In this document: positions 1 through 64,000 of the stretch, piece after piece | How the letters are laid out: every line of letters starts with the position of its first letter | Numbering within the stretch: position 1 is the first letter of the stretch | NCBI RefSeq assembly: GCF_900104795.1 | Contig: NZ_FNTG01000005.1 | Location: 62,001-126,000, forward strand | DNA: 64,000 nt | Source: Burkholderia sp. WP9 | GTDB lineage: Bacteria > Pseudomonadota > Gammaproteobacteria > Burkholderiales > Burkholderiaceae | Direction of reading: 5' to 3' | Made by a program: the position numbers and the translations under genes | The notes under the pieces: generated by a model | The model's input: only the letters and a program-made list of their open reading frames with translations | The model's database searches: none | Told to the model about the DNA's origin: nothing

Positions 1-2
1 TC

Positions 3-650
3 TCGATCCTCGCGGTGGGCGTGGTGATCTGGGTGGTGCCCGACGCGCCGCGGCCCGTGCACGTGCGCGCGCCGTTCGCCGAGGTGCTCCACAACGTCGA
101 GCTGCTGCGCCTGAACTTCGGTGTGCTCGCGCTGCACGCCACGCACACGGCGCTCTTTCTCGTCGTGCCGCGACTGCTCGTCGATGCTGGTCTGCCGGTC
201 GCGTCGCACTGGAAGATCTACCTGCCGGTCATGGGTCTCGCATTCGTCATGATGGTTCCCGCCATCATCGCGGCGGAGAAACGGGGCAAGATGAAGGCCG
301 TGATCGTTTCTGCGATCGGTTTTATCCTGATCGGCCAGCTGTTGCTCGGCTCGCTCGCGCATACACTCGTGATCGTGTCAGCTGTCCTCTTCGTGTACTT
401 CCTCGGCTTCAACATTCTGGAAGCGTCGCAGCCTTCGCTCGTTTCGAAGCTCGCGCCGGGCAACCGCAAGGGCGCGGCCACGGGCGTCTACAACACCACG
501 CAGTCGATCGGACTAGCGCTCGGCGGCATGATGGGCGGCTGGCTCCTCAAGCACGACGGCGCGAGCACCGTGTTTTACGCCTGCTCAGGCCTCGTCTTGT
601 GGTGGCTTATAATCGCGGCCAATATGAAGGCGCCACCGCGCAAGGTCTAG
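3..650 (+). CDS. MFS transporter, YajR-like, C-terminal part
   Basis: The frame is open to the left edge, so only the C-terminal half (about 215 residues) of an inner-membrane major facilitator protein is present. It shows about six hydrophobic segments. Near the end is a conserved stretch with ILEASQPSLVSKLAPG followed by KGAATGVYNTTQSIG and a glycine-rich GGMMGGWLLK, which resembles the second half of YajR-type drug/metabolite:H+ antiporters. The extra C-terminal cytoplasmic domain of E. coli YajR is missing; the protein ends soon after the last helix. The substrate cannot be told. A ClC gene follows on the same strand after about 100 bases. Confidence 0.8.
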   Translation, partial: SILAVGVVIWVVPDAPRPVHVRAPFAEVLHNVELLRLNFGVLALHATHTALFLVVPRLLVDAGLPVASHWKIYLPVMGLAFVMMVPAIIAAEKRGKMKAVIVSAIGFILIGQLLLGSLAHTLVIVSAVLFVYFLGFNILEASQPSLVSKLAPGNRKGAATGVYNTTQSIGLALGGMMGGWLLKHDGASTVFYACSGLVLWWLIIAANMKAPPRKV

Positions 651-748
651 CTTTCCGGTGCTCGACGTAAACTGCCCAACGCGGCACGAATCGCAAATGT
701 TGCCTCAACTCCGAATAACGCGAATCGACAAAGAAGAGGATACAGATC

Positions 749-2059
749 GTGCGCATCGTTCCGCTGATCGACCGACGAACGCTGCAGCGTGCCCATCGGC
801 TGTGGCTCCATTACGGTGTGTTCTGGCTGGGCGCGATCGCGGTCGGCCTTGTCGCGGTGCTCTACGCGAAGCTGATCGATTTCGGCTACGCGCTGTTTCT
901 GCGCCTTGCGGCTGAGCACTTCTGGTTACCGCTCGTCGCAGCACCCGTCTTAGGCGCCGTGACGGTGTGGCTCACGCGGCGTTTCTTCGATGGCGCGGAA
1001 GGCAGCGGCATTCCGCAGGTGATCGCCATGCTGCATGGACCTGACACACTGGGTCCGCGGCTGCTCACGCTGCGCATCCTCGTCGGCAAGATCTTCGTTT
1101 CGTTTCTTGCCATTCTCGGTGGCTTTACGATTGGACGTGAAGGGCCGACCATTCACGTCGGCGCGGCCCTGATGTTCAGCCTGAGGCACTTCTACCCGCA
1201 ACGCTTTCGCACAATCCGGCCCGGCGTGCTCGAACGAAGGCTCGCGCTTGCGGGCGCAGCCGCAGGACTGTCGGCTGCATTCAATGCGCCGCTCGCGGGG
1301 GTGGTGTTCGCGATCGAGGAGCTCACGCGCAGCTTCGAGCAGCGCACGAGCGGCGTCCTGATCACCGCCATCATTTTTGCCGGCATCGTTTCGCTGGGTA
1401 TTCAGGGAAACTATGTTTACTTCGGCACGATCGAGATTGGCTCGGGACTGCCCAATTGGCTCAGCCTCGCCGTCGTGCTGATCGGCGTAATCGCCGGTGT
1501 ACTGGGGGGCTGCTTCTGCTGGCTCCTGCTGAATACGAGGCGCTGGATGCCCACGGCATTGCTCGAGCTTCGCGGGCGGCGGCCCGTGCTCTTCGGTGCG
1601 CTATGCGGTCTGATCATCGCGGTCGTCGGCGTGCTCGCGCACGGGCACACGTTCGGCAGCGGATATGCCGAGGCGCGCAGCATGCTGGAGGGTAGCGCGC
1701 ATGTAAGCGCTGCGTATCCGCTGCTGAAGATCGTTTCGATGGTGGGTTCGTACTTGCCTGGGGCACCTGGCGGGCTGTTCGCGCCGTCGCTCGCGATCGG
1801 TGCGGGTATCGGCAATACGCTGCATATGGTGTTTTCGCAGATGCAGCTTTCGATGCTGATCGCGCTGGGCATGGTCGGCTACCTCGCGGCGGTCACGCAG
1901 AGTCCAATCACGGCATTCGTGATCGTCATCGAAATGATCAACGGGCATGCGCTCGTCATCTCGTTGATGGCCACCGCGCTGATCTCGAGCCGCGTCTCGC
2001 GGATCTTTGCGCCGCCGCTTTACGAGGCACTCTCGGAGCGCTATCTGCGCGAACCATAA
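749..2059 (+). CDS. ClC-family chloride channel/transporter (ClcB-like)
   Basis: A 436-residue integral membrane protein of the voltage-gated chloride channel family, moving chloride (probably against protons) across the inner membrane. The three ClC signatures are present: GSGIP at residues 85-89, GREGP at 129-133 including the gating glutamate, and GGLFAPS near residue 340. The FAIEEL stretch near 190 keeps the internal acidic pair seen in Cl-/H+ exchangers. The length matches ClcB-type proteins without a CBS domain. The start is GTG with a purine-rich AGAGGA about 8 bases upstream (735-740). Exchanger rather than channel activity is inferred from family knowledge. Confidence 0.9.
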   Translation: MRIVPLIDRRTLQRAHRLWLHYGVFWLGAIAVGLVAVLYAKLIDFGYALFLRLAAEHFWLPLVAAPVLGAVTVWLTRRFFDGAEGSGIPQVIAMLHGPDTLGPRLLTLRILVGKIFVSFLAILGGFTIGREGPTIHVGAALMFSLRHFYPQRFRTIRPGVLERRLALAGAAAGLSAAFNAPLAGVVFAIEELTRSFEQRTSGVLITAIIFAGIVSLGIQGNYVYFGTIEIGSGLPNWLSLAVVLIGVIAGVLGGCFCWLLLNTRRWMPTALLELRGRRPVLFGALCGLIIAVVGVLAHGHTFGSGYAEARSMLEGSAHVSAAYPLLKIVSMVGSYLPGAPGGLFAPSLAIGAGIGNTLHMVFSQMQLSMLIALGMVGYLAAVTQSPITAFVIVIEMINGHALVISLMATALISSRVSRIFAPPLYEALSERYLREP

Positions 2060-2725
2060 GCGGAATCGTCGGTTGCACCCCTTAGCGCGAGAAGCGGAGA
2101 GGAACCCATCTCTAAGATTTTCGAATTCAAGGCCCGCGAGTCTGCTCAGCGCGAGCGATGCCTAGATCCGTCCAGTTTACGATCAAGTGGACAAGGTGCT
2201 GGCTTGCGAACTTTGTGCGCTGATGACCGATGGTATCCGGTAAGCGGCCGATGTGAGGGCATTGGTTCCGATGGCCGCAGAGGGTCGGCAAGAGCCGGAT
2301 GTCCCGCGGATGCCCAGGACGCTTGATTTTCGCAATGCAGCATGTATGGCGAACGTCAACCGCTGAATTCGAATACCTCTAGACCTACGGTCCTCCCCCC
2401 GGACGCTCCACGTCGGCCTGCGCGCGCTACGCACGCTTCGATCCAGCCCGCAGAGAGGACGGACGGAACCGAAACCGTTCGACAAGACTTCTACGGGGCG
2501 GGATCTAGGGCTGAGCCGGCCTGAGGCCGCGGAATCCCCAAGGTGCGCGATAAAAGATTTACGCGCGTGTCCGCAGCACACCCGTAATCAACGCGGTCGC
2601 GTGCTCGCCTGATTGCCCTGCAAACGTTATTGCTCACCAGGGCTTCAGACAGTCTGCAGAACAGGAAATAATCCGGCATCGCCGAAATATCAAGCGGTAT
2701 TGGATATTTCTACGCCGAAGACAGC
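2060..2725. other. Gene-poor stretch between the ClC gene and the transfer module
   Basis: About 670 bases without a convincing gene. Small open frames occur on both strands (for example 2183-2581 on the minus strand), but they have no start context, no recognisable motif and biased composition. It separates ordinary chromosomal-type genes from the conjugation module and may be the edge of an insertion, but no repeat or tRNA was seen. Confidence 0.5.
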
Positions 2726-2759
2726 AATAAAAAAGCCCGCACCTGATTAAGTGCGGGCT
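2726..2759 (-). terminator. Rho-independent terminator of the relaxase gene
   Basis: A perfect 9-bp stem (AGCCCGCAC at 2734-2742 with GTGCGGGCT at 2751-2759) and an 8-base loop. On the minus strand it is followed by a U-rich tract (complement of the A-run at 2729-2734). It lies about 107 bases past the relaxase stop. Confidence 0.85.
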
Positions 2760-2865
2760 ATAAAACAACGTCATTCCGAGGCGGCGAAGGGGCATCGCCC
2801 AAACATGGGGCTGGGTTCAGATCAATTGGTTCATTCAACGTTGGCCGATTATCCAGACAACCAGA

Positions 2866-5709
2866 TTAATCACCGATTTCTGGCCCGCCACGTCCGCGCG
2901 ATGCCGTGCGCTCATGCGGTGGCTTATCTCGCCCGACCGCCTGGCCAGCCGCTTCGCGCAGTTGAGCCTTGAACTCGTTGCGCCGTTCCTGACGTTCTTC
3001 TGGCGTCAGGTCGGCGAAACGCCGGGATGCGGTGGCTGGCGTCGGCGATTGCGGGTGTCCGGCAGCTGCCGCGTCGATGCCGGCGCGTTGCGCCCGGGCC
3101 TGCGCTACTTCGTTGACAAGCGCTGCCGCCCGCTCGGCGCCGCTGAGTTCAACGAGCGCGCGCCAGGCGCGGTCATCCCGCTCAACTACATACCGGATCT
3201 CGCGACGCATCGCCGGATCGAGCCGGTCCAGTCCGACGCCCGCCCGCCTGAGGGCCGCGCGGTCCTTTGCGGGCACCGGCTTGCCTGCCCGGTTTGCGGC
3301 CGCCGCAGCGGAGAGGGCATCGGCATACTGCTCGACTGTACGATCGAGGGTCTTTTCGGCCCGTTGCGGCCGGGGTGCATTCGAGAAGTCGACACGGCGC
3401 CGGTTCAGCGTGTGCCGGTAGCCCAGTTCCGGCCGGCGATCACGCTCCGGCTGCAGCTCATGTTGCGCGCTGAACGATTTTTCGTCGGCACGCGACAGGC
3501 TGCGCATCAGCGCTGCGCCGTCCGCGAACTCGTCCCGGCCGGCCGCCATAATCAGATTTTCCCTGTGCCGGGTCATCGCGACGTAGGCTAGCTCGGCATG
3601 CATGCTCTTCGTCGCCAGCACATATGCGCGATCGACTGTCACACCCTGGCTCTTGTGGACCGTGAGCGCGTAGCCGTGATCGAAGTGGCCGTACTGCGCC
3701 GTATCGACCGCGAGCTGTCGGCCATCATCGAGCCGCACGTGCAGGACGGCGCCGGGCGCTTTCCTGTCAGGCATTTCGATCTGTTCGACCGTGCCCAGCG
3801 TCCCGTTCTTGACCTGCATCACGTATTCGTTCTGCAGGAACATGATCCGCTCGCCGGCGGCGATCGCGATGTGTCGGTTCTCGGTCCGCACGGTCTGTTC
3901 GGCGCCCAGTTCGCCGGCAGCCCGCCGCAATTCGCGCACGCGCGCATTCAGCGCGCAGCGCTCTTCGTTGGTGTGAGTCAGTAGCAGCTGGGTCTTGCCG
4001 GGACTGGCCCGGCGATCATCCTGCCACTGCGCAATCAGCCGTTCGCGCGCGTTGGCGACGGTCGAATACAGTTGTACGCCACCGCGCTCCGCATACGCGG
4101 ACACGGCGGTTGGTACATCGTGCCGGGCCAGCGCCGACGTTGCGTCGCGCTGCCAGGCCTCGTCCTGCCGCCTGATCTCGGTCAGGCTTTCGAGCCGGTT
4201 TGAGGCCGCCGCCTCACGCGACACGGCGCGGAAAGCATCGCCAGCGGCGACCGCATGCAGCTGCCACGCATCGCCCACCAGGCGTACGCGCGCCCCGGCC
4301 ACCTGCGCATGGTCGAGCAGTTTTTCCATCTGCCGCGATCCAACCATTCCGGCCTCGTCGATTACCAGAACCGTTTTCGCGTCCAGGGTTTCCGCACCGC
4401 GCTCGATGCCCGAAAGCAGACTGTGCAGCGTCCGGCTCGCGATGCCGGCGTCGCGCTGCATGTCGTCGGCCGTCTTGCCCTGCAGGGCCGCGCCCATCAC
4501 GCGCAGTCCGTCCGCCTCGAGCGCTTCGCGTGCTGCGGCGAGCACATAGCTTTTGCCGGTACCCGCAGCACCATTCACGACCACCAGCTGGCCGCCGCCC
4601 GCGAGCGCGACAAAAGCCGCATCCTGTCCCGCATTGAACTTCCGGGTTGCGCGTAGCATTTCGCGCACCGCGGCGTCTCCAGTTGCAGCGTCGCCGGCGC
4701 GACCCATTGAGCGAGCACGATCGACCAGGCGCACCTCAATCGCACGCAGATCCGCCGACGTGAACCATTCGCCATTGCGACCGGAATCCTTCAGCGCGAG
4801 AAGTTCCTTCGAATTCATCAGCCGCGCGTACACCTGCCGGAACTGTTCGGCACCGTCGGTATTGCGAAAGACGAACTGCTCGACGTCGCGACGTGAGAAG
4901 GTGGATTGATTGATCGTCAGCGCGGCGACACCGATCGCCGGATTGATGAGCAGCCGCTGCCCATTGCGGTACGCGCGCTGGCGATTCTCTTCGAGCAATC
5001 CGGCCATCACGCCACGCTCGCCCGCGTAGCGCGCGACGCCCACTTTCACGGACGGCTCCAGGTCGATACCCAGCGTCCGGTAGCTGCGATGGTCGATGCG
5101 AGCCTCGATGCCGGCCCGTGCCATGAAGTGATTGGCCGTGACGGCCCATTCTTCCCGCACATCACGGACGAACTGCCGGCTGCTCAGATAGCGGTCTTTT
5201 CCGGCACCGCCTTTTTCCGGTTCCTGCGCATTCCTGCGCCTGAAATATTGCCCTGGATCGCGTGCGATGCCGTCGTTCACCCGTTCGGTGAACATGATGT
5301 GCGCGTGCGGCTGTTCCAGCCCGTCACTTGCGGCCGGATTGTGGATCGCCCAGGTGTACGCGTGCCGCTGGCCGAGCGTGTGTTCAACGAACTCGCGCAC
5401 GAGCGCGACGCGCTGTTCATCGTCCAGTTCGCGCGGAATCGAAACCTCGATCTCCGTGTACGGCCGCCCGTTTGCACGCTCGTAGGTGTCCGCTGCCTGC
5501 CAGAAAATGCTCGCGTCGTGTGCGGCCCACGCTGGCATGTTGCCGCTCTCGGTCATCTTCAGGTCGCCGCGTTCCTCGTACTTTCCACCGCGAGAAATGT
5601 AGGCGTAGTGATCCTCCCGCGCAATGTACTTGGCGTGTTCCCCTGCGGCAGCCTTCCGGCCTGCTTTCACGCTCAGATGGTACGTTGGCATTGGCGGTCG
5701 GGCTTTCAT
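2866..5709 (-). CDS. traA: Conjugative relaxase/helicase, MobQ (TraA-type)
   Basis: A 947-residue two-domain relaxase that would nick oriT, stay bound to the transferred strand and unwind it. The N-terminal MobA/MobL domain (about residues 1-215) begins with PTYHLSVK and carries the metal-binding HAHIMF motif at 135-140. A RecD-like superfamily I helicase follows, with Walker A AAGTGKS near 381-387, a VLVIDEAGMVGS Walker B region and, further on, TVHKSQG and AYVAMTRHRE. The architecture matches Ti-plasmid TraA. A second ATG six codons in (5691) is an alternative start. A divergent TraD-like gene and an RSF1010-like oriT candidate lie directly upstream, and a terminator lies downstream. It appears intact. 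Confidence 0.92.
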   Translation of the reverse strand: MKARPPMPTYHLSVKAGRKAAAGEHAKYIAREDHYAYISRGGKYEERGDLKMTESGNMPAWAAHDASIFWQAADTYERANGRPYTEIEVSIPRELDDEQRVALVREFVEHTLGQRHAYTWAIHNPAASDGLEQPHAHIMFTERVNDGIARDPGQYFRRRNAQEPEKGGAGKDRYLSSRQFVRDVREEWAVTANHFMARAGIEARIDHRSYRTLGIDLEPSVKVGVARYAGERGVMAGLLEENRQRAYRNGQRLLINPAIGVAALTINQSTFSRRDVEQFVFRNTDGAEQFRQVYARLMNSKELLALKDSGRNGEWFTSADLRAIEVRLVDRARSMGRAGDAATGDAAVREMLRATRKFNAGQDAAFVALAGGGQLVVVNGAAGTGKSYVLAAAREALEADGLRVMGAALQGKTADDMQRDAGIASRTLHSLLSGIERGAETLDAKTVLVIDEAGMVGSRQMEKLLDHAQVAGARVRLVGDAWQLHAVAAGDAFRAVSREAAASNRLESLTEIRRQDEAWQRDATSALARHDVPTAVSAYAERGGVQLYSTVANARERLIAQWQDDRRASPGKTQLLLTHTNEERCALNARVRELRRAAGELGAEQTVRTENRHIAIAAGERIMFLQNEYVMQVKNGTLGTVEQIEMPDRKAPGAVLHVRLDDGRQLAVDTAQYGHFDHGYALTVHKSQGVTVDRAYVLATKSMHAELAYVAMTRHRENLIMAAGRDEFADGAALMRSLSRADEKSFSAQHELQPERDRRPELGYRHTLNRRRVDFSNAPRPQRAEKTLDRTVEQYADALSAAAAANRAGKPVPAKDRAALRRAGVGLDRLDPAMRREIRYVVERDDRAWRALVELSGAERAAALVNEVAQARAQRAGIDAAAAGHPQSPTPATASRRFADLTPEERQERRNEFKAQLREAAGQAVGRDKPPHERTASRGRGGPEIGD

Positions 5710-5722
5710 CTTATCATAAGCT

Positions 5723-5760
5723 GTTTCTATGCTAGCATAGAAACGCGGAAGCGCGCCCTG
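5723..5760. other. oriT: Candidate oriT of RSF1010/R1162 (MobQ) type
   Basis: A perfect 22-bp palindrome (arms GTTTCTATGCT, 5723-5744) is followed directly by GCGGAAGCGCGCCCTG (5745-5760). The remembered R1162/RSF1010 oriT has the same plan: an inverted repeat with GTTTCT...AGAAAC arms, then CGGTAAATGCGCCCT containing the nick. Both the arm sequence and the GCGCCCT core match. It sits between the divergent relaxase and TraD-like genes, where oriT is usually found. The nick position is inferred by analogy only. The palindrome could also serve as an operator for the relaxase gene. Confidence 0.75.
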
Positions 5761-5910
5761 ACTCGCTTTGCTCGCCAGATACTGCCGGGTCGCGCCTCCC
5801 TACTAGCTCGCTTTTGTGATTTTCATAATCCGGAATGGCTTGCAGGAAAGGGGCTGAATGGTCGGTCTGCGCTGTCGCTCGATGCAACGTGAATTTGATC
5901 CAGGAGAAAA

Positions 5911-6396
5911 ATGATGGCAAAGGCCGAATGGCTCACGGAACACGTCCAGTACATCAAGGGTTTGAAGTCGCCCACCGCCACCCAATCGTTGCTGGTCGAA
6001 CTGGCCGCGATTCCGAATCCGACCGCGCAGGAGTCCCGCCAGTTAGACAAGCTGGTCAGGCTTGAAAAGATTAACCAGAAGGCCGACGCGATGAAGGCCG
6101 AAGCGGCCCGCATGCTGAGCGCGCGGCGCGAGGATCAACGCAAGGCCCGTACGCGCGAACTGATCGAACTCGGCGGCATCGTCTCGATGGTTGATTTTCC
6201 GGTGGATCGCGGCACGCTGACCGGTGCGCTGCTATGGGCGCTCGATCAGTTCAGGACGGACGACGATTTGCAGCACACGCTCAAGAAACGTGGTGATGCT
6301 TTCATCGCTGAGCGCGAAAATGAGAAAAAGGTGGAGTCGCAGGCCAGCGCGGAGGTAGCTGCTAAAGCGGCTGCGGAGGAGAAAGTCCCCGCATAA
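5911..6396 (+). CDS. TraD-like conjugal transfer accessory protein
   Basis: A 161-residue, charged, largely helical protein. The middle segment RKARTRELIELGGIVSMVDF followed by TLTGALLWAL resembles the small TraD family (PF06412) found divergently beside TraA relaxases, thought to help relaxosome assembly at oriT. It is unrelated to the large F-plasmid TraD coupling protein. The last 40 residues are rich in Ala, Glu and Lys and probably form a coiled coil. AGGAG at 5902-5906 precedes two tandem ATGs (5911 and 5914). The oriT candidate lies 150 bases upstream. Confidence 0.8.
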   Translation: MMAKAEWLTEHVQYIKGLKSPTATQSLLVELAAIPNPTAQESRQLDKLVRLEKINQKADAMKAEAARMLSARREDQRKARTRELIELGGIVSMVDFPVDRGTLTGALLWALDQFRTDDDLQHTLKKRGDAFIAERENEKKVESQASAEVAAKAAAEEKVPA

Positions 6397-6496
6397 CACA
6401 CTGTGCCCAGCCGGATCGCCCCTCGCTGCGCTCCGGGTCGGCGCTCTCCCCGCACCTGTGGGCGCGGCGAGGTCCTTGTCGATGCGTGCGGCTCGC

Positions 6497-6520
6497 TCCG
6501 GGCGCGCAGGCGCGCGCGAT
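6497..6520 (+). repeat. 24-bp GC-rich repeat, copy 1
   Basis: A 24-base sequence beginning TCCGGGCGCGCAGG and ending in GCGAT, in the 280-base gap downstream of the TraD-like gene. The same 24 bases occur inverted at 10671-10694, so the two copies bracket the ParB/KlcA/small-gene block. Confidence 0.7.
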
Positions 6521-6552
6521 ATGGCAGCGGTCTGCGTGGCTTCGGGCTTGCT

Positions 6553-6587
6553 GAAAAAGAAAAAGCGCGTCGTGGGGAACGACGCGC
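6553..6587 (-). terminator. Terminator of the ParB-like gene
   Basis: A perfect 9-bp stem GCGCGTCGT (6565-6573) with ACGACGCGC (6579-6587) and a 5-base loop. On the minus strand a U-rich tract follows (complement of the A-rich 6553-6564). It lies about 90 bases past the ParB-like stop. Confidence 0.8.
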
Positions 6588-6676
6588 CGCAGGCATAGAA
6601 AGGGATTCTGGAAAACGGGCCGGGGATCGGTCAGCGCCCCGGAACAGCTTCGTTCGGGGCGCTGTACTCGGCTCGC

Positions 6677-8662
6677 TTAGGCGGCTTCTTCCTCCTCCTT
6701 GTCTTCGTCGTCATCCCATACGACCGGCGTTTCCCGGCTCACCAGCACCTCGGGCAACCAGCGTGCATCGGCCAGCAACCGTTCTGCCGTCTCTGCCGCT
6801 GCGTCTTTCTTCAATTTCTCCAGTGGTGCCGCCGCTTCGGGGGAGAGCGCTTGCGCTACCACGTCAACGATACGTGCTTTCGAAACGTGGTTCAGATAGC
6901 TCGTTCGCGTCGGCGTCCAGTACTGCGTCATATCGACGTTCAGCAGATTCATCAACACGTTCACCGGGTGTGCGCCATCCGATTCGCTTACGCCGTTGAC
7001 GGTCGCGGCCACGCAGAAGGCAAACAGGTTGCTCAGCACGTCTTCGCTCTGCGTCATGAGCCAGGGCAGCACATCACTGAAACGCTTCGGCAGCAGCGCG
7101 GCCCACTTTTCGCGCTCGGCCGAAATCTCTTTCCATGCCGCGCTGGCTTCCATGTCGTCCGCTGTCTGCAACAGGCGGTTGTGTGAGCACGTGGCCCGCA
7201 CGTCGGCGGCATGCTGGTCGTAGACGCAGACATAGCGGTCATCGAACACAACCGGGATCAGGCGGTGCATCAATACCGCCAGTGCGGCTACCGGGTTCCG
7301 TGCAAGTTCGATCTGGACGGCGGCGGTGCGGTGTGCCGTCAATCGCTTGCTGAGGTCTTTACCGTGCAGCGGCTTTTCTGCTGGCGCTGGCAGTTCGTCA
7401 GCACCCGTCACACCTTCGCGATTCACGCTGGCCCGGTCCTCGGGTTTGACCAGTCCGCGCTCGATCGCGGCCTTGCCGTCATGGTCGAGGGTCACGAACG
7501 CGCCGGCCCGTGCCTTCTGGTCGTCGCTCCAGATTTCGAGACGTTCCGCGAAGTCATCCAGCGCTTGGGAAGCTGCGTTGGCTGCGACTTCCAGTGCGTC
7601 GCGGCGGGCGTCGTCGCCGGATTCGTCCTCGGCGTCGTAGTACGCGTTCAGTTCCGCTGCAGCCTGTTCGCTCGCTTTCGTCAGCGCGCGAAGCTCGGTC
7701 TTTTCCTTCTTCGTGTACTCGCGCGACCCCGACGGCAATCGGCCAAAGCGGGCCATTTCGGAAAAGTCACGGCGCACACGTGTTTCGACCCAACTCCAGC
7801 CGTCAGCGCTCAAGGCCTGCGCGAGACAAACCAGCTTTTCCGCGACCAGACGATGCAGCAGTTCGGCATCGGTCACATACCCGGCGTTGTGCTCGTCGCT
7901 GAACAGGTCGCCGCGAACGTGGCCGCCTGCCACCTCATACGCGTCGAGCGTGACGAATGCAACCAGGTTGCTGTCGGCCACATCGATCTCGCTGTCCGTG
8001 ATCGCGTCGCGCAGCTGCGCGGGATTGCGTTGCCACGCCTGGGCGGCGTTAAACCACAGGCGTTCCTGCAATTCGTGGTCGTCCGTTAGCGCAAGCGTGC
8101 GGATCTGTTCCAGCGTCATGCCGTCATCGCGGAAGACGTCGATCAGGCGGGGCGACACGTTCGCAAGCTTCAGGTGTCGTTGCACCTGAATTTCCGACAG
8201 CGAGAACAACGCGGCAATGAAGGTCACCGTGCGGCCTTCATTGACCAGCAGGCGGAATGCCTCGCAGGCGTCCGCCGGGTGCATCGGCTCATGCTGGTTT
8301 TCGATCAGCGATACGGCGACGGCATCGGCCTCGCTCACGATCTTGACTGGGACAGGGTAGCTGTCATCGATCCGGCCAGTCGTGCGCAGTAGTTCCAGTG
8401 CGAGCAGGCGGCGCTGCCCCGCGCATACGCCCAGCTTGCGCTGTTTGCCACGCGATTTCATTTCATGGGTGACGAGGTTTTGCATGACGCCTGCCGCAGC
8501 GATGTTCCCGGCCAGTGTCTCGATGCCGGTAGGCGCTTTGCGGCGCACGTTGTGCGGTGACTTGCACAGCAGTGCGAGCGGGACGTATTCGATCTGGGTG
8601 TCGTTGCCGAAACTGCCTTCGGGAACGGTTTCGGTTGTACGGTTTTCAACGATTTGATCCAC
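6677..8662 (-). CDS. Large ParB/RepB/Spo0J-family plasmid protein
   Basis: A 661-residue protein with a ParB N-terminal nuclease-like fold: residues about 25-120 include NVRRKAP, then LGVCAGQRRLLAL and SLIENQHEPMHPADACEAF. A KorB/ParB helix-turn-helix follows around 140-190 (FSLSEIQVQRHLKLANVSPRL). A long Ala/Glu-rich region and a conserved C-terminal half come after, ending in a very acidic tail (WDDDEDKEEEE). It is about twice the size of a classical ParB and belongs to the long plasmid/ICE-borne group, whose role (partition, regulation or other) is unsettled. No ParA partner is visible. GTG start; leader, RBS and even the GTG are identical to those of the divergent KlcA gene. Confidence 0.85.
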   Translation of the reverse strand: MDQIVENRTTETVPEGSFGNDTQIEYVPLALLCKSPHNVRRKAPTGIETLAGNIAAAGVMQNLVTHEMKSRGKQRKLGVCAGQRRLLALELLRTTGRIDDSYPVPVKIVSEADAVAVSLIENQHEPMHPADACEAFRLLVNEGRTVTFIAALFSLSEIQVQRHLKLANVSPRLIDVFRDDGMTLEQIRTLALTDDHELQERLWFNAAQAWQRNPAQLRDAITDSEIDVADSNLVAFVTLDAYEVAGGHVRGDLFSDEHNAGYVTDAELLHRLVAEKLVCLAQALSADGWSWVETRVRRDFSEMARFGRLPSGSREYTKKEKTELRALTKASEQAAAELNAYYDAEDESGDDARRDALEVAANAASQALDDFAERLEIWSDDQKARAGAFVTLDHDGKAAIERGLVKPEDRASVNREGVTGADELPAPAEKPLHGKDLSKRLTAHRTAAVQIELARNPVAALAVLMHRLIPVVFDDRYVCVYDQHAADVRATCSHNRLLQTADDMEASAAWKEISAEREKWAALLPKRFSDVLPWLMTQSEDVLSNLFAFCVAATVNGVSESDGAHPVNVLMNLLNVDMTQYWTPTRTSYLNHVSKARIVDVVAQALSPEAAAPLEKLKKDAAAETAERLLADARWLPEVLVSRETPVVWDDDEDKEEEEAA

Positions 8663-8702
8663 GGTTATCTCCGGTTATGGCCATCGCACCACGCGAGGCA
8701 CA
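8660..8702 (+). repeat. 43-bp inverted repeat, left arm (ParB-like leader)
   Basis: Perfect inverted copy of 8844-8886. It covers the GTG start codon, the GGAG ribosome binding site and the whole leader up to the promoter of the ParB-like gene. Confidence 0.95.
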
Positions 8703-8843
8703 TAACCATTATAAGGACATAATGACCTAAGTAAAGAATTTATCGATGGGCGTCATTTGAAATTATTAATTGAATAATAAAACTGATTTAAATTGAAAAT
8801 CAAAATATCCTATTGTTAGGACAAAATGTCACTATAATTGAGT
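8703..8843. promoter_or_regulatory. AT-rich divergent promoter region with paired operator-like motifs
   Basis: 141 AT-rich bases between the two 43-bp arms. Leftward promoter: TATAAT (complement of 8708-8713) and TTTACT (complement of 8730-8735), spacer 16. Rightward promoter: TATAAT at 8833-8838 with a weak -35 near 8811-8816. Each spacer holds the same near-palindromic motif, GGACATAATGACC at 8715-8727 and GGACAAAATGTC at 8819-8830, placed where a bound repressor would block polymerase. A second inverted element, TCCTA...TAGGA, overlaps the rightward copy. Confidence 0.75.
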
Positions 8844-8886
8844 TGTGCCTCGCGTGGTGCGATGGCCATAACCGGAGATAACCGTG
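8844..8886 (-). repeat. 43-bp inverted repeat, right arm (KlcA leader)
   Basis: Perfect inverted copy of 8660-8702, ending on the GTG start codon of the antirestriction gene and including its ribosome binding site. Confidence 0.95.
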
Positions 8887-9297
8887 ATTGATAATGAAAC
8901 CAGAATCTCGTCAAACGTTGTTGTTGATGAGTTGCGCCTGAAGTTCCTTCCTCACTACCTGGGCACGCAATACCTCCAGGGCGAGGCGTTGGTGTACGAC
9001 TGGGCCTCGCGCCTTTCGAGTGCCTACAACGGCGGTTCGTGGGACTTCTTCCAGTTGTCGAATGGCGGCTTTTATATGGCCCCCTCGAACTGCGGACGGG
9101 TGCACGTGCGGTGGCATATGAACGGCTACAGCGACATGATGGGCGCGGACGCGTTTGGGATCGTCGTCACGCTGTTCGCCCTGTGCCACCTGGCGGAAAA
9201 GTGTGGCGATGACAGAATCATTGACCACTACCACTCCCTGCGTGCCTTTGCGACGCAGCACGTAGAGGCAGCGAACATCCTCCGCGCTATCGATTAA
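8884..9297 (+). CDS. klcA: Antirestriction protein, ArdB/KlcA family
   Basis: A 137-residue soluble protein of the ArdB/KlcA family (PF03230), which protects incoming plasmid DNA from type I restriction in the new host. The family core is clear: RLKFLPHYLG, then YNGGSWDFFQLSNGGFYMAP at about residues 48-68, then FGIVVTLFALCHLAE. Length is normal. The GTG start and leader are duplicated from the divergent ParB-like gene, so both should be expressed and repressed together. A terminator-like hairpin follows the stop within 5 bases. Confidence 0.92.
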   Translation: MIDNETRISSNVVVDELRLKFLPHYLGTQYLQGEALVYDWASRLSSAYNGGSWDFFQLSNGGFYMAPSNCGRVHVRWHMNGYSDMMGADAFGIVVTLFALCHLAEKCGDDRIIDHYHSLRAFATQHVEAANILRAID

Positions 9298-9301
9298 TCA
9301 A

Positions 9302-9330
9302 CCAGCCCCGGCCTGAGGGCTGGGGCCTTT
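9302..9330 (+). terminator. Terminator or attenuator after klcA
   Basis: Stem CCAGCCC (9302-9308) with GGGCTGG (9317-9323), followed by GGCCTTT. The short U-run suggests partial termination before the next small genes. Confidence 0.6.
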
Positions 9331-9359
9331 CGCCCTACCTGAAAATCAGTGAGGAAGAA

Positions 9360-9680
9360 ATGGACCTGACGCAAATTCGCCCAACCTGGCTGACCGCACT
9401 TCTGCCTTTGCTGGCCGTCTACCAGTACGGGGACCGTGAAATCGTGCGTGCTGAACTGTTCCGTATGGCGCTGTCGGCGGATGCTGCGGCGAAGACCGCC
9501 GAGGCGCTGCACCGCATCGCCAACATGCTCGACCGGGACGGTCATGCGATCGACATGCACCGCGAAGAGCTTCGCGCGATCGCGCGTGCCGCGCTTTCGG
9601 AGTTTGACCGCGTACCACCCCGCGCGCCGCTGGTCGCGGTCCACGAAGCGGTCCGCCACACTCGCGAGCGTGCCGCATGA
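9360..9680 (+). CDS. Small hypothetical protein
   Basis: A 106-residue, mostly helical acidic protein (LLPLLAVYQYGDREIVRAELFRMALSAD...), starting at an ATG preceded by GAGGAAG. No known domain recognised. It is the first of four tightly packed small genes after klcA; its stop overlaps the next start by four bases (ATGA), so translation is probably coupled. The position next to an antirestriction gene fits a plasmid accessory or anti-defence role, which is inference from context only. Confidence 0.65.
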   Translation: MDLTQIRPTWLTALLPLLAVYQYGDREIVRAELFRMALSADAAAKTAEALHRIANMLDRDGHAIDMHREELRAIARAALSEFDRVPPRAPLVAVHEAVRHTRERAA

Positions 9681-9871
9681 CGCCAGAACTGAAACGGGGT
9701 TGCGAACTGAAACGCGGCGACGTGCTGCGCACATGGTTCGGCAATCAGACGATTCTTGAAATGCTGCCGTACAGCGGCCCGTTCGACTTCATCTGCGGTG
9801 TGGCAAAGTTGCCGGATGCCGAAATGTCGATCGACCGGGGCGGACTCTACGAAGTGCTGTTCGCCCGCTAA
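9677..9871 (+). CDS. Small hypothetical protein
   Basis: A 64-residue protein with a repeated opening (LKRGCELKRGDVLRTW) and a beta-rich look (TILEMLPYSGPFDFICGVAKL). It starts inside the stop of the upstream gene (ATGA overlap). No family recognised. The short beta-barrel-like pattern could suit a small binding protein, but nothing decides this. Confidence 0.55.
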   Translation: MTPELKRGCELKRGDVLRTWFGNQTILEMLPYSGPFDFICGVAKLPDAEMSIDRGGLYEVLFAR

Positions 9872-9886
9872 CCTGAACCCTGAACC

Positions 9887-9913
9887 GCCCGCGTGTACAC
9901 GCGCGGGCTTCGG
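9887..9913 (+). terminator. Hairpin between small genes
   Basis: GCCCGCG (9887-9893) pairs with CGCGGGC (9902-9908), followed by TTCGG. It is terminator-like but has a poor U-tract, so it may only attenuate or stabilise mRNA. Confidence 0.45.
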
Positions 9914-9921
9914 AGCCTGCC

Positions 9922-10146
9922 ATGCCAACCTTTACAATTGCCGAGATTGAAAAGGCGATCAACGTGTGGCGAAACCGCCAGGCGTCTGGAGAAGACGCGG
10001 CGCTGTGCCCGAAAGCGCGTCACCTTGCCGATATCTATGGCGGGATGATCTACACACACGCAACGGCCATCGACGTGTCTTCGCTGTCTGCCGAGCAGGT
10101 GGAAGCTGTGACCACCGCCCTTTATCAACAGGAATTGCCACTATGA
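9922..10146 (+). CDS. DUF3717 family small protein
   Basis: A 74-residue protein with the pattern of DUF3717: ITIAEIEKAINVWRNRQ-type opening, LCPKARHLADIYGGMI in the middle, and a helical C-terminus. The family is common on Burkholderia replicons and plasmids, with unknown function. It ends in an ATGA overlap with the next gene. Confidence 0.7.
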   Translation: MPTFTIAEIEKAINVWRNRQASGEDAALCPKARHLADIYGGMIYTHATAIDVSSLSAEQVEAVTTALYQQELPL

Positions 10147-10553
10147 CCGACGAATCGAAGTTTTCCCCCGAAATGCTCGAACAGTTTCGGCGCGAGCAGG
10201 AGGAAAGCGACGCGCACTTTACTGTCGCGGCCGGACGGTTTTTTGACGCATGGAAACAGGCTGCCATGCTGGCCGGTCCAGTCTATTTCGGCGATGGCAC
10301 CAGAGAGGCTGTTGAGAACGCGAAAGACAAGTGGGCGCTCGCGCCCAATGGGGCGGTCATTCTCGACGCCTTCGGTGTTCTCAGCAGCGGCGAGCGCACT
10401 TTCCTTGCCGCGCTGTATTCGTTCTACAACTCGGACGATAGCGTTCTTCTGTGGGAGAAAGCAGGCATCAGGGGCTTCGCCGACCTGTCGGGGCTGGACC
10501 TTGTTCGTCGCAAGCTGATCGCGGAGCTTTTGCTGAACTACGTTGGTTGGTAG
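10143..10553 (+). CDS. Hypothetical protein of the small-gene cluster
   Basis: A 136-residue protein starting at the ATG that overlaps the DUF3717 stop. The frame is open further upstream, but the overlap makes 10143 the natural start. It contains FDAWKQAAMLAGPVYFGD and GVLSSGERTFLAALYSFYNSDD, a pattern of conserved helices, and no known domain. It is the last gene of the cluster before the IS1111-type element. Confidence 0.6.
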   Translation: MTDESKFSPEMLEQFRREQEESDAHFTVAAGRFFDAWKQAAMLAGPVYFGDGTREAVENAKDKWALAPNGAVILDAFGVLSSGERTFLAALYSFYNSDDSVLLWEKAGIRGFADLSGLDLVRRKLIAELLLNYVGW

Positions 10554-10670
10554 CGGGCAGGTATGTCGGTGTCCGAGGCTGACAGGCTCCGGCCCGCCAG
10601 TCCGATCGCAGACACGGGTGCCGGGTAACCCCCTTCCTGCTAAACCAGGACTCGTGTTGACCGGGAGCGC

Positions 10671-10694
10671 ATCGCGCGCGCCTGCGCGCCCGGA
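10671..10694 (-). repeat. 24-bp GC-rich repeat, copy 2 (inverted)
   Basis: Reverse complement of 6497-6520, lying 18 bases outside the left subterminal repeat of the IS1111-type element. Confidence 0.7.
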
Positions 10695-10790
10695 TCGAGG
10701 CGAACGAATTGATAAGGACCTCCCTCACGCGAGCGCTGGGATATGCCACGATGGTGGCGCAGGTCCGATCAATCGAGCAAGGAGAACGTC

Positions 10791-11867
10791 GTGAACAGGA
10801 TTGTCCGTATAGGCGTTGATCTGGCGAAGAACGTCATGCAGCTTCATGGTGTCGATGTAGCGGAGCGCGTGGTGATCAGGAAGGCAGTCACGCGGGAGAA
10901 GTTTCTTGAGTGGTTTGCGAATCTGGAGCCTTGCCTGGTCGCGATGGAGGCCTGTACAGCTTCGCATTTCTGGGCGCGCCGGCTTCGCGAATACGGACAT
11001 GATGTAAGGCTCATTCCGCCGCAGTTTGCGGCGCCCTATCGCAAGGGCGGCAGCTCTGTCAAAAATGATGCACTTGACGCTGAGGCGATCTGCGAAGCAG
11101 CAAGCCGGCCGCATATGCGTTACGTTCCGATCAAGACGCCAGCCCAGCAAGGCGCGCTCGTGTTGCATCGGATGCGCCAGGGTTTGATTGAGGAGCGTAC
11201 TGCACTGGTCAACCGGCTTCGCGGCCTGGTTGCTGAATTCGGGATATTTCTTCCGCAGGGCATTCACCGATTCAGGGAGAGGTTCGCCGAATCAGTGGAG
11301 GACGGGGGGAACGAATTGCCCGGACTCACGCGGGTGGCATTGTTGCGAGGGTGGACGCGAATTGTCGAGCTTGACGCAGAGATCGACTGGTTCGACAAAC
11401 AGGTCGCCCAGCATGCAAAGAATGATCCCAACGCGAGACGCGTCACGGAAATGTTCGGTGTCGGGTTGATCACTGCTTCCGCCGCGAGTGCCACGGTAGG
11501 GGATGGCCGCCAGTTCCGCAACGGCCGACAATTCGCTTCATGGCTCGGGCTTGTTCCAAAGCAGAACAGTAGTGGCGGCAAGGAGCGGCTCGGTCGCATC
11601 ACCAAGCAGGGCGATGCGTATCTGCGCACGCTGCTGTTCCAGTGCGCGCGGGTCACGCTGACGGCAGCCCGACGCAGACAGGACCGACTGGCGCAATGGG
11701 TTACCCAGCTAGTTGAACGCGTCGGCTACGGCAAGGCGCTGATTGCGATCGCCAACAAGCACGCACGTGTGCTCTGGGCAATCCTGGCGAAAGGTCAGCG
11801 ATTTGATCCCGCACACGACGGGCGCTCCGCGGGATTGCAGCGCAATGAAGCACCGATAGCATCGTAA
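10791..11867 (+). CDS. IS110-family transposase (DEDD recombinase)
   Basis: A 358-residue transposase. The N-terminal RuvC-like DEDD domain shows GVDLAKNVMQLH (first Asp), MEAC (Glu) and KNDALDAEAI (two Asp). The C-terminal Transposase_20 region includes FGVGLITASA, FASWLGLVPKQNSSGGKERLG and ITKQGDAYLRTLL, holding the conserved serine region. GTG start with AAGGAGA 5-6 bases upstream. It appears intact. In this family a non-coding bridge (seek) RNA directs target choice; the likely RNA region follows the gene. Confidence 0.93.
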   Translation: MNRIVRIGVDLAKNVMQLHGVDVAERVVIRKAVTREKFLEWFANLEPCLVAMEACTASHFWARRLREYGHDVRLIPPQFAAPYRKGGSSVKNDALDAEAICEAASRPHMRYVPIKTPAQQGALVLHRMRQGLIEERTALVNRLRGLVAEFGIFLPQGIHRFRERFAESVEDGGNELPGLTRVALLRGWTRIVELDAEIDWFDKQVAQHAKNDPNARRVTEMFGVGLITASAASATVGDGRQFRNGRQFASWLGLVPKQNSSGGKERLGRITKQGDAYLRTLLFQCARVTLTAARRRQDRLAQWVTQLVERVGYGKALIAIANKHARVLWAILAKGQRFDPAHDGRSAGLQRNEAPIAS

Positions 11868-12154
11868 GTTGAAGCAGGTCATGTTGTACTTCATCGCAGA
11901 CACCCGGTAAGGATAAGCGACAGGTCAGACCGGCAGCAGGAGAACTCGACGGGTCCCCAGGCAATGCGATCTCGCATGTGCCGACGCACGAATGGAGTCC
12001 CGCTGCGCGGTTATTATCCGGGCCACGGTCAGCAACGCTGACATCGAGAGGCCGATTGTAGGTGTGCAGTCTGCCAGCCGCTGCGTACCGCGTCGCGATG
12101 AGTAACAGATGACGAAGGAGTACAACTTAAAAGGATATAACCCTTGGTTTCAAC
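11868..12154 (+). ncRNA. Candidate bridge/seek RNA region of the IS1111-type element
   Basis: 287 non-coding bases between the transposase stop and the right subterminal repeat. In IS1111-group elements the guide RNA is known to lie downstream of the transposase. Local self-complementary stretches exist (for example GCGATCTCGC near 11966), but a fold was not computed. The call rests on position and family. Confidence 0.4.
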
Positions 12155-12362
12155 GGGAGGTCCTTATAGGGGACCCGCGCCGGGAGGCGTGGGGAGAGCG
12201 CCGGCCCGCAGCGGCAGCGGAGGGACGATCCGGTGAGGCGCCGTGCAACTGTGGCCGGGGTCGTCAAGCAGCCGCAGGCGGCGTGTTTCCACCGCGGCGA
12301 AGCCGTGGGGGCCGGATCGAGGACAGAGGCACCAATGAATCGTTCAGGATCAGGAGGACACC

Positions 12363-12902
12363 ATGTTTCGAGTGCAGATCTGGGATGACGACGCGAACCG
12401 CTACGTCGATGTGGTGCTCAGCTTTGACCAGTGGGGGGCGGTCGGCTACAGGCACGCGCAGCTTGGCGATCCGCCGGCGGAATACGACGATCCAGGGAAG
12501 GCATGGCGCGATGCAGTTGACCTGCAGGAACGATTCGGCGACGCGATCGTTACGCTGCTCGACACGTCGACGGGAGAGCGACACTTTGATGAGCGCAACC
12601 TGCCGGAGGTGGGCGCTGATGCCAGCGAAGCTTCGGCGGCCCCCGAAATCTGGACGGACGACTGGATCATCCAGCGTGCCGTGCGTATGCGGGCAGTGAG
12701 TGCTGGCGGCGACGTGTACGAACCATGGCCGGGGTACACGCACCCGATGACTCGCGATCAGGCAGTCAAGGCGCTCGAGGAGTGCGAAGAGCGGTGGCCG
12801 GAACATGAGTTCCGCGCGCATCGATTACGGCTGGAGGAAAAGGTCGCTGCGGACGCGATCGACCGGGCGCGAAGATCCGTCCGATCCAGGAAGTACGACT
12901 AA
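12363..12902 (+). CDS. Hypothetical plasmid-type protein
   Basis: A 179-residue acidic protein. The N-terminal half is beta-rich (MFRVQIWDDDANRYVDVVLSF...). Around residues 105-160 are AVRMRAVSAGGDVYEPWPGY and MTRDQAVKALEECEERWPEHEFRAH. No known family recognised. AGGAGGA precedes the ATG at good spacing. It lies just beyond the IS1111-type element and 19 bases before a putative DNA-binding protein, so the two may form an operon that was originally continuous with the klcA cluster. Confidence 0.6.
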   Translation: MFRVQIWDDDANRYVDVVLSFDQWGAVGYRHAQLGDPPAEYDDPGKAWRDAVDLQERFGDAIVTLLDTSTGERHFDERNLPEVGADASEASAAPEIWTDDWIIQRAVRMRAVSAGGDVYEPWPGYTHPMTRDQAVKALEECEERWPEHEFRAHRLRLEEKVAADAIDRARRSVRSRKYD

Positions 12903-12921
12903 GAGAAAAGGCGATAGAAAA

Positions 12922-13239
12922 ATGACGGTTGATATTCATACACCCATTCGGGCAGAGTGTTTGCTTCCGGCGGATGAGGGATGGGAGCGGCCTCGGGGCG
13001 CTGAAGTTCAGGAGGTGGTGCGACGCATCGGCCTGTCGGGCCGGGCTCTTGCCAGGGTGCTCGGGCTGAGTGAGCATGGCGGCCGCCAGGTCAGACGTTG
13101 GATAAGCGGAGAAACGCCCGTCCCGTATATAGCGTGGGCAATTCTCTGTGATATGGCGGGCCTGGGCACAATCTGGCGTGGCAAAACCCTTGAATTGGGG
13201 TTGAGTGGTATGGCTGAATCAGCGCCCGATGACGAATGA
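12922..13239 (+). CDS. Putative helix-turn-helix protein
   Basis: A 105-residue protein with GAEVQEVVRRIGLSGRALARVLGLSEHGGRQVRRWISGE at about residues 27-66. This reads as an XRE/bacteriophage-type helix-turn-helix (alternating hydrophobics, GLS turn, RRW recognition end) followed by a short helical tail (PYIAWAILCDMAGL). It is probably a small regulator of the accessory module. ATG start close to the preceding stop; the RBS is weak. Confidence 0.6.
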   Translation: MTVDIHTPIRAECLLPADEGWERPRGAEVQEVVRRIGLSGRALARVLGLSEHGGRQVRRWISGETPVPYIAWAILCDMAGLGTIWRGKTLELGLSGMAESAPDDE

Positions 13240-13695
13240 CCCGGCGCTACGTTTTGCTGTCAGCATGTTGCGCGATAAAACGAAACGCCCGCGCACCGAG
13301 GCCCGTCGGCTGAATGTTCGGGGTACATTTCGAGGCTGGCCATATCGCGCCCCCAAGACAGGCCAAATCGCTCGGCAACGCGACGACATCGAGGATATTC
13401 CCGGTCATCGCTCAACAAGAGATCGCCGATTGCGCAGTGGCTTATGTCGATTGGCCTTGCGTGAATCTATCAGCGGTCAATGTGAGAGCAGAAAGCCTAA
13501 AAGACAGCACGTTGTGTGAGTGCGAGAAGTCGGCGCCGGGTGATGATCTCGGTATTCGGCAACGGAGATATTGAATCGGTGATAATTCAACTCTTGGGGA
13601 AGATGAGTCCACCGACAGTGCTTGGCTCGGCATGCTGAAACGTGTTCGCCGTGGATCGCAGTTCGACGGAATTAAGGTCCCTGCCGATGCGCTCA
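13240..13695. other. Gene-poor junction between transfer module and respiration island
   Basis: About 455 bases with no supported gene. A frame open from 13577 to 13731 encodes STLGEDESTDSAWLGML then KVPADALIRVWKLIATIA, but it lacks a start codon after its upstream stop and is probably a fragment. Confidence 0.45.
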
Positions 13696-13932
13696 TCAGG
13701 GTGTGGAAGCTGATCGCAACCATTGCTTGAACTCAAGATACGCGAGGATAAAGCGAGATCGATAGGGTTCGGAATGCGCGAAATGCCGATTCGAAAGCAC
13801 TGCGCTTCGATAGATCTTCACCGTGGTGTGAACCCATTCGACAGTTGCCGGTAATCCGTCACGCGCGATGAGAAACTCGATACGTGAACGTTCTTCGATT
13901 GGTTCATCTCGTGATGCACGTTGAATTGCCAC
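13696..13932 (-). CDS. Small conserved hypothetical protein
   Basis: A 78-residue basic protein starting at GTG (MAIQRASRDEPIEERSRIEF...). The core EWVHTTVKIYRSAVL...HFAHSEPYRSRFILAYLEFKQWL has a conserved helical, Arg/Tyr-rich look that I associate with small Burkholderia proteins of unknown function. No catalytic motif. It lies 32 bases downstream of the broken sdhB copy on the same strand. Confidence 0.5.
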   Translation of the reverse strand: MAIQRASRDEPIEERSRIEFLIARDGLPATVEWVHTTVKIYRSAVLSNRHFAHSEPYRSRFILAYLEFKQWLRSASTP

Positions 13933-13964
13933 CCCAGCCTTCCTGTACGATCACAATGCATCAA

Positions 13965-14673
13965 TCAGATAATTCTGCGTGCAAGCATGGTGCGGATCTC
14001 CCCGATTGCTTTTGCCGGATTCAGTCCTTTGGGGCAAACGTCCGTGCAGTTCAGGATCGTGCGACATCGGAATAGACGGTACGGGTCATCGAGATTATCC
14101 AGCCGTGCGGCGGTTCCTTCGTCGCGGGAATCAACCAGAAAGCGATAAGCCTGTAGCAAGCCCGCTGGCCCGACGTATTTATCCGGGTTCCACCAATACG
14201 AAGGACACGCGCTCGAGCAACATGCGCACAGGATGCATTCATAGAGGCCGTCGAGTTGATCACGTTCCTCCGGCGACTGGAGCCGCTCTCGCTCGGGGGG
14301 CGGGGTATGGTTGATCAGGTACGGCGTGATCGAATGGTACTGCATTGAAAAATGCAGTCATATCGACGATCAGATCGCGTACGATTGGTAAACCGGGTAA
14401 CGGTCGCAACACCGTGTGGCTGGGTAGATCGTTGAGATTGGTCGTGCAGGCGAGACCGTTCTTGCCATTGATGTTCATCGCGTCAGAGCCGCATACCCCC
14501 TCGCGACAGGAGCGCCGGAAGCTGAGCGTCTCGTCCTGCGCTTTGAGGCGAATTAGTACATCCAGTAGCATCCGGTCATTCACCGTCCTTTCTATCTTGA
14601 AGACCTGCGAATGAGGCGTGGCATCCTTGTCTGGATCGTATCGGTAGATCTCGAATGTTCTTGCACCACTCAT
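13965..14673 (-). pseudogene. sdhB: Frameshifted succinate dehydrogenase iron-sulfur subunit (sdhB)
   Basis: Two overlapping frames together make one SdhB of about 235 residues. The N-terminal frame (from the ATG at 14673) has the 2Fe-2S motif CREGVCGSDAMNINGKNGLAC. The C-terminal frame has [26 protein letters not shown] and [18 protein letters not shown] for the 4Fe-4S and 3Fe-4S clusters. They meet at about 14345, where the minus strand reads TTTTTCAATGCAG; removing one base restores AFFMQYHSI. All cluster cysteines are intact, so decay is recent, or this is a sequencing indel. No sdhA, C or D is nearby. Confidence 0.85.
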
Positions 14674-15119
14674 AACGTCTCTCCAATCGGGTGGCAGGCT
14701 GCCCCACACCGGACAGTTGTCCGCCGTTGCTTTTGCGTCGATCAGCTACTCGCAATAACATGCTTGGACGGCTATCAGCCGTGGAGCGAACACCTCGCAA
14801 AAATCATCGCATGCATCGTAATCCAGTTGCTGCCATCGTCAGCCCACACAGCGTGTCGGCTACCGCCGGAGAAAGGCGCGGTATCGAAGCGCTTCGTACT
14901 GTGATCGAAATCGTCCGCCTCGCTGCGGGCTCCCGTTTGAGCGCTACCCAGATCAAGGTAGCTGTCATGCGCTATCTATCACTGTATATCGTGCCGTGAC
15001 ATTGTCGGCGAATTTGTCTGGCAGTGATGTCATCAATTGCTGGCATGACACGTAGAAACAACACCGCTCGCGGGCCGGAGAGCCATGCAAGGGCGATCGT
15101 ATGAAAACAGTCACTGGTC
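14674..15119. other. Intergenic stretch with no supported gene
   Basis: About 445 bases. Only short frames without recognisable products; no clear hairpin or promoter was identified. Confidence 0.5.
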
Positions 15120-15506
15120 TCATTCTTCAGGCAGGCACGAAAGGACATCTCGCAAGACAACGGCCTGGTTATGGTTCTCGTCCTTTGCGCCGTAGATGAG
15201 CGAGATCGAACGGCCACCTGAATCGCTCAAAAGGCGTCGCATCCGTTCCTTCTGCTCCTCAGAAGCAAGCTCGCTTCGGTAGCGCTGCCCGAATGCTTCC
15301 CATCGCTTCGGATCGTGGCCGAACCATTTGCGCAATGCGGTACTGGGTGCGAGGTCGAACACCCATTGATCGAGGGCAAGCACAGCCTTGCTGCGACCTC
15401 GAGGCCAAACCCGGTCGACGAGGACACGATAGCCATCCTCCGGTGTCGGATCCTCGTATGCTCGTCTGATGAATATCTGCAATTTCTTGCGACTCGCCCG
15501 CGACAT
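15120..15506 (-). CDS. DUF488 family protein
   Basis: A 128-residue cytosolic protein of the DUF488 (YeaO-like) family. It has the typical FIRRAYEDP opening, RVLVDRVWPRGRSK at about residues 26-39, LAPSTALRKWFGHDPKRW at 52-69, and a final SLIYGAKDENHNQAVVL. Function is unknown; the fold is linked to nucleic-acid or thiol chemistry only by speculation. It is the downstream end of a minus-strand run beginning at the cupin gene. Confidence 0.85.
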   Translation of the reverse strand: MSRASRKKLQIFIRRAYEDPTPEDGYRVLVDRVWPRGRSKAVLALDQWVFDLAPSTALRKWFGHDPKRWEAFGQRYRSELASEEQKERMRRLLSDSGGRSISLIYGAKDENHNQAVVLRDVLSCLPEE

Positions 15507-15523
15507 ATCGTGCTCCCTCCGGG

Positions 15524-16174
15524 TTATCTTGTTGGCTCTGCTTCGTGCGCCAGGATCGCTTCAACTCTTGCGCGCAACACCGGAAGCAAGTCCCTTTCGA
15601 ACCATGGATGCCGTTGAAGCCAGGCCAGGTTGCGTGGTGACGGATGAGGCAATGGCATCACGATCGGCCCATATTCTGCCCATGCGCCAACTGTTTCGGT
15701 CAGGGACCGCTTGCGGCAGCCACCGAGAAAATGGCGTTGCGCATACTGGCCGATCAACAGCGTCAGCTGGACGTGCTCCAGCTTTTCCAGGAGGCTGTCC
15801 AGCCAGAGCTGCGCACATTCGCGGCGCGGCGGTTTATCGCCACCGTTACCCCGCCCTGGATAACAGAACCCCATCGGGATGATCGCGAACCGCGACTCGT
15901 CATAAAACGAGGGAACATCGATTCCAAGCCAATTGCGCAGTCGATCGCCGCTTGCGTCGTTCCATGGAATGCCGGACGCGTGCACGCGGGCGCCGGGCGC
16001 CTGCCCAACGATGAGAATCCGCGCGTCGGCTCTCGCCCGCAGGACTGGGTGAGGGCCGAGTGGCAGATGCTCAGCGCACACGCGACAGGCACGGACCTCA
16101 CTCAAAAGTACATCGAGAGAGGGGTATTGGCGCTTATTCACTGTACGGGCAGCTGACTTCGAGATCGTAGTCAT
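15524..16174 (-). CDS. Uracil-DNA glycosylase family protein
   Basis: A 216-residue member of the UDG superfamily (PF03167). ACRVCAEHLP at about residues 29-38 supplies two cysteines. The active-site region ILIVGQAPGARVHASGIPWNDASGDRLRNWLG follows, with FAIIPMGFCYPG after it. The C-terminal motif is PLPHPSPRNLAWLQRHPWFE. Substrate (uracil or another base) is unproven; the group is often labelled uracil-DNA glycosylase-like. It starts 3 bases after the cupin gene's stop and is followed within 20 bases by DUF488, so the three probably form an operon. Repair of deaminated bases would fit a nitrosative-stress island. Confidence 0.85.
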   Translation of the reverse strand: MTTISKSAARTVNKRQYPSLDVLLSEVRACRVCAEHLPLGPHPVLRARADARILIVGQAPGARVHASGIPWNDASGDRLRNWLGIDVPSFYDESRFAIIPMGFCYPGRGNGGDKPPRRECAQLWLDSLLEKLEHVQLTLLIGQYAQRHFLGGCRKRSLTETVGAWAEYGPIVMPLPHPSPRNLAWLQRHPWFERDLLPVLRARVEAILAHEAEPTR

Positions 16175-16176
16175 GG

Positions 16177-16545
16177 CTATTGCGTCCCGCCTGCCGCGAT
16201 TCCCGGCATGTCCCGCGGATCCAGAAGAACGACGGTTACAAGCAGCGACGAATTCGTCTTGGCCGTGAGTTCATGCCGGGCGCCGCCCGCCAGATAGATG
16301 AGGTCACCGGCACGAAGGCGTCGAAGTGCATCGCCGATACCAATGTCTACCTCGCCTTCGAGACACTGCACCGTGATCGGTCCGTCTACCGCATGCGCAG
16401 GCATCCGCTTGCCGGCCGGCAGAACGATCCGCATGACCTCGAGGTGCTTTTCCTTGAACAACGCCGTGGTCGGCGTCTGTTCAAGCAGCGCGGCCAGCGG
16501 GAGCACACTCGCGACTCCTCCAGACGAAAGATGCGATATAGCCAT
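16177..16545 (-). CDS. Small cupin-domain protein
   Basis: A 122-residue single-domain cupin. Motif 1 is MPAHAVDGPITVQCLEGEV and motif 2 is LRAGDLIYLAGGARHEL, giving fewer metal-binding His than a classical cupin, so it is more likely a sensor or binding protein than an oxygenase. The start at 16545 (MAISHLSSGG) is chosen because AAGGAG lies 6-7 bases upstream; a longer frame has no RBS. First gene of the cupin-UDG-DUF488 run. Confidence 0.8.
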   Translation of the reverse strand: MAISHLSSGGVASVLPLAALLEQTPTTALFKEKHLEVMRIVLPAGKRMPAHAVDGPITVQCLEGEVDIGIGDALRRLRAGDLIYLAGGARHELTAKTNSSLLVTVVLLDPRDMPGIAAGGTQ

Positions 16546-16723
16546 ACAACTTCTCCTTGATACGTACGCCAGCTCCGTCCACATTGATGCGGATCCCCAG
16601 CCAGTCCGTTTTCAGTTTCAGGGCAGCGTCCCGGGCATCGCCACTGTATTGCCCCATGGAACAGTAACCCTTGATCTCCCGGCAAATGGTTCAGTTTCTT
16701 CGCGTTCCGGGGTTTCCACATGG

Positions 16724-17418
16724 TCATACCGCTCGGCGCGCGAACATCCATCGGTCCTGCCCGATTGCATCAACCGGATTGAGATTTTTAGGGCGATGTC
16801 CATACGGTTCGGAATAGTGCGACATCGAAACAGCCGACACGGGTTCTCCGGTTGTCGAGGCGGGAGATAGTGGCCATGTCGCGTGAGACGACGATGAAAA
16901 GGTACGCTCGCAGAAGCCCGGTCGGACCGCCATACCTGCCATGATTTCCACAGAATTACGGCCGCGTCGACGAACAGCATTCGTACAGGCCCTCCAACTG
17001 AGCGCGCTCCTCCGCACTCTGCAGGCGCTCGCGCCCCGGCGACGGCGGGGTATCGTTGATCAGATACGGCTTCTCGGAAGGATAACGCTGGAAGAGCGAT
17101 ATCATGATCGACGATCAGGTCTCGGATCACGGGCAAGCCCGGTAGCAGCCGAAGAATAATTCGCGACGGCAACTCTTTCATGCTGGTCTGGCACGCGGGC
17201 CGCTTGGCGCCATTGATGTTGATGGCGCTGGATCCTCGGGTGCCTTCGCGGCACGAGCGCCGCAGGGAAATCGACTCATCGACCGATTTCAGCCTGACCA
17301 GCACGTCCGGCACTATGCGATCGTTCCGATCGATGTCGACCTCGAAGCACTGCATATAGGGCAAGACATCCTTGTCCGAATCGTAGCGACAAATTTCGAT
17401 GACACGTTCGGCGATCAC
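16724..17418 (-). pseudogene. Heavily decayed second sdhB copy
   Basis: An SdhB-like frame from 17418 starts RVIEICRYDSDKD and runs SCREGTRGSSAININGAKRPACQ, where key cysteines of the 2Fe-2S site are replaced. Later blocks are scattered over frames: [10 protein letters not shown], and PKNLNPVDAIGQDRWMFARRAV at 16724-16790. At least two frameshifts and many substitutions. It is clearly related to the sdhB copy at 13965-14673 but much more diverged, and cannot make a functional iron-sulfur subunit. Confidence 0.8.
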
Positions 17419-17496
17419 GGAAAGCTCCAGTTCATGGTTCTGCCCGATGGCCGACGGTGCAGCACACGGTCAGCCAACATGGTTCGGCTACGCCGT

Positions 17497-18072
17497 TCAG
17501 AGATCGTCTCCGCCGCAGCCGCAGCCCGCCTCGTTTGCAATCACGCGATGCAGCTGCGCGAACCGCTCATCCACCGGCGTCTGGAGCAGAGGGTCTGGCT
17601 GACCGTACACGTCGAGTAACGCAATCGCGCGAAAATCGTCCCCGTTGAGGTGCCGTACAGCCGTCGGAAACAGAATCACCTCCTCGGCGTCCATATTGCG
17701 CTGCAGCAGTTGTGCGTACTCGCGAATATGGATCGCGACAAGCTCCTGTGACATGTTTTCCTCACGCACCGCTGCCTCGAGATCCTGCAGGAGTTCGCGG
17801 CCCTGCCTGAACAGTGCCGCATGCTGAGCCTCGACTTCATGGCCGAAGCTCGCCGGCAACGCCTGCTTCTCCAGCAGGCGTTCGACGATGCGGTCCTCGA
17901 GCATGTGATGGCTGACGTCTGGAAACTGCGTCAGGTAGTAAAGCGCGTCTACGAGAAGCGCGATGTCCGGTGCGCACGGGGCGGCACGCAATGACATCTC
18001 CCCGCCAAGGAGCCGCACCAGTCTTTTCAGCGTGACGTGCTCTGCCAGTAGCCGGTCAATGAGCGTGGGCAT
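17497..18072 (-). CDS. Hemerythrin HHE-domain protein
   Basis: A 191-residue helical protein with hemerythrin-type ligands: LLAEHVTLKRLV near the N-terminus, FPDVSHHMLEDRIVERLL at about 52-70, VEAQHAALFRQG and MDAEEVILFPTAVRHL further on. The C-terminus ends in CGCGG. HHE proteins bind a di-iron centre and sense or buffer oxygen, NO or iron. The ATG at 18072 overlaps the end of the AhpD-like gene by 17 bases, indicating one transcript. It probably works with NnrS and nitrate reductase in NO/redox stress, which is inference from neighbours. Confidence 0.85.
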   Translation of the reverse strand: MPTLIDRLLAEHVTLKRLVRLLGGEMSLRAAPCAPDIALLVDALYYLTQFPDVSHHMLEDRIVERLLEKQALPASFGHEVEAQHAALFRQGRELLQDLEAAVREENMSQELVAIHIREYAQLLQRNMDAEEVILFPTAVRHLNGDDFRAIALLDVYGQPDPLLQTPVDERFAQLHRVIANEAGCGCGGDDL

Positions 18073-18421
18073 CGGGTGTCTCCCCGGGATCCTGTTGCGC
18101 TGCGATTGTGTCGAGCGCCAGCGCGGAATGGGCATACGCAGCACCCGCTCGCATTTCGGCCGCGACCCAGATTGCCTCCATGATCTCCTGTCCAGTCGCG
18201 CCACTTTTCATGGCCGCCGCGGTGTGGCCGCGTATGCAGTAGGGGCATTGCGTGACGTGCGCGACCGCCACGGCGATCAGCTGTTTTGTCCTGGCCGGCA
18301 GTGCGCCGTCGGCGAACACGCTTTCGCTGAACGCCTTGAAGGCGGCCAGCGGTTGGGGCGCGAGCTCCTTGCGTTTCCTCGCGATGGCCGCGCCGGATGC
18401 AGGATAGAGAGATTTGTCCAT
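18056..18421 (-). CDS. Carboxymuconolactone decarboxylase family (AhpD-like) protein
   Basis: A 121-residue protein with the AhpD-type motif AHVTQCPYCIRGHTAAAMKSGAT at about residues 53-75: two Cys in CPYC followed by the catalytic-type His. This signature belongs to peroxidase/disulfide-reductase members rather than true decarboxylases. It overlaps the hemerythrin gene and is likely an antioxidant partner. Confidence 0.88.
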   Translation of the reverse strand: MDKSLYPASGAAIARKRKELAPQPLAAFKAFSESVFADGALPARTKQLIAVAVAHVTQCPYCIRGHTAAAMKSGATGQEIMEAIWVAAEMRAGAAYAHSALALDTIAAQQDPGETPDAHAH

Positions 18422-18541
18422 GATTCAGCTCCCAAAAACCGTTCAGGGAAACGTCCGCGTCGCATGCGGGCAGACGCAGCCGATGACGAATCGTCACCGG
18501 ATCGCGGAACCCGACCACAAGTGACTGGCCTCGACGCACCA

Positions 18542-18757
18542 TTAGCGTTCGACTAACTTGACGTCGTATCCGGCGTCAACGAACGCAACCAGAAACTCTT
18601 CGGCAAACAGCCATGAGTCAACTTTTACGGTCCTCGCATCGACATCAACGTCGACCTTTGCATCTGGTTCGACCGTGCGCATGGCCCGGGTAAGGACAGC
18701 CGCATCGTTGTCCCCCTTCATCTGCCCGACTCTGAACATCATGTCCTGCTCCGTCAA
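18542..18757 (-). CDS. HMA-like small protein without CxxC
   Basis: A 71-residue protein (a second Met at residue 6 may be the real start). The pattern MFRVGQMKGDNDAAVLTRAMRTVEPDAKV then DVDARTVKVDS and AEEFLVAFVDAGYDV follows the beta-alpha-beta-beta-alpha-beta order of heavy-metal-associated domains. The metal-binding CxxC is replaced by MKGD, so it probably does not carry copper in the usual way. It lies 120 bases upstream of the AhpD-like gene on the same strand. Confidence 0.6.
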   Translation of the reverse strand: MTEQDMMFRVGQMKGDNDAAVLTRAMRTVEPDAKVDVDVDARTVKVDSWLFAEEFLVAFVDAGYDVKLVER

Positions 18758-19157
18758 TCGGTGAATTCAGGACGCTGCGTGACTGCCGCTATGCCCGGTA
18801 GCGGTCAGCAACATGGTCCCCTGCCTTCCGACAGAGAACACCCGTACCCAACGAATGCGAGTGCCAGGGAAACGTCTCCGGCGCTCGCGGACTCCCAATG
18901 ATCTGTTGCTAGATGTTGTATATCATAACGTGATCTATTGGGGAATACACCTGGATTTCGGATGGATTTCGTTGCAAACCGGATTGCCCGGGCCGTTGAC
19001 TGAGTCATTGCTCTGCGTCAATTCGACAACGCCATTTATAGCTTTTCATACTGCGATGGGACGGGAGGATGGCGCAGCGTGCACGATTCAACCTCGGCGC
19101 TGTCTGCGAGACGCGAAGGCACGTTGCGACTCCGCAGAGGCGCATATTTTGGAGACC
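18758..19157. other. Divergent region upstream of nnrS
   Basis: 400 bases between the minus-strand HMA-like gene and nnrS. It must hold the promoters of both. No clean FNR palindrome (TTGAT-N4-ATCAA) was found; the AT-rich TGTATATCATAACGTGATC near 18915 is the most promoter-like part. Confidence 0.45.
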
Positions 19158-20360
19158 ATGTTGAGGATTACAGAACCTGTCACGGAACCGCGACCAACAG
19201 CCGATTTGGGTCTTCCCGTTCTGCGGCTGGGCTTCCGGCCGTTCTATCTCAGCGGTGCACTTTTTGGCTTCATTGCAATAACGCTCTGGCTGATCGCGCT
19301 GCGTGGCCACACGATCGCAGGCTCTTCGCCCGCCATGAATGGTGTGCTCTGGCACGCTCACGAGATGATCTTCGGCTTCGTCGCCGCGATTGTGGTGGGC
19401 TTTCTGCTCACTGCTGTGCGCGCCTGGACGACGCTCGAAACGCCACGAGGCGCGCCGCTCGCGGGACTATGGCTTCTGTGGCTAGCGGGACGCGTGCTGG
19501 TCTGGTCCGGCCCGGAACCCATCGCGGCTATTGTCGATTGCGCCTTCCTTCCGGTTGTCGCCATTGTGCTCTTGCGGGTGCTGATCACGGCACGCAATCG
19601 CCACAACATTTTCCTGCCCGTGGCGCTGGGGTTCTTTGGTTTGCTGAACGTCGGTTTTCACTGGTGGGCATGGCAGGAGCGTCCCGACCTCGCAATTCGG
19701 GCGTCTTACGCAGCAATCGGACTCGTAGTGATGTTCGTTACCGTCATCTCGGGCCGCGTGGTGCCGATGTTTACTACGAACGCTATTCCCGGATTTCGGA
19801 TGACGCACTGGAAAGTGATCGAGCGACTCGCGGTGCCGACCGTCATATTGGCATTTATTGCGGATGCGACCGATGCCGCGCCGTGGTTCGTCGTGGTATG
19901 CGCCTGCGCCGCCGCGACCGTCCATGGAATCAGAATTGCCGGATGGCATTCGTGGCGAATAGGGCCTCGGCCGATTCTCTGGATTCTGCATGTCGCCTAT
20001 GCGTGGATTCCGATCGGTTTTGCGTTGCTTGCCCTGGCGGCCGCAGGCGCCGTCCCGCATTCGCTTGCGATTCACGCCCTGACGATCGGAGCGATAGGGT
20101 GCGCCATTATCGCGATGATTACCCGCACCGCGCTTGGACACACCGGACGCCCGCTCGTTGCGGGACGAGCCGAGATAACGAGTTACTGGCTGATGATCGT
20201 CGCGGCAATCGTGCGGGTTTTCGGCCCCTGGCTCGCCAGCGGCGCCACAGCCGTCTGGATCGACATAGCCGGCATATGCTGGTCTGCCGCGTTAATCGTC
20301 TACCTGGTCAAATACGTGCCCTACCTGAGCGCGTCCCGTATCGATGGCAAAGCAGGCTGA
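19158..20360 (+). CDS. nnrS: NnrS family haem/copper membrane protein
   Basis: A 400-residue polytopic membrane protein. The NnrS signature is strong: GFRPFYLSGALFG, NGVLWHAHEMIFGFVAAIVVGFLLTAVRAWT, HWWAWQERPDL, MFVTVISGRVVPMFTTNAIPGF and MITRTALGHTGRPL, with conserved His residues. About 12 hydrophobic segments. NnrS relieves NO-related stress and is often under NO-responsive control. The start at 19158 (or TTG 19161) is chosen because the conserved region begins there and GGAG lies just upstream; the open frame begins 345 bases earlier without homology. It precedes narG on the same strand by 250 bases. Confidence 0.9.
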   Translation: MLRITEPVTEPRPTADLGLPVLRLGFRPFYLSGALFGFIAITLWLIALRGHTIAGSSPAMNGVLWHAHEMIFGFVAAIVVGFLLTAVRAWTTLETPRGAPLAGLWLLWLAGRVLVWSGPEPIAAIVDCAFLPVVAIVLLRVLITARNRHNIFLPVALGFFGLLNVGFHWWAWQERPDLAIRASYAAIGLVVMFVTVISGRVVPMFTTNAIPGFRMTHWKVIERLAVPTVILAFIADATDAAPWFVVVCACAAATVHGIRIAGWHSWRIGPRPILWILHVAYAWIPIGFALLALAAAGAVPHSLAIHALTIGAIGCAIIAMITRTALGHTGRPLVAGRAEITSYWLMIVAAIVRVFGPWLASGATAVWIDIAGICWSAALIVYLVKYVPYLSASRIDGKAG

Positions 20361-20609
20361 CAGGTTATCGCCATGCTGGGTCAAGTTGGGTGTGTGGCGA
20401 ATTCCGAGGAATATTGTTATGCAACGTGCATGAAGATAGTGCCGCCCTTGGTCGAGAAAAAGCGGCCCCTGTTCCAGAGAACAAAAGAATCCAGATGTAG
20501 GTTTTCCAAAGATCAATCTATCGGCGAGTGTCATGAAAACAATCGGAGTGCCCACAATTTTGAACAACACGCGTAGACTTCGTGCATCGAGCGCCATGGA
20601 GTCGATCAG

Positions 20610-23600
20610 ATGAGCCACTTTGTTGATCGCCTGAAATACTTCTCCACGTCGAAGCCGACGTTCTCCGAGGGGCATGGGATGACAACCCATGAAGACCGTG
20701 GGTGGGAGGACGCTTATCGGCAACGGTGGCAGCATGACAAGATCGCGCGCTCGACCCACGGCGTCAACTGCACAGGTTCGTGTTCGTGGAAGATTTATGT
20801 CAAAAGCGGCATCGTCACCTGGGAAACCCAGCAGACCGATTACCCGCGCACCCGCCCGGATATGCCGAATCACGAACCCCGTGGCTGTGCGCGCGGCGCG
20901 TCCTATTCGTGGTATCTCTACAGCGCCAATCGCCTTAAATATCCGCTGATTCGCAGTGCGCTGCTCAGGCGGTGGCGCGAAAAACGCCTGACGCTCGCGC
21001 CGGTGGAGGCGTGGAGCGCGATCGTGAATGACCAGGAAGCCCGCGCCTCATATACGCGTCGCCGCGGACTGGGTGGCTTCGTTCGTTCAAGCTGGGATGA
21101 AGTGAACGAAATGATTGCGGCCGCAAACATCCATACGATCAAACGACATGGCCCCGACCGGATTATCGGGTTTTCACCCATACCCGCCATGTCGATGGTG
21201 TCCTATGCGGCTGGCAGCCGCTACCTGTCGCTGATCGGCGGCGTCAATCTGAGCTTCTACGACTGGTACTGCGACCTGCCGCCCGCGTCGCCACAGACGT
21301 GGGGTGAACAGACTGACGTTCCCGAGTCGGCCGACTGGTACAACTCCAGCTTCATTATGTTGTGGGGGTCCAACGTACCGCAAACGCGCACCCCCGACGC
21401 TCACTTCATGACCGAAGTACGTTATCGCGGCACCAAGGTCGTATCGATCTTCCCCGATTATGCCGAGGGCGCGAAGTTCGGCGACATCTGGTTGCATCCC
21501 AAGCAGGGTACGGATGCGGCGCTCGGTCTCGCGATGGGTCACGTCGTGCTCAAAGAATTTCACGTCGCCGGCAGGAGCGAATATTTTTCGGATTACTGCC
21601 GACGTTATACCGACATGCCGCTGCTCGTGCGTATCGTCAAACAGGGCGAGCACTATGTGCCCGAAAGACTCCTGAGAGCAGACGAGCTCGATGATGCATC
21701 CGGCCAGGAGAACAACACCGCCTGGAAAACCGTCGCGTTCGATGAATTGAGCGGCAAGCCCGTCACGCCGGTCGGTTCGATCGGCTTTCGCTGGGGCCAG
21801 AAGGAAGGTGGCGACGCCGGCAAATGGAATCTGAAAGAAGAGGATGTCCACGGCAATCCGATCCGGCCGCTCATGTCGTTCGTGGAGCAGCACGACGAGA
21901 CGATCGACGTCGCCTTCCCCTATTTCGGCAACGTCGAACATACGCACTTCACGCATACCGGCCATGCGAGCGTATTGCCGCGCCGCATCGGCGTGCGCAA
22001 GATCGCCACCCGCGCCGGTGAGATTCTGGTCGCCACGGTCTACGACCTGTTCATCGCCAACTATGGCGTGGACCAGGGGCTCGGCGGCCCGAACGTCGCG
22101 AGCAGTTTCGACGACGACGTACCGTACACGCCCGCGTGGCAGGAGAAAATTACCGGCGTCAAACGGAACGACGTTATCGCGGTCGCGCGCGAATTCGCCG
22201 ACAACGCCCAGAAGACCGAAGGCAGGTCGATGGTGATCGTCGGTGCCGGCTTGAACCACTGGTTCAACATGGACATGAGCTATCGCTCGATCATCAATCT
22301 GCTCGTCATGTGCGGCTGCGTCGGCAAATCAGGTGGCGGCTGGTCCCACTACGTCGGCCAGGAAAAGCTCCGGCCGCAAACCGGCTGGCTGCCGCTGGCA
22401 TTCGCGACCGATTGGTACAGGCCGGCGCGCGTCATGAACGGCACGTCGTTTTTCTATGCGCATACCGATCAATGGCGCTATGAAACGATGAAAGTCACAG
22501 AACTGCTATCGCCGCTCACCAATGGCAGCGGGTTCACCGACAGCCCGATCGACTACAACGTCCGTGCCGAACGGATGGGCTGGCTGCCGTCCGCGCCGCA
22601 GTTCAAAACCAATCCGCTCGAAATCGGCCGGGCATCGGCCGGCACCGACGCCGCCGCTTATGTCGCGAAGGGGCTCAAGGATGGTTCGATTGAGATGTCG
22701 TGCAGCGATCCCGACGCAGCAGAAAATTTTCCGAGAAACCTGTTTGTCTGGCGCTCGAACCTGCTCGGCTCTTCCGGCAAGGGACATGAGTACTTCCTCA
22801 AACATCTGCTCGGTGCCGAACACGGCGTGCAGGGAAAAGAGCTGGGTACCAGCGCCGGCATCCTGCCCAAAGAAGTGAAGTGGCGCGAGAAGGCGCCCGA
22901 GGGAAAGCTCGATCTCGTCGTCACGCTCGACTTCAGAATGTCCACCACGTGCCTCTATTCGGACATCGTGCTGCCGACCGCCACCTGGTACGAGAAGGAC
23001 GATATGAACACGTCCGACATGCACCCGTTCATTCACCCGCTTTCGGCGGCTGTCGACCCGGCGTGGCAATCCAGAAGCGATTGGGAAATCTATAAAGGCA
23101 TCGCGCGAAAGTTCTCTGAACTGGCCGAAGGCCATCTTGGCGTGGAACGCGACGTCGTGATGTCGCCGCTCCAGCATGACAGTGCCGGCGAAATCGCGCA
23201 GGCCGACGGCATTGCCGACTGGGGTCACGACGAGTGCGATCCGATTCCGGGCAAAACGATGGGAAGCATTGCGGTCGTCGAGCGGGACTATCCGAATACC
23301 TGGCGCAAGTTCACCTCGCTCGGACCGCTGCTCGATTCGCTCGGCAATGGCGGCAAAGGCATTACGTGGCAAACCGGCGACGAAATCGAACAGCTTCGAG
23401 AATTGAATTACCCGGTCACCGACGCGGGCGTTTCGCACGGGCGACCGCAGATTCTTTCGGCGATCAATGCGGCCGAAGTGATTCTGTCGCTGGCCCCCGA
23501 AACCAATGGTGCCGTCGCGGTTAAAGCATGGCAAGCGTTGTCGGCGCTCACGGGTACCGATCACACGCATCTCTCGCGTGCTCGCGAGGATGAAAAAATC

Positions 23601-24434
23601 CGGTTCCGGGATATTCAGGCGCAGCCGCGCAAAATCATCTCCTCACCGACATGGAGTGGCATCGAATCCGAACATGTGTCCTATAGCGCCAGCTACACGA
23701 ACGTGCATGAGCTGATTCCCTGGCGCACCCTGTCCGGACGCCAACAGATGTATCAGGACCACGCGTGGATGCGCGACTTTGGCGAGTCACTTTGCGTCTA
23801 CAAGCCGCCGATCGACACGCGCAGCACCACCGGCATGGCCGGTAGCCGCTCAAACGGAAACGCGGAGATCGCACTGAATTTCCTGACCCCTCATCAGAAG
23901 TGGGGCATTCACAGCACCTACACCGACAACCTGTTGATGCTGACGCTGTCGCGCGGCGGGCCGATCGTCTGGATCTCCGAGATCGATGCCAGGAAGATTG
24001 GCGTGGTCGATAACGACTGGATCGAGGCATTCAATCTGAACGGTGCGCTAACCGCGCGCGCCGTGGTGAGCCAGCGCATTCCGGTAGGCGCCGTGATGAT
24101 GTATCACGCGCAGGAAAAGATCATCAATACACCGGGCTCAGAAGTCTCCGGGGTTCGCGGCATTCACAATTCGGTCACCCGCATCATGCCGAAACCGACC
24201 CACATGATCGGTGGCTATGCGCAGCTCTCGTACGGTTTCAACTACTACGGCACGGTCGGCTCCAATCGCGACGAATTTGTGATCGTCCGCAAAATGAAAA
24301 CGATCGACTGGAAGGATGAGTCGACGCCCGCGTCAGTGCTGTCGGCGGCCGACGCCGCGCGTCATCAGCACACACTTGCCCATGGCGCGCCGACCCTTGC
24401 GATGGCCGATGATGAGACTGGAGAGAAGCCATGA
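20610..24434 (+). CDS. narG: Respiratory nitrate reductase alpha subunit
   Basis: A 1274-residue molybdopterin (bis-MGD) catalytic subunit reducing nitrate to nitrite on the cytoplasmic side of the inner membrane. The FS0 4Fe-4S ligands are HGVNCTGSCSW and, further on, PRGCARGASYSWY (about residues 51-100). The molybdenum-ligand Asp region is YDWYCDLPPASPQTWGEQTD near 210-230. Length is typical of NarG and the gene is intact. narH starts inside its stop codon. First gene of narGHJI, followed by ppiC and narK. Confidence 0.97.
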   Translation: MSHFVDRLKYFSTSKPTFSEGHGMTTHEDRGWEDAYRQRWQHDKIARSTHGVNCTGSCSWKIYVKSGIVTWETQQTDYPRTRPDMPNHEPRGCARGASYSWYLYSANRLKYPLIRSALLRRWREKRLTLAPVEAWSAIVNDQEARASYTRRRGLGGFVRSSWDEVNEMIAAANIHTIKRHGPDRIIGFSPIPAMSMVSYAAGSRYLSLIGGVNLSFYDWYCDLPPASPQTWGEQTDVPESADWYNSSFIMLWGSNVPQTRTPDAHFMTEVRYRGTKVVSIFPDYAEGAKFGDIWLHPKQGTDAALGLAMGHVVLKEFHVAGRSEYFSDYCRRYTDMPLLVRIVKQGEHYVPERLLRADELDDASGQENNTAWKTVAFDELSGKPVTPVGSIGFRWGQKEGGDAGKWNLKEEDVHGNPIRPLMSFVEQHDETIDVAFPYFGNVEHTHFTHTGHASVLPRRIGVRKIATRAGEILVATVYDLFIANYGVDQGLGGPNVASSFDDDVPYTPAWQEKITGVKRNDVIAVAREFADNAQKTEGRSMVIVGAGLNHWFNMDMSYRSIINLLVMCGCVGKSGGGWSHYVGQEKLRPQTGWLPLAFATDWYRPARVMNGTSFFYAHTDQWRYETMKVTELLSPLTNGSGFTDSPIDYNVRAERMGWLPSAPQFKTNPLEIGRASAGTDAAAYVAKGLKDGSIEMSCSDPDAAENFPRNLFVWRSNLLGSSGKGHEYFLKHLLGAEHGVQGKELGTSAGILPKEVKWREKAPEGKLDLVVTLDFRMSTTCLYSDIVLPTATWYEKDDMNTSDMHPFIHPLSAAVDPAWQSRSDWEIYKGIARKFSELAEGHLGVERDVVMSPLQHDSAGEIAQADGIADWGHDECDPIPGKTMGSIAVVERDYPNTWRKFTSLGPLLDSLGNGGKGITWQTGDEIEQLRELNYPVTDAGVSHGRPQILSAINAAEVILSLAPETNGAVAVKAWQALSALTGTDHTHLSRAREDEKIRFRDIQAQPRKIISSPTWSGIESEHVSYSASYTNVHELIPWRTLSGRQQMYQDHAWMRDFGESLCVYKPPIDTRSTTGMAGSRSNGNAEIALNFLTPHQKWGIHSTYTDNLLMLTLSRGGPIVWISEIDARKIGVVDNDWIEAFNLNGALTARAVVSQRIPVGAVMMYHAQEKIINTPGSEVSGVRGIHNSVTRIMPKPTHMIGGYAQLSYGFNYYGTVGSNRDEFVIVRKMKTIDWKDESTPASVLSAADAARHQHTLAHGAPTLAMADDETGEKP

Positions 24435-25972
24435 AAATCCGCGCGCAGATCGGTATGGTGATGAATCTGGACAAATGCATCGGTTGCCACACGTGTTCAG
24501 TCACCTGCAAGAACGTCTGGACCTCGCGCGAGGGCATGGAGTACGCGTGGTTCAACAATGTCGAAACGAAACCCGGCGTCGGCTATCCGAAGGACTGGGA
24601 AAACCAGGATCGCTGGAACGGTGGCTGGAAGCGCAAGACGAATGGCAAGATCGAGCTTCGTGCGGGTAGCAAGTGGCGGGTGCTCGCCAATATCTTCGGC
24701 AACCCGGACCTGCCGGAGATCGACGACTACTACGAGCCGTTCACGTTTGATTATGCGCATCTGCACGATGCGCCCGACGTCAAGGTCGGGCCGGTCGCCC
24801 GACCGCGTTCGCTGATCACCGGCGAGCGTCTGGAGAAAATCCAGTGGGGCCCGAACTGGGAAGAAATTCTCGGTGGGGAATTCGAAAAGCGTAAGCAGGA
24901 CTACAACTTCGATCAGGTGCAGACCGACATCTATGGGGAGTTCGAGAACACCTTCATGATGTACCTGCCGCGACTCTGCGAGCACTGCCTGAATCCGGCA
25001 TGCGTCGCGTCCTGTCCCTCTGGTGCGATCTACAAACGAGAGGAAGACGGCATCGTTCTGATCGACCAGGACAAGTGCCGCGGCTGGCGGATGTGCGTGT
25101 CCGGGTGTCCTTACAAGAAGATCTATTACAACTGGCAAAGCGGCAAGTCGGAGAAATGCATTTTCTGCTATCCGCGTATCGAGGCGGGCCAGCCAACCGT
25201 GTGCTCGGAAACCTGCGTCGGCCGGATCCGCTATCTCGGCGTTCTGCTGTACGACGCCGACCGGATCGAGGAAGCCGCATCGGTCAAGGACCCCCAGGAT
25301 CTGTACGAAGCGCAACTGTCGATCTTCCTGGATCCGAACGACCCAGCAGTGCGTGAACAGGCGGCTCGCGACGGCGTGCCGGAAAACTGGCTCGAAGCGG
25401 CGCGCCATTCACCCGTGTACAAGATGGCGATGGAGTGGAAGATTGCTTTTCCGCTTCACCCCGAATACCGCACCTTGCCGATGGTCTGGTACGTCCCGCC
25501 GCTGTCGCCGATCAACTCGGCCACCAACGACGGCCGGCTTGGCATGAAGGGCTTGCTGCCAGATGTCGATTCGCTGCGCATCCCGCTGCGCTATCTGGCC
25601 AATCTGCTCACAGCCGGACGCGAAGCGCCGGTTCGGCTTGCCCTTAAGCGAATGCTGGCGATGCGAGCGTTCATGCGCGAGCGTCATGTCGAACATCGCG
25701 AGAGCCCGGAATTGCTGAACGAGGTCGATCTGACCAGCGCGCAGGTCGACGAGATGTACCGGTATCTGGCGATTGCCAACTATGAAGATCGATTCGTGAT
25801 CCCGACCGCTCACCGCGAATATGCCGAAGATGCCTTCGACCTGCGCGCATCGTGCGGTTTCTCGTTCGGCAATGGATGTTCCGACGGCACCACGGAAACC
25901 AGCCTGTTCGGCGGACGCAAGGGTATCAACAAGACACGCAAGACAATCCCCATTCGCGCGGCGGGTGAATAA
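24431..25972 (+). CDS. narH: Respiratory nitrate reductase beta subunit
   Basis: A 513-residue iron-sulfur electron-transfer subunit linking NarI haems to NarG. Cluster motifs: CIGCHTCSVTCKNVW at the N-terminus; CEHCLNPACVASCPSG, CRGWRMCVSGCPYKK and CIFCYPRIEAGQPTVCSETC around residues 180-265. The Trp in CRGWRMC is the hallmark of the 3Fe-4S cluster. ATGA overlap with narG; its TAA directly abuts the narJ ATG. Confidence 0.97.
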   Translation: MKIRAQIGMVMNLDKCIGCHTCSVTCKNVWTSREGMEYAWFNNVETKPGVGYPKDWENQDRWNGGWKRKTNGKIELRAGSKWRVLANIFGNPDLPEIDDYYEPFTFDYAHLHDAPDVKVGPVARPRSLITGERLEKIQWGPNWEEILGGEFEKRKQDYNFDQVQTDIYGEFENTFMMYLPRLCEHCLNPACVASCPSGAIYKREEDGIVLIDQDKCRGWRMCVSGCPYKKIYYNWQSGKSEKCIFCYPRIEAGQPTVCSETCVGRIRYLGVLLYDADRIEEAASVKDPQDLYEAQLSIFLDPNDPAVREQAARDGVPENWLEAARHSPVYKMAMEWKIAFPLHPEYRTLPMVWYVPPLSPINSATNDGRLGMKGLLPDVDSLRIPLRYLANLLTAGREAPVRLALKRMLAMRAFMRERHVEHRESPELLNEVDLTSAQVDEMYRYLAIANYEDRFVIPTAHREYAEDAFDLRASCGFSFGNGCSDGTTETSLFGGRKGINKTRKTIPIRAAGE

Positions 25973-26656
25973 ATGGAAGACAACCGTCTGATTTTCAGCA
26001 TGTTGGGCGCACTACTGGACTATCCCGATCAAAGACTGCTCGTAGCGCTCGACGAGATCCGCACCGCGCTGGCCGGGCACGCCCGCCTGCCGTCGGACAC
26101 CCGCGCAGCCTTGATCGACCTCGTGGACCGGCTGTCGGCGCGGCCGCTGCTGGATCTTCAGGAAGACTACGTCGAAATCTTCGACCGCGGCCGGGCCACT
26201 TCGCTCTATCTGTTTGAACATGTTCACGGCGAGTCACGCGAGCGTGGGCAGGCTATGGTGGATCTACTCGCCATGTACGAAGCGAAGGGCCTGTTTCTCG
26301 GCGCCGGCGAATTACCCGACTACCTGCCGGTTTTCCTCGAGTTTCTGTCTCACGAAACGCCTGTGCAAGCGTACGCGCTGCTTGGCGAAATTGCCGATAT
26401 CACCCGGCAGATTGCGACCAGACTGGCCGAGCGCGGAACACCGTATTTCGCGGCCGTTGCGGCATTGTTGCCACTCGCCGGCGAAGCACCGTTGGCGAAC
26501 GCGACCGTGCTCGACGCTGCCACGACGCGCGAGGTCGATGCCGAAGCACTCGATCGCGAGTGGCAGGAGGAGCGCGTGAGCTTCCTGGGTGCACAAGCGC
26601 CTTTATCCACGGCGCCCCAACCAATCCAGTTTTACGACAAAAGACCGTCACGTTAA
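25973..26656 (+). CDS. narJ: Nitrate reductase assembly chaperone
   Basis: A 227-residue all-helical chaperone (NarJ/DMSO-reductase D family) needed for molybdenum cofactor insertion into NarG and for membrane docking. It has LLDYPDQRLL near the N-terminus, DYVEIFDRGRATSLYLFEHVHGESRERGQAM at about 62-92 and LPDYLPVFLEFLS further on. It starts on the base after the narH stop. Confidence 0.95.
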   Translation: MEDNRLIFSMLGALLDYPDQRLLVALDEIRTALAGHARLPSDTRAALIDLVDRLSARPLLDLQEDYVEIFDRGRATSLYLFEHVHGESRERGQAMVDLLAMYEAKGLFLGAGELPDYLPVFLEFLSHETPVQAYALLGEIADITRQIATRLAERGTPYFAAVAALLPLAGEAPLANATVLDAATTREVDAEALDREWQEERVSFLGAQAPLSTAPQPIQFYDKRPSR

Positions 26657-26725
26657 CCAGAAACGGCAGACTTCCATGCTCACATTCCGTACATTAGAGA
26701 ACAGGATCCTGGCTGGAGAAACCTC

Positions 26726-27412
26726 ATGAGTCAGCACTTCGTCAACGCACTGCTGTTTGGCATCTATCCGTACGTGTGTCTCGCGATCTGGTTGCTCGGC
26801 AGCCTGATCCGTTTCGATCGCGAGCAGTACACCTGGAAGAGCGATTCGTCGCAACTGCTCAGACGCCGTCAACTGCGCCTTGGAAGCAATCTGTTCCACG
26901 TCGGCGTATTGATCGTGATCGGCGGCCACTTCGCAGGATTCCTTGCGCCTCACTGGATGGTGTCGCCATTCCTGAACGCATCCCAGCATCAATGGCTTGC
27001 GGTGATGGCGGGCGGCATCGCGGGTATCGTCGCGATCGTCGGACTGTCGATCCTGCTGTACCGACGCCTGTCCGATCCGCGCATTCGCATCAATAGCGCC
27101 CATGCGGACATCCTGGTGCTGGCAATTCTGTGGCTGCAGCTCGCGCTCGGGCTGGCCACCATACCACTGTCATTGGCTCATATGGACGGCGCGATGTTCG
27201 AAATCCTGAGCGACTACGTGAAAGGCGTCGTCACGTTTCAACCAGGTGCTGCCGATCTCATCATCCAGGCACCGCTCGTCTACAAAGTCCATATCGCGCT
27301 CGGCTTCACGATTTTCCTCATTTCCCCGTTCACCCGCCTCGTCCATATCTGGAGTGGCATGGCCACGCTGGGTTTCCTGGTTCGGCCTCACCAGATCGTC
27401 CGTAAGCGCTAA
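26726..27412 (+). CDS. narI: Respiratory nitrate reductase gamma subunit (cytochrome b)
   Basis: A 228-residue membrane subunit with five hydrophobic segments that oxidises quinol through two b haems. Ligand-bearing regions include NLFHVGVLIVIGGHFAGF, VYKVHIALGF and PFTRLVHIWSG. Opens MSQHFVNALLFGIYPYVCLAIWL as in the family. GGAG lies about 10 bases before the ATG. The 69-base gap from narJ holds nothing obvious. Confidence 0.96.
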   Translation: MSQHFVNALLFGIYPYVCLAIWLLGSLIRFDREQYTWKSDSSQLLRRRQLRLGSNLFHVGVLIVIGGHFAGFLAPHWMVSPFLNASQHQWLAVMAGGIAGIVAIVGLSILLYRRLSDPRIRINSAHADILVLAILWLQLALGLATIPLSLAHMDGAMFEILSDYVKGVVTFQPGAADLIIQAPLVYKVHIALGFTIFLISPFTRLVHIWSGMATLGFLVRPHQIVRKR

Positions 27413-27427
27413 CTCGAGGAATTTTCC

Positions 27428-28225
27428 ATGTCGGCAAACCGCGATATTTCGCCCGCGCCCGCCACCCTTGACGTACTTAGCGTCAACGATGCCGTGATCG
27501 AAGCCGCCGCCATTGCAGCGGAATCCGCGTTGCACGCGGACGAGCCCGATCCCGACCACGCTGCGCGACGGGCGCTGGTCGTGCGTGAACTGCTGGCCCA
27601 GCGCGCCGTTGCAATAGGTCTGTTGGCGAACGGAGCCGATCTCGACGATGAGACCATTGACCGTCTGCTGGAACTGGAATGCACGACGCCAGTCCCGTCC
27701 GCCGAAGAATGCCAGCGCTACTACGCAGCGAACATGCAGAAATTCCGCAGTCCGGACCTGGTCTTTGCGCGCCACATCCTCTTTGCGTTGACCGAAAAGG
27801 CTGCGATGACGCGGGTCCGTGCCCGCGCCGAAGAAGCGCACCGCGAGCTCGCGCAGCATCACGACCGGTTCTATGCGCTCGCCCGGACGTTATCCAATTG
27901 TCCGTCCGGGCAGGTCGGCGGGAATCTGGGGCAGTTGACCCGTGGCGAGAGCGTGCCGGAATTCGAGGCGGCAATTTTTGGCAGCCAGCATATCGGCCTC
28001 TTACCGGGGCTCGTCAATACGCGTTATGGCTTCCATATTGTCTGGGTAGAGCGTCGCATCGCGGGTGAATCCCTTCCGTTTGAAGCAGTGCAGGCGACCA
28101 TCGAACGCTATCTCTCTGAACATGTCCGGCACAAGTCGATTCAGCAATATTTGAACCTGCTGGCATCCAGCGCCGAACTGCGCGGCATCGCTCTGGACGT
28201 GCGCCCGGGCCTGTTGATGCAATAG
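27428..28225 (+). CDS. Parvulin-type peptidyl-prolyl isomerase of the nar operon
   Basis: A 265-residue PpiC/parvulin protein. The rotamase domain (about residues 110-210) shows FARHILFALTEKA, FYALARTLSNCPSGQVGGNLGQLTRGESVPEFEAAIF and TRYGFHIVWVERRI. No signal peptide is visible, so it acts in the cytoplasm, probably aiding folding or maturation of the nitrate reductase. It starts 15 bases after narI, as in many beta-proteobacterial nar operons. Confidence 0.9.
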   Translation: MSANRDISPAPATLDVLSVNDAVIEAAAIAAESALHADEPDPDHAARRALVVRELLAQRAVAIGLLANGADLDDETIDRLLELECTTPVPSAEECQRYYAANMQKFRSPDLVFARHILFALTEKAAMTRVRARAEEAHRELAQHHDRFYALARTLSNCPSGQVGGNLGQLTRGESVPEFEAAIFGSQHIGLLPGLVNTRYGFHIVWVERRIAGESLPFEAVQATIERYLSEHVRHKSIQQYLNLLASSAELRGIALDVRPGLLMQ

Positions 28226-28345
28226 TGATTTGGCGTGCCGATTGCAGCGTATCGGAATCTGCATTCGGCACGTGCCCACACCCCCACATTGATCGATGAC
28301 GTCCGCTCGTAACCGTCAGCCTTGTTGCCCTGCTCTGGAGCTGCT

Positions 28346-29581
28346 GTGAGTCCAAAAAGAAGTCCCATACTGGTTCTAAGTGTCACGACTTTGGCATTTC
28401 TGGTCTGCTTCGTGGTCTGGATGATGTTTGGCGTGCTGGGCATCGGGCTGCGAGCCGAGCTCGGACTGAACAGCACGGAGTTCGGCATGCTGACGGCCAC
28501 GCCGGTTCTGAGCGGCGCACTACTGCGCGTCCCGCTGGGCATCTGGACTGACCGTTTTGGTGGTCGCGTGGTGATGACGCTATTGCTGGTCCTCTGCGCC
28601 ATCCCGGTATTCCTGATCGCATACGCGACGGTGTTCTGGCAGTTCCTCGCGATCGGCTTGTGTCTCGGTGCGGTCGGCGCATCGTTCGCAGTTGGGACGC
28701 CGTATGTCGCGCGGTTCTTCCCGCCCGAAAAGCGCGGCTTTGCGATGGGGTTCTTTGGTGCCGGTACGGTCGGTGCCGCTGTGAATCTGTTCATCACGCC
28801 TTCGTTGCAGGCAGCATGGGGCTGGCGCGCCGTCCCGAAGATCTATGCGCTCGCGCTCCTCGTCACTGCATTGATCTTCTGGCTGGGCTCCGCGACCGAC
28901 CCGGGCGCGGGTAAAGCGTCGGGGCCATGGTATAGGCAGTTCCAGGTTCTGAAGAACCCCAAGATCTGGAAGTATTGCCAGTACTACTCGATCTGCTTCG
29001 GTGGTTTCACCGCATTATCGCTGTGGATCCCGCAATATCTGAAGGGCGAGTTTGGCTTTTCGGTCGTCACCGCCGCGGCGTTAGCCGCCGGCTTTTCGCT
29101 GCCGGGATCGGTATTGCGCGCGCTGGGCGGCACCCTGTCCGACCGCTTCGGTGCGCATAAGGTGACTTGGTGGGGATTGTGGGTCGCGTGGATATGTCTA
29201 TTCCTGTTGTCGTACCCAGACACCTCTTTCGTGGTGAGCACGATCGACGGCCCGCGCAGCTTTCACATCCATCTGGGTGTCCCGGTTTTCATCGGGCTTC
29301 TGTTCATTCTTGGCGTGGTGTTCGCGTTCGGGATGGCGTCGACGTTCAAGTACGTCGCCGACGACTTTCCGGAACAAATGGGTGTCGTCACCGGCATCGT
29401 TGGACTGGCAGGCGGACTGGGTGGCTTCCTGTTACCGATCCTCTTCGGCGTGATTCTTGATTGGCTTGGCGTTCGCTCGAGTTGCTTCATGTTTTTATAT
29501 GGGATCGTCTGGGTGTCGCTGATTCTGCTGTATCAATCCAGCGTGCGACAGGTCCGTATCGACGGAACGGTTCCACAGTGA
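28346..29581 (+). CDS. narK: Nitrate/nitrite transporter (MFS, NarK-type)
   Basis: A 411-residue, 12-segment MFS protein. It carries the nitrate-porter features: FVVWMMFGVLGI, LLRVPLGIWTDRFGGR near residue 60, GFFGAGTVGAAVNLF (nitrate signature), and GFSLPGSVLRALGGTLSDRFG plus GIVGLAGGLGGFLLP in the second half. GTG start at 28346 is preferred because GGAG lies 7 bases upstream and the earlier part of the frame is unrelated. Single unfused NarK; proton-symport versus nitrite exchange is undecided. Confidence 0.92.
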   Translation: MSPKRSPILVLSVTTLAFLVCFVVWMMFGVLGIGLRAELGLNSTEFGMLTATPVLSGALLRVPLGIWTDRFGGRVVMTLLLVLCAIPVFLIAYATVFWQFLAIGLCLGAVGASFAVGTPYVARFFPPEKRGFAMGFFGAGTVGAAVNLFITPSLQAAWGWRAVPKIYALALLVTALIFWLGSATDPGAGKASGPWYRQFQVLKNPKIWKYCQYYSICFGGFTALSLWIPQYLKGEFGFSVVTAAALAAGFSLPGSVLRALGGTLSDRFGAHKVTWWGLWVAWICLFLLSYPDTSFVVSTIDGPRSFHIHLGVPVFIGLLFILGVVFAFGMASTFKYVADDFPEQMGVVTGIVGLAGGLGGFLLPILFGVILDWLGVRSSCFMFLYGIVWVSLILLYQSSVRQVRIDGTVPQ

Positions 29582-29638
29582 CTGAATGAACGGCCGACGT
29601 ACTGCGTCCTACCGACACGACATCCACATGGATGACTG

Positions 29639-30052
29639 ATGATGAGTATTTCGAGTTTTGATGAGCTGATTCGCGTCGCGCGGCAACAACCCGAACCTCA
29701 GCGGTTATTGTTCGTATTTACCACGGTTGAGTTGCCCGATGACTGCACGCCCGAACAGCGGGCCCGCTTCCAGGCGGGTCAGGGTGGCGCGTTGACGCCT
29801 CTGATGTGCGTGGACAAAACGCCCGAAGAGATCGGCACGTTTAGCGATCTCCTCGAAGAGTCGCGACAGGTTCTCCAGGAATGGGCAATCGTCTTCGTCG
29901 CAGCGCTCTCGGGTAAAAACGGGTGTGTGCCGCGGACTGAAGATGCCGAGGCGCCGTTGAACACAATGGTGGAATCGATCAAGGCCGGGTCAATCGGCAT
30001 GTTTATTCCATTCGATGCGCACGGTCAACCCGTGTTATTTGGTCCGTCCTGA
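29639..30052 (+). CDS. Conserved hypothetical protein of nar clusters
   Basis: A 137-residue soluble protein: SSFDELIRVARQQPEPQRLLFVFTTVELPDD, ALTPLMCVDKTPEEIGTF, IVFVAALSGKNG and SIGMFIPFDAHGQPVLF. I recall similar proteins labelled ribonucleotide reductase subunit alpha, but nothing in the sequence supports that enzyme. Its place between narK and the P450 suggests a link to anaerobic metabolism. Confidence 0.7.
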   Translation: MMSISSFDELIRVARQQPEPQRLLFVFTTVELPDDCTPEQRARFQAGQGGALTPLMCVDKTPEEIGTFSDLLEESRQVLQEWAIVFVAALSGKNGCVPRTEDAEAPLNTMVESIKAGSIGMFIPFDAHGQPVLFGPS

Positions 30053-30247
30053 ACAGATCTCTCATTGAATGTGAGGGTCTCGCTAATGACGCGTTTCATA
30101 TTAAGCGGGGCAGGCGCAGCAAAACGATTGGTTCAGCTGCGCGGTTGCAGAATCGCGGGACACCCCGCAGCTGACCGGGATCAAGCCGTGCCCCTGGAAG
30201 TTACGACACAGCCGGCATTCGATGCCGGATGCAGGCAAGGATTGAGC

Positions 30248-31402
30248 ATGAACGGGAAGCTGACCAACGATTGGGATCCGAGGTCCGGGGACGTCACTCG
30301 AGATCAGGCTGCGGCATATGATGACATGCGGCACCGCTGTCCCGCTGCGCATAGTGACTACCTGAACTTGTCCCTGTTCCGCCATGACGATGTCGTGCGC
30401 GTGCTCAACGAGCCTGAAACGTTCAGTAATGCAGTCTCGAGCTATCTCTCCGTGCCCAATGGCATGGATCCTCCCGAGCATACCCAGTACAGAAGCATTA
30501 TCGAGCCTTATTTCAGCCCGCAGCGGATGGCGGTCTTTGAACCTGTGTGCCGGGAGATTGCCGCCAGTCTGGTAAATGGACTTTCGAGCGGCGACGAAGT
30601 CGAATTTAACGCCCGGTTCGCACAGGACTTTGCGATGAACATCCAGTGCGCTTTTCTGGGTTGGTCTGGGGAATTACGCGCGCCACTTCTTCACTGGATT
30701 CGCAAAAACCGCGAAGCCACGCTGACGGGTGACAGAATCGCTCTCGACCGGGTGGCCGTCGAATTTGACACCTACATCAAGGGCTTGCTGATGCAACGAC
30801 GGGAATCGGGCACGGACGCACCAGACGACATCACGAGCAGCCTGATACGCGAGGAGATCGGGGACCGGCTGCTACACGACGACGAAATTGTCAGCATCCT
30901 GCGCAATTGGACTGTCGGCGAGCTCGGGACGATTGCGGCGTGCGTGGGCATTCTCGCTCACTACCTCGCCGAGCATCCTGATGTCCAGCAACGTTTGCGA
31001 AAGCAGCCATCGCTATTGCCAAAGGCCATCGACGAAATACTTCGGATCCGCGCGCCGCTCATCGCCACTCGCCGCATCAGTACCAAACCGGCGGAGATCG
31101 GCGGTCGCGATGTGCCCGGCGGCCAGCGTATCACACTCATGTGGGCATCCGCGAACCGGGACGAGGCGGTTTTTGGAGACCCTGATGAATTCCGGCTCGA
31201 CCGCGATCCGGCCAGCAACCTGCTATACGGTTCCGGCATTCATGAGTGTCCGGGTGCGCCGCTCGCCCGGCTTGAACTGCGTGTTGGCATGGAAGAACTG
31301 CTCGCACGAACTACCTGGATTGCGCTCCTCCCGGGGAGTCTCCCCATGAACGCTGTGTATCCAGCGGCTGGCTTTTCTGCGTTGCCATTGCGCATCGAGT
31401 GA
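30248..31402 (+). CDS. Cytochrome P450 of the nar cluster
   Basis: A 384-residue soluble bacterial P450. Haem-binding loop LLYGSGIHECPGAPLARLELRVG with the Cys ligand; ExxR motif EILRIRAPLIATRR; substrate-side MDPPEHTQYRSIIEPYFSPQRM. The I-helix reads NWTVGELGTIAACVGIL, so the usual acid-threonine pair (AGxET) is altered. Start at 30248 is chosen because P450 homology begins there and AAGGA lies upstream; the open frame begins 183 bases earlier. The substrate is unknown. No ferredoxin partner is nearby. The GTGA at its stop suggested coupling to the PAS gene downstream. Confidence 0.85.
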   Translation: MNGKLTNDWDPRSGDVTRDQAAAYDDMRHRCPAAHSDYLNLSLFRHDDVVRVLNEPETFSNAVSSYLSVPNGMDPPEHTQYRSIIEPYFSPQRMAVFEPVCREIAASLVNGLSSGDEVEFNARFAQDFAMNIQCAFLGWSGELRAPLLHWIRKNREATLTGDRIALDRVAVEFDTYIKGLLMQRRESGTDAPDDITSSLIREEIGDRLLHDDEIVSILRNWTVGELGTIAACVGILAHYLAEHPDVQQRLRKQPSLLPKAIDEILRIRAPLIATRRISTKPAEIGGRDVPGGQRITLMWASANRDEAVFGDPDEFRLDRDPASNLLYGSGIHECPGAPLARLELRVGMEELLARTTWIALLPGSLPMNAVYPAAGFSALPLRIE

Positions 31403-31605
31403 ATACCTTATTGCTTGACCAGGTCTCCGCTCAAAGTTCCACCGCACTTGAAGCGCCCAGGAGTGACATCATGGAAGAAACGTCCGCGCTCGCTGAATGG
31501 ATAATCGAACAGACGGCTGATGCCGTAATCTATGCCGACCGTTCCGGTGCCATCGCGCGCTGGAACCATGCTGCAGCAGCGCTGTTCGGCTACAGTGCCG
31601 CTTAG

Positions 31606-32812
31606 GGCAAAGCTGAATAAGTCCACCGTTCATGACGGTCACGCGTTATAGCGTGAGCATGCAACGGCGAAAGCGAAAAATGATGAATCAACTGACACTG
31701 GCGATGGCTGTCGATCAATGCGCGGGGTTCGGGGCGCAGCGCAAACCAACGCGACGTGAAGCGTTTCTTGATGAGATGAACAGGATCGTGCCTTGGGCGC
31801 AACTGTGCGCAGTGGTCGAGCCGTTCTATCCGAAACGTGGCAATGGCCGCCCGCCGATCGTGCTGGAGCGCATGCTGCGGATTCACTTTGTGCAGCACTG
31901 GTTCAACCTTGCGGACCTTGCGTGCGAAGAGGCGCTGTACGACAGTCTCAGCCTGCGCCGTTTCGTTGGGATCGACCTTGGCAGCGAAACGGTTCCGGAC
32001 GCGACCACGCTGCTCAAATTCCGGCATCTGCTGGAAGAGCACAAGCTGGGCGAGCGGATCTTCGCGGAAGTGGGTCAGGTGCTGCAGGCGCGGGGAGCAA
32101 AGCTCAAGAGCGGCACGATTGTCGATGCCACACTGATCGGTGCACCCTCGTCGACGAAGAACAAGGACAAGGCGCGTGACCCCGAAATGCATCAGACACG
32201 CAAAGGCAAGCAGTGGCATTTCGGCATGAAGCTCCATATCGGCGTGGACAGTCAGAGCGGGCTTGCTCATAGCGCAGTCGTAACGGCGGCGAACGTGCAT
32301 GACAAGTATCCGCTGCCACAGTTGCTGCACGGTGAGGAGCAACGCGTGTACGGCGACAGCGCATACGCGAGTCAGAAAGCGCTGATCCATGGCAAGGCAC
32401 CGAAGGCGCGCGACTTCACCAACAAGCGCACGCGCCGCAAGGGCATCGTCGACGAGGTGGCGCGCCGCAAGAATCGCAACAAGTCGAAGATCCGTGCCCG
32501 GGTCGAGCATGTGTTCGCGGTCGTGAAGCGGTTGTGGGGCTTCACGAAGGTTCGCTATCGCGGTCTGGCGAAGAACGCCAATCGCGCCTTCGTTGCACTC
32601 GCGCTGGCCAATCTGTACATGTGGCGAGGTCGCGCGACGGCACAGGTGCGCCCGTAAAGGGCCAAAGACGGGCAAATAGCCCGCGCAGAGCCCCTCGAGG
32701 GGCGTAACGTGACACGGAATGCCCGCTTTTACGGCCGTCATTCGCGATCTCGAAAGATTACACATGCCTTGGTCGCAACCTGTCGTGTTTACGCGGCTTG
32801 ATCAGCGCAGCC
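31606..32812 (+). mobile_element. IS5-family insertion sequence
   Basis: A 1207-bp element flanked by TTAG on both sides (31602-31605 and 32813-32816), the 4-bp YTAR duplication typical of IS5. Ends are GGCAAAGCTGATAAG-like on the left and GGCTGCGCTGATCAAG on the right (inverted, imperfect). It lies in the PAS gene. Confidence 0.9.
31632..32657 (+). CDS. IS5-family transposase
   Basis: A DDE transposase (about 325 residues from the likely start MMNQLTLAM at 31680; the frame opens at 31632). N-terminal DUF772 region (RIHFVQHWFNLADLACEEALYDS). Catalytic residues in GTIVDATLI, VYGDSAYASQKAL and RARVEHVFAVVKRLWGF. It appears intact and potentially active. Confidence 0.92.
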   Translation: MTVTRYSVSMQRRKRKMMNQLTLAMAVDQCAGFGAQRKPTRREAFLDEMNRIVPWAQLCAVVEPFYPKRGNGRPPIVLERMLRIHFVQHWFNLADLACEEALYDSLSLRRFVGIDLGSETVPDATTLLKFRHLLEEHKLGERIFAEVGQVLQARGAKLKSGTIVDATLIGAPSSTKNKDKARDPEMHQTRKGKQWHFGMKLHIGVDSQSGLAHSAVVTAANVHDKYPLPQLLHGEEQRVYGDSAYASQKALIHGKAPKARDFTNKRTRRKGIVDEVARRKNRNKSKIRARVEHVFAVVKRLWGFTKVRYRGLAKNANRAFVALALANLYMWRGRATAQVRP

Positions 32813-33252
32813 TTAGGCACTAGGCCAGAACCTCGATCTGATCATCCCGGAACATCTGCGAGCCGCACACTGGTGCGGCTTCGAAGCGGCGATGACAAGT
32901 GGTCGTACAAGACTGCATGGCCGCGCGACGTTGACCCGTGCGACCAGCAAGACAGGCCAGAAGCTTTACGTCGAAATGACGTTCGCGATGGTGAAGAATC
33001 AAGAAGTGAGGTGCTTGGCTCGGTTGCAATAGCCCGGGACGTCACCGCTCGTGTCGAGCAGGAAAAATTTGTCGCGCGCCACGGTGGGGAAATATAGTGC
33101 GGCATGACTTCATCGGCGCCAGTCGGTTCGAATGAGGTACCTCTATCAAGCGGCAACTGATGGTGTGTGAGCATCGTCGAGAAATTACGACAATTGCGGA
33201 TGGGGCGGCCGCAGTCACATACCACGTTACCGCGGATGTCCTTCTGACAGGT

Positions 33253-33401
33253 TCAGATGCGTTCGAGTTCGCTGCGGTCGACAATGTGTATCTGCTTGCC
33301 ATTCACCTCGATGAATCCGGCCTTCTGGAACTTTGAGAGAGCGCGGCTGACCGTCTCAAGTTGCAGGCCCAGGTAGTTGCCCATTTCCTCGCGCGTCATA
33401 C
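33253..33401 (-). pseudogene. C-terminal fragment of an FNR/CRP-family regulator
   Basis: The minus strand reads LRMTREEMGNYLGLQLETVSRALSKFQKAGFIEV then KQIHIVDRSELERI and a stop. This is the helix-turn-helix of an FNR-type oxygen regulator; the rest is missing because the IS66 end lies at 33402. What lies beyond the IS at 36230 does not continue the gene. An anaerobic regulator next to the nar cluster has thus been lost locally. Confidence 0.85.
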
Positions 33402-33552
33402 GTAAGCGGTGAATTTAGCACGCCGAATCGAGAATCATTTGCAAGTGACGGCCGAGCGTAGCCGCACCTCGGCGGTTAAAATCAACCGGCGATGTCTGCA
33501 TCGGGGTGATGGGAGCGCGCGCAGTCATGATGACCGGCGCGCGTTCGGTGCG

Positions 33553-35193
33553 TCAGCCGGTCTGTGCCTTGGCCTGTTGTTGCCGCGCATAATTGAACGG
33601 CAGCAGGTCGGTCACGTCGGCATCCGGCGCACGCTGCGGCAGCTCCGTGAGTACATGCAGCAGATAGTCGTACGGCTCGACGCCGCAGGCCCGGCATGTG
33701 AGGACCAGGCTGTAGATCGTGGCGCTGGCCTTTGCGCCATCAACTGTGTCGCTGAACAGCCACGATTTTCTTGAAGTAGCAAACGGCCTGATATCGCGCT
33801 CGATCACGTTGTTATCGATTGCGGCGCAACCGTCAGTGACGTAGCGGCTGAGATATTCCCATTGGTTGCGCGTGTAGGCAATCGCCTTGCCGAGCAGGCT
33901 CTGGGGCGCCACCTTCGGCGCCAGTTCATCGAGCCATGCCTTGAAGGACTCAAGCAGCGGCACACTGTGCTTTTGCCGCAGGTCGTACGTGTAGTCGGCT
34001 CGCGTCAGGCCAGTAGGCAGATCGCCTTTGGCCAGCGCCTCGACACGGTACAGGGCCTGGAAGTACTCAAGCGCCTTCGCCACGCGAGCGTTCGGCATCT
34101 TCTGCTTGCCGGAGTCCGTCTTTTTCGCGGCGGCCTTGTCCGCCTTGACGAACAGCCTGCGGGCGTGAGCCATGCAGCCGAAGTGCTTTGCCTTTTTCAA
34201 GGTGCGCCAGGCGCTGTAGCCGTCGCTCATCAGCATGCCGCTGTAGTCGCCGAGGAACTTCTTCGGATGCTCCTGGCCACGCCCCGGCTGGTACTCGAAC
34301 AGCACCACGGGCTCGGCGCAGTCCTGGGCGCTGCGGTAGCACCACATGTAACTCTTGCTCTGCGCGGATCTGCCGGGTTCCTTGAGTACCTGAACCGTCG
34401 TTTCATCGCCGTGGATCAGCGGCTGCAACAGCAACGTTTTATGCAGCGCATCATACAGGCGGCTGTAGTGCAGTTCGCTGGGGCGAATGATCCAGTGGGC
34501 GAGCGTGCCGCGACTCACCGGGATCTGCCAGCGCGCGAGTGCCTCCTGCATCCGGTACAGCGGCATGCCGTCGACGTACTTCGCGCTCGCGACCGTCGCG
34601 ATCACCGATGCGTCCGCATGGCTGCCCGGGATCGGCTGAACCGGCATCGGCGCAAGCACGACCGGGGTATGTTCGGCGTGCCGCTCGCAGTGCCGGCACG
34701 CCCACTTGGAACGCACGTTCTTGCGGACTGTCCACTTGACCTCGACGTGCAACTGTTCGCTGACGTCCTCGCCGATGCGATGCAGCTGATTGCCGCAACA
34801 GGGGCAGCCGCGCTGGTCCTCCGGCAGGTCGTATTCGACTGGTTCACGCGTCAGGTACGCCGGCAATGGCTTGCGTCCGGCCTTGCGTCGTTCAGGCTGG
34901 CTGGCCGGTGGCAATCCGGTGTCGGGCAGCTCAGGCTGGACACCGTCATCGTCTTCGTCGCCCGGTTCGGTCCGTGCAATCTGCTCGGCTTCGTCGAACA
35001 CGCGATCTTTGCGTTTTTCGCTTTTCGGTGCGAAACGCTCGGCCTGCAGCAGGCGGAGCTGCTCCTCGAGTTGCTCGACGCGCTGGTTCAGTTCGCCGAT
35101 ATGTTTCGCGTCGCCGGCTACACGTGCCTGGAGAGCGTGGATATAGCCCTGGACCGCCCTGGGTACGCGTTTGAGGTCGGGTGCATTCTTCAT
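33553..35193 (-). CDS. tnpC: IS66 transposase TnpC
   Basis: A 546-residue IS66 transposase. N-terminal leucine-rich coiled coil (IGELNQRVEQLEEQLRLLQAERF); zinc-finger-like CPCCGNQL and CRHCERHAEH; DDE core including SDGYSAWRTL, CMAHARRLF and CAAIDNNVIERDIRPFATSRKSWLF. It appears intact. Confidence 0.93.
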   Translation of the reverse strand: MKNAPDLKRVPRAVQGYIHALQARVAGDAKHIGELNQRVEQLEEQLRLLQAERFAPKSEKRKDRVFDEAEQIARTEPGDEDDDGVQPELPDTGLPPASQPERRKAGRKPLPAYLTREPVEYDLPEDQRGCPCCGNQLHRIGEDVSEQLHVEVKWTVRKNVRSKWACRHCERHAEHTPVVLAPMPVQPIPGSHADASVIATVASAKYVDGMPLYRMQEALARWQIPVSRGTLAHWIIRPSELHYSRLYDALHKTLLLQPLIHGDETTVQVLKEPGRSAQSKSYMWCYRSAQDCAEPVVLFEYQPGRGQEHPKKFLGDYSGMLMSDGYSAWRTLKKAKHFGCMAHARRLFVKADKAAAKKTDSGKQKMPNARVAKALEYFQALYRVEALAKGDLPTGLTRADYTYDLRQKHSVPLLESFKAWLDELAPKVAPQSLLGKAIAYTRNQWEYLSRYVTDGCAAIDNNVIERDIRPFATSRKSWLFSDTVDGAKASATIYSLVLTCRACGVEPYDYLLHVLTELPQRAPDADVTDLLPFNYARQQQAKAQTG

Positions 35194-35283
35194 GCACTCC
35201 AGGATAGCGAAACGCAGTGCGCCGTGGGTTTACGTCAATTCGTAAATGGCGCGCCTGCCGTTGTTTACGTGCAACGCATCGGG

Positions 35284-35652
35284 CTAGCTGACGTGCTGGT
35301 AATGGCGCACGGGATGACGACGAAGCGCGTCGATGTCGATGCCGTCGATGTCGATGCCGTCGAGCAACCAGTGAAGCTGCTGCGTTGTCAGTTCGATCAC
35401 CTCCTGATTCCGCCGGGGCCACACGAAACGGTCTTCCTCGAGCCGACGCAGCAGCAGCCAGAAACCGGTGCGCTCGTACAGCAGAAGCTTGATGCGATCG
35501 CATTTGCGGTTGTGGAATGCATAGACGGCACGGGCGAGCGGGTCCAACTGCATCGATTCCTCAACCAGGGCGGCAAGGGTGTTGATGCCGCAACGGAAAT
35601 CGATCGGCTCGCGGTACAGGTAGACGTGCAGGTCATCGGCGAAGCGCAGCAT
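35284..35652 (-). CDS. tnpB: IS66 accessory protein TnpB (Orf2)
   Basis: About 122 residues from the start MLRFADDLHVYLYREPIDFRCGINTLAALV, with HNRKCDRIKLLLYERTGFWLLLRRLE typical of IS66 Orf2. Starts inside the tnpA stop (TGATG). The C-terminus contains a short tandem repeat (DGIDIDGIDIDAL) from a duplicated 12-base unit near 35330-35362. Confidence 0.92.
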   Translation of the reverse strand: MLRFADDLHVYLYREPIDFRCGINTLAALVEESMQLDPLARAVYAFHNRKCDRIKLLLYERTGFWLLLRRLEEDRFVWPRRNQEVIELTTQQLHWLLDGIDIDGIDIDALRRHPVRHYQHVS

Positions 35653-36143
35653 CAGCGACTCCTCAATGCGTCGATCATCGCCCTGAGCAGTGCCGTGTCC
35701 TGTTGCGCACATTCAAGTTCAAGACTTACCCCGTTGGGCAATTGCGCCACCAGCCGTGAAGGCAACGGCGGGCGTTGTGAGGCCCGCATCGGCTCGCGCC
35801 GTGCCGCAACTGGCTCAGCGTCGGGCAGCGCCGGCCTGGATGGCAAGTGCATCGCCTCAGCACCAACCACTTCCAGAACAGGAACGAATGCCGGTGCCAT
35901 GGCTGGCGCCGACTGCCGTGCACGTCGGGGACGTGTCTTTTGGCGCGCCAGGCTAATCCATTTGCGAAGCTGGTTGGCGTTCACTCCAGCCTTCAGCGCC
36001 AGCCCGGCCACGGAGGCCCCAGGCTTTTGGCACGCCTCGATCAGCTTGCGCTTGCCCTCACGGTCGTACCGGTTCTTGCCGTCGGCCGATTTGCCGATCA
36101 CCCGCAGGGGCAGGAAGTCAAAGTCAGTTTGTAGGTCAGTCAT
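35652..36143 (-). CDS. tnpA: IS66 accessory protein TnpA (Orf1)
   Basis: About 163 residues from MTDLQTDFDFLPLRVIGKS; the helix-turn-helix YDREGKRKLIEACQKPGASVAGLALKAGVNANQLRKWI lies in the first third. The C-terminus VAQLPNGVSLELECAQQD is typical of IS66 Orf1. Translationally coupled to tnpB. Confidence 0.9.
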   Translation of the reverse strand: MTDLQTDFDFLPLRVIGKSADGKNRYDREGKRKLIEACQKPGASVAGLALKAGVNANQLRKWISLARQKTRPRRARQSAPAMAPAFVPVLEVVGAEAMHLPSRPALPDAEPVAARREPMRASQRPPLPSRLVAQLPNGVSLELECAQQDTALLRAMIDALRSR

Positions 36144-36229
36144 AAGTTGCGTCCGCAATGTGTAAGCTGCGGACGCAATCTTGTTCCCTCTCACCCGCAT
36201 GTTCCAGATGAGCCGAAATTACCGCTTAC

Positions 36230-36544
36230 GCTTTGCGCATGCGGTATGTGGTGACCGGCCTCGCGCCGGCACGGATAGAAGTTGGCCCGGGGCATACCCC
36301 GGGATACCAGACACTCCGACCTTGAACGTTTTAGTCACGCGCCTGATGAAAAAGAGTCCAGACCGAATTGCATAGACCTATAGCAAACATCAGGTTATCC
36401 ACCGCTGGTCAGCGGTTCGAGTGTTATGACCGCGACGCTGACCAGCGGTGGATAACCTGACTCTGTCAAACGGAGGCAACTGACCCATGAAAAACACATC
36501 GAAAAAAGGGGTTGACTACCAATTCCCCATAGAAGCCTTACTGT
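36230..36544. other. Non-coding stretch with hairpins
   Basis: About 315 bases between IS66 and the IS701 remnant. Holds a 7-bp perfect hairpin CCCGGGG/CCCCGGG at 36286-36303 and a 24-bp inverted repeat (entered separately). No gene. Confidence 0.6.
36391..36459. repeat. Perfect 24-bp inverted repeat
   Basis: The arms at 36391-36414 and 36436-36459 are exact inverted copies (beginning CAGGTTATCCACCGCTGG) with a 21-base loop. Each arm contains TTATCCACC, one mismatch from a DnaA box. It may be a strong RNA hairpin, a resolution or attachment site, or the end of a lost element. Confidence 0.85.
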
Positions 36545-37017
36545 GTCACATAATTAGTTGCGCGCTCTATTGCCGTACAGGAAGAGTGCCACCGTTGCAT
36601 GAGCCGCAGTCCAAGCAGGATGCGCAACGTGGTAATGAATCAGGAACGTGGCGTTGAGCGCGCTGGACTGCCCCGTGGGACGTAATCCGGGGGAAGGGCA
36701 GGCAGCGCGAGTTCAAGGAAGTTTTTTTATCGGGTCCATTTGATCGCATCCTGAGTCGCTGAGCCATCAGAAACCCATATGCAGCGATACTCAGTGTGGC
36801 GTGGTGGTGAAAGCCACGCCAGCCTCGTCCTTCGTAGTGACCGAGCCCGCACTCCTGTTTCAGGTCCTGATAGTCGCGCTCGATGCGCCAGCGCATCTTG
36901 GTCACGAACACAAGCTGCTCAAGTGTCGCGTCCTCGGGAGCGGTAGTGAGAAAATATTTTGGAGTAGCCCCTTGATTCTCAGGACATGTGGCACCTCTTA
37001 AAATAAGAGGTAGTCTT

Positions 37018-37419
37018 GTGACTAGTTTCAAGCCTAGGCAAATTGTGGAAAGCATTGAAGTTCTGACCGAGCCAGAGCGCCGTCGTCGGCGTTCGGTTCA
37101 AGAAAAAGTGGCCATCGTGCAGGAAACCCTGGAGCCGGGAGCAACGGTTTCGGCCGTTGCCCGTCGGCACGGGATGAACCCAAACCAGGTGTTTGCGTGG
37201 CGCAAGCAATACGATGAAGGCAGCCTGGCTGCGGTGAAGGCTGGAGAAGCCGTGGTGCCCGCCTCGCAGTTAGCCACAGCGATGAAGGAAATCAGGGAGC
37301 TGCAGCGTCTGCTTGGCAAAAAGACGCAGGAGGCAGAAATCCTGAAGGAAGCAGTCGAGTATGGCCGCTCAAAAAACTGGATTGCGCGCTCGCCCTTACT
37401 GCCCGGGGACGACCAATGA
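37018..37419 (+). CDS. IS2-like OrfA
   Basis: A 133-residue protein with a Tnp_1-type helix-turn-helix ([41 protein letters not shown]) and a leucine-zipper-like segment ([25 protein letters not shown]). GTG start. It overlaps OrfB by four bases; the fused OrfAB transposase would come from frameshifting, as in IS2. Confidence 0.9.
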
Positions 37420-38252
37420 AAACGGTCTGCGATGTTCTCGGCGTTGCGCGCTCTGCTCTGGCAGTCAGAAAAACCCGGTCTCCGGACTGGCAGGACGGAC
37501 GCCGCGCCCGACAGACCGACGACACGGAGCTGGTCGCCGCAATCCACGAACATGTGGCGGGCTTGCCGACTTACGGATACCGGCGAGTCTGGGCGCTGCT
37601 GCGACGTAGTCACGAAACGACAGGTGCGCCGTGCGTGAACGCCAAGCGGGTCTATCGCGTCATGCGCGACCATCAGTTGCTCCTTCGGCGCCTTGGCCAA
37701 CGTCGTGATACCCGCCGACATGATGGGCGCATCGCCGTTGACCAGAGCAATGTCCGCTGGTGCTCGGACGGTTTCAAGTTCCGTTGTGACGACGGCTCGC
37801 CGTTGCGCGTGACGTTTGCGTTGGACTGCCACGACCGGGAAGCCATCAGCTGGGCAGCGACTACTGGCGGCCACAGCGGTGACGTCGTGCGTGACGTGAT
37901 GCTCGCAGCGGTCGAGCAACGCTTCGGCACGACGCAGGCAGACGCGCCCATCGAATGGCTGTCGGACAATGGCTCTGCCTACATCGACCATCGCACGCGC
38001 AGTTTCGCTCGCGAGCTGGGTCTGGAGCCGTTGACTACACCCGTTCGTTCGCCGCAGAGTAACGGCATGGCCGAGTCGTTCGTGAAGACAATCAAACACG
38101 ATTACATCGCCTTCATGCACAAGCCTGATGTGCCAACAGCGCTCACACATCTGGCCGGCGTCTTTGAACACTATAACGAGCAACACCCGCATAAGGCATT
38201 AAAGTACCGCTCCCCACGGGAGTTCCGGCGAACCGCTGCATCATCAACTTAA
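37416..38252 (+). CDS. IS2-like OrfB (DDE integrase core)
   Basis: A 278-residue integrase-type protein. It has the HTH_21 region ([13 protein letters not shown]...[17 protein letters not shown]) and a DDE core in [17 protein letters not shown] and [14 protein letters not shown]. Intact. Confidence 0.93.
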
Positions 38253-38493
38253 CGGTGCCCGAGTGTCCTGAGTTACAGGGTCAACTCCATATTTGAGCGG
38301 CTTGCGTCAGGCGGCCTTTTCCGATCAGGCCGTCATACATTTTTTCGACGTGTGTGACCGCACCGGTTTTCTCAACCGCATCTTCAAGTACGTTTATGCC
38401 GTCCGCCGCATTGGCAAACGAATCAAGGCATATCGTATTGGCCTTCATAATCTGCCAGAATGGGCGCTCCAGGCACACCGACCCATCGCTCGC

Positions 38494-41097
38494 ATGAAAA
38501 AGCCACTCGTTGTTCGTGTCGTCGCCTTGTCAGTCCGACACCCGATTATGGTGGTTGTGCTTTCGCTTGTGGTAGCGACTCTTAGCGGCTACTACGTCGC
38601 AAACCACTTCAGGATCAACACGGACAGTAGCCGCCTTCTGGGAAGCAACAAACAATGGGCCGCGCGCGAGAAAGCGATGGAAGAGGCGTTTCCACAAAGA
38701 GGGGAGACAATGCTCGTCGTGGTGGAAGCAGATGCGCCAGAGTTCGCCGCCGCCGCCGCGAATGCGCTTACCGCCGCGCTGCAAAAGGAAACCCAGGACT
38801 TCGTTTCGGTTGCCCAACCGGGCGGCGGAACGTTCTTCGAGCGCAACGGCCTCCTGTTTCTTTCTCTCGATGAGGTCCGGTCGACGACCGCGCAACTCGT
38901 GAAGGCGCGACCGTTGCTTAACTCGCTGGCGCATGACCCGAGTCTCGCGGGCCTTGCGAACTTACTCACGGCGAGTCTATTGTTGCCGCTACAGGCTGGG
39001 CAGGTGAAGCTTGAAGATATGAGCCATCTCCTGTCGAAAAGTGCCAATGTCCTTGACCACGTGCTGGCAGGGCAGCCGGGGGCCTTTTCGTGGCGGGCAC
39101 TGGCGAGCGGGGGCACGCTCGCCACGCCGGCACGCGCATTCATTACCGTGCGTTCGGTTGTTGACTATCACGCGCTGCAGGCCGGCGCCCGCGCGTCAAA
39201 CAGGGTGCGAGCGACGGCCAGTTCGCTCCACCTTGATGATCGATATGGTGCACGTATCCGGATTACCGGTGAACAACCGCTCGCAGACGAGGAGTTCGCA
39301 TCCATAAAGGACGGCGCGGTAACCAATGGCATCGCGACTTTTCTGTGCGTGCTGGCCGTTCTATGGTTGGCGCTTCGCTCGGGGCGATTGATCGTCGCCG
39401 TGTTCATCACACTGTTTGTCGGCCTGGCTGTCACGGCCGCGCTGGGCCTGCTGATGGTCAGCGCCTTTAATATGATTTCGGTCGCGTTCATGGTGTTGTT
39501 TGTCGGACTCGGCGTCGACTTTGGCGTGCAGTTCGGTGTGAAGTACCGGGATGAGCGGCATCGCGAGGACCGGCTTGCCGTTGCGTTGGTCAACACGGCT
39601 GATGCCATCGGCATACGGTTGCGGCTTGCGACCATCGCTGTTGCAATAAGTTTTTTTTCCTTTTGGCCCACTGCTTACCGGGGCGTATCAGAACTCGGGA
39701 AAATCGCGGGCGTCGGTATGCTCGTTGCCTATCTGACTAATGTGACGCTGCTACCCGCGCTTCTGAAGATTTTCAATCCGCCCGGAGAAGCGGCGTCGCC
39801 CGGTTTTCCCGGGCTGGCGCCTATCGATGCGTTTCTCGCTCGCAACCGAACACCGGTACTGATTTGGACCGCCATCGTCATTCTTGGCGCATCGCCATCG
39901 CTGTTACATTTGCGTTTCGACTTTAACCCCCTGCATCTGAAGGATCCACACACGGAGTCGATGTCGACCCTGCTGTCTCTGAAGGATGAGCCCGAAGCTG
40001 CCGTCAACAATGTACGTGTGCTCGCACCGTCACTGGCAGAGGCCGACAGGATCGCAGCACGTCTGTCCCGACTGCCGCAAGTCGGTCGCACAGCGACGCT
40101 GTCGACGTTTATTCCCGCGGATCAACCACAAAAACTCGCACTGGTTACGGTCGCTGCACAGCAACTGCTGCCTGCGCTGACGCAGACACCGACACCGCCG
40201 GTTCCGGGCGACCTGACGATCGCCGCGTTGAAACGTGCTGCCAATCAGCTAGCCCTCGCGGCCGAAGACCATCCTGGGCCCGGGGCGTCCGAAGCGAAAC
40301 ACCTGTCCGGCACGCTAGTAAGGCTCGCGACAGCGGATGCCGCTACTCGCGACCGTGCGGAAAAAGCGATGGCTGAACCCTTGCAGATCTCACTTGGACA
40401 ACTCGCGGCACTATTACAGCCTGCTGCGATTACGCGCGCGAATCTGCCGCCGACGATTGCGCGAGACTGGATCTCAGCCAATGGCAAGGCACTCGTTGAG
40501 GTCTCGCCGAAGGTGCCGGCGGGCATTGATCCCGGTGATGACACTATGTTGCGGAACTTTGCGAAAGCGGTACAGGCGGTCGAGCCGGGGGCGACGGGTG
40601 GCCCGATCTCGATCCTTCACGCGGCGAACACGATCGTCATTGCATTCGTGCAGGCGACATGTCTCGCGCTGTTGTCGATCACGGTCCTCCTCTGGGTGGC
40701 GCTGGGCCGCTTAGATGACGTCCTGCGTACACTGATCCCTCTGCTCGTTTCGGCGGTCCTGACACTTGAAGTGTGTGGCGTACTTCACATGCCGCTCAAT
40801 TTCGCAAATATCATTGCGCTTCCCTTGATGCTTGGCATTGGCGTCGCCTTCAAAATCTACTACGTGATGGCCTGGCGCAGCGGTCGTACTGGCTTGTTGC
40901 AGTCAGGCCTCACTCAGGCAGTCCTGTGCAGTGCCGCCACCACGGCTACTGCGTTCGGCAGCCTTTGGCTGTCGCACCATCCTGGCACTGCCAGCATGGG
41001 ACGGCTGCTCGCGTTGTCGCTTGTTTGCACGCTGATCAGCGCAGTGGTGTTCCAGCCGGTACTGATGGGCAGGCCACGTAACGTATTGTCGCAGTAA
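38494..41097 (+). CDS. hpnN: Hopanoid transporter HpnN (RND family)
   Basis: An 867-residue RND-type inner-membrane protein that moves hopanoids to the outer membrane. Two repeated halves: one N-terminal TM then a periplasmic loop, a six-TM block with [24 protein letters not shown] at about residues 330-355, then a second loop and a TM block ending [15 protein letters not shown]. The open frame extends 67 codons upstream, but those are unrelated; the ATG at 38494 ([17 protein letters not shown]) fits the family. No other hopanoid gene is visible here. Confidence 0.88.
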
Positions 41098-41227
41098 GGC
41101 TCGCTGCTGAAAGGCGATCGATATGTGAAGTATTGCTTATGTTGCCAGTTCGTAGCATTGATAGGCACAACATCTGCCCATTGTACTTGCGTGCCGAGCA
41201 CTGCCTCACCGGCCTGCCGGACGTACC

Positions 41228-41551
41228 TCAAGTTGGCGACGCGGAGTTGGTGATCGCAAGTTGCAGACTCACGCTGCACACAGCGGCCAGCAGAAAGACG
41301 GCCGGCATGAAGCCCCGCGACGCGGGCACACTCGGGTTTTGCCAGACAGCGATAGTCCCAATGATGGCCACCCACGCTAATGCTAGCGTAGCGGCTGCCG
41401 ACCCGGAGATCCGGAACCAGAAGCGTCCGAAGTACAGCTTCGCGAATGCAGTGACGGCTGCGATGGTCGCTCTCGTCGTGACGGCGAGAAAGCCGCTGAA
41501 GGTACTGCTCCTGCGGGCGATGAAAAAAGCGATGAAGCCGGTGACAATCAC
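41228..41551 (-). CDS. Small predicted membrane protein
   Basis: A 107-residue hydrophobic protein with about three TM segments (TGFIAFFIARRSSTFSGF; LALAWVAIIGTIAVW; AVFLLAAVCSVSLQLAI). No family recognised. It might be the tail of a larger membrane protein, since neighbouring genes are fragments. Confidence 0.4.
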   Translation of the reverse strand: MIVTGFIAFFIARRSSTFSGFLAVTTRATIAAVTAFAKLYFGRFWFRISGSAAATLALAWVAIIGTIAVWQNPSVPASRGFMPAVFLLAAVCSVSLQLAITNSASPT

Positions 41552-41691
41552 GGACGCGCAAACCTGGCTGTTGGCAAAAAACGCACGTATGTTGCTCCGC
41601 GGCCCCCGCTATCTGTTATGGCTGGCAGTCGAGTGCCGCCGGGCTCTCTTCCAGCGGCCGGAGGCCAAGGCAGTACATGGCTCGCCGCGAC

Positions 41692-41920
41692 TTAACTGAC
41701 CGTCGCCAACTCGAGTTCGACGCGCGCCTTTCGCATGCCGAGTGCCGCATCCGGGGGGAGACCGTCGTCGGTGATGACGAGGTCGAAGCGTTCTAGAGGG
41801 GCCGCCTTGTGCAGCCCGAAGATGCCGTACGTCGAACTTGATACTGCCAGCACTGTGCGTGCTGTGGCTTCCATGGCGGCCAGCTTGACTTCCACCTTTG
41901 GCGACGTACGCGGGTGCGAC
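41692..41920 (-). pseudogene. C-terminal fragment of a DeoR-family regulator
   Basis: The frame reads HPRTSPKVEVKLAAMEAT then ARTVLAVSSSTYGIFGLHKAAPLERFDLVITDDGLPPDAALGMRKARVELELA. This is the end of the DeoR sugar-phosphate sensor domain (AxxTVLAVSSSxxG, APL, DLVITD). The helix-turn-helix half is absent. Confidence 0.75.
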
Positions 41921-42273
41921 CATAGTGCCCGTCGCTTCGCTATCGGTACGCGGATATGCCGCCATTGTTATCGTTACCAATGGCGTCGGCAAACAGCGCG
42001 CCTACGGACCCGCTGAAATAATTTCCTTCCGAAAAAGCCGCGTGCGAATTCGCCGTGTCTTAAGCGAGATCCCGCCTTGACCGCCGCTGGAGACGGGACG
42101 AAAAATGACGCGACGCGGCTGTATCGCCTGCTAACATAGCGTCCGGTTGGCGTACCTTGGGAAATCCACCGAGCAATCGGCCCTTAACGCGCCGGGATAA
42201 CTGCGTGAGTGCCCGGAAATCGACCCCTAAACCTGCAGAGCTTGCGGCTGTATGGAACAGCGCGGCAGGCACT
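41921..42273. other. Degenerate stretch without a gene
   Basis: About 350 bases upstream of the DeoR fragment, with no convincing frame; possibly further decayed sequence. Confidence 0.4.
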
Positions 42274-42304
42274 AAGCCCCGGTACTCACCTGCCGGGGCT
42301 TTTT
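42274..42304 (+). terminator. Orphan rho-independent terminator
   Basis: Perfect 8-bp stem AGCCCCGG (42275-42282) with CCGGGGCT (42293-42300) followed by TTTTT. Its original gene upstream is gone. Confidence 0.8.
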
Positions 42305-42510
42305 CATCGAGCGTGGGCGCGCGTTGCACGCGGGCTTACGCTGCTGGCAGCGCGGCCAATTATGGATGGGGTGCAGTTCTGCTGCCGCCTCAACCTGGAA
42401 AGAGAGCCCGGCGATGCCGGTCTCGTCACACATCAGCACCCAGCGCGATCGTGTCGCAATCACGGGCCGTTGGTTCATACTGGTTGAAACGATGTGTGTG
42501 AACCACACAA

Positions 42511-42690
42511 ATGACGGGTATCGCTGCCGGTACGGCACGCGTGCGCTGTGGCGTTTCGAGATCGACGCTTCGCAAATGGTTAGGACGCTACCGCGATGCC
42601 GGCAAAGAAGGTCTGCGTGCTCGAAGTCGCATCGCGGCCCTCTCGACAGTCCAAACCGGAAGGTCTCCGAATGTTCGAATGACGATTTTG
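42511..42690 (+). pseudogene. IS481-family transposase remnant
   Basis: Reads ARVRCGVSRSTLRKWLGRYRDAGKEGLRARSR, the N-terminal helix-turn-helix of IS481-type transposases; the following DSPNRKVSE block lies in another frame. The catalytic part is missing. Confidence 0.65.
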
Positions 42691-43069
42691 CGGCAACGTG
42701 CCTGGTACAAGGGAATGCGCGCGCACCTTTTCAGCACGATGATTGGCCGACGTTGGCAACCGACATTGGCAATTCGCTGATCTGCCGGACAAGCGATCGG
42801 TCAGCCACGCAGTTCCCGTACGCGAAATACTGAACGACAAGGTCTTGATATCTGCAATCCGCCGACGCTGCGCGGCGGTTTGTGGATCAGTAATCTGCGT
42901 CAAGTTTTCGTTGACCCTCCGCTGTCACGATAAGACCGGCATCAGGAAATTTGACAGAAATGACAGTGGCAGTTGCCTATTTGATCAGGTGCGCGCCGCA
43001 TATCCGGTAATATTGAACGTTTGACGCGGTTCGATGCATCGCATGCGTTCATTACGGAAACCTACTTCA

Positions 43070-44464
43070 ATGTCCCTCTTTCGCAAGAAAAACGTCGAAC
43101 ACATGCTCATCGGCGCACAAGAGGCCGGACTCCAGAAGGCGCTCGGCGCGCTCGATCTCACTTTCCTCGGCGTCGGCGCCATCATCGGCACTGGCATTTT
43201 CGTGCTGACGGGCACGGGCGCGGTCCAGGCCGGCCCCGCGCTGATGATCTCATTCCTGATGGCGGCGACCGCCTGCGGATTCGCTGCGCTCGCGTACGCC
43301 GAATTCGCGTCGACGATTCCCGTAGCCGGATCGATTTATACCTATTCGTACGCAACGCTCGGCGAACTCGCTGCATGGATCATCGGCTGGGACCTGATGC
43401 TCGAATACGGGCTGGCGACGTCGGCGGTGTCGGTCGGCTGGTCGGGGTATCTGCAGTCGCTGCTGTCGGGCTTCGGCATCTCGCTGCCGGTCGGGCTCAC
43501 CGCCGCACCCGGTGCGTTGCCGGGCCACGAAACGCTCTTCAACCTGCCCGCGTTCCTGGTGATGATGGCGATCACGACGCTGCTGTCGATTGGCGTGCGC
43601 GAATCGACCCGCGTGAACAACCTGATGGTCGCGATCAAGGTGACTGTCGTGCTGCTGGTGATCGCGGTCGGTGCGTTCCATGTAACTCCCGCGAACTGGC
43701 ATCCGTTCATGCCGAACGGCTGGCACGGTGTGTTCGGCGCAGCAGCGGTAATGTTTTTCGCGTTCATCGGCTTCGACGCGGTGTCGTCGGCGGCAGAGGA
43801 GGTGAAAAATCCGAAGCGCGATCTGCCGGTCGGCATCATCGCGTCGCTCGGTGTGTGCGCGGTACTATACGTCGCGGTAGCAGCCGTCGTAACGGGCATC
43901 GTGCCGTTCGCGCAGTTCGCCAACGTTTCTCATCCGGTGTCGTACGCGTTGCAGGTTGCGGGTCAAACCTGGGTCGCAGGTTTCATCGATCTTGGGGCCG
44001 TGCTCGGTATGCTCACCGTGATTCTCGTGATGGCGTACGGCCAGACACGCGTGATCTTCGCGATGTCGCGCGACGGCCTGTTGCCTGCACGGTTCTCGCG
44101 CGTGCATCCGCGTTTCGCGACACCCTTCCTCACGACCTGGGTTGTCGGCGTTTTCTTCGGCCTGATCGGCGCGCTGGTGCCGCTCAATGTGCTCGCTGAA
44201 CTGATCAACATCGGGACGCTTGCCGCATTCTCGATGGTGTCAATCGCCGTCCTGATCCTGCGCCGCACGCACCCTGAACTGCCGCGCGCGTTCCGCTGCC
44301 CGGGTGTACCTGTCGTCCCGGTGCTGGCCGTCGCGTCGTGCCTCTTCCTGATGATCAATCTGCAAATCATCACGTGGCTAGCGTTTGTCATCTGGCTATT
44401 GATCGGCATGGTGGTCTATTTCGGATATTCACGCCGCCATTCGAAGCTTGCGCATGGAGCGTGA
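43070..44464 (+). CDS. APC-family amino acid permease
   Basis: A 464-residue, 12-13 TM permease of the cationic amino acid/YfnA-like group. The conserved opening LGALDLTFLGVGAIIGTGIFVLTGTGA (helix 1 GAIIGTGIF motif) is followed by FAALAYAEFASTIPVAGSIYTY and FFAFIGFDAVSSAAEEVKNPKRDLP. The start at 43070 (MSLFRKKN) follows family practice; the frame is open 36 bases further up. Substrate not determined. Codon use and GC are higher than in the surrounding decayed sequence. Confidence 0.9.
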   Translation: MSLFRKKNVEHMLIGAQEAGLQKALGALDLTFLGVGAIIGTGIFVLTGTGAVQAGPALMISFLMAATACGFAALAYAEFASTIPVAGSIYTYSYATLGELAAWIIGWDLMLEYGLATSAVSVGWSGYLQSLLSGFGISLPVGLTAAPGALPGHETLFNLPAFLVMMAITTLLSIGVRESTRVNNLMVAIKVTVVLLVIAVGAFHVTPANWHPFMPNGWHGVFGAAAVMFFAFIGFDAVSSAAEEVKNPKRDLPVGIIASLGVCAVLYVAVAAVVTGIVPFAQFANVSHPVSYALQVAGQTWVAGFIDLGAVLGMLTVILVMAYGQTRVIFAMSRDGLLPARFSRVHPRFATPFLTTWVVGVFFGLIGALVPLNVLAELINIGTLAAFSMVSIAVLILRRTHPELPRAFRCPGVPVVPVLAVASCLFLMINLQIITWLAFVIWLLIGMVVYFGYSRRHSKLAHGA

Positions 44465-44663
44465 ACTCACTGACGCCGGCCGTCGCTGCTCAACCGATGC
44501 GCAGGGGCGCCAGTACAAATTCAGGCGCGTATTCGTGGCGCGCCTACCGTCATTCAACATGAAGGTGCGGGCGGTTCTGGCGGAATTGCCACCTCGGCAA
44601 CATCCACGTCAATGACAAAACGCGGCGTCGTCACAGCTTTGCTTCAGCGTTACATAGACTGCC

Positions 44664-45089
44664 ATGAATTCTGCATCCGCCGTCGACCCGGGCACGATCA
44701 ACGCCTACCTTGAGACGCACTATCTCGTTGGTGGCGATATGCCCATGACACTACGCGTAGGCATGCCCAACGCTGCGCTGGCGGCCCTCCACGAGGCTGC
44801 CGGCGTCGAGTCCAGCGCATTTATCACGGCCTGCAATCCGTTCAGTCGACATTGCGGCGATGAAGGCAATGCTCGACGCCAGGAGGCACTGGCGCACGAG
44901 CTGACCCAGCTCCGCGTGAGATTCGTTGATGGCATCGGGCAACACCCGTCGACAGTGTGGGGCGAGCCGAGCTTTCTGGCTCTGGGGCTTGCACTCGAGA
45001 CGGCGAAAGAGCTTGGTAGTAAATACGAGCAGAACGCCATCGTTTGGTGCGGGCGTAATGCTGTGCCGCAGTTGGTTTTGCTTCGGTGA
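44664..45089 (+). CDS. DUF3293 family protein
   Basis: A 141-residue soluble protein: INAYLETHYLV, ESSAFITACNPFSR, NARRQEALAHELTQL and KYEQNAIVWCGRNAVPQLVLLR match the DUF3293 pattern. Function unknown. The C-terminus ends 12 bases before the IS630 remnant but looks complete. Confidence 0.75.
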   Translation: MNSASAVDPGTINAYLETHYLVGGDMPMTLRVGMPNAALAALHEAAGVESSAFITACNPFSRHCGDEGNARRQEALAHELTQLRVRFVDGIGQHPSTVWGEPSFLALGLALETAKELGSKYEQNAIVWCGRNAVPQLVLLR

Positions 45090-45101
45090 ATTGGATACGG
45101 T

Positions 45102-45902
45102 ATGACGCGAGAAGAAGAGGCGGCCTTTCTTGCGCCCTTCTTCGAGAAGGCCGGTGTGGGCGGCATCCTGGTGGTCGGCGAGATCAAGCAGGCGCTGGAC
45201 GAGCGACTGGGGCGCAAGGTTGCCCTGGCTTCCGCCTACAACCTGCTACACAGTCACGGCTGGCGCAAGCTGGCCCCCGACAAGCGAGACCCCCAGGCCG
45301 ATGTGGCCGCCCAGGACGCCTGAAAAAAACTCCCCGACGTCCTCCTCGAAATCGACCGCGCGTGGCCGGACCACAGGGCGATCCGCCTGATGTTTCAGGA
45401 CGAAGCGCGCTTCGGTCGCATCTCCGACACGCGGCGTTGCTAGTGCCCCAAACCCGTTCGCCCACTGTGTCAGGCGATGGTAACGCAGGAGTACACGTAC
45501 GCTTATGCAGCCGTCTCCGTGACTGATGGCGCGCTCGACTTGCTGATCCTGCCGCACGTCAATGGCGCCTGCATGCAGACGTTTCTCGATGAGGTCTGCG
45601 CGCGTCATCCCGTCGACCGGATCCTGATGGTCCTCGATGGCGCCGGGCGGCATCAGAGTGCTTCGCTCAGGCTGGCCCACAATCTGCGCCTGCTCACGCT
45701 CCCGCCGTACTCGCCTGAGTCCAATCCAGTTGAACATCTCTGGGACGATCTGCGGGAAAAGTCCTTTCACTACCGCGTCTTCGACAGTATCGATGCGCTC
45801 GAACACCATCTGTACGACTCGTTTCGCGACCTTGAACTGGACCGTCAACGGGTTCGCTCCATCGTCGCGTGGCCTTGGATCATTAATTCACCGTTGAATT
45901 AG
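45102..45902 (+). pseudogene. IS630-family transposase remnant with two in-frame stops
   Basis: A single reading frame with TGA at 45321 and TAG at 45441. Blocks: VVGEIKQALDERLGRKVALASAYNLLHSHGWRKLAPDKRDP; AIRLMFQDEARFGRISD (first Asp); RILMVLDGAGRH (second Asp); LTLPPYSPESNPVEHLWDDLREK (Glu). The TAG stands where a Trp (RRCWCPKP) is expected, and the N-terminal helix-turn-helix is missing. It is dead unless the stops are suppressed. Confidence 0.88.
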
Positions 45903-46129
45903 AAATGAAATAAGGGGGGCATCGGCGGCGTGGAACTGTTCCTGACGGGCGTGACCGATAGGGTTTTCCCTGGTCGTTTGCGGACAGCGATTTTTGCCAG
46001 CATTCACTTAAACATCTTATGAGCGATGGCCTCTGCAAGTCCGGCATGATTGCGAGATATGCTGGAGACAGCGCCGGACATCCCCAGCGCTTTTAAAAAA
46101 ACTTACGAGTCAATCTCAAGGGGCAATGA

Positions 46130-46465
46130 ATGCTTTCCTCCGTCAACAAATTCACTCTGATCACCGCCACGGCGGCTTTCCTGATTGGCACGGCAGCACC
46201 TGCGTTTGCGCAAACCGACGCAAGCGCGCCGGTCGCTACCACTCGAGCTCCTGCCTCGGACGCCAAGGCGGCAGAGAAACGGGTGCGGGCGCAAGCCAGA
46301 GCCCAGCGCAAGGCAGAACATAAGGCTGCTCGGGCGAAGAATACCGCCGAACTGAAACGCCTGGAAGGTGCTGGCTACAACCCGGCGACAAACGACCCGA
46401 ACTATCCGGAAAAACTGCAGAACGCGGAGAAAAAGCTGAATTCCCCGGCAGGTGCGAGCCAGTAA
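46130..46465 (+). CDS. Secreted DUF4148 protein
   Basis: A 111-residue protein with a clear signal peptide (KFTLITATAAFLIGTAAPAFA, cut after AFA). An Ala/Arg/Lys-rich helical middle and the DUF4148 ending AGYNPATNDPNYPEKLQNAEKKL follow. Periplasmic, function unknown, typical of Burkholderia. AAGGGG precedes the ATG. A long hairpin follows the stop. Confidence 0.8.
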   Translation: MLSSVNKFTLITATAAFLIGTAAPAFAQTDASAPVATTRAPASDAKAAEKRVRAQARAQRKAEHKAARAKNTAELKRLEGAGYNPATNDPNYPEKLQNAEKKLNSPAGASQ

Positions 46466-46476
46466 GCGCAGTTGAA

Positions 46477-46513
46477 GACAAGTGCGCCCCGGCCAATCAG
46501 AGGCGCACTTGTC
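46477..46513 (+). terminator. Hairpin after the DUF4148 gene
   Basis: Perfect 12-bp stem GACAAGTGCGCC (46477-46488) with GGCGCACTTGTC (46502-46513); no U-tract, so termination may be partial or bidirectional. Confidence 0.6.
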
Positions 46514-47013
46514 GCTGGAATCCACGAGAGCTTCGTCAAGTTTCCGATTTGAGCATGACGGTCATCAGCCGATTCATCGCCATCGCAATCTGGGGCAACC
46601 GGCCTTCTCGTGCACGTATGGACACGACGCCTTTCGCAAACTTCTTGTTCGTGATGTAGAAACGGACTGCATGCATGTGTCAGGCTTGCCAGATGGGCAG
46701 TTGTACTGCCAAACGTTTGAAAGATGGTGCTTCATAACCGGCGACCCTGTCGGGTCCACTGACTTGCTAACGCCGCGCCCGATGATTCAAAATCCATCGA
46801 CGTCGACATTCATCACAGTAGACTGGCCGAACTCGATGAGGCGATCCATGTCGAGCATGGCCTGGACCAGCCACGAGCGCGAAGCGTCGTTCGAGAGCGT
46901 CGGGATCCGCCTCACCCTGTTTTCCGACGCATCATCGCCTGAGTGGTGGCACGGGGACCAGATCATGGCGCCGGAGCATTGGCGCGACGGGCTACCAGTC
47001 GCGAAGCGGCCGT
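46514..47013. other. Non-coding or decayed stretch
   Basis: 500 bases with frames on both strands but no recognisable product; probably eroded sequence between the DUF4148 and MarR genes. Confidence 0.4.
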
Positions 47014-47478
47014 TCACTGCATGGTCTCGGCATCAGTCGCACCCGCCTCGCCCGATTTCGCGAACATCTGAAGCACTCTGAGCGTCGCCTCCAGTTCCTC
47101 CTTGCTGCAGCCCTCGAGCACTTCCGCACGCAATTGGTTCAGGGCACCATCAATCGAGGCCGCCACACGCGTACCCGCATCCGTCAAGGTCACAACCTTC
47201 GCGCGTCGGTCAGTTCGATCGTATTCCTGCCGGACAAGTCCCGCTGCGCTAAGCTGGTCAAGCAGGCGAACCGTCGATGAACTATCGATCGACATCTTTC
47301 GTGCGAGCGTAACCTGATGAATGCCGTCCCCGACGCGCCAGAGCATGAGGAGTGGCATTGCGCACGCTGCCGACACGCCAAGGTTGCACAGGACACTATC
47401 GCAGGTTCGACGCCAGTTGCGCGCCGCGGGGACCATCATGCTGGAGACGGAGAAGCGCAGTTCTTTAAGGTAGGGCAT
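47014..47478 (-). CDS. MarR-family transcriptional regulator
   Basis: A 154-residue winged-helix regulator. It has ALLMLWRVGDGIHQVTLARKMSIDSSSTVRLLDQLSAAGLVRQEYDRTDRRAKVVTLTDAG across about residues 45-105, the MarR recognition helix and wing (DRRAKVV), and a C-terminal dimer helix. The start at 47478 (MPYLKELRF) is preferred over 47499. Ligand unknown. No obvious target gene remains beside it. Confidence 0.85.
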   Translation of the reverse strand: MPYLKELRFSVSSMMVPAARNWRRTCDSVLCNLGVSAACAMPLLMLWRVGDGIHQVTLARKMSIDSSSTVRLLDQLSAAGLVRQEYDRTDRRAKVVTLTDAGTRVAASIDGALNQLRAEVLEGCSKEELEATLRVLQMFAKSGEAGATDAETMQ

Positions 47479-47499
47479 ATTTCGCCGTTGTTCGCGCAA

Positions 47500-47999
47500 C
47501 TAAAACGCGGTGGATCGAGGCACTTAATTATAGAAATTTAAGGGTGCCGGGTAAACGGTTTTGAATGCGAGCCCAGTCGGGAGAAGGGCGTTTGTGCGCA
47601 AGTGCTCATGGTATGGCAACGTGCAGGGGTTCCGGTGCAAATAGGTAAGCGGGTTGAAAAGCTTCATATAGGATGGAGTCCTAATCGAGTTAAAAGGACC
47701 GCATTCCATGCAGCGATCATGGCCGGCGGCGAATATACAGTGTCTAGTGTAGCGCTTATCCCCAAAAAATGTAAAAGGGGGTGGTCCGGAGGCCGCGGCC
47801 GGTTACAGCTGGGGTTCCGTTCCAAGCGGGCGCGAGACCATCTTTCGCGACATGGGAGGGAACCCCAGCGGTGACAGACCTGCCGGGTGGTAGGGCTTGC
47901 CAGAGAGGTAAGGGGTTCGTACCATGCCTGCACTCGACCGGTTGTCTGGATGGCGTAGAGAAAATTCGTTGTACGCCAAAAATTACAAGGCAGGTGGGC
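47500..47999. other. Upstream region of mnmH with a structured leader
   Basis: 500 bases between the divergent MarR and mnmH genes. The left half holds nothing clear. The right half is GC-rich and highly self-complementary (see the ncRNA entry) and also has GGTA/TACC pairing at 47907-47923. Confidence 0.5.
47780..47925 (+). ncRNA. Candidate structured leader RNA of mnmH
   Basis: A perfect 11-bp stem GCTGGGGTTCC (47808-47818) with GGAACCCCAGC (47859-47869) encloses a second hairpin CGCGA/TCGCG (47831-47835, 47845-47849). Flanking GC-rich arms could pair further. It ends about 75 bases before the mnmH start. It matches no riboswitch consensus I can recall. It may equally be a remnant of a mobile element. 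Confidence 0.4.
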
Positions 48000-48845
48000 A
48001 TGTACCGATTCGAAGATTACGACCTCATCATCGACGCGCGCAGCGAACGGGAATACGCCGTGGATCACATCCCTGGGGCAATCAACCTCCCCGTGGTCAG
48101 CAATTACGAATACGCCGAGGTCGGCACCTTGCATCGGACCGACAAAATGCGTGCATACCTGATCGGCGTGTCCTATTCCCTGAAAAACATTTCGCGTCAC
48201 CTTGACACCGTAATTGCGGCCCGCCCACGTCATGGCAGGGTGCTTGTGTATTGCTTTCGCGGCGGAAAGCGCAGTCGACTTTGGTTTGATGCTCTCGATA
48301 CGATCGGTTATAAGGTGGACCGTCTACCTGGTGGCTGGAAGGGCTATCGACGTTGGGTCAACGAGCAACTGACAAAGCTACCGCGCGAGTTCTCGTATGT
48401 GGTCCTGTCAGGCTCGACTGGTTGTGGAAAGACTCGATTGCTCGATCAACTCGAAGCCGTCGGTGCGCAGGTCTTGAATCTGGAGGCGCTCGCGTCTCAC
48501 CGGGGCTCGGTTATTGGTGCGATACCTGGTACGCCGCAGCCGACGCAGAAATACTTTGATAGCCTGCTGCAACAAAAGCTTAGTACTTTGTCGCCCGGCC
48601 GCCCGGTGTGGGTGGAAGCAGAGAGCAAGAAGATTGGCAACGTGCAGTTACCGCCAGCGCTGCTCGAAACGATGCATATGAAGGGCAAGCTTGTCTGCGT
48701 GAATGCGCCGATGGCCCAGCGAGTCATATTGTGGCGAGAGGACTATCACCATTTCGAGCAAGATCCGGACGCCTTCGTATCGAAACTCGCCTCTCTGCGG
48801 AGCCTTATCGGAGGCCGTTCGAGGTGTGGCAGGAAATGGCCGAGG
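48000..48845 (+). pseudogene. mnmH: tRNA 2-selenouridine synthase, 5' part of split gene
   Basis: Rhodanese domain first (DYDLIIDARSEREYAVDHIPGAINLPV; catalytic-loop VLVYCFRGGKRS with the Cys near residue 83), then a P-loop domain (VVLSGSTGCGKTRLLDQLEAVGAQVLNLEALASHRGS). This is MnmH/SelU, which replaces sulfur by selenium in the wobble base of some tRNAs. A one-base deletion near 48823 shifts the frame just before FEVWQEMAEA, and the gene is cut at 48845 by an IS1182 element and a group II intron. The 3' part is at 52388-52578. Confidence 0.88.
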
Positions 48846-50479
48846 CCGTGTAAAAACGCGTGTGATCACCTAGACTGAATCAACCTGCTGAAACGAGAGG
48901 CGCAGATGGGGCGATTTGTCGAAGGTGCGGAGCGCAGTCAGACCACACTATTGCCAGAGTGTCTCGATGACTTCATCGCTGAAGACAACACTGTACGGAT
49001 TGTTGACGCATTCGTCGAAGAACTCGAACTGGCGTCCCTCGGATTCGAAGGAACCACGCCGGCGAGCACCGGCCGACCTTCTTACCACCCGGGCGTGCTG
49101 CTCAAGATCTATATCTACGGTTATCTCAATCGGGTGCAGTCTAGCCGACGCCTGGAGCGGGAGTGCCAGCGCAATGTTGAATTGATGTGGCTGACCGGCC
49201 GGCTTGCGCCAGACTTCAAGACGATTGCCGAGTTCAGGCGAAGCAATGGCGAAGGCATTCGCAACGTGTGCCGTCGCTTCGTGATGATATGCCGGGACCT
49301 GAAGCTGTTCACACAAGCGGTCGTCGCCATCGACGGCAGCAAGTTCAAGGCGGTCAACAGCCGCGACAACAACTTCACGCCCAACAAGATTGCACGACGT
49401 CAGGAGCAGATCGAGCAAAGCATCCAGCGTTATCTGGACGCGCTGGAGACCGCCGATCGTACCCAACCAGCCGAGGTAGAAGCGAAGACTGAACGGCTAC
49501 GGGAGAAGATCGAAACGTTGCGTGAACAGATGCGTGATCTGAATCGTGCTGCTGAGCTTCTGAACGATCTGCCGGAAAAGCAGATCTCGCTGACCGACCC
49601 GGATTCACGCTCAATGATCTCTCAAGCCAAGGGTACGGGCGTGGTTGGCTATAACGTTCAGGTCGCCGTCGACGCCCGGCACCATCTCATCGTTACCCAC
49701 GAAGTCACGAATGTCGGCAACGACCGGACGCAGTTGAGCCCAATGGCCAAAGCAGCGCGCGACGCGATGGGCAAGAAGAAAATCAAGGCACTGGCAGACC
49801 GTGGATACTTCAGCGCACCAGAGATCAAGGCATGCGACGACGCGGGTATTGCGGCCCTCGTGCCCAAATCACAAACCTCCGGGGCAAAGGCTGACGGCCG
49901 CTTCGACCGGGCCGACTTCATTTACATCGGCAGAGACGACCAGTATCTGTGTCCGGCGGGGCAACGCGCGATATACCGCTACACCTCGTTGGAGAGTGCC
50001 AATCTGCTGAAATTGCGGACCTACTGGAGCAGTGCCTGCCCACACTGTCCACTCAGAAAACAGTGCACGCCGGCCCCGTATCGGCGCATTCGCAGATGGG
50101 AACACGAAGCGGTACTCGACAGAATGCAACGCAGACTGGATCGTCAGCTTGACGCGATGACAATACGGCGACGAACAGTCGAACACGTGTTTGGCACGCT
50201 GAAGCACTGGATGGGCTCAACCCACTTCCAGATGCGCAGGCTTGGGAACGTCTCCACTGAAATGAGTTTGCATGTGCTGGCGTACAACCTCAAACGCGTC
50301 ATGAAGATCCTCGGATTTGCAAAGACACTGCGAGCGATGAAGCTCGCAGGCGCGTAATCTCACACCTGCCTATGCTTGCCGGCGTGGCGCAATCAGTTCA
50401 GTCGTAGAAAGCAGGAAGCTGCGAAGGCGCAGCCTCACCAGTCGCTCGACAGACTGCCGGCTTACGCGTTTTTACACGG
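48846..50479 (+). mobile_element. IS1182-family insertion sequence
   Basis: A 1634-bp element with perfect 16-bp terminal inverted repeats CCGTGTAAAAACGCGT (48846-48861, and complement at 50464-50479). It lies exactly between the 5' exon of mnmH (ending GGCCGAGG) and the first base of the group II intron (GTGCGCC). No target duplication. Confidence 0.9.
48906..50357 (+). CDS. IS1182-family transposase
   Basis: A 483-residue DDE transposase. DUF772 region GRPSYHPGVLLKIYIYGYLNRVQSSRRLERECQRNVELMWL; first Asp in VVAIDGSKFKAVN; second in KALADRGYFSAPEI; Glu in RRRTVEHVFGTLKHWMG. It also has the C-terminal zinc-like CPHCPLRKQC. Intact; a charged coiled coil occupies residues about 160-220. Confidence 0.93.
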   Translation: MGRFVEGAERSQTTLLPECLDDFIAEDNTVRIVDAFVEELELASLGFEGTTPASTGRPSYHPGVLLKIYIYGYLNRVQSSRRLERECQRNVELMWLTGRLAPDFKTIAEFRRSNGEGIRNVCRRFVMICRDLKLFTQAVVAIDGSKFKAVNSRDNNFTPNKIARRQEQIEQSIQRYLDALETADRTQPAEVEAKTERLREKIETLREQMRDLNRAAELLNDLPEKQISLTDPDSRSMISQAKGTGVVGYNVQVAVDARHHLIVTHEVTNVGNDRTQLSPMAKAARDAMGKKKIKALADRGYFSAPEIKACDDAGIAALVPKSQTSGAKADGRFDRADFIYIGRDDQYLCPAGQRAIYRYTSLESANLLKLRTYWSSACPHCPLRKQCTPAPYRRIRRWEHEAVLDRMQRRLDRQLDAMTIRRRTVEHVFGTLKHWMGSTHFQMRRLGNVSTEMSLHVLAYNLKRVMKILGFAKTLRAMKLAGA

Positions 50480-52387
50480 GTGCGCCGGGAGACCGGCAAG
50501 GAGTAAGTGGTGCAAGTCCACTGCGATGAAGGAATAGCGAACCACATCGGCCCCGAGCCGTGCGCAGGCATCCGCGAGGATGTCGGCGAAGCGTCGGCAG
50601 GGGTACGTGCAGGCCAGCCATTGAGCCACGATAGAAAACTGATTCCGGGTGCCGACGCTGTCTGTGTAGCGGAAGGCAAAACGTCTGAGCGCGCAATCGC
50701 GAGCGCCCGGATGACCCGGCGTGGTCGTAGAACCTGGCATGTGCGCACGCTCCTTGTTAGGGAACCGGGAGATCTCCAGTCTGGCCTGTCGCAGGATGGA
50801 CAGGTCCGCATCGGGAAGGCGAGGAGCCGTAGCCGATGATGAACGGACGGGAGAAGTCAGACTCCGCCGTAGTAGCGATGAAGCCTGCGAACAAGGCTGG
50901 GGAACCAGCTGCGGAGTGGGTGGAGCCAAGGGCGGGGACCAAGGGGAACACGGGTCAGCCACACACGCACCGGGCGCAGAACCGGGCAAGCGTGCCACAG
51001 CGGCTGGAACGTGTACGGCAGGCTGCAAGACAGCGGAAGAAGGAGCGGTTCACCGCGCTTCTACACCACGTCACAGTCGACCGACTTCGGATGGCATTCT
51101 TTGCGCTCAAACGCAGTGCGGCTCCCGGAGTGGATGGCCTGACGTGGCGGTACTACGAGGCAGGACTGGAAGAGAATCTCCAGCGCCTGTTCTCGCAGGT
51201 ACAGAGCGGAGCGTACCGGGCACTGCCTGTTCGGCGACAGTACATACCGAAGCCGGACGGCAAACAGCGCCCGCTGGGGATTGCCGCGCTGGAAGACAAG
51301 ATCGTCCAGCGTGCGGTGGTGGAAGTGCTGAACGCGATATACGAGGAAGACTTTCTTGGTTTCTCGTACGGGTTTCGGCCCGGGCGTAGTCAACATGATG
51401 CGCTGGATGCGTTAGCGACGGCCATCACCCACACCCCGGTGAACTGGATTCTGGACGCGGACCTTCGGAGCTTCTTCGACTCGGTTAGCCAGAGTTGGCT
51501 AGTCCGTTTCATTGAGCACCGGATCGGCGACCAGCGCATCATCCGCCTTGTGCGCAAGTGGCTCAAGGCGGGTGTTCTGGAAGACGGAGAGCTGAGCGTC
51601 AGTGAGACCGGTACACCACAGGGATCAGTGGCTTCACCGCTGTTCGCGAACGTGTACCTGCACTATGTCTTCGATCTCTGGGCCAACCGGTGGCGACGGC
51701 GGGAAGCAACGGGCAACGTGATCATCCTGCGGTATGCGGATGACATCGTTGTCGGCTTCGAGCACGAAGCTGACGCGCGGCGCTTCTGGGACGCGATGCG
51801 ATCGAGGCTGGAAGAGTTCTCGCTTGAGCTACATCCGGACAAGACGAGACTGCTGGAGTTCGGCCGCTATGCAGCGGTCAACCGCCAGAGACGGGGTCTT
51901 GGCCGACCGGAGACCTTCACCTTTCTGGGTTTCATCTTTATCTGCGGCAGATCTCGTCGCGGGGCTTTCCAGTTACAGCGGAAGACCCGAGGGGATCGCA
52001 TGCGGGCGAGACTCAGGCAGATCAAGGAGGCGCTCCGGAAGCGCATGCACGAACCGATTCCAGTGCAAGGGCAATGGCTCAGGCAGGTGGTTCGCGGATA
52101 CTTCGCGTATCACGCGGTGCCTACCAACTCGCGGGCACTCGTCGCATTCCGACATCACGTCACCGATCTATGGCGGCGCACGCTCCGGCGGCGCAGTCAG
52201 AAGGACGCCATGACGTGGGAGCGAATGAGACGAATCGCCAATGCCTGGCTTCCGCCCCCTCGAATCCTTCATCCGTGGCCTGATCGGCGCTTCGCCGTCA
52301 AACACCCGAGGTAGGAGCCCGGTGCCCGAATTGGGCACGCCGGGATCTGTGCGGGGGGTGCTCAGTAATGGGCATCCCTACCGCAAT
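50480..52387 (+). mobile_element. Group II intron with reverse transcriptase
   Basis: A 1908-bp intron beginning GTGCGCCGGGAG and ending CCGCAAT. Domain V is at 52315-52350 (GAGCCCGGTGCCC / GGGCACGCCGGG with a GAATT loop), followed by domain VI. Boundaries are fixed by rejoining the mnmH reading frame. The target is the centre of a 16-bp palindrome (GGCCGAGG | CCTCGGCC). The encoded protein lacks an endonuclease domain. Both suit the bacterial class that inserts at hairpin targets (group IIC-like). Confidence 0.88.
50836..52314 (+). CDS. ltrA: Group II intron reverse transcriptase/maturase
   Basis: A 492-residue intron-encoded protein. RT motifs: APGVDGLTWRYYE, YIPKPDGKQRPLGIAALEDKIVQRAV, GFRPGRSQHDAL, ILDADLRSFFDSV, GTPQGSVASPLFANVYLHYVFD and the active site RYADDIVVGF at about residues 305-314. 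The maturase (X) domain follows. No HNH endonuclease motif is present at the C-terminus. Seems intact. Confidence 0.93.
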   Translation: MMNGREKSDSAVVAMKPANKAGEPAAEWVEPRAGTKGNTGQPHTHRAQNRASVPQRLERVRQAARQRKKERFTALLHHVTVDRLRMAFFALKRSAAPGVDGLTWRYYEAGLEENLQRLFSQVQSGAYRALPVRRQYIPKPDGKQRPLGIAALEDKIVQRAVVEVLNAIYEEDFLGFSYGFRPGRSQHDALDALATAITHTPVNWILDADLRSFFDSVSQSWLVRFIEHRIGDQRIIRLVRKWLKAGVLEDGELSVSETGTPQGSVASPLFANVYLHYVFDLWANRWRRREATGNVIILRYADDIVVGFEHEADARRFWDAMRSRLEEFSLELHPDKTRLLEFGRYAAVNRQRRGLGRPETFTFLGFIFICGRSRRGAFQLQRKTRGDRMRARLRQIKEALRKRMHEPIPVQGQWLRQVVRGYFAYHAVPTNSRALVAFRHHVTDLWRRTLRRRSQKDAMTWERMRRIANAWLPPPRILHPWPDRRFAVKHPR

Positions 52388-52578
52388 CCTCGGCCAGATC
52401 ACGGCAAATACCCGAGTTGTTCGAGCGGGTCATGGTCGCGCACTACGATCCCGCCTATGCACGTTCGACACGGCGCAGTTATCCCGCACTTGCAGATGCA
52501 CCAGTCGTTGACTTGCAGGAACTGTCGCCAGACAGTCTCCGCGCCGTGGCGCTTGCGCTCGTTCAGCGCTTCGGCTAA
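52388..52578 (+). pseudogene. mnmH: tRNA 2-selenouridine synthase, 3' part of split gene
   Basis: Continues the MnmH frame after the intron: RQIPELFERVMVAHYDPAYARSTRRSYP then VVDLQELSPDSLRAVALALVQRFG and TAA at 52576. Joining 48845 to 52388 restores GAG GCC TCG GCC in frame with EMAEA. Confidence 0.88.
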
Positions 52579-52889
52579 ACGACTCTTATCTCAATCTCAC
52601 TAAAACCGCGTCATTGCCAATCTCCCCCGCGATACGGGTGGAACAGGGCATATTTGCCATGTCGTCTATGCAAGAAGCATATGCACGCAGAGAAATTTCC
52701 GCCTTGTAGCAGTGGGTTCCTTTCTTCGTGTTTCCGTTTGTAACTGAATTAGTGGAGGGGAAGGGAGGGCGGGTATGGTCATATCTTATGAATTGATCTG
52801 ATCGGGACAGATTGACTGATTGGGATTGCTTCAAATATGACCACGACGATCGAAGACCGCATGATCTTGCTCCTGAATGAGCAGGCAAA
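52579..52889. other. Spacer with no supported gene
   Basis: About 310 bases between mnmH and the truncated VirB11 gene. The minus-strand frame running through it is an unrelated tail of the VirB11 reading frame. Confidence 0.4.
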
Positions 52890-53627
52890 CTTCATGCGCA
52901 GCGTGGAGCGCACCAGTTCCTTCGCCGGCAGCGTGTCGCTGAAAAACAGATGCACGCGGTTCGGGTGATTCGGCAGCGACAGTTCCGGCGTGTCCTCGAT
53001 CGTACCGATCCGCTCATCGGACGGCACGAGGTCTGAGAGCGCCTTATTCAGCGTGGTCTTGCCGGAGCCAGTGCCGCCGGCGAGCACAATGTTCAACCGG
53101 TTGGCAACCGCAAGCTCGAGCATGCGCGTGACGTTGCGCTGGCTCTTCGCTTCCAGCATCTCGGTCTCGAACGGCTGCAGGTCAAGCGATACCGACATGT
53201 CGCGGCGCGGCGACACGTCCCGATAGCCCTCGAACCAGCCGTTGCGCTCGTACTCGGCGACCGAGAAGCGTACGACTGACGGCATGCGGATCGTGATGGA
53301 GATCGTGTCCTGCTCGCAGGCCGGCTGCATCAGCACGTGTCCACGTTGGCCCTCGGGCAGGACCACCGGATGAATCGGCTCCTTTGTCGAGAACTTGCCG
53401 CCCTTCATCACCGTCAGCGCGTTGGCGAGCTTGAAGCACGCATCGAGCGAGCAGGCCGGTGCATCGTGCCGTCGCCATCCGGCACTGCCCTGTGTCCAGA
53501 TCTCACCGGGACGGTTGATCGCAACTTCGGTGAGGCTCCCGTCGAAGAAGTTCGAGATGCCCATCTGTTTGAGAAAGCTGCGGGCGATCGTGCCCTTCTC
53601 GATCACATCGATTACGACTGCGCTCAT
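52890..53627 (-). pseudogene. Truncated VirB11-type secretion ATPase
   Basis: The N-terminal and Walker A regions of a VirB11/TrbB ATPase: SLTEVAINRPGEIWTQGSAGW, SITIRMPS, NIVLAGGTGSGKTTLNKALSDLVP, IGTIEDTPELSLPNHPNRVHLFFS and KELVRSTLRMK. Homology stops at 52890, before the Walker B and His-box half; the next 36 codons look unrelated. Start at 53627 has AAGGAG upstream. It would not power a T4SS. Confidence 0.82.
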
Positions 53628-53835
53628 TCGCACTCCTTTCTGGTTTAGGGTCACATCCGTTAATCAAAGTGCCGCGCAGGTTCAGCGAGGCGTGGTGCCC
53701 GAATCCTGCGGCTCGATCTGCACTGACACGCGATACGGGCGTCGATCGTCCGGCACGCTGCTGGCGAGTTCCCGAAGGGTTTGCGCCGGCGACGTGGAAT
53801 CCACGGTCGCGCTCAAAGACGCGGCCGGTCGGCAA

Positions 53836-54257
53836 CCGCACGGCGCGGCGGCGAAGTAGTCGGACGTGTGGTCGAGACGATGCAAGAGATCGCCGGCAGT
53901 TCGGCCAAACTCGCCCAACGCAGCGCCACCGCAGCCAAGGAAATCAAGGACCTGATTAGCGAGTCGGTAAATCGGGTGGACGCGGGCTCGAAGCTCGTCG
54001 AGGAAGCGGGCAGCACGATCAACGAAATCGTCGAGTCGGTGAAGCGCGTGACCGATATTGTGGGCGAAATGTCGTCGGCGTCAGAGGAGCAGAGCACCGG
54101 CATCGAGCAGGTCAATACGGCCGTCAGCCAGATGGATCAGGTGACCCAGCAGAACGCCGCGCTGGTCGAAGAAGCCGCGGCCGCTACCGAGTCGCTGGCC
54201 AAGCGGGCCCAGGAACTGCGTCAGGCTATGGCCGTCTTCAGCATTGCGGATGACTGA
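53836..54257 (+). pseudogene. Methyl-accepting chemotaxis protein fragment with internal deletion
   Basis: Encodes the C-terminal signalling helices: [22 protein letters not shown] joined directly to [34 protein letters not shown] and ending in [33 protein letters not shown]. About 44 residues between the two helices are missing in frame. They include the hairpin tip ([25 protein letters not shown] in relatives) that contacts CheA/CheW. The sensor half is absent. Confidence 0.8.
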
Positions 54258-54445
54258 TGGTACCCAGTAAGCTGCCGTTGATGTGACGGGTGTTGAACGG
54301 CCGTAGCCGGTCGGGTCATGCCATTTGCATGAGAGCTGTGCCCGAGGAGATCACCGCACTCGGTCGTCGGGCGCTGGTCGGCCATCTACGGTCCTACCAC
54401 GGCCCGCCCAAGCGAACGCTCAGACGTCGGTTAGCAAGTGCTGCC

Positions 54446-54908
54446 ATGCAAAACATTCCATTTTCTGAACCGCCTGTACTTTTCAGAAAGCGACAGTTTC
54501 CGCTGAAGGGAAATTCTGCGCGCGTCCTTGTGGTTGACGATAGCCGGGCGAACGCCGAGGCATTGGCGGCAATCCTTGGAGATTGATGGACTGGAGACGC
54601 GGTTTGCGTTGTGCGGAGTTGATGCACTTAAGATGCTGGATTTCTGGCAACCGCACGTGTTCGTTCTCGACATCAGCATACCGGAACATAATGTCTTCGC
54701 GGTAGCAAGAGTGCTGCGGAACATGCCCGCCAGCCGCGATGCAGGCATCATTGCGTTTACCGCGCTGGGGAAAGCTGAGTTTGTCGCGACCGGTCCCGTC
54801 GTTGACTTCGACGGCTACTGCCGGAAGGGAGGATCGCACGCGCGGCTTTTGAAGATGATCAATGATGCTCATATAGCCGCCTCGCCGAAGCTGAGGCCGC
54901 AGGATTAA
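54446..54908 (+). pseudogene. Response-regulator receiver protein, frameshifted
   Basis: The first frame has SARVLVVDDSRANAEALAAIL (acidic pair), then a one-base shift near 54578. The second frame has EIDGLETRFALCGVDALKMLDFWQPHVFVLDISIPEHNVFAVARVLRNMP (phospho-acceptor Asp) and a weak end (YCRKGG). Single receiver domain, no output domain. Broken. Confidence 0.75.
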
Positions 54909-55046
54909 GCGGTCGCATTCGGAATGCGTAACCGACAGTGCGGTAAGCAAACCAGAGCGTACCGAGTTAGTCTGCGAAGCGGGAGCGATAGCAAGAGCTC
55001 CAAGAAAATGCACGGCTCAGGTAACCGACAGGCAGGCAGGGTCTAA

Positions 55047-55364
55047 CTAACGGGGGCTCGGCCGCGTTAGTGGACTGCCTGCGAATGGGTCGTTCGTCCA
55101 GTCTGCGCCTGCCTGCGAGGGCGGCCTGATCACCGACCCCGACGATAGCTCGAAGTGCCCGATGGATTGCCCGGCACTAATCGCCTGCTTCAGCCATTGA
55201 GGCATAGCCCCTTCGCCGCTCCAGCTATCGCCATTCGCGCTGCGGTAGCGGTCAGCTTCCGGTACGGCCGCGAGTGCGGTGGCGAGATCGTCCGGGCTGA
55301 TTCCGAAGTCCTCCATGCGGTGCCGGAGATAGGCAATCATGCTGTCTCGCTTGCGTTCGTCCAT
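55047..55364 (-). CDS. H-NS-family nucleoid protein (DNA-binding part)
   Basis: A 105-residue protein. The core YRSANGDSWSGEGAMPQWLKQAISAGQSIGHFEL is the H-NS-type C-terminal DNA-binding motif (W-S-G-x-G-x-x-P-x-W). The N-terminal part (MEDFGISPDDLATALA) is shorter than the usual oligomerisation domain. It may act as a truncated H-NS modulator of the AT-rich accessory DNA around it. Confidence 0.75.
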   Translation of the reverse strand: MDERKRDSMIAYLRHRMEDFGISPDDLATALAAVPEADRYRSANGDSWSGEGAMPQWLKQAISAGQSIGHFELSSGSVIRPPSQAGADWTNDPFAGSPLTRPSPR

Positions 55365-55462
55365 GAACCTTTTTCCTTTTCAATCGTGTCCGATGCCTGT
55401 CTTGACGACAAACGGCAAAGCTCGCCAGGTAAGTACGCTCTTCGCAATTTTTGCGGCGCCAA

Positions 55463-55699
55463 CTAGTCGTCGGGACCGAGGATGACGTCGATTGACGCCT
55501 GACCAGCGATCTCCGCGACGAAGTAAGCCCAACGGCGCGAAAACGGTCCGCCGCGAACCTTGATACGCAGGCCTAGCGCCGCTACTCCCGGGGTGGGCGT
55601 CGGTCCCTGTATGCGAAACCACGCGTCAAACATGTCTTCGGAAGTCGGCACGAGGTCAACATCAATCTCAAACCCGCGATACTTCACCGTTCTCTGCAT
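55463..55699 (-). CDS. Small conserved hypothetical protein
   Basis: A 78-residue beta-rich protein: TVKYRGFEIDVDLVPTSEDMFDAWFRIQG then RGGPFSRRWAYFVAEIAGQASIDVI. Similar in style to small Burkholderia proteins of unknown role. Same strand and close spacing with the genes on both sides. Confidence 0.55.
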   Translation of the reverse strand: MQRTVKYRGFEIDVDLVPTSEDMFDAWFRIQGPTPTPGVAALGLRIKVRGGPFSRRWAYFVAEIAGQASIDVILGPDD

Positions 55700-55740
55700 A
55701 CTGCTCCTTCACATTCCACAATACAGCTCAGTCTGCTGCT

Positions 55741-56316
55741 TCACAGGCTCTGCACCGCACCCACGTAGCTCTTCGTCGCGTCTTTCAGTTGCTGTGCCGC
55801 GGCCTGCACAGGCGTTGGCAACTCGCTCAGCGCAAGTTGGGTGACAACACCATCCAGCCTCCTGCGAAGCTCTATCACGAGATCCATGACACTGGCGTCG
55901 CCGACACGGCGACGATTGCTCTGCCGGGAACCCACCAGCGAGCAATCGACAAGACGGTCAACCTTGCGAAAGTAGGCTTGGGCTGCCAGACGGTGCCTTG
56001 CATGGAGCGATGCGATGTTCGACTTTGAGAGGCAATCTCTCACGACATCGACATTCATGCCGAAATGAATCTGCAAAGCGTCCGATGCATCCGCCCGGTG
56101 AAAACATGCCACCTGGTCGAACAGCGTCTCGCCATCTCCGTCGATCAGATCAATCCAGACCTCACCGTCTTCGAGAGCGTGTCCCGAGGGATGGATCACC
56201 CGTTCGTCCTCATTGGCGGCAGCGAGCATCCGGTGGCCGTCGACATCATCAACCGGCATTTCGAAAATCTCGACCAGTTCCCCGCTTACCGCGACCTGCA
56301 TGACCAATAACGCCAT
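55741..56316 (-). CDS. Hypothetical protein
   Basis: A 191-residue acidic protein. N-terminal half beta-rich (VSGELVEIFEMPVDDVDGHRML), C-terminal half helical (LSELPTPVQAAAQQLKDATKSYVGAVQSL). No family recognised. Shorter frames exist on the opposite strand, so the call is moderate. Confidence 0.45.
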   Translation of the reverse strand: MALLVMQVAVSGELVEIFEMPVDDVDGHRMLAAANEDERVIHPSGHALEDGEVWIDLIDGDGETLFDQVACFHRADASDALQIHFGMNVDVVRDCLSKSNIASLHARHRLAAQAYFRKVDRLVDCSLVGSRQSNRRRVGDASVMDLVIELRRRLDGVVTQLALSELPTPVQAAAQQLKDATKSYVGAVQSL

Positions 56317-56699
56317 ATCTGCTCCTAGTGATGCGATTGACGGGAATAGCGTTGTGTCGATCAGGCGACCGGATCCCGTGATCCGATTGAGTGACGTTCT
56401 GGCGGGCGCAAGCTTGAGCAGCTTTGAGACGCTTCATTGCGACGTTGTGTGAGCAGTATGATTGGCGCAGATGTGACAGGCATGACGTGCTTTCTCGCAT
56501 CATGCGGGGGGGGCATACTGCGCGCCCATCTCCACCGGCCTAGTGGCGGGGCGCCAGGCGGTGTCGCCGCAATGAAATCAGTTCATGCAGGCAGGGGTGC
56601 TCTTGCTGTGTATCGTTGTGATCTGACGGGGTCTGCACCCGTGGCTCGTCGATTCTGAACGCCGTCCATCTTGCCGCTACTATGAAAGTGTATTGCCGA
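56317..56699. other. Intergenic stretch with no supported gene
   Basis: About 380 bases; no convincing frame, hairpin or promoter noted. Confidence 0.4.
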
Positions 56700-56930
56700 C
56701 TATCCGCGACTGTCGACCCAGTCACGCGCCCAGGTCGTAGCGTGTCCCAGGGCCTGCGTTTCATTATCGAAATAGTCGAGCGCGTGGAAATTGTAGGAAA
56801 CCAGATCAGCCTCAAGGGCATCTCCCCTGACGAGCAGAAGGTTGGCGGCAAACCAGCCGTCCGGCAACCGATGTGCAGAAGGGGAGACTGAATAACCGTT
56901 GTAGTGGTGAAGATGTTTATTATTTTGCAT
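56700..56930 (-). CDS. Small conserved protein near cspA
   Basis: A 76-residue protein: HHYNGYSVSPSAHRLPDGWFAANLLLVRGDALEADLVSYNFHALDYFDNETQALGHATTWARDWVDSRG. This pattern (short beta strands, FxALDYF, helical end WARDWVD) matches small Burkholderia proteins often found near cold-shock genes; function unknown. The frame is open upstream to 57032 without homology. Confidence 0.6.
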   Translation of the reverse strand: MQNNKHLHHYNGYSVSPSAHRLPDGWFAANLLLVRGDALEADLVSYNFHALDYFDNETQALGHATTWARDWVDSRG

Positions 56931-57098
56931 AAGCAATAACCGAGCGACGCCCGTACGACATCTATATCGTACAAGGGGCTTAAATTGAAAATGAAGCGAG
57001 ACGGATCGTGTCGAAAGACAAATGACGCGCACGGACGAACGCGGCGATCAGATCGGGAGCGCACGGCTCCGCGAGGATACTAGTCAGGCAGACATGCA

Positions 57099-57120
57099 AA
57101 GGGCCGGTAGACCGGCCCTT
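57099..57120 (-). terminator. Terminator of the cold-shock gene
   Basis: Perfect 10-bp stem AAGGGCCGGT (57099-57108) with ACCGGCCCTT (57111-57120), 9 bases past the cspA stop on the minus strand. Confidence 0.7.
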
Positions 57121-57128
57121 GAAATACG

Positions 57129-57332
57129 TTACTGCGGCGAGATGTTCGCGGCCTGCATACCCTTCGGGCCGCGCTTTGTCTCGTAGCTCACCTTCTGGTT
57201 TTCTGCGAGCGTCTTGAAACCGTCGCCTCGAACTTCCGAGAAGTGAGCGAAGAGATCGTCGCCGCCTGCGTCAGGAGTGATGAAGCCAAAGCCTTTGCTA
57301 TCGTTGAACCACTTAACAGTACCGGTATCCAT
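57129..57332 (-). CDS. cspA: Cold-shock protein
   Basis: A 67-residue CspA-type RNA chaperone. RNP-1 is KGFGFITP (residues about 13-20) and RNP-2 is DLFAHFSEV; ends [13 protein letters not shown]. The start at 57332 ([14 protein letters not shown]) fits the family; the open frame begins 33 bases earlier. It has its own terminator. Confidence 0.95.
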
Positions 57333-57437
57333 GAGAATTCCCTGAGATAAAAACAACAGCTCCATTGCGGAGCGACATAAACTTCAAGGAAGAGGAGAGG
57401 ATAGCGAGTACCGCGCAGAAGAGGCGGAAAATGATGA

Positions 57438-57647
57438 TCAGCAATCGAGCTTCTTGAATATTTCGAGGTTCACAATACCTCGGCGAGCAGAGGCTGTCAA
57501 CGCATATCGTGAAGCGGGCTCGCTATCGAGCATCGCGTCGGTGACTTGATCACTACCGGAAATTTTATTTCGGCCCAAGGAATGCTCCGTGGCCGCTCGT
57601 TTGTTAGGCAGAAACGACTGCCAGCTAGGACCTCTGGCTGCGGACAA
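57438..57647 (-). CDS. Doubtful small hypothetical protein
   Basis: A 69-residue frame, basic N-terminus, no recognised motif. It lies upstream of cspA and could instead be part of a long cspA leader. Confidence 0.25.
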   Translation of the reverse strand: MSAARGPSWQSFLPNKRAATEHSLGRNKISGSDQVTDAMLDSEPASRYALTASARRGIVNLEIFKKLDC

Positions 57648-58095
57648 GTATAGCTGCGCAGATTGTGCGTCCGTGCAAGCCTACGAACACTTGTCGCAAG
57701 GTCGGTTCGGTAAGGTTGTGATTATGATCGCTAACGTGTGCGTGCTGCGTCCAGCGTTGGCGTAAATCCATCGGCCGGACCTTACCAGTTAGCGGCCATC
57801 CATAGTGAAATGCAATGAAGGACCGTGACGGGTCGACCTGAGCCAGACGCAGACCGCGCAGCGCCGGCCCATTTATCCATTAAGCATCGGACCGTGTCCG
57901 GCCATGAGCAGTCGTTCATCGGCTACATTACCCAGCCGTTAGAGCGGCTGCTTCTGCACCATTATGAACCATTGCACCGCGTGGGCATGCAGATCCTACG
58001 GACAGCCCTGTCGGCCACGGTTGTGAGGTGTAGTGCAAGCGATGTACGCTTCCAGGCTCCACACCGTATCCCAGTCGCTTAGCGCAGAAGCCGCC
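57648..58095. other. Intergenic stretch with no supported gene
   Basis: About 450 bases between the cold-shock region and the LysR gene; only short anonymous frames. Confidence 0.4.
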
Positions 58096-58998
58096 TTAGT
58101 CGCGGGGATCCGACACGGTCTTCCGAAGTTCGTCGGCGAACGCCCTCGCAAGTGAGGAGATGGGGCCTCGCTCTGGAAATATGACGGCGACGCGCATAGG
58201 GATCGCGTCCTCAAGCGGTCGTGTGATGACACTGCTCGAAGCAAAGGATCGGGCGGTCCATGCAGACACGATCGATACTCCTAGCCCGGCGACGACCATT
58301 GCGCTGGCCACAAGCGAGCTTGCCGTCTCGACCACCACGTTCGGCGTCGCGTTTGCCTTCGTTAATGCATCATCAATCTGGTACCGGAAGGCCGTATGTT
58401 GCGAAAGTAGCACCATGCGCTCTCCATGCAGATCGGAGAACTTGACGGTGTCCTTCGCCGCCAGACGATGGTCTCGCGGCATGATTACAACCGAACTGAC
58501 CAGTTCAAACGGCTCTACCACGATCGCGGCGCGCGAAACAGGTAGTTCGACGATGCCAACATCGATCTGGCCCGTCGAAACCAGTTCGGCGATTTGGCGC
58601 GATGGCAGACTCTGCACGGTCGCTGTGACACCAGGCCGGGCGTCCAACAAAGACCTGAGCGCCAGCGGTATGAGAGACAAGGTAAGTGCCGGCAACACCG
58701 CCACACGGATAGCGCCTGCGCGCTGGTAGCGGATGTCTTGTGCGATTTGTCCGATTCGCTCGGCTCCGATATACAGCTTCTCCACTTCGCGATACAACGT
58801 CTGCGCTTCTGACGTTGCATGCAGTCGCCGTCCACGCCGCTCAAACAATTTGAAGCCTAGCTGCATCTCAAGCAGCGCGATGGTGCGGCTGACCGCCGGC
58901 TGCGTTACGTTCATCAACTCCGCTGCACCAACCACAGTACCTGCCAGCATCACGGCTCGGAACGCCTCGATATGGCGGAGATTCGGTGAATTTCTCAT
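58096..58998 (-). CDS. LysR-family transcriptional regulator
   Basis: A 300-residue LysR protein. N-terminal winged helix: LRHIEAFRAVMLAGTVVGAAELMNVTQPAVSRTIALLEMQLGFKLFERRGRRLHAT. The effector domain follows from about residue 90. The RHIEAFRAVMLAGT opening resembles regulators of opine/amino-acid catabolism (OccR/NocR group). Divergent from the ABC transporter operon, with a 144-base gap that is AT-rich, so it probably controls that operon. Confidence 0.9.
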   Translation of the reverse strand: MRNSPNLRHIEAFRAVMLAGTVVGAAELMNVTQPAVSRTIALLEMQLGFKLFERRGRRLHATSEAQTLYREVEKLYIGAERIGQIAQDIRYQRAGAIRVAVLPALTLSLIPLALRSLLDARPGVTATVQSLPSRQIAELVSTGQIDVGIVELPVSRAAIVVEPFELVSSVVIMPRDHRLAAKDTVKFSDLHGERMVLLSQHTAFRYQIDDALTKANATPNVVVETASSLVASAMVVAGLGVSIVSAWTARSFASSSVITRPLEDAIPMRVAVIFPERGPISSLARAFADELRKTVSDPRD

Positions 58999-59142
58999 AT
59001 AACATCCAAGCATATACAGCAGATTGATTGTACCTTTTCACGCTTTTTTTTGTTCAATAGGATTCTCACAAATGGCAACCGAGGCGACGTATTGCCATTT
59101 TCAACGCACAAATATTCATCGCGCCATAACGGAGATACCCAC

Positions 59143-60180
59143 ATGGATACATGCCTTCGAATCATATGCACAGCGGCTTTTGCGGTTGTCGCGAGCGTTG
59201 CGCACGCCGACACAACGCTTTACGTCGGGGGCTACGGCGGCTCAACCGAGAAGCTGTTTGACGAAAAGCTGATACCCCAGTTTGAGAGGAATGAAAAAGG
59301 GGTCAAAGTTGTCTATGTTGCCGGTAATTCGACTGACACTCTTGCCAAAGTGGCGGCGCAAAAGGGGCGGCAAGAGCTGTCCGTGGTGATCATCGACGAC
59401 GGCCCGATGTATCAGGCTGTTGAACAGGGACTGTGCGCGCCGCTGGAGCAAACGGGACCGATCAAGGATTTGTATCCCCTCGCGCACATGGCGGGCGACC
59501 GTGCGGTTGGCATCGGCATGCTTGCGACAGGCCTCGTTTACAACAAGGCAGCCTTCGCCAAGCATGGATGGGTGCCGCCGACGTCCTGGAATGACCTGAC
59601 TGATCCCAAGTATCGCGAGAAAGTGGTGGTCCCGCCCATCAGCAACGGCTATGGGTTGCTCACTCTGCTGATGATGGCGCGGTTGAATGGTGGCGGGGAA
59701 AACAACATTGATCCCGGCTTCCAGATCATGACCAATAAAGTGGCTCCCAACGTTCTGACGTGGGAACCCTCGCCCGGCAAGATGGCGCAGATGCTGCAGA
59801 CTGGTGAGGCAACGTTAGCAGTCTGGGGCAACGGGCGCGTACAAGATGTCATCAATCAAGGGGCACCTCTCGCATTCGTCTATCCCAAGGAAGGGGCAGT
59901 GGCGCTGATGGCAGCCGCCTGCCCGATAGCTGGCGCACCTCAACCCGCATTAGCTCAGCGCTTCGTGCAATTTGTGGTTTCACCTGAAGCGCAAACGCTT
60001 CTGGCGACCGATGCTGGCTTCGGTCCCGTCAACAAGACAGTCACACTCCCTCCTGCGATTGCGGCAAAGGTCGTCTCAGGCCCTGAGAAAGTAAAGGCGC
60101 TAATCTCGCCGAACTACCAGGTTATCAACGCCAAGCGGGCCGAATGGACGGCGCGCTGGGATCGATCTGTCGAACGCTGA
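59143..60180 (+). CDS. ABC transporter substrate-binding protein (PotD-like)
   Basis: A 345-residue periplasmic binding protein with a signal peptide (CLRIICTAAFAVVASVAHA). It then reads TLYVGGYGGSTEKLFDEKLIPQFE, as in spermidine/putrescine-type (family 1) binding proteins, with GMLATGLVYNKAAF and AVWGNGRVQDVINQGAPLAFVYPKEG. GGAGA lies 8 bases before the ATG. Ligand unknown: polyamine, opine or amino acid. Confidence 0.88.
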   Translation: MDTCLRIICTAAFAVVASVAHADTTLYVGGYGGSTEKLFDEKLIPQFERNEKGVKVVYVAGNSTDTLAKVAAQKGRQELSVVIIDDGPMYQAVEQGLCAPLEQTGPIKDLYPLAHMAGDRAVGIGMLATGLVYNKAAFAKHGWVPPTSWNDLTDPKYREKVVVPPISNGYGLLTLLMMARLNGGGENNIDPGFQIMTNKVAPNVLTWEPSPGKMAQMLQTGEATLAVWGNGRVQDVINQGAPLAFVYPKEGAVALMAAACPIAGAPQPALAQRFVQFVVSPEAQTLLATDAGFGPVNKTVTLPPAIAAKVVSGPEKVKALISPNYQVINAKRAEWTARWDRSVER

Positions 60181-60188
60181 GACCTGAA

Positions 60189-61232
60189 ATGAGCTATCTA
60201 AACCTTAACGGACTGGTCAAGAAATACGATGACTTCATCGCGGTCAAGGAATGCACGCTGTCTATCGAACGCGGTGAGTTCGTCTGCCTGCTTGGACCGT
60301 CCGGATGTGGCAAAACTACTACGCTGCAGATGCTTGCTGGCCTGGTAGCGCCAAGCTCGGGAAGAATCGTCCTTGATGGTGAGGACATCACCAACGTGAA
60401 ACCCAGTGCTCGCGGCCTGGGTATCGTATTCCAGAGCTACGCGCTATTCCCGCACATGACGGTGAATGAAAACGTCAGCTTTGGGCTCGAAATGCGGCGC
60501 GTGTCTTCGTCGGAGCGTAAGCGACGCGTCAACGAAGCACTCGAACTGGTACACCTTTCAGATTTCGCGGAACGTTACCCAAAGGAGCTGTCTGGCGGGC
60601 AGCGTCAGCGCGTTGCAATGGCGCGTGCGTTGGTCATCGAGCCGCGCGTTCTTCTTCTCGACGAACCGATGGGCGCGTTGGATGCAAAACTGCGCGAGGA
60701 CATGCAGGTGGAGTTGCGCGCGCTGCAACAGCGGCTAGGAATTACCACGTTGATGGTGACGCACGACCAGGCCGAGGCGATGACCTTAGCCGACCGTGTT
60801 GTTTTGATGAACAAGGGGCTGGTTCAACAGATCGCAAGTCCGTTCGAGATGTACGAGACGCCCAATGGTAGCTTCGTATCGAAATTCCTCGGCAAAGCCA
60901 ACGTTTTCAAAGGGTTAAGCCGTAGAGGGGTGGTCGAACTCAATGGTCGTATGTTGCCGTGTCCGGTCGACTCTCCTGAGGGCGAAGTCGACTACATCGT
61001 CCGTCCTGAAAAAATACGTGAGACGGGTTCAGGAGATGGAGCGTTTACTACTGGCATGGTGATTGGCCGTCTTTTCCTTGGCAATCACTGGCTGTTGACT
61101 GCGGAGACGCCTTTCGGGCCGATCCAGTACGCCCAAATTAACAGTGGGACGTTACCGTCGGCCGAAGGAGCAACCGTCGCACTTTCATGGGACTGCGAGC
61201 ACGTACGCGTCGTGGCAAGGAGTGCAGCCTGA
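60189..61232 (+). CDS. ABC transporter ATP-binding protein (PotA-like)
   Basis: A 347-residue ATPase. Walker A GPSGCGKTT near residue 39; Q-loop VFQSYALFPHMTV; signature LSGGQRQRVAMARAL near 135; Walker B VLLLDEPMGALD; H-loop VTHDQAEAM. A C-terminal TOBE-like regulatory domain follows. Starts 8 bases after the binding protein gene; its stop overlaps the next start. Confidence 0.93.
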   Translation: MSYLNLNGLVKKYDDFIAVKECTLSIERGEFVCLLGPSGCGKTTTLQMLAGLVAPSSGRIVLDGEDITNVKPSARGLGIVFQSYALFPHMTVNENVSFGLEMRRVSSSERKRRVNEALELVHLSDFAERYPKELSGGQRQRVAMARALVIEPRVLLLDEPMGALDAKLREDMQVELRALQQRLGITTLMVTHDQAEAMTLADRVVLMNKGLVQQIASPFEMYETPNGSFVSKFLGKANVFKGLSRRGVVELNGRMLPCPVDSPEGEVDYIVRPEKIRETGSGDGAFTTGMVIGRLFLGNHWLLTAETPFGPIQYAQINSGTLPSAEGATVALSWDCEHVRVVARSAA

Positions 61233-62083
61233 TGGGAACCGCGCGCAATTCACTTCCTTACACCTTGTCCAGTCCGGCTGCGCTCGTGATGCTGGCGTTC
61301 GTGGCGGTCCCGCTGGTTCTCACGTTGTCGCAGAGCCTATACGGCACCCTTGGCAACGGTGTCGCACATCTGTCGTTCATGCAGTATCGGGAAGTGTTCG
61401 GAGACACGTATTACCGGAACATCTACCTCCGCACGTTTGAGCTTTCGGTAGTGGTCACGTTCATCTGCATTCTGATTGGCGTTCCGGAAGCATATGTCCT
61501 TAGCCGCCTCTCACAAAGATGGCGCGCGTTGTCCATGTTCGTGGTGCTTGGCCCGCTCCTTATGTCCGTGGTCGTTCGAACTTTGGGCTGGGCTGTGCTG
61601 TTGGGTAGTGACGGTATCATTAATTCGACGCTTCTTCGGCTCGGCCTCATAGACGAGCCGATCAGGATGATGTTCACGTTCACCGGAATCGTCATAGCTC
61701 TCGTGCATGTACTGGTGCCTTTTATGGTGTTGGCCGTATGGACATCACTTCAAAAGGCCGACTTGTCTACGGAACAGGCGGCGGAGACGCTCGGCGCCTC
61801 ACCTTTGACTATTCTGCGGAGAATCGTCTTCCCGCAGGTAATCCCCGGTGTTCTTTCCGGCGGTCTCATCGTGTTTGCGCTAACTGCAAGCGCGTTTGCG
61901 ACCCCAGCCATTATTGGCGGACGCCGCCTTAAGGTCGTCCCGACCACCATCTACGACGAGATTCTGAGCAACCTTAACTGGCCACTCGGCACTGCGCTCG
62001 CCGTGGTGCTGATGGTGGCCGTGCTTTTGGTCTCCATCGGAGTCGGACGTTACGTCGAAAATCGATACAAACAGGTGTTCTGA
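61232..62083 (+). CDS. ABC transporter permease (PotB-like)
   Basis: A 283-residue permease with about six TM segments and the EAA loop EQAAETLGASPLTILRRIVFPQVIPGVLSG. The ATG overlaps the ATPase stop by one base (TGATG); the longer frame upstream is not used. Couples to the neighbouring permease and ATPase. Confidence 0.92.
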   Translation: MGTARNSLPYTLSSPAALVMLAFVAVPLVLTLSQSLYGTLGNGVAHLSFMQYREVFGDTYYRNIYLRTFELSVVVTFICILIGVPEAYVLSRLSQRWRALSMFVVLGPLLMSVVVRTLGWAVLLGSDGIINSTLLRLGLIDEPIRMMFTFTGIVIALVHVLVPFMVLAVWTSLQKADLSTEQAAETLGASPLTILRRIVFPQVIPGVLSGGLIVFALTASAFATPAIIGGRRLKVVPTTIYDEILSNLNWPLGTALAVVLMVAVLLVSIGVGRYVENRYKQVF

Positions 62084-62877
62084 TGCGTCGAACTCCCGCG
62101 TTCCTTCTTGTGTTTCACGTGCTTTTCGCGATTTTTATGGTCGCGCCTATCGCCACAGTGATTCTTGTTGCATTTACCGACAAGGGCTACGTATCCATGC
62201 CTTTCGATGGAGCGTCGCTACGTTGGTTTCGGGCCATCTTGGACGCACAGGACTTTATCGACGCGTTCGAACGCAGCTTGGGCTTGGCAGCAAGCGCTGC
62301 AACATTTGCGACGTTATTGGCCATCCCGGCTGGTCTGGCAATAGCGTGGTTTCGCTTCTGGGGACGGGAACTCGTGATGAGCTTGCTACTTTCCCCACTA
62401 ATGATTCCAAACGTGGTTCTAGGCATCGCTTTGCTGCGATTCTTCACGCAGATGAACGTGTCCGGGTCTATGTCGACGCTGGTGTTAGCTCACACCCTCA
62501 TCGTCTTACCGTACGCATTGCGCCTGGTGGTCGCGTCGGCGGCAGGGTTTGATCGCTCGGTGACTTACGCTGCGCAAACACTTGGTGCTTCAGGCTGGAC
62601 AGCCTTTCGCCGAATCGAACTTCCGCTCATTGTGTCGGGCGTCGCGGGTGGTTGGTTGATCGCTTTCATCAGCAGTTTCGATGAGCTAACAATGTCCATC
62701 TTCGTGTCATCGGCCTCAACAGTTACCCTTCCAGTGCGAATGTATAACTACATCTCGAACACAATTGACCCGCTGCTGGCATCTGTGTCGACGGTACTTA
62801 TCGTGATCACCCTTTTGTTGATGCTCTTGCTCGACAGATTCTTCGGTCTAGACCGCGTACTTTCTGGAAAAGTATGA
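62083..62877 (+). CDS. ABC transporter permease (PotC-like)
   Basis: A 264-residue permease, six TM segments, EAA loop YAAQTLGASGWTAFRRIELPLIVSGVAGG. Start overlaps the previous stop (TGATG). Its own stop overlaps the start of a 49-codon frame (ATGA). Confidence 0.92.
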   Translation: MRRTPAFLLVFHVLFAIFMVAPIATVILVAFTDKGYVSMPFDGASLRWFRAILDAQDFIDAFERSLGLAASAATFATLLAIPAGLAIAWFRFWGRELVMSLLLSPLMIPNVVLGIALLRFFTQMNVSGSMSTLVLAHTLIVLPYALRLVVASAAGFDRSVTYAAQTLGASGWTAFRRIELPLIVSGVAGGWLIAFISSFDELTMSIFVSSASTVTLPVRMYNYISNTIDPLLASVSTVLIVITLLLMLLLDRFFGLDRVLSGKV

Positions 62878-63023
62878 AAACGGACAACTTCACTGACTTT
62901 CTTGTAACAAGCAGCGGAGTCGCTTCCGTCTCGGCATCGCCGACGATCGGCACGGCTCTGCGGATCGTCCTGCGTGAGCGCATGGCCGGACTGAACCACA
63001 TTATGATCGGAGAAGCCCCATGA
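62874..63023 (+). CDS. 49-residue ORF coupled to both neighbours
   Basis: ATG at 62874 overlaps the permease stop (ATGA), and its own TGA overlaps the ATG of the oxidase (ATGA at 63020). It would encode a 49-residue protein, starting MKTDNFTDFLVTSSGV and ending NHIMIGEAP, with no known motif. It fills exactly what would otherwise be the only gap in the operon. It may be a small subunit, or just a translated spacer that couples the oxidase to the transporter genes. Confidence 0.45.
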   Translation: MKTDNFTDFLVTSSGVASVSASPTIGTALRIVLRERMAGLNHIMIGEAP

Positions 63024-64000
63024 CAGTCTCACGCATCGCCAGCCCCGGCGTACTCGCGGATGTGATCGTTGTAGGCGGCGGCATCGTCGGATCTGCAGTC
63101 GCCTACGGGCTTGCCCGCGAAGGCGCGCGGGTGACCGTGCTTGACGACGATGACGGCAGCTTTCGCGCCTCACGCGGTAACTTCGGCCTGGTATGGATTC
63201 AGGGCAAGGGATACGGCCTGTCGCCTTACGCGCGTTGGTCGCGCAATTCGGCGATGTGCTGGCCGGAATTGGCCCAGGCGCTGCTAAGCGAAGCAAATGT
63301 TGACGTTGCCCTGAAGCAGCCAGGCGGCTTTCACTTCTGCTTCAATGACGATGAACTCGCTGAACGCGAGAAGCGCATGTCGACGCTCAGGGTCGAACTC
63401 GGCGATTACGCCTATGAGATGCTCGACGCTGCCGAAGTGCGTCAGCGCATTCCGCAAATAGGGCCCGCCGTGATCGGCGCGAGCTACACGCCGATGGATG
63501 GCCATGTCAATCCGTTGAAGCTGCTGCGCGGCCTACACACCGCGATGGAGAAGCGCGGTGTCCGGCTTGTACCGGGGGAGCGTGCGGAGCGCATTGTGCC
63601 GGAGGCGGGCAGCTTCACGGTGCACGGGAGGCGCGATGTGCATCGCGCAGCGCGCGTTGTGCTTGCCGCTGGGCTCGGCAATCGGGAGCTCGCGCCTTTC
63701 GTCGGACTGCATGCGCCCGTCACGCCGAATCGCGGGCAGGTGCTGGTAAGCGAGCGGGTCGCTCCGTTTCTCCACTACCCTACGCTTAACGTGCGCCAGA
63801 CCGATGAAGGCACCGTGCAGTTCGGCGATTCAATGGAAGAAGTCGGCTTTGACGATTTCACGACGACACACGTCCTCGCCGACATCGCCCGGCGAGGCGT
63901 CCGCGCCTTTCCGATGCTGAGCCAGGTGCGGCTCGTGCGCATGTGGGCGGCGCTGCGCGTTCTGAGCCCCGACGGCTTCCCGATATACGACGAATCCGAG
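63020..64000 (+). CDS. FAD-dependent oxidoreductase (DAO family), N-terminal part
   Basis: The frame is open to the right edge (327 codons seen). The dinucleotide-binding motif DVIVVGGGIVGSAVAYGLAREGARVTVLDD lies at residues about 14-43. It then reads NFGLVWIQGKGYG, GHVNPLKLLRGLHTAM, ARVVLAAGLGN and TPNRGQVLVSERV, as in D-amino acid/sarcosine/opine oxidase (subunit B) enzymes. GGAGAAG precedes the ATG. As the last gene seen of the transporter operon, it probably oxidises the imported substrate. Confidence 0.88.
   Translation, partial: MTVSRIASPGVLADVIVVGGGIVGSAVAYGLAREGARVTVLDDDDGSFRASRGNFGLVWIQGKGYGLSPYARWSRNSAMCWPELAQALLSEANVDVALKQPGGFHFCFNDDELAEREKRMSTLRVELGDYAYEMLDAAEVRQRIPQIGPAVIGASYTPMDGHVNPLKLLRGLHTAMEKRGVRLVPGERAERIVPEAGSFTVHGRRDVHRAARVVLAAGLGNRELAPFVGLHAPVTPNRGQVLVSERVAPFLHYPTLNVRQTDEGTVQFGDSMEEVGFDDFTTTHVLADIARRGVRAFPMLSQVRLVRMWAALRVLSPDGFPIYDESE

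Follow-up and report, generated by a model that had tools for sequence, protein, structure and literature searches.

The divergent ParB-like and klcA genes of Burkholderia sp. WP9, which sit on a Paraburkholderia-type plasmid, begin with identical inverted leaders. Comparison with related plasmids points to a likely explanation, namely, that both genes belong to a KorC-repressed, zygotically induced establishment regulon whose mRNAs carry 5'-terminal hairpins and whose inverted copies are homogenised by conversion or template switching. The hairpin leader recurs before klcA, ParB-like, kleA, and DUF932 genes in Burkholderiaceae, with compensatory changes in its stem, and it is also present in IncP-1, IncU, and IncL plasmids. 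Positions below refer to the window, the whole 64,000-nucleotide stretch that was analysed.

The divergent gene pair and its inverted leaders

The features of the region are as follows.

2866..5709, minus strand: relaxase/helicase gene, Ti-type TraA (TIGR02768, 596 bits versus a cutoff of 590)
6677..8662, minus strand: ParB-like gene, 661 aa, full-length homologue of the F plasmid leading-region ParB-like protein
8660..8702, minus strand: ParB-like leader arm, ending with the GTG start codon and matching the other arm at 43/43 bases
8669..8674, minus strand: ribosome site CCGGAG of the ParB-like gene (sequence; conserved columns in alignment A1)
8680..8699, minus strand: predicted 5'-terminal mRNA hairpin of the ParB-like leader, GCC-TCGC, loop GTGGT, GCGA-T-GGC (fold; covariation)
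8708..8735, minus strand: ParB-like promoter TTTACT-16-TATAAT (promoter scan, 10/12 matches)
8714..8728, minus strand: KorC-like dyad AGGTCATTATGTCCT between -35 and -10, resembling IncP-1 klcA TAGGGCATAATGCCCTA
8811..8838, plus strand: klcA promoter with weak -35, TATTGT-16-TATAAT (read from sequence)
8817..8830, plus strand: KorC-like dyad TAGGACAAAATGTC, outer part degenerate (read from sequence)
8844..8886, plus strand: klcA leader arm, ending with the GTG start codon and matching the other arm at 43/43 bases
8847..8866, plus strand: predicted 5'-terminal mRNA hairpin of the klcA leader (fold; covariation; covariance-model match at 8832-8887)
8872..8877, plus strand: ribosome site CCGGAG of klcA (sequence; alignment A1)
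8884..9297, plus strand: antirestriction gene klcA, KlcA/ArdB family, 137 aa (PF03230, 125 bits)
12922..13239, plus strand: korC homologue, HTH repressor, 105 aa (comparison with pBS228 KorC; alignment A4)

The ParB-like protein is 32% identical to the F plasmid protein over 643 aligned positions, and its ParB_N score (21.9 bits) is below the Pfam cutoff of 26.3. The window KlcA is 50% identical to that of the IncP-1 plasmid pBS228. The first-pass annotation of this DNA had called the two proteins unrelated, a description that misses that both types are known from plasmid leading regions (F). The two genes probably help the plasmid settle in a new cell, and a transfer origin is presumed to lie near the 5' end of the TraA-type relaxase gene.

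Our coordinates, start codons, and ribosome sites agree with that annotation, as does the identity of the inverted leaders at 8660-8702 and 8844-8886 (43 of 43 bases; the chance of such a match is 6e-21, a rough naive figure). The identity spans approximately the predicted message start to the GTG start codon, and the arms form the outer part of an 88-nt inverted repeat (82%; 8660-8747 and 8799-8886, with 51 nt between). A 31-mer of the leader core was found at only these two places in the 9.02-Mb genome (≤3 mismatches), and its reversed control was found at none. An Rfam scan of window positions 2000 to 14000 at an E value of ≤10 gave 8 matches, none of which reached the gathering score; we rejected the best, MIR7533 (75.7 of 230 bits), which matched both strands of 8659-8887 and spans the long inverted repeat. 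No Rho-independent terminator was found in 8600-8950, where the hairpin has no T-run.

Promoters, operator-like dyads, and a KorC homologue

The klcA-side TATAAT (8833-8838) was missing from the promoter scan because its -35 is weak. The common motif reported earlier for both spacers is present between -35 and -10, as GGACATAATGAC at 8715-8726 and GGACAAAATGTC at 8819-8830, and its GGACA is part of a KorC-like dyad. The HTH gene that had been proposed to bind it (12922-13239) is a KorC homologue; its product is 56% identical to pBS228 KorC over 80 aa (E value of 2e-31, from a single comparison). As expected of a KorC regulon, a KorC-family repressor is encoded on the same plasmid, and a GC-flanked dyad lies between -35 and -10 in both promoters. 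This combination supports the shared transcriptional control suggested for the two genes, and the KorC homologue is, judged by sequence, the presumed repressor of both promoters. By eye, the dyad was absent or unclear in at least three relatives (L010, L037, and L122), and it was degenerate in one arm of several other loci, the window klcA arm among them.

A conserved hairpin at the 5' end of the leader

In both leaders the base of the predicted hairpin lies 8 nt after the -10 (approximately +2/+3 of the predicted message), and CCGGAG follows. The spacing from -10 to stem is fixed, with no indel in any of 62 aligned copies. Covariance model R1 was built from alignment A2, which keeps 21 of A1's 46 rows, as the window-type stems in A1 were one column off; the remaining A1 rows were aligned through R1. 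In alignment A5, which was fitted to the covariance model, 96.3% of cells were paired in the helix, compared with at most 46.9% when the helix was slid. Shuffle tests on A5, which ignore relatedness, gave 56 double-change cells (15.4 in shuffles; 0/500), a covariation score of 0.320 (0.101 in shuffles; 0/500), and 5 pairs with a double change (2.6 in shuffles; 1/500). Further pair types were not above the shuffles (13 versus 11.6; 62/500).

All 73 distinct leaders folded better than their dinucleotide shuffles (mean z, -2.5; z < -1 in 72). The mean folding z was -0.74 for 9 klcA leaders without the element (L042, L044 to L049, L052, and L053, none with an R1 match up to an E value of 10), and the 43-nt window leader taken alone was unremarkable (z, -0.93). 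The compensatory stem changes indicate that the hairpin itself is maintained by selection. The earlier suggestion of possible RNA-level control thereby gains a concrete form, since the shared element is a conserved, covarying hairpin leader; pairing of the two messages as antisense RNAs, also suggested, does not hold, because the leaders are the same sense sequence and not complements.

Upstream of the start codon, a further mini-hairpin (CGGA...TCCG) covering the ribosome site seems to recur, but its signal was weak, with a mean stem of 3.15 versus 2.81 in shuffles, in a crude test of 40 distinct tails that included a few leaders without the element. A CsrA-type site was rejected by eye, the loops being variable and without GGA.

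Concerted evolution of the two arms

We compared the arms of 45 of 46 listed loci; L135, where the ribosome-site pattern did not match, was left out, and L028 was not listed. Loci that are other copies of listed places were left out (L024, L029, L032, L033, L051, L114, L117, and L121), and those with one recognised arm (e.g., L012, L016, and L035) fell outside the pair comparison. For L010, L017 (minus), L037 (minus), L031 (plus), and L030 (minus), arm coordinates came from manual placement or weak matches. Among the 37 distinct pairs, leader identity was 0.858 within pairs and 0.668 between them (0 of 20,000 permutations, in a test that ignores relatedness). Thus, the arms co-vary within plasmids, the pattern that the first-pass annotation had named as the mark of gene conversion or strong selection. 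In most related plasmids examined, the two cassette copies stay similar to each other even as the cassette itself drifts. Diverged arms without the motif, named there as counterevidence, were seen in a few relatives only; 12 of the 37 pairs had identities below 0.86. Diverged leaders still fold (negative folding z in 73 of 73 distinct leaders).

The perfect 43-bp identity would also be expected had one promoter recently been duplicated in inverted orientation without lasting function; recent duplication was among the origins listed for the pair. We regard this as very improbable, as the spread of relatives already contradicts it: the same divergent layout is found in 45 loci with 37 distinct leader pairs, and tblastn recognised the ParB-like gene in 42 of the 45, at 44 to 100% identity to that of the window (matched part of the first 330 residues). 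The pair is therefore old, with both genes in those 42 loci.

Selection for a common regulatory RNA or protein contact could instead account for the likeness of the leaders by itself, without conversion. In keeping with this, the stem and the ribosome site remain conserved where the arms differ (L013, L015, L124, L125, and L127). However, loops vary between plasmids and yet are identical within 20 of the 37 pairs, and L006, whose KlcA is 90% identical to the window KlcA, has a different leader type, each leader resembling that of its own ParB-like gene. Further, L022 (a P. haematera contig) has ParB-side sequence upstream of the klcA leader, up to the -10, giving 54-bp perfect arms that are an apparent conversion tract from sequence comparison. 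Selection without conversion is, on this evidence, improbable. A changed loop is also present in both arms of L002. The loops differ in 17 of 37 pairs, which, together with the 12 pairs below 0.86, indicates that arm identity is not essential.

Same-direction leaders were also alike (0.72 to 0.94 identical in 7 comparisons from 4 genomes or plasmids besides L013), and those of RA3 orf02 and klcA form a nearly identical direct repeat; the comparisons did not show that homogenisation depends on inverted orientation. Within L013, identity was 0.69 for the same-direction ParB-like and DUF932 leaders, 0.69 for the adjacent inverted pair, and 0.94 for the inverted klcA and DUF932 leaders, which are 2.3 kb apart. 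A local hairpin switch alone does not account for homogenised or near-identical copies that are directly repeated or separated by 2.3 kb. In the close relatives L001 to L004, L022, and L023, inspection by eye showed no recombinational inversion of the core.

Selection for arm-arm pairing, rather than conversion, would account for identical leaders if the inverted pair were an Frpo-like single-strand promoter, in which the T-strand arms pair and one gene is transcribed before second-strand synthesis. Leading regions employ single-strand promoters (PMC11541004), and imperfect inverted repeats upstream of the ssb-parB2-psiB-psiA clusters of F and ColIb-P9 are reported to act in this way (PMC8406263). 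The single strand of our region is predicted to fold at -72 kcal/mol (z, -15), with arm-to-arm pairing of both leaders and both -10 boxes, and 35 of the 37 distinct loci have at least 23 predicted arm-arm pairs. Against this, L010 has 0 such pairs and L031 has 2, and one strand can serve just one of two divergent genes. Moreover, IncP-1 plasmids, RA3, and pOXA-48 have leaders that lack an inverted partner, which shows that the leader does not need one, although the window pair may still form a cruciform with a role of its own. We consider the single-strand promoter explanation unlikely, and we favour conversion between cassettes that KorC would repress.

Distribution of the hairpin leader

Copies of the leader were found before two kleA-family genes of IncP-1 pBS228 (whose klcA was in the training set) and, in two plasmids that were not in the model, before orf02 and klcA of RA3 and at the promoter upstream of korC in pOXA-48. 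The promoters with the hairpin in these three plasmids have been reported to be KorC controlled or to have a KorC site (PMC7783346, PMC12365149). In RA3 the model matched orf02p and klcAp only; RA3 KorC also controls orf02prev, orf033p, and orf034p, and so KorC control does not always come with the hairpin. A loose pattern marked 10 places in pOXA-48, of which 6 were counted as a repeated leader and 4 were discarded by eye. KorC regulons are already known; the papers searched contained no account of the hairpin leader.

A wider proposal is tentative, and we hold it to be possible but doubtful: the covarying hairpin leader would be an undescribed RNA element marking establishment genes of KorC plasmids from Burkholderiales to Enterobacterales. 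Unrelated plasmids (IncN CUP, IncL) would have evolved the same layout (promoter, ∼8 nt, and hairpin, with one copy per establishment gene and the copies of each plasmid homogenised), divergent copies would fold into a ready-made promoter in the incoming single strand, and the same folding would homogenise the copies.

Proposed mechanism and significance

Plasmids need antirestriction and establishment proteins within minutes of cell entry. In the explanation that we favour, each cassette would comprise a sigma-70-type promoter, a KorC-like operator dyad, a 5'-terminal stem-loop, and CCGGAG. Once the plasmid is established in a cell, its KorC homologue would hold both promoters low; in a plasmid-free recipient, KorC would be absent and both genes would fire together by zygotic induction. 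Such induction has been shown for RP4 klcA, kleA, and kleC: in transconjugants klcA was the most strongly induced gene (223.7- and 121-fold in arrays; ∼120-fold by RT-qPCR), with kleA up 38- and 22-fold and kleC up 51- and 28-fold (PMC7314908). The hairpin most likely shields the short message burst from 5'-end-dependent decay and leaves the ribosome site open. Comparison of the loci indicates that arm identity is maintained mainly through conversion between arms; the probable enzymatic route is quasipalindrome template switching on the 88-nt inverted repeat in its single-stranded state.

A shared hairpin leader would put an RNA layer on top of the known repressor-relief burst. The leader model offers a means to find establishment genes of unknown function; those behind the leader include ParB-like, DUF932, and kleA-family genes and RA3 orf02. 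In the concerted arms, nature has recorded conversion between inverted repeats, and their inverted arrangement allows a simple test of whether the double promoter works on single-stranded DNA.

Comparison with known systems

The closest parallels are the klcA, kleA, and kleC promoters of the KorC regulon in IncP-1 (RK2/RP4, pBS228) and IncU (RA3) plasmids, which share with the window a KorC-family repressor, a dyad between -35 and -10, klcA as a target, and, as seen in this analysis, the same hairpin and CCGGAG leader. In contrast to these, the window has inverted back-to-back cassettes with homogenised arms, one of which drives a ParB-like gene. By eye, the window promoters showed no KorA site of the IncP-1 kind.

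The CUP elements of IncN pKM101/R46 (the ArdK regulon) are likewise promoter-plus-leader units repeated before antirestriction genes, and in each of the 4 R46 CUP leaders scanned, the fold gives a hairpin 7 nt downstream of the -10. One proposal attributes an inversion in an IncN2 plasmid to recombination between two CUP copies (PMC5371602). However, ArdK is of the TrfB/KorA type (PF16509) and not KorC, the window regulator has no PF16509 match, and the CUP operons run in one direction whereas the window pair is divergent. Covariance model R2 had no match in R46 that would relate the sequences.

As in the Frpo/ssi elements of F and ColIb-P9, where an inverted repeat with promoter elements lies in the leading region upstream of a cluster with a ParB-like gene (PMC8406263), the window has such a repeat in a putative leading region, and the single-strand fold is predicted to make the promoter double-stranded. 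Unlike them, the window has a symmetrical divergent double promoter with operators, from which transcription of single-stranded DNA is putative. Finally, the position of the stem at the message 5' end resembles that of the stabilising 5'-terminal stem-loops of ompA and papA. Those are chromosomal genes of E. coli, whereas the hairpin in the window belongs to a plasmid and recurs upstream of several genes.

The locus and its genes

The window lies on the 200.9-kb contig C5 of a 9.02-Mb genome, and Paraburkholderia was the host of all nine plasmid records with DNA similar to the locus. The following features are used below:

2866-5709, relaxase gene, adjoining the divergent pair
5911-6396, traD-family gene, adjoining the divergent pair
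8660-8702 (-), leader arm of the ParB-like gene
8844-8886 (+), leader arm of klcA
10743-11867, IS110-family transposase gene, between a DUF3717 gene and the korC-side genes
12922-13239, helix-turn-helix (HTH) gene

The two arms, which the first-pass annotation had described as perfect inverted copies, are indeed identical at 43 of 43 bases, GTG start codons included, and an 88-nt inverted repeat with 82% identity encloses both. The right-hand gene encodes a KlcA/ArdB antirestriction protein (PF03230) with 50% identity to IncP-1 KlcA. The left-hand product is a ParB-like protein of 661 amino acids. Its ParB_N score falls below the Pfam cutoff, but an alignment of 643 positions with the F plasmid's leading-region ParB-like protein shows 32% identity. 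The pED208 system is reported to move a leading-region-type ParB2 into recipients (PMC8406263), and we infer that this ParB2 and the window protein belong to one family.

The IS110-family gene possibly separates korC from the klcA promoter; the matching interval of related locus L002 also holds an IS110 gene. A second klcA in the same genome (G000:C4:154996-155582; loci L050 and L086) is 73% identical to the first. It and its divergent partner, which was not recognized as ParB-like, have leaders 0.67 identical to each other and unlike those of the window, with the hairpin retained. At L027 (∼2130-2135), GCG stands where the ParB-like gene usually starts with GTG.

The leader as a structured RNA element

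In relatives, the leaders collected from plasmids and genomes have a common layout: a −10 box, 8 nt, a usually bulged stem of ∼4 + 4 bp with a loop of mostly 5 to 6 nt, and then a short spacer leading to CCGGAG (or a near variant) and the start codon. R1, a covariance model built on 21 copies, found 62 copies from 39 sources at an E value of ≤0.8, including the training copies, which match by construction. None of the 62 had insertions or deletions between the −10 box and the stem, and 55 had a −10 box with at least 4 of 6 matches.

In the alignment of these 62 copies, standard pairs filled 96.3% of pair cells, compared to at most 46.9% when the pairing was slid, and both sides had changed in 56 cells, compared to 15.4 in shuffled alignments (0 of 500). 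The number of further pair types was not unusual (13 versus 11.6 shuffled; 62 of 500). Because this alignment was fitted to the structure, we folded the distinct leaders separately: the folding z score was negative in all 73 and below −1 in 72 (mean, −2.5). The mean was −0.74 for nine klcA leaders without the element, for which the folded stretch was located by its distance to the start codon. Folded alone, the 43-nt leader of the window was not unusual (z, −0.93), and thus the case rests on comparison. Together, these comparisons identify the leader as a structured RNA element. In klcA and ParB-like leaders generally, a putative weak second stem, formed by CGGA and either TCCG or TCTG, seems often to flank the ribosome site just ahead of the start codon; in a crude test its signal was weak.

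Distribution of the leader

KlcA relatives were found at 28 loci in 24 of 299 sampled family genomes. R1 matched at 19 of these loci at an E value of ≤10, the window's own and some training copies among them, and had no match at that threshold in the other 9; at L031 and L035 the match was on the ParB-like side only. Searched alone under strict filters (E ≤ 0.001), R1 hit 13 of the 299 genomes. A second model, R2, hit 35 of 144 genus genomes (E ≤ 0.01) and 3 of 369 class genomes (E ≤ 0.001, one weak at 7e-4), the own genome counted in both.

The three copies in IncP-1 pBS228 precede klcA (a training copy) and two kleA-family genes, and in a plasmid of Burkholderia contaminans a third hairpin leader (L013:7075-7134) precedes a DUF932 gene. 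Two plasmids outside the model's training set also matched. In RA3, the matches lie ahead of orf02 (E = 0.004) and klcA (E = 5e-6); in pOXA-48, one (E = 1.6e-8) lies directly before a gene pair ending in a KorC-like gene, with a second, weak match at an E value of 0.08. Published work places orf02p and klcAp of RA3 under KorC control (PMC7783346, PMC7414963), and the orf24-korC promoter is described as holding pOXA-48's only predicted KorC site (PMC12365149). However, the further reported RA3 KorC targets orf02prev, orf033p, and orf034p (PMC7414963) had no model match in a scan of the whole plasmid, which argues against a strict link between KorC and the hairpin. The F plasmid had no convincing match (E = 0.97), and R46 and R388 had none.

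Concerted evolution of the arms

The first-pass annotation had proposed comparing the arms in homologous plasmids, with co-variation inside each plasmid as the sign of conversion or selection. We compared 45 loci with a divergent pair, representing 37 distinct pairs, and co-variation was borne out: leader identity was 0.858 within plasmids versus 0.668 to opposite arms elsewhere, and 0.667 between like arms of different plasmids. None of 20,000 permutations of the distinct pairs reached the within-plasmid value, a result that is not a probability because the loci are related. The corresponding values in an earlier set of 26 pairs, which overlapped this one, were 0.864 and 0.685.

By these sequence comparisons, leader type goes with the plasmid and not with the gene. 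The loop is identical between arms in 20 of the 37 pairs, being GTGGT in both arms of L001, L003, L004, L022, and the window and ATGTA in both arms of L002. L006 encodes a KlcA 90% identical to that of the window but has a leader of a different type, 0.97 identical to its own ParB-like leader; L009 is the reverse (ParB-like, 85%; KlcA, 61%; arms, 1.00). In P. haematera (L022), ParB-side bases extend in the klcA arm up to the −10 box, giving 54-bp perfect arms.

Identity was below 0.86 in 12 of the 37 pairs, some of which (L013, L015, L030, and L031) have rather different stems that still fold; thus the hairpin, rather than arm identity, looks essential. Arm identity looks to be upheld by copying between arms, and template switching is reported to perfect imperfect inverted repeats (PMC7202029, PMC8604942). 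Gene conversion of the ordinary kind, or duplication, must also play a part, since the RA3 orf02 (2191-2249) and klcA (2584-2638) leaders are almost identical direct copies and, in L013, the DUF932 leader shares 0.94 identity with a klcA leader lying 2.3 kb from it, compared to 0.69 with the ParB-like leader.

The KorC regulator and its putative operators

The HTH gene at 12922-13239, singled out by the first reading as a candidate regulator, proved to encode a KorC homologue, 56% identical over 80 amino acids to pBS228 KorC. It is 42% identical over 79 amino acids to the pOXA-48 HTH protein (L146:23583-23849), which is taken to be that plasmid's KorC. In a regulator alignment, the window protein was 44 to 80% identical to pBS228 KorC and six related-plasmid regulators and only 25% identical to ArdK.

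Both window promoters have a dyad between −35 and −10 (AGGTCATTATGTCCT and TAGGACAAAATGTC), resembling TAGGGCATAATGCCCTA at IncP-1 klcA. Over the 20 nt before the −10 box, within-plasmid identity was 0.608 versus a permuted-partner mean of 0.543 (37 distinct pairs; 0 of 20,000 permutations as high). Read by eye, at least three loci (L010, L037, and L122) have no dyad or an unclear one, and several others have a degenerate dyad in one arm. In RA3, a TAGGCC-N5-GGCCTA dyad lies upstream of each of the orf02 and klcA leaders.

Proposed working and comparison with known systems

In a settled cell, KorC would hold both window promoters low; on transfer, with the repressor absent in the recipient, both genes would fire. 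RP4 klcA is reported as the gene most strongly induced on transfer (223.7- and 121-fold in two array matings with resistant recipients; ∼120-fold by RT-qPCR), which was ascribed to relief from KorA/KorC, with kleA up 38/22-fold and kleC up 51/28-fold (PMC7314908). The pBS228 counterparts of kleA and kleC bear the hairpin. In the predicted message, the base of the stem is at about +2/+3, and 5′-end stem-loops can stabilize mRNA (titles cited in PMC3997798), so by analogy the hairpin's simplest role would be protection of the early message. As a single strand, the inverted pair is predicted to form a hairpin that takes in both promoters (z, −15), and 35 of the 37 distinct loci have at least 23 predicted pairs between the arms; on this modeling, the pair may therefore have a Frpo-like, single-strand promoter role (compare PMC11541004).

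KorC regulons and CUP elements, the latter bound by ArdK (PMC6289460), are already known kinds. Hairpin leaders of korC/klcA plasmids were not described among the literature matches listed, and an earlier mention is possible. In all four R46 CUP leaders scanned, a hairpin is also predicted, 7 nt downstream of the −10 box. pOXA-48 has six closely similar copies of a leader unrelated in sequence to the window's and with the same layout:

L146:22250, unrelated leader
L146:25731, unrelated leader
L146:27034, unrelated leader
L146:28321, unrelated leader
L146:29296, unrelated leader
L146:30223, unrelated leader

These have a CGAAAGGC stem with a varying loop, and in the three measured, TATAAT is followed by 7 to 8 nt and then the hairpin. 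Given its recurrence in the R46 CUP and pOXA-48 leaders, the layout of −10 box, short spacer, and hairpin may be general.
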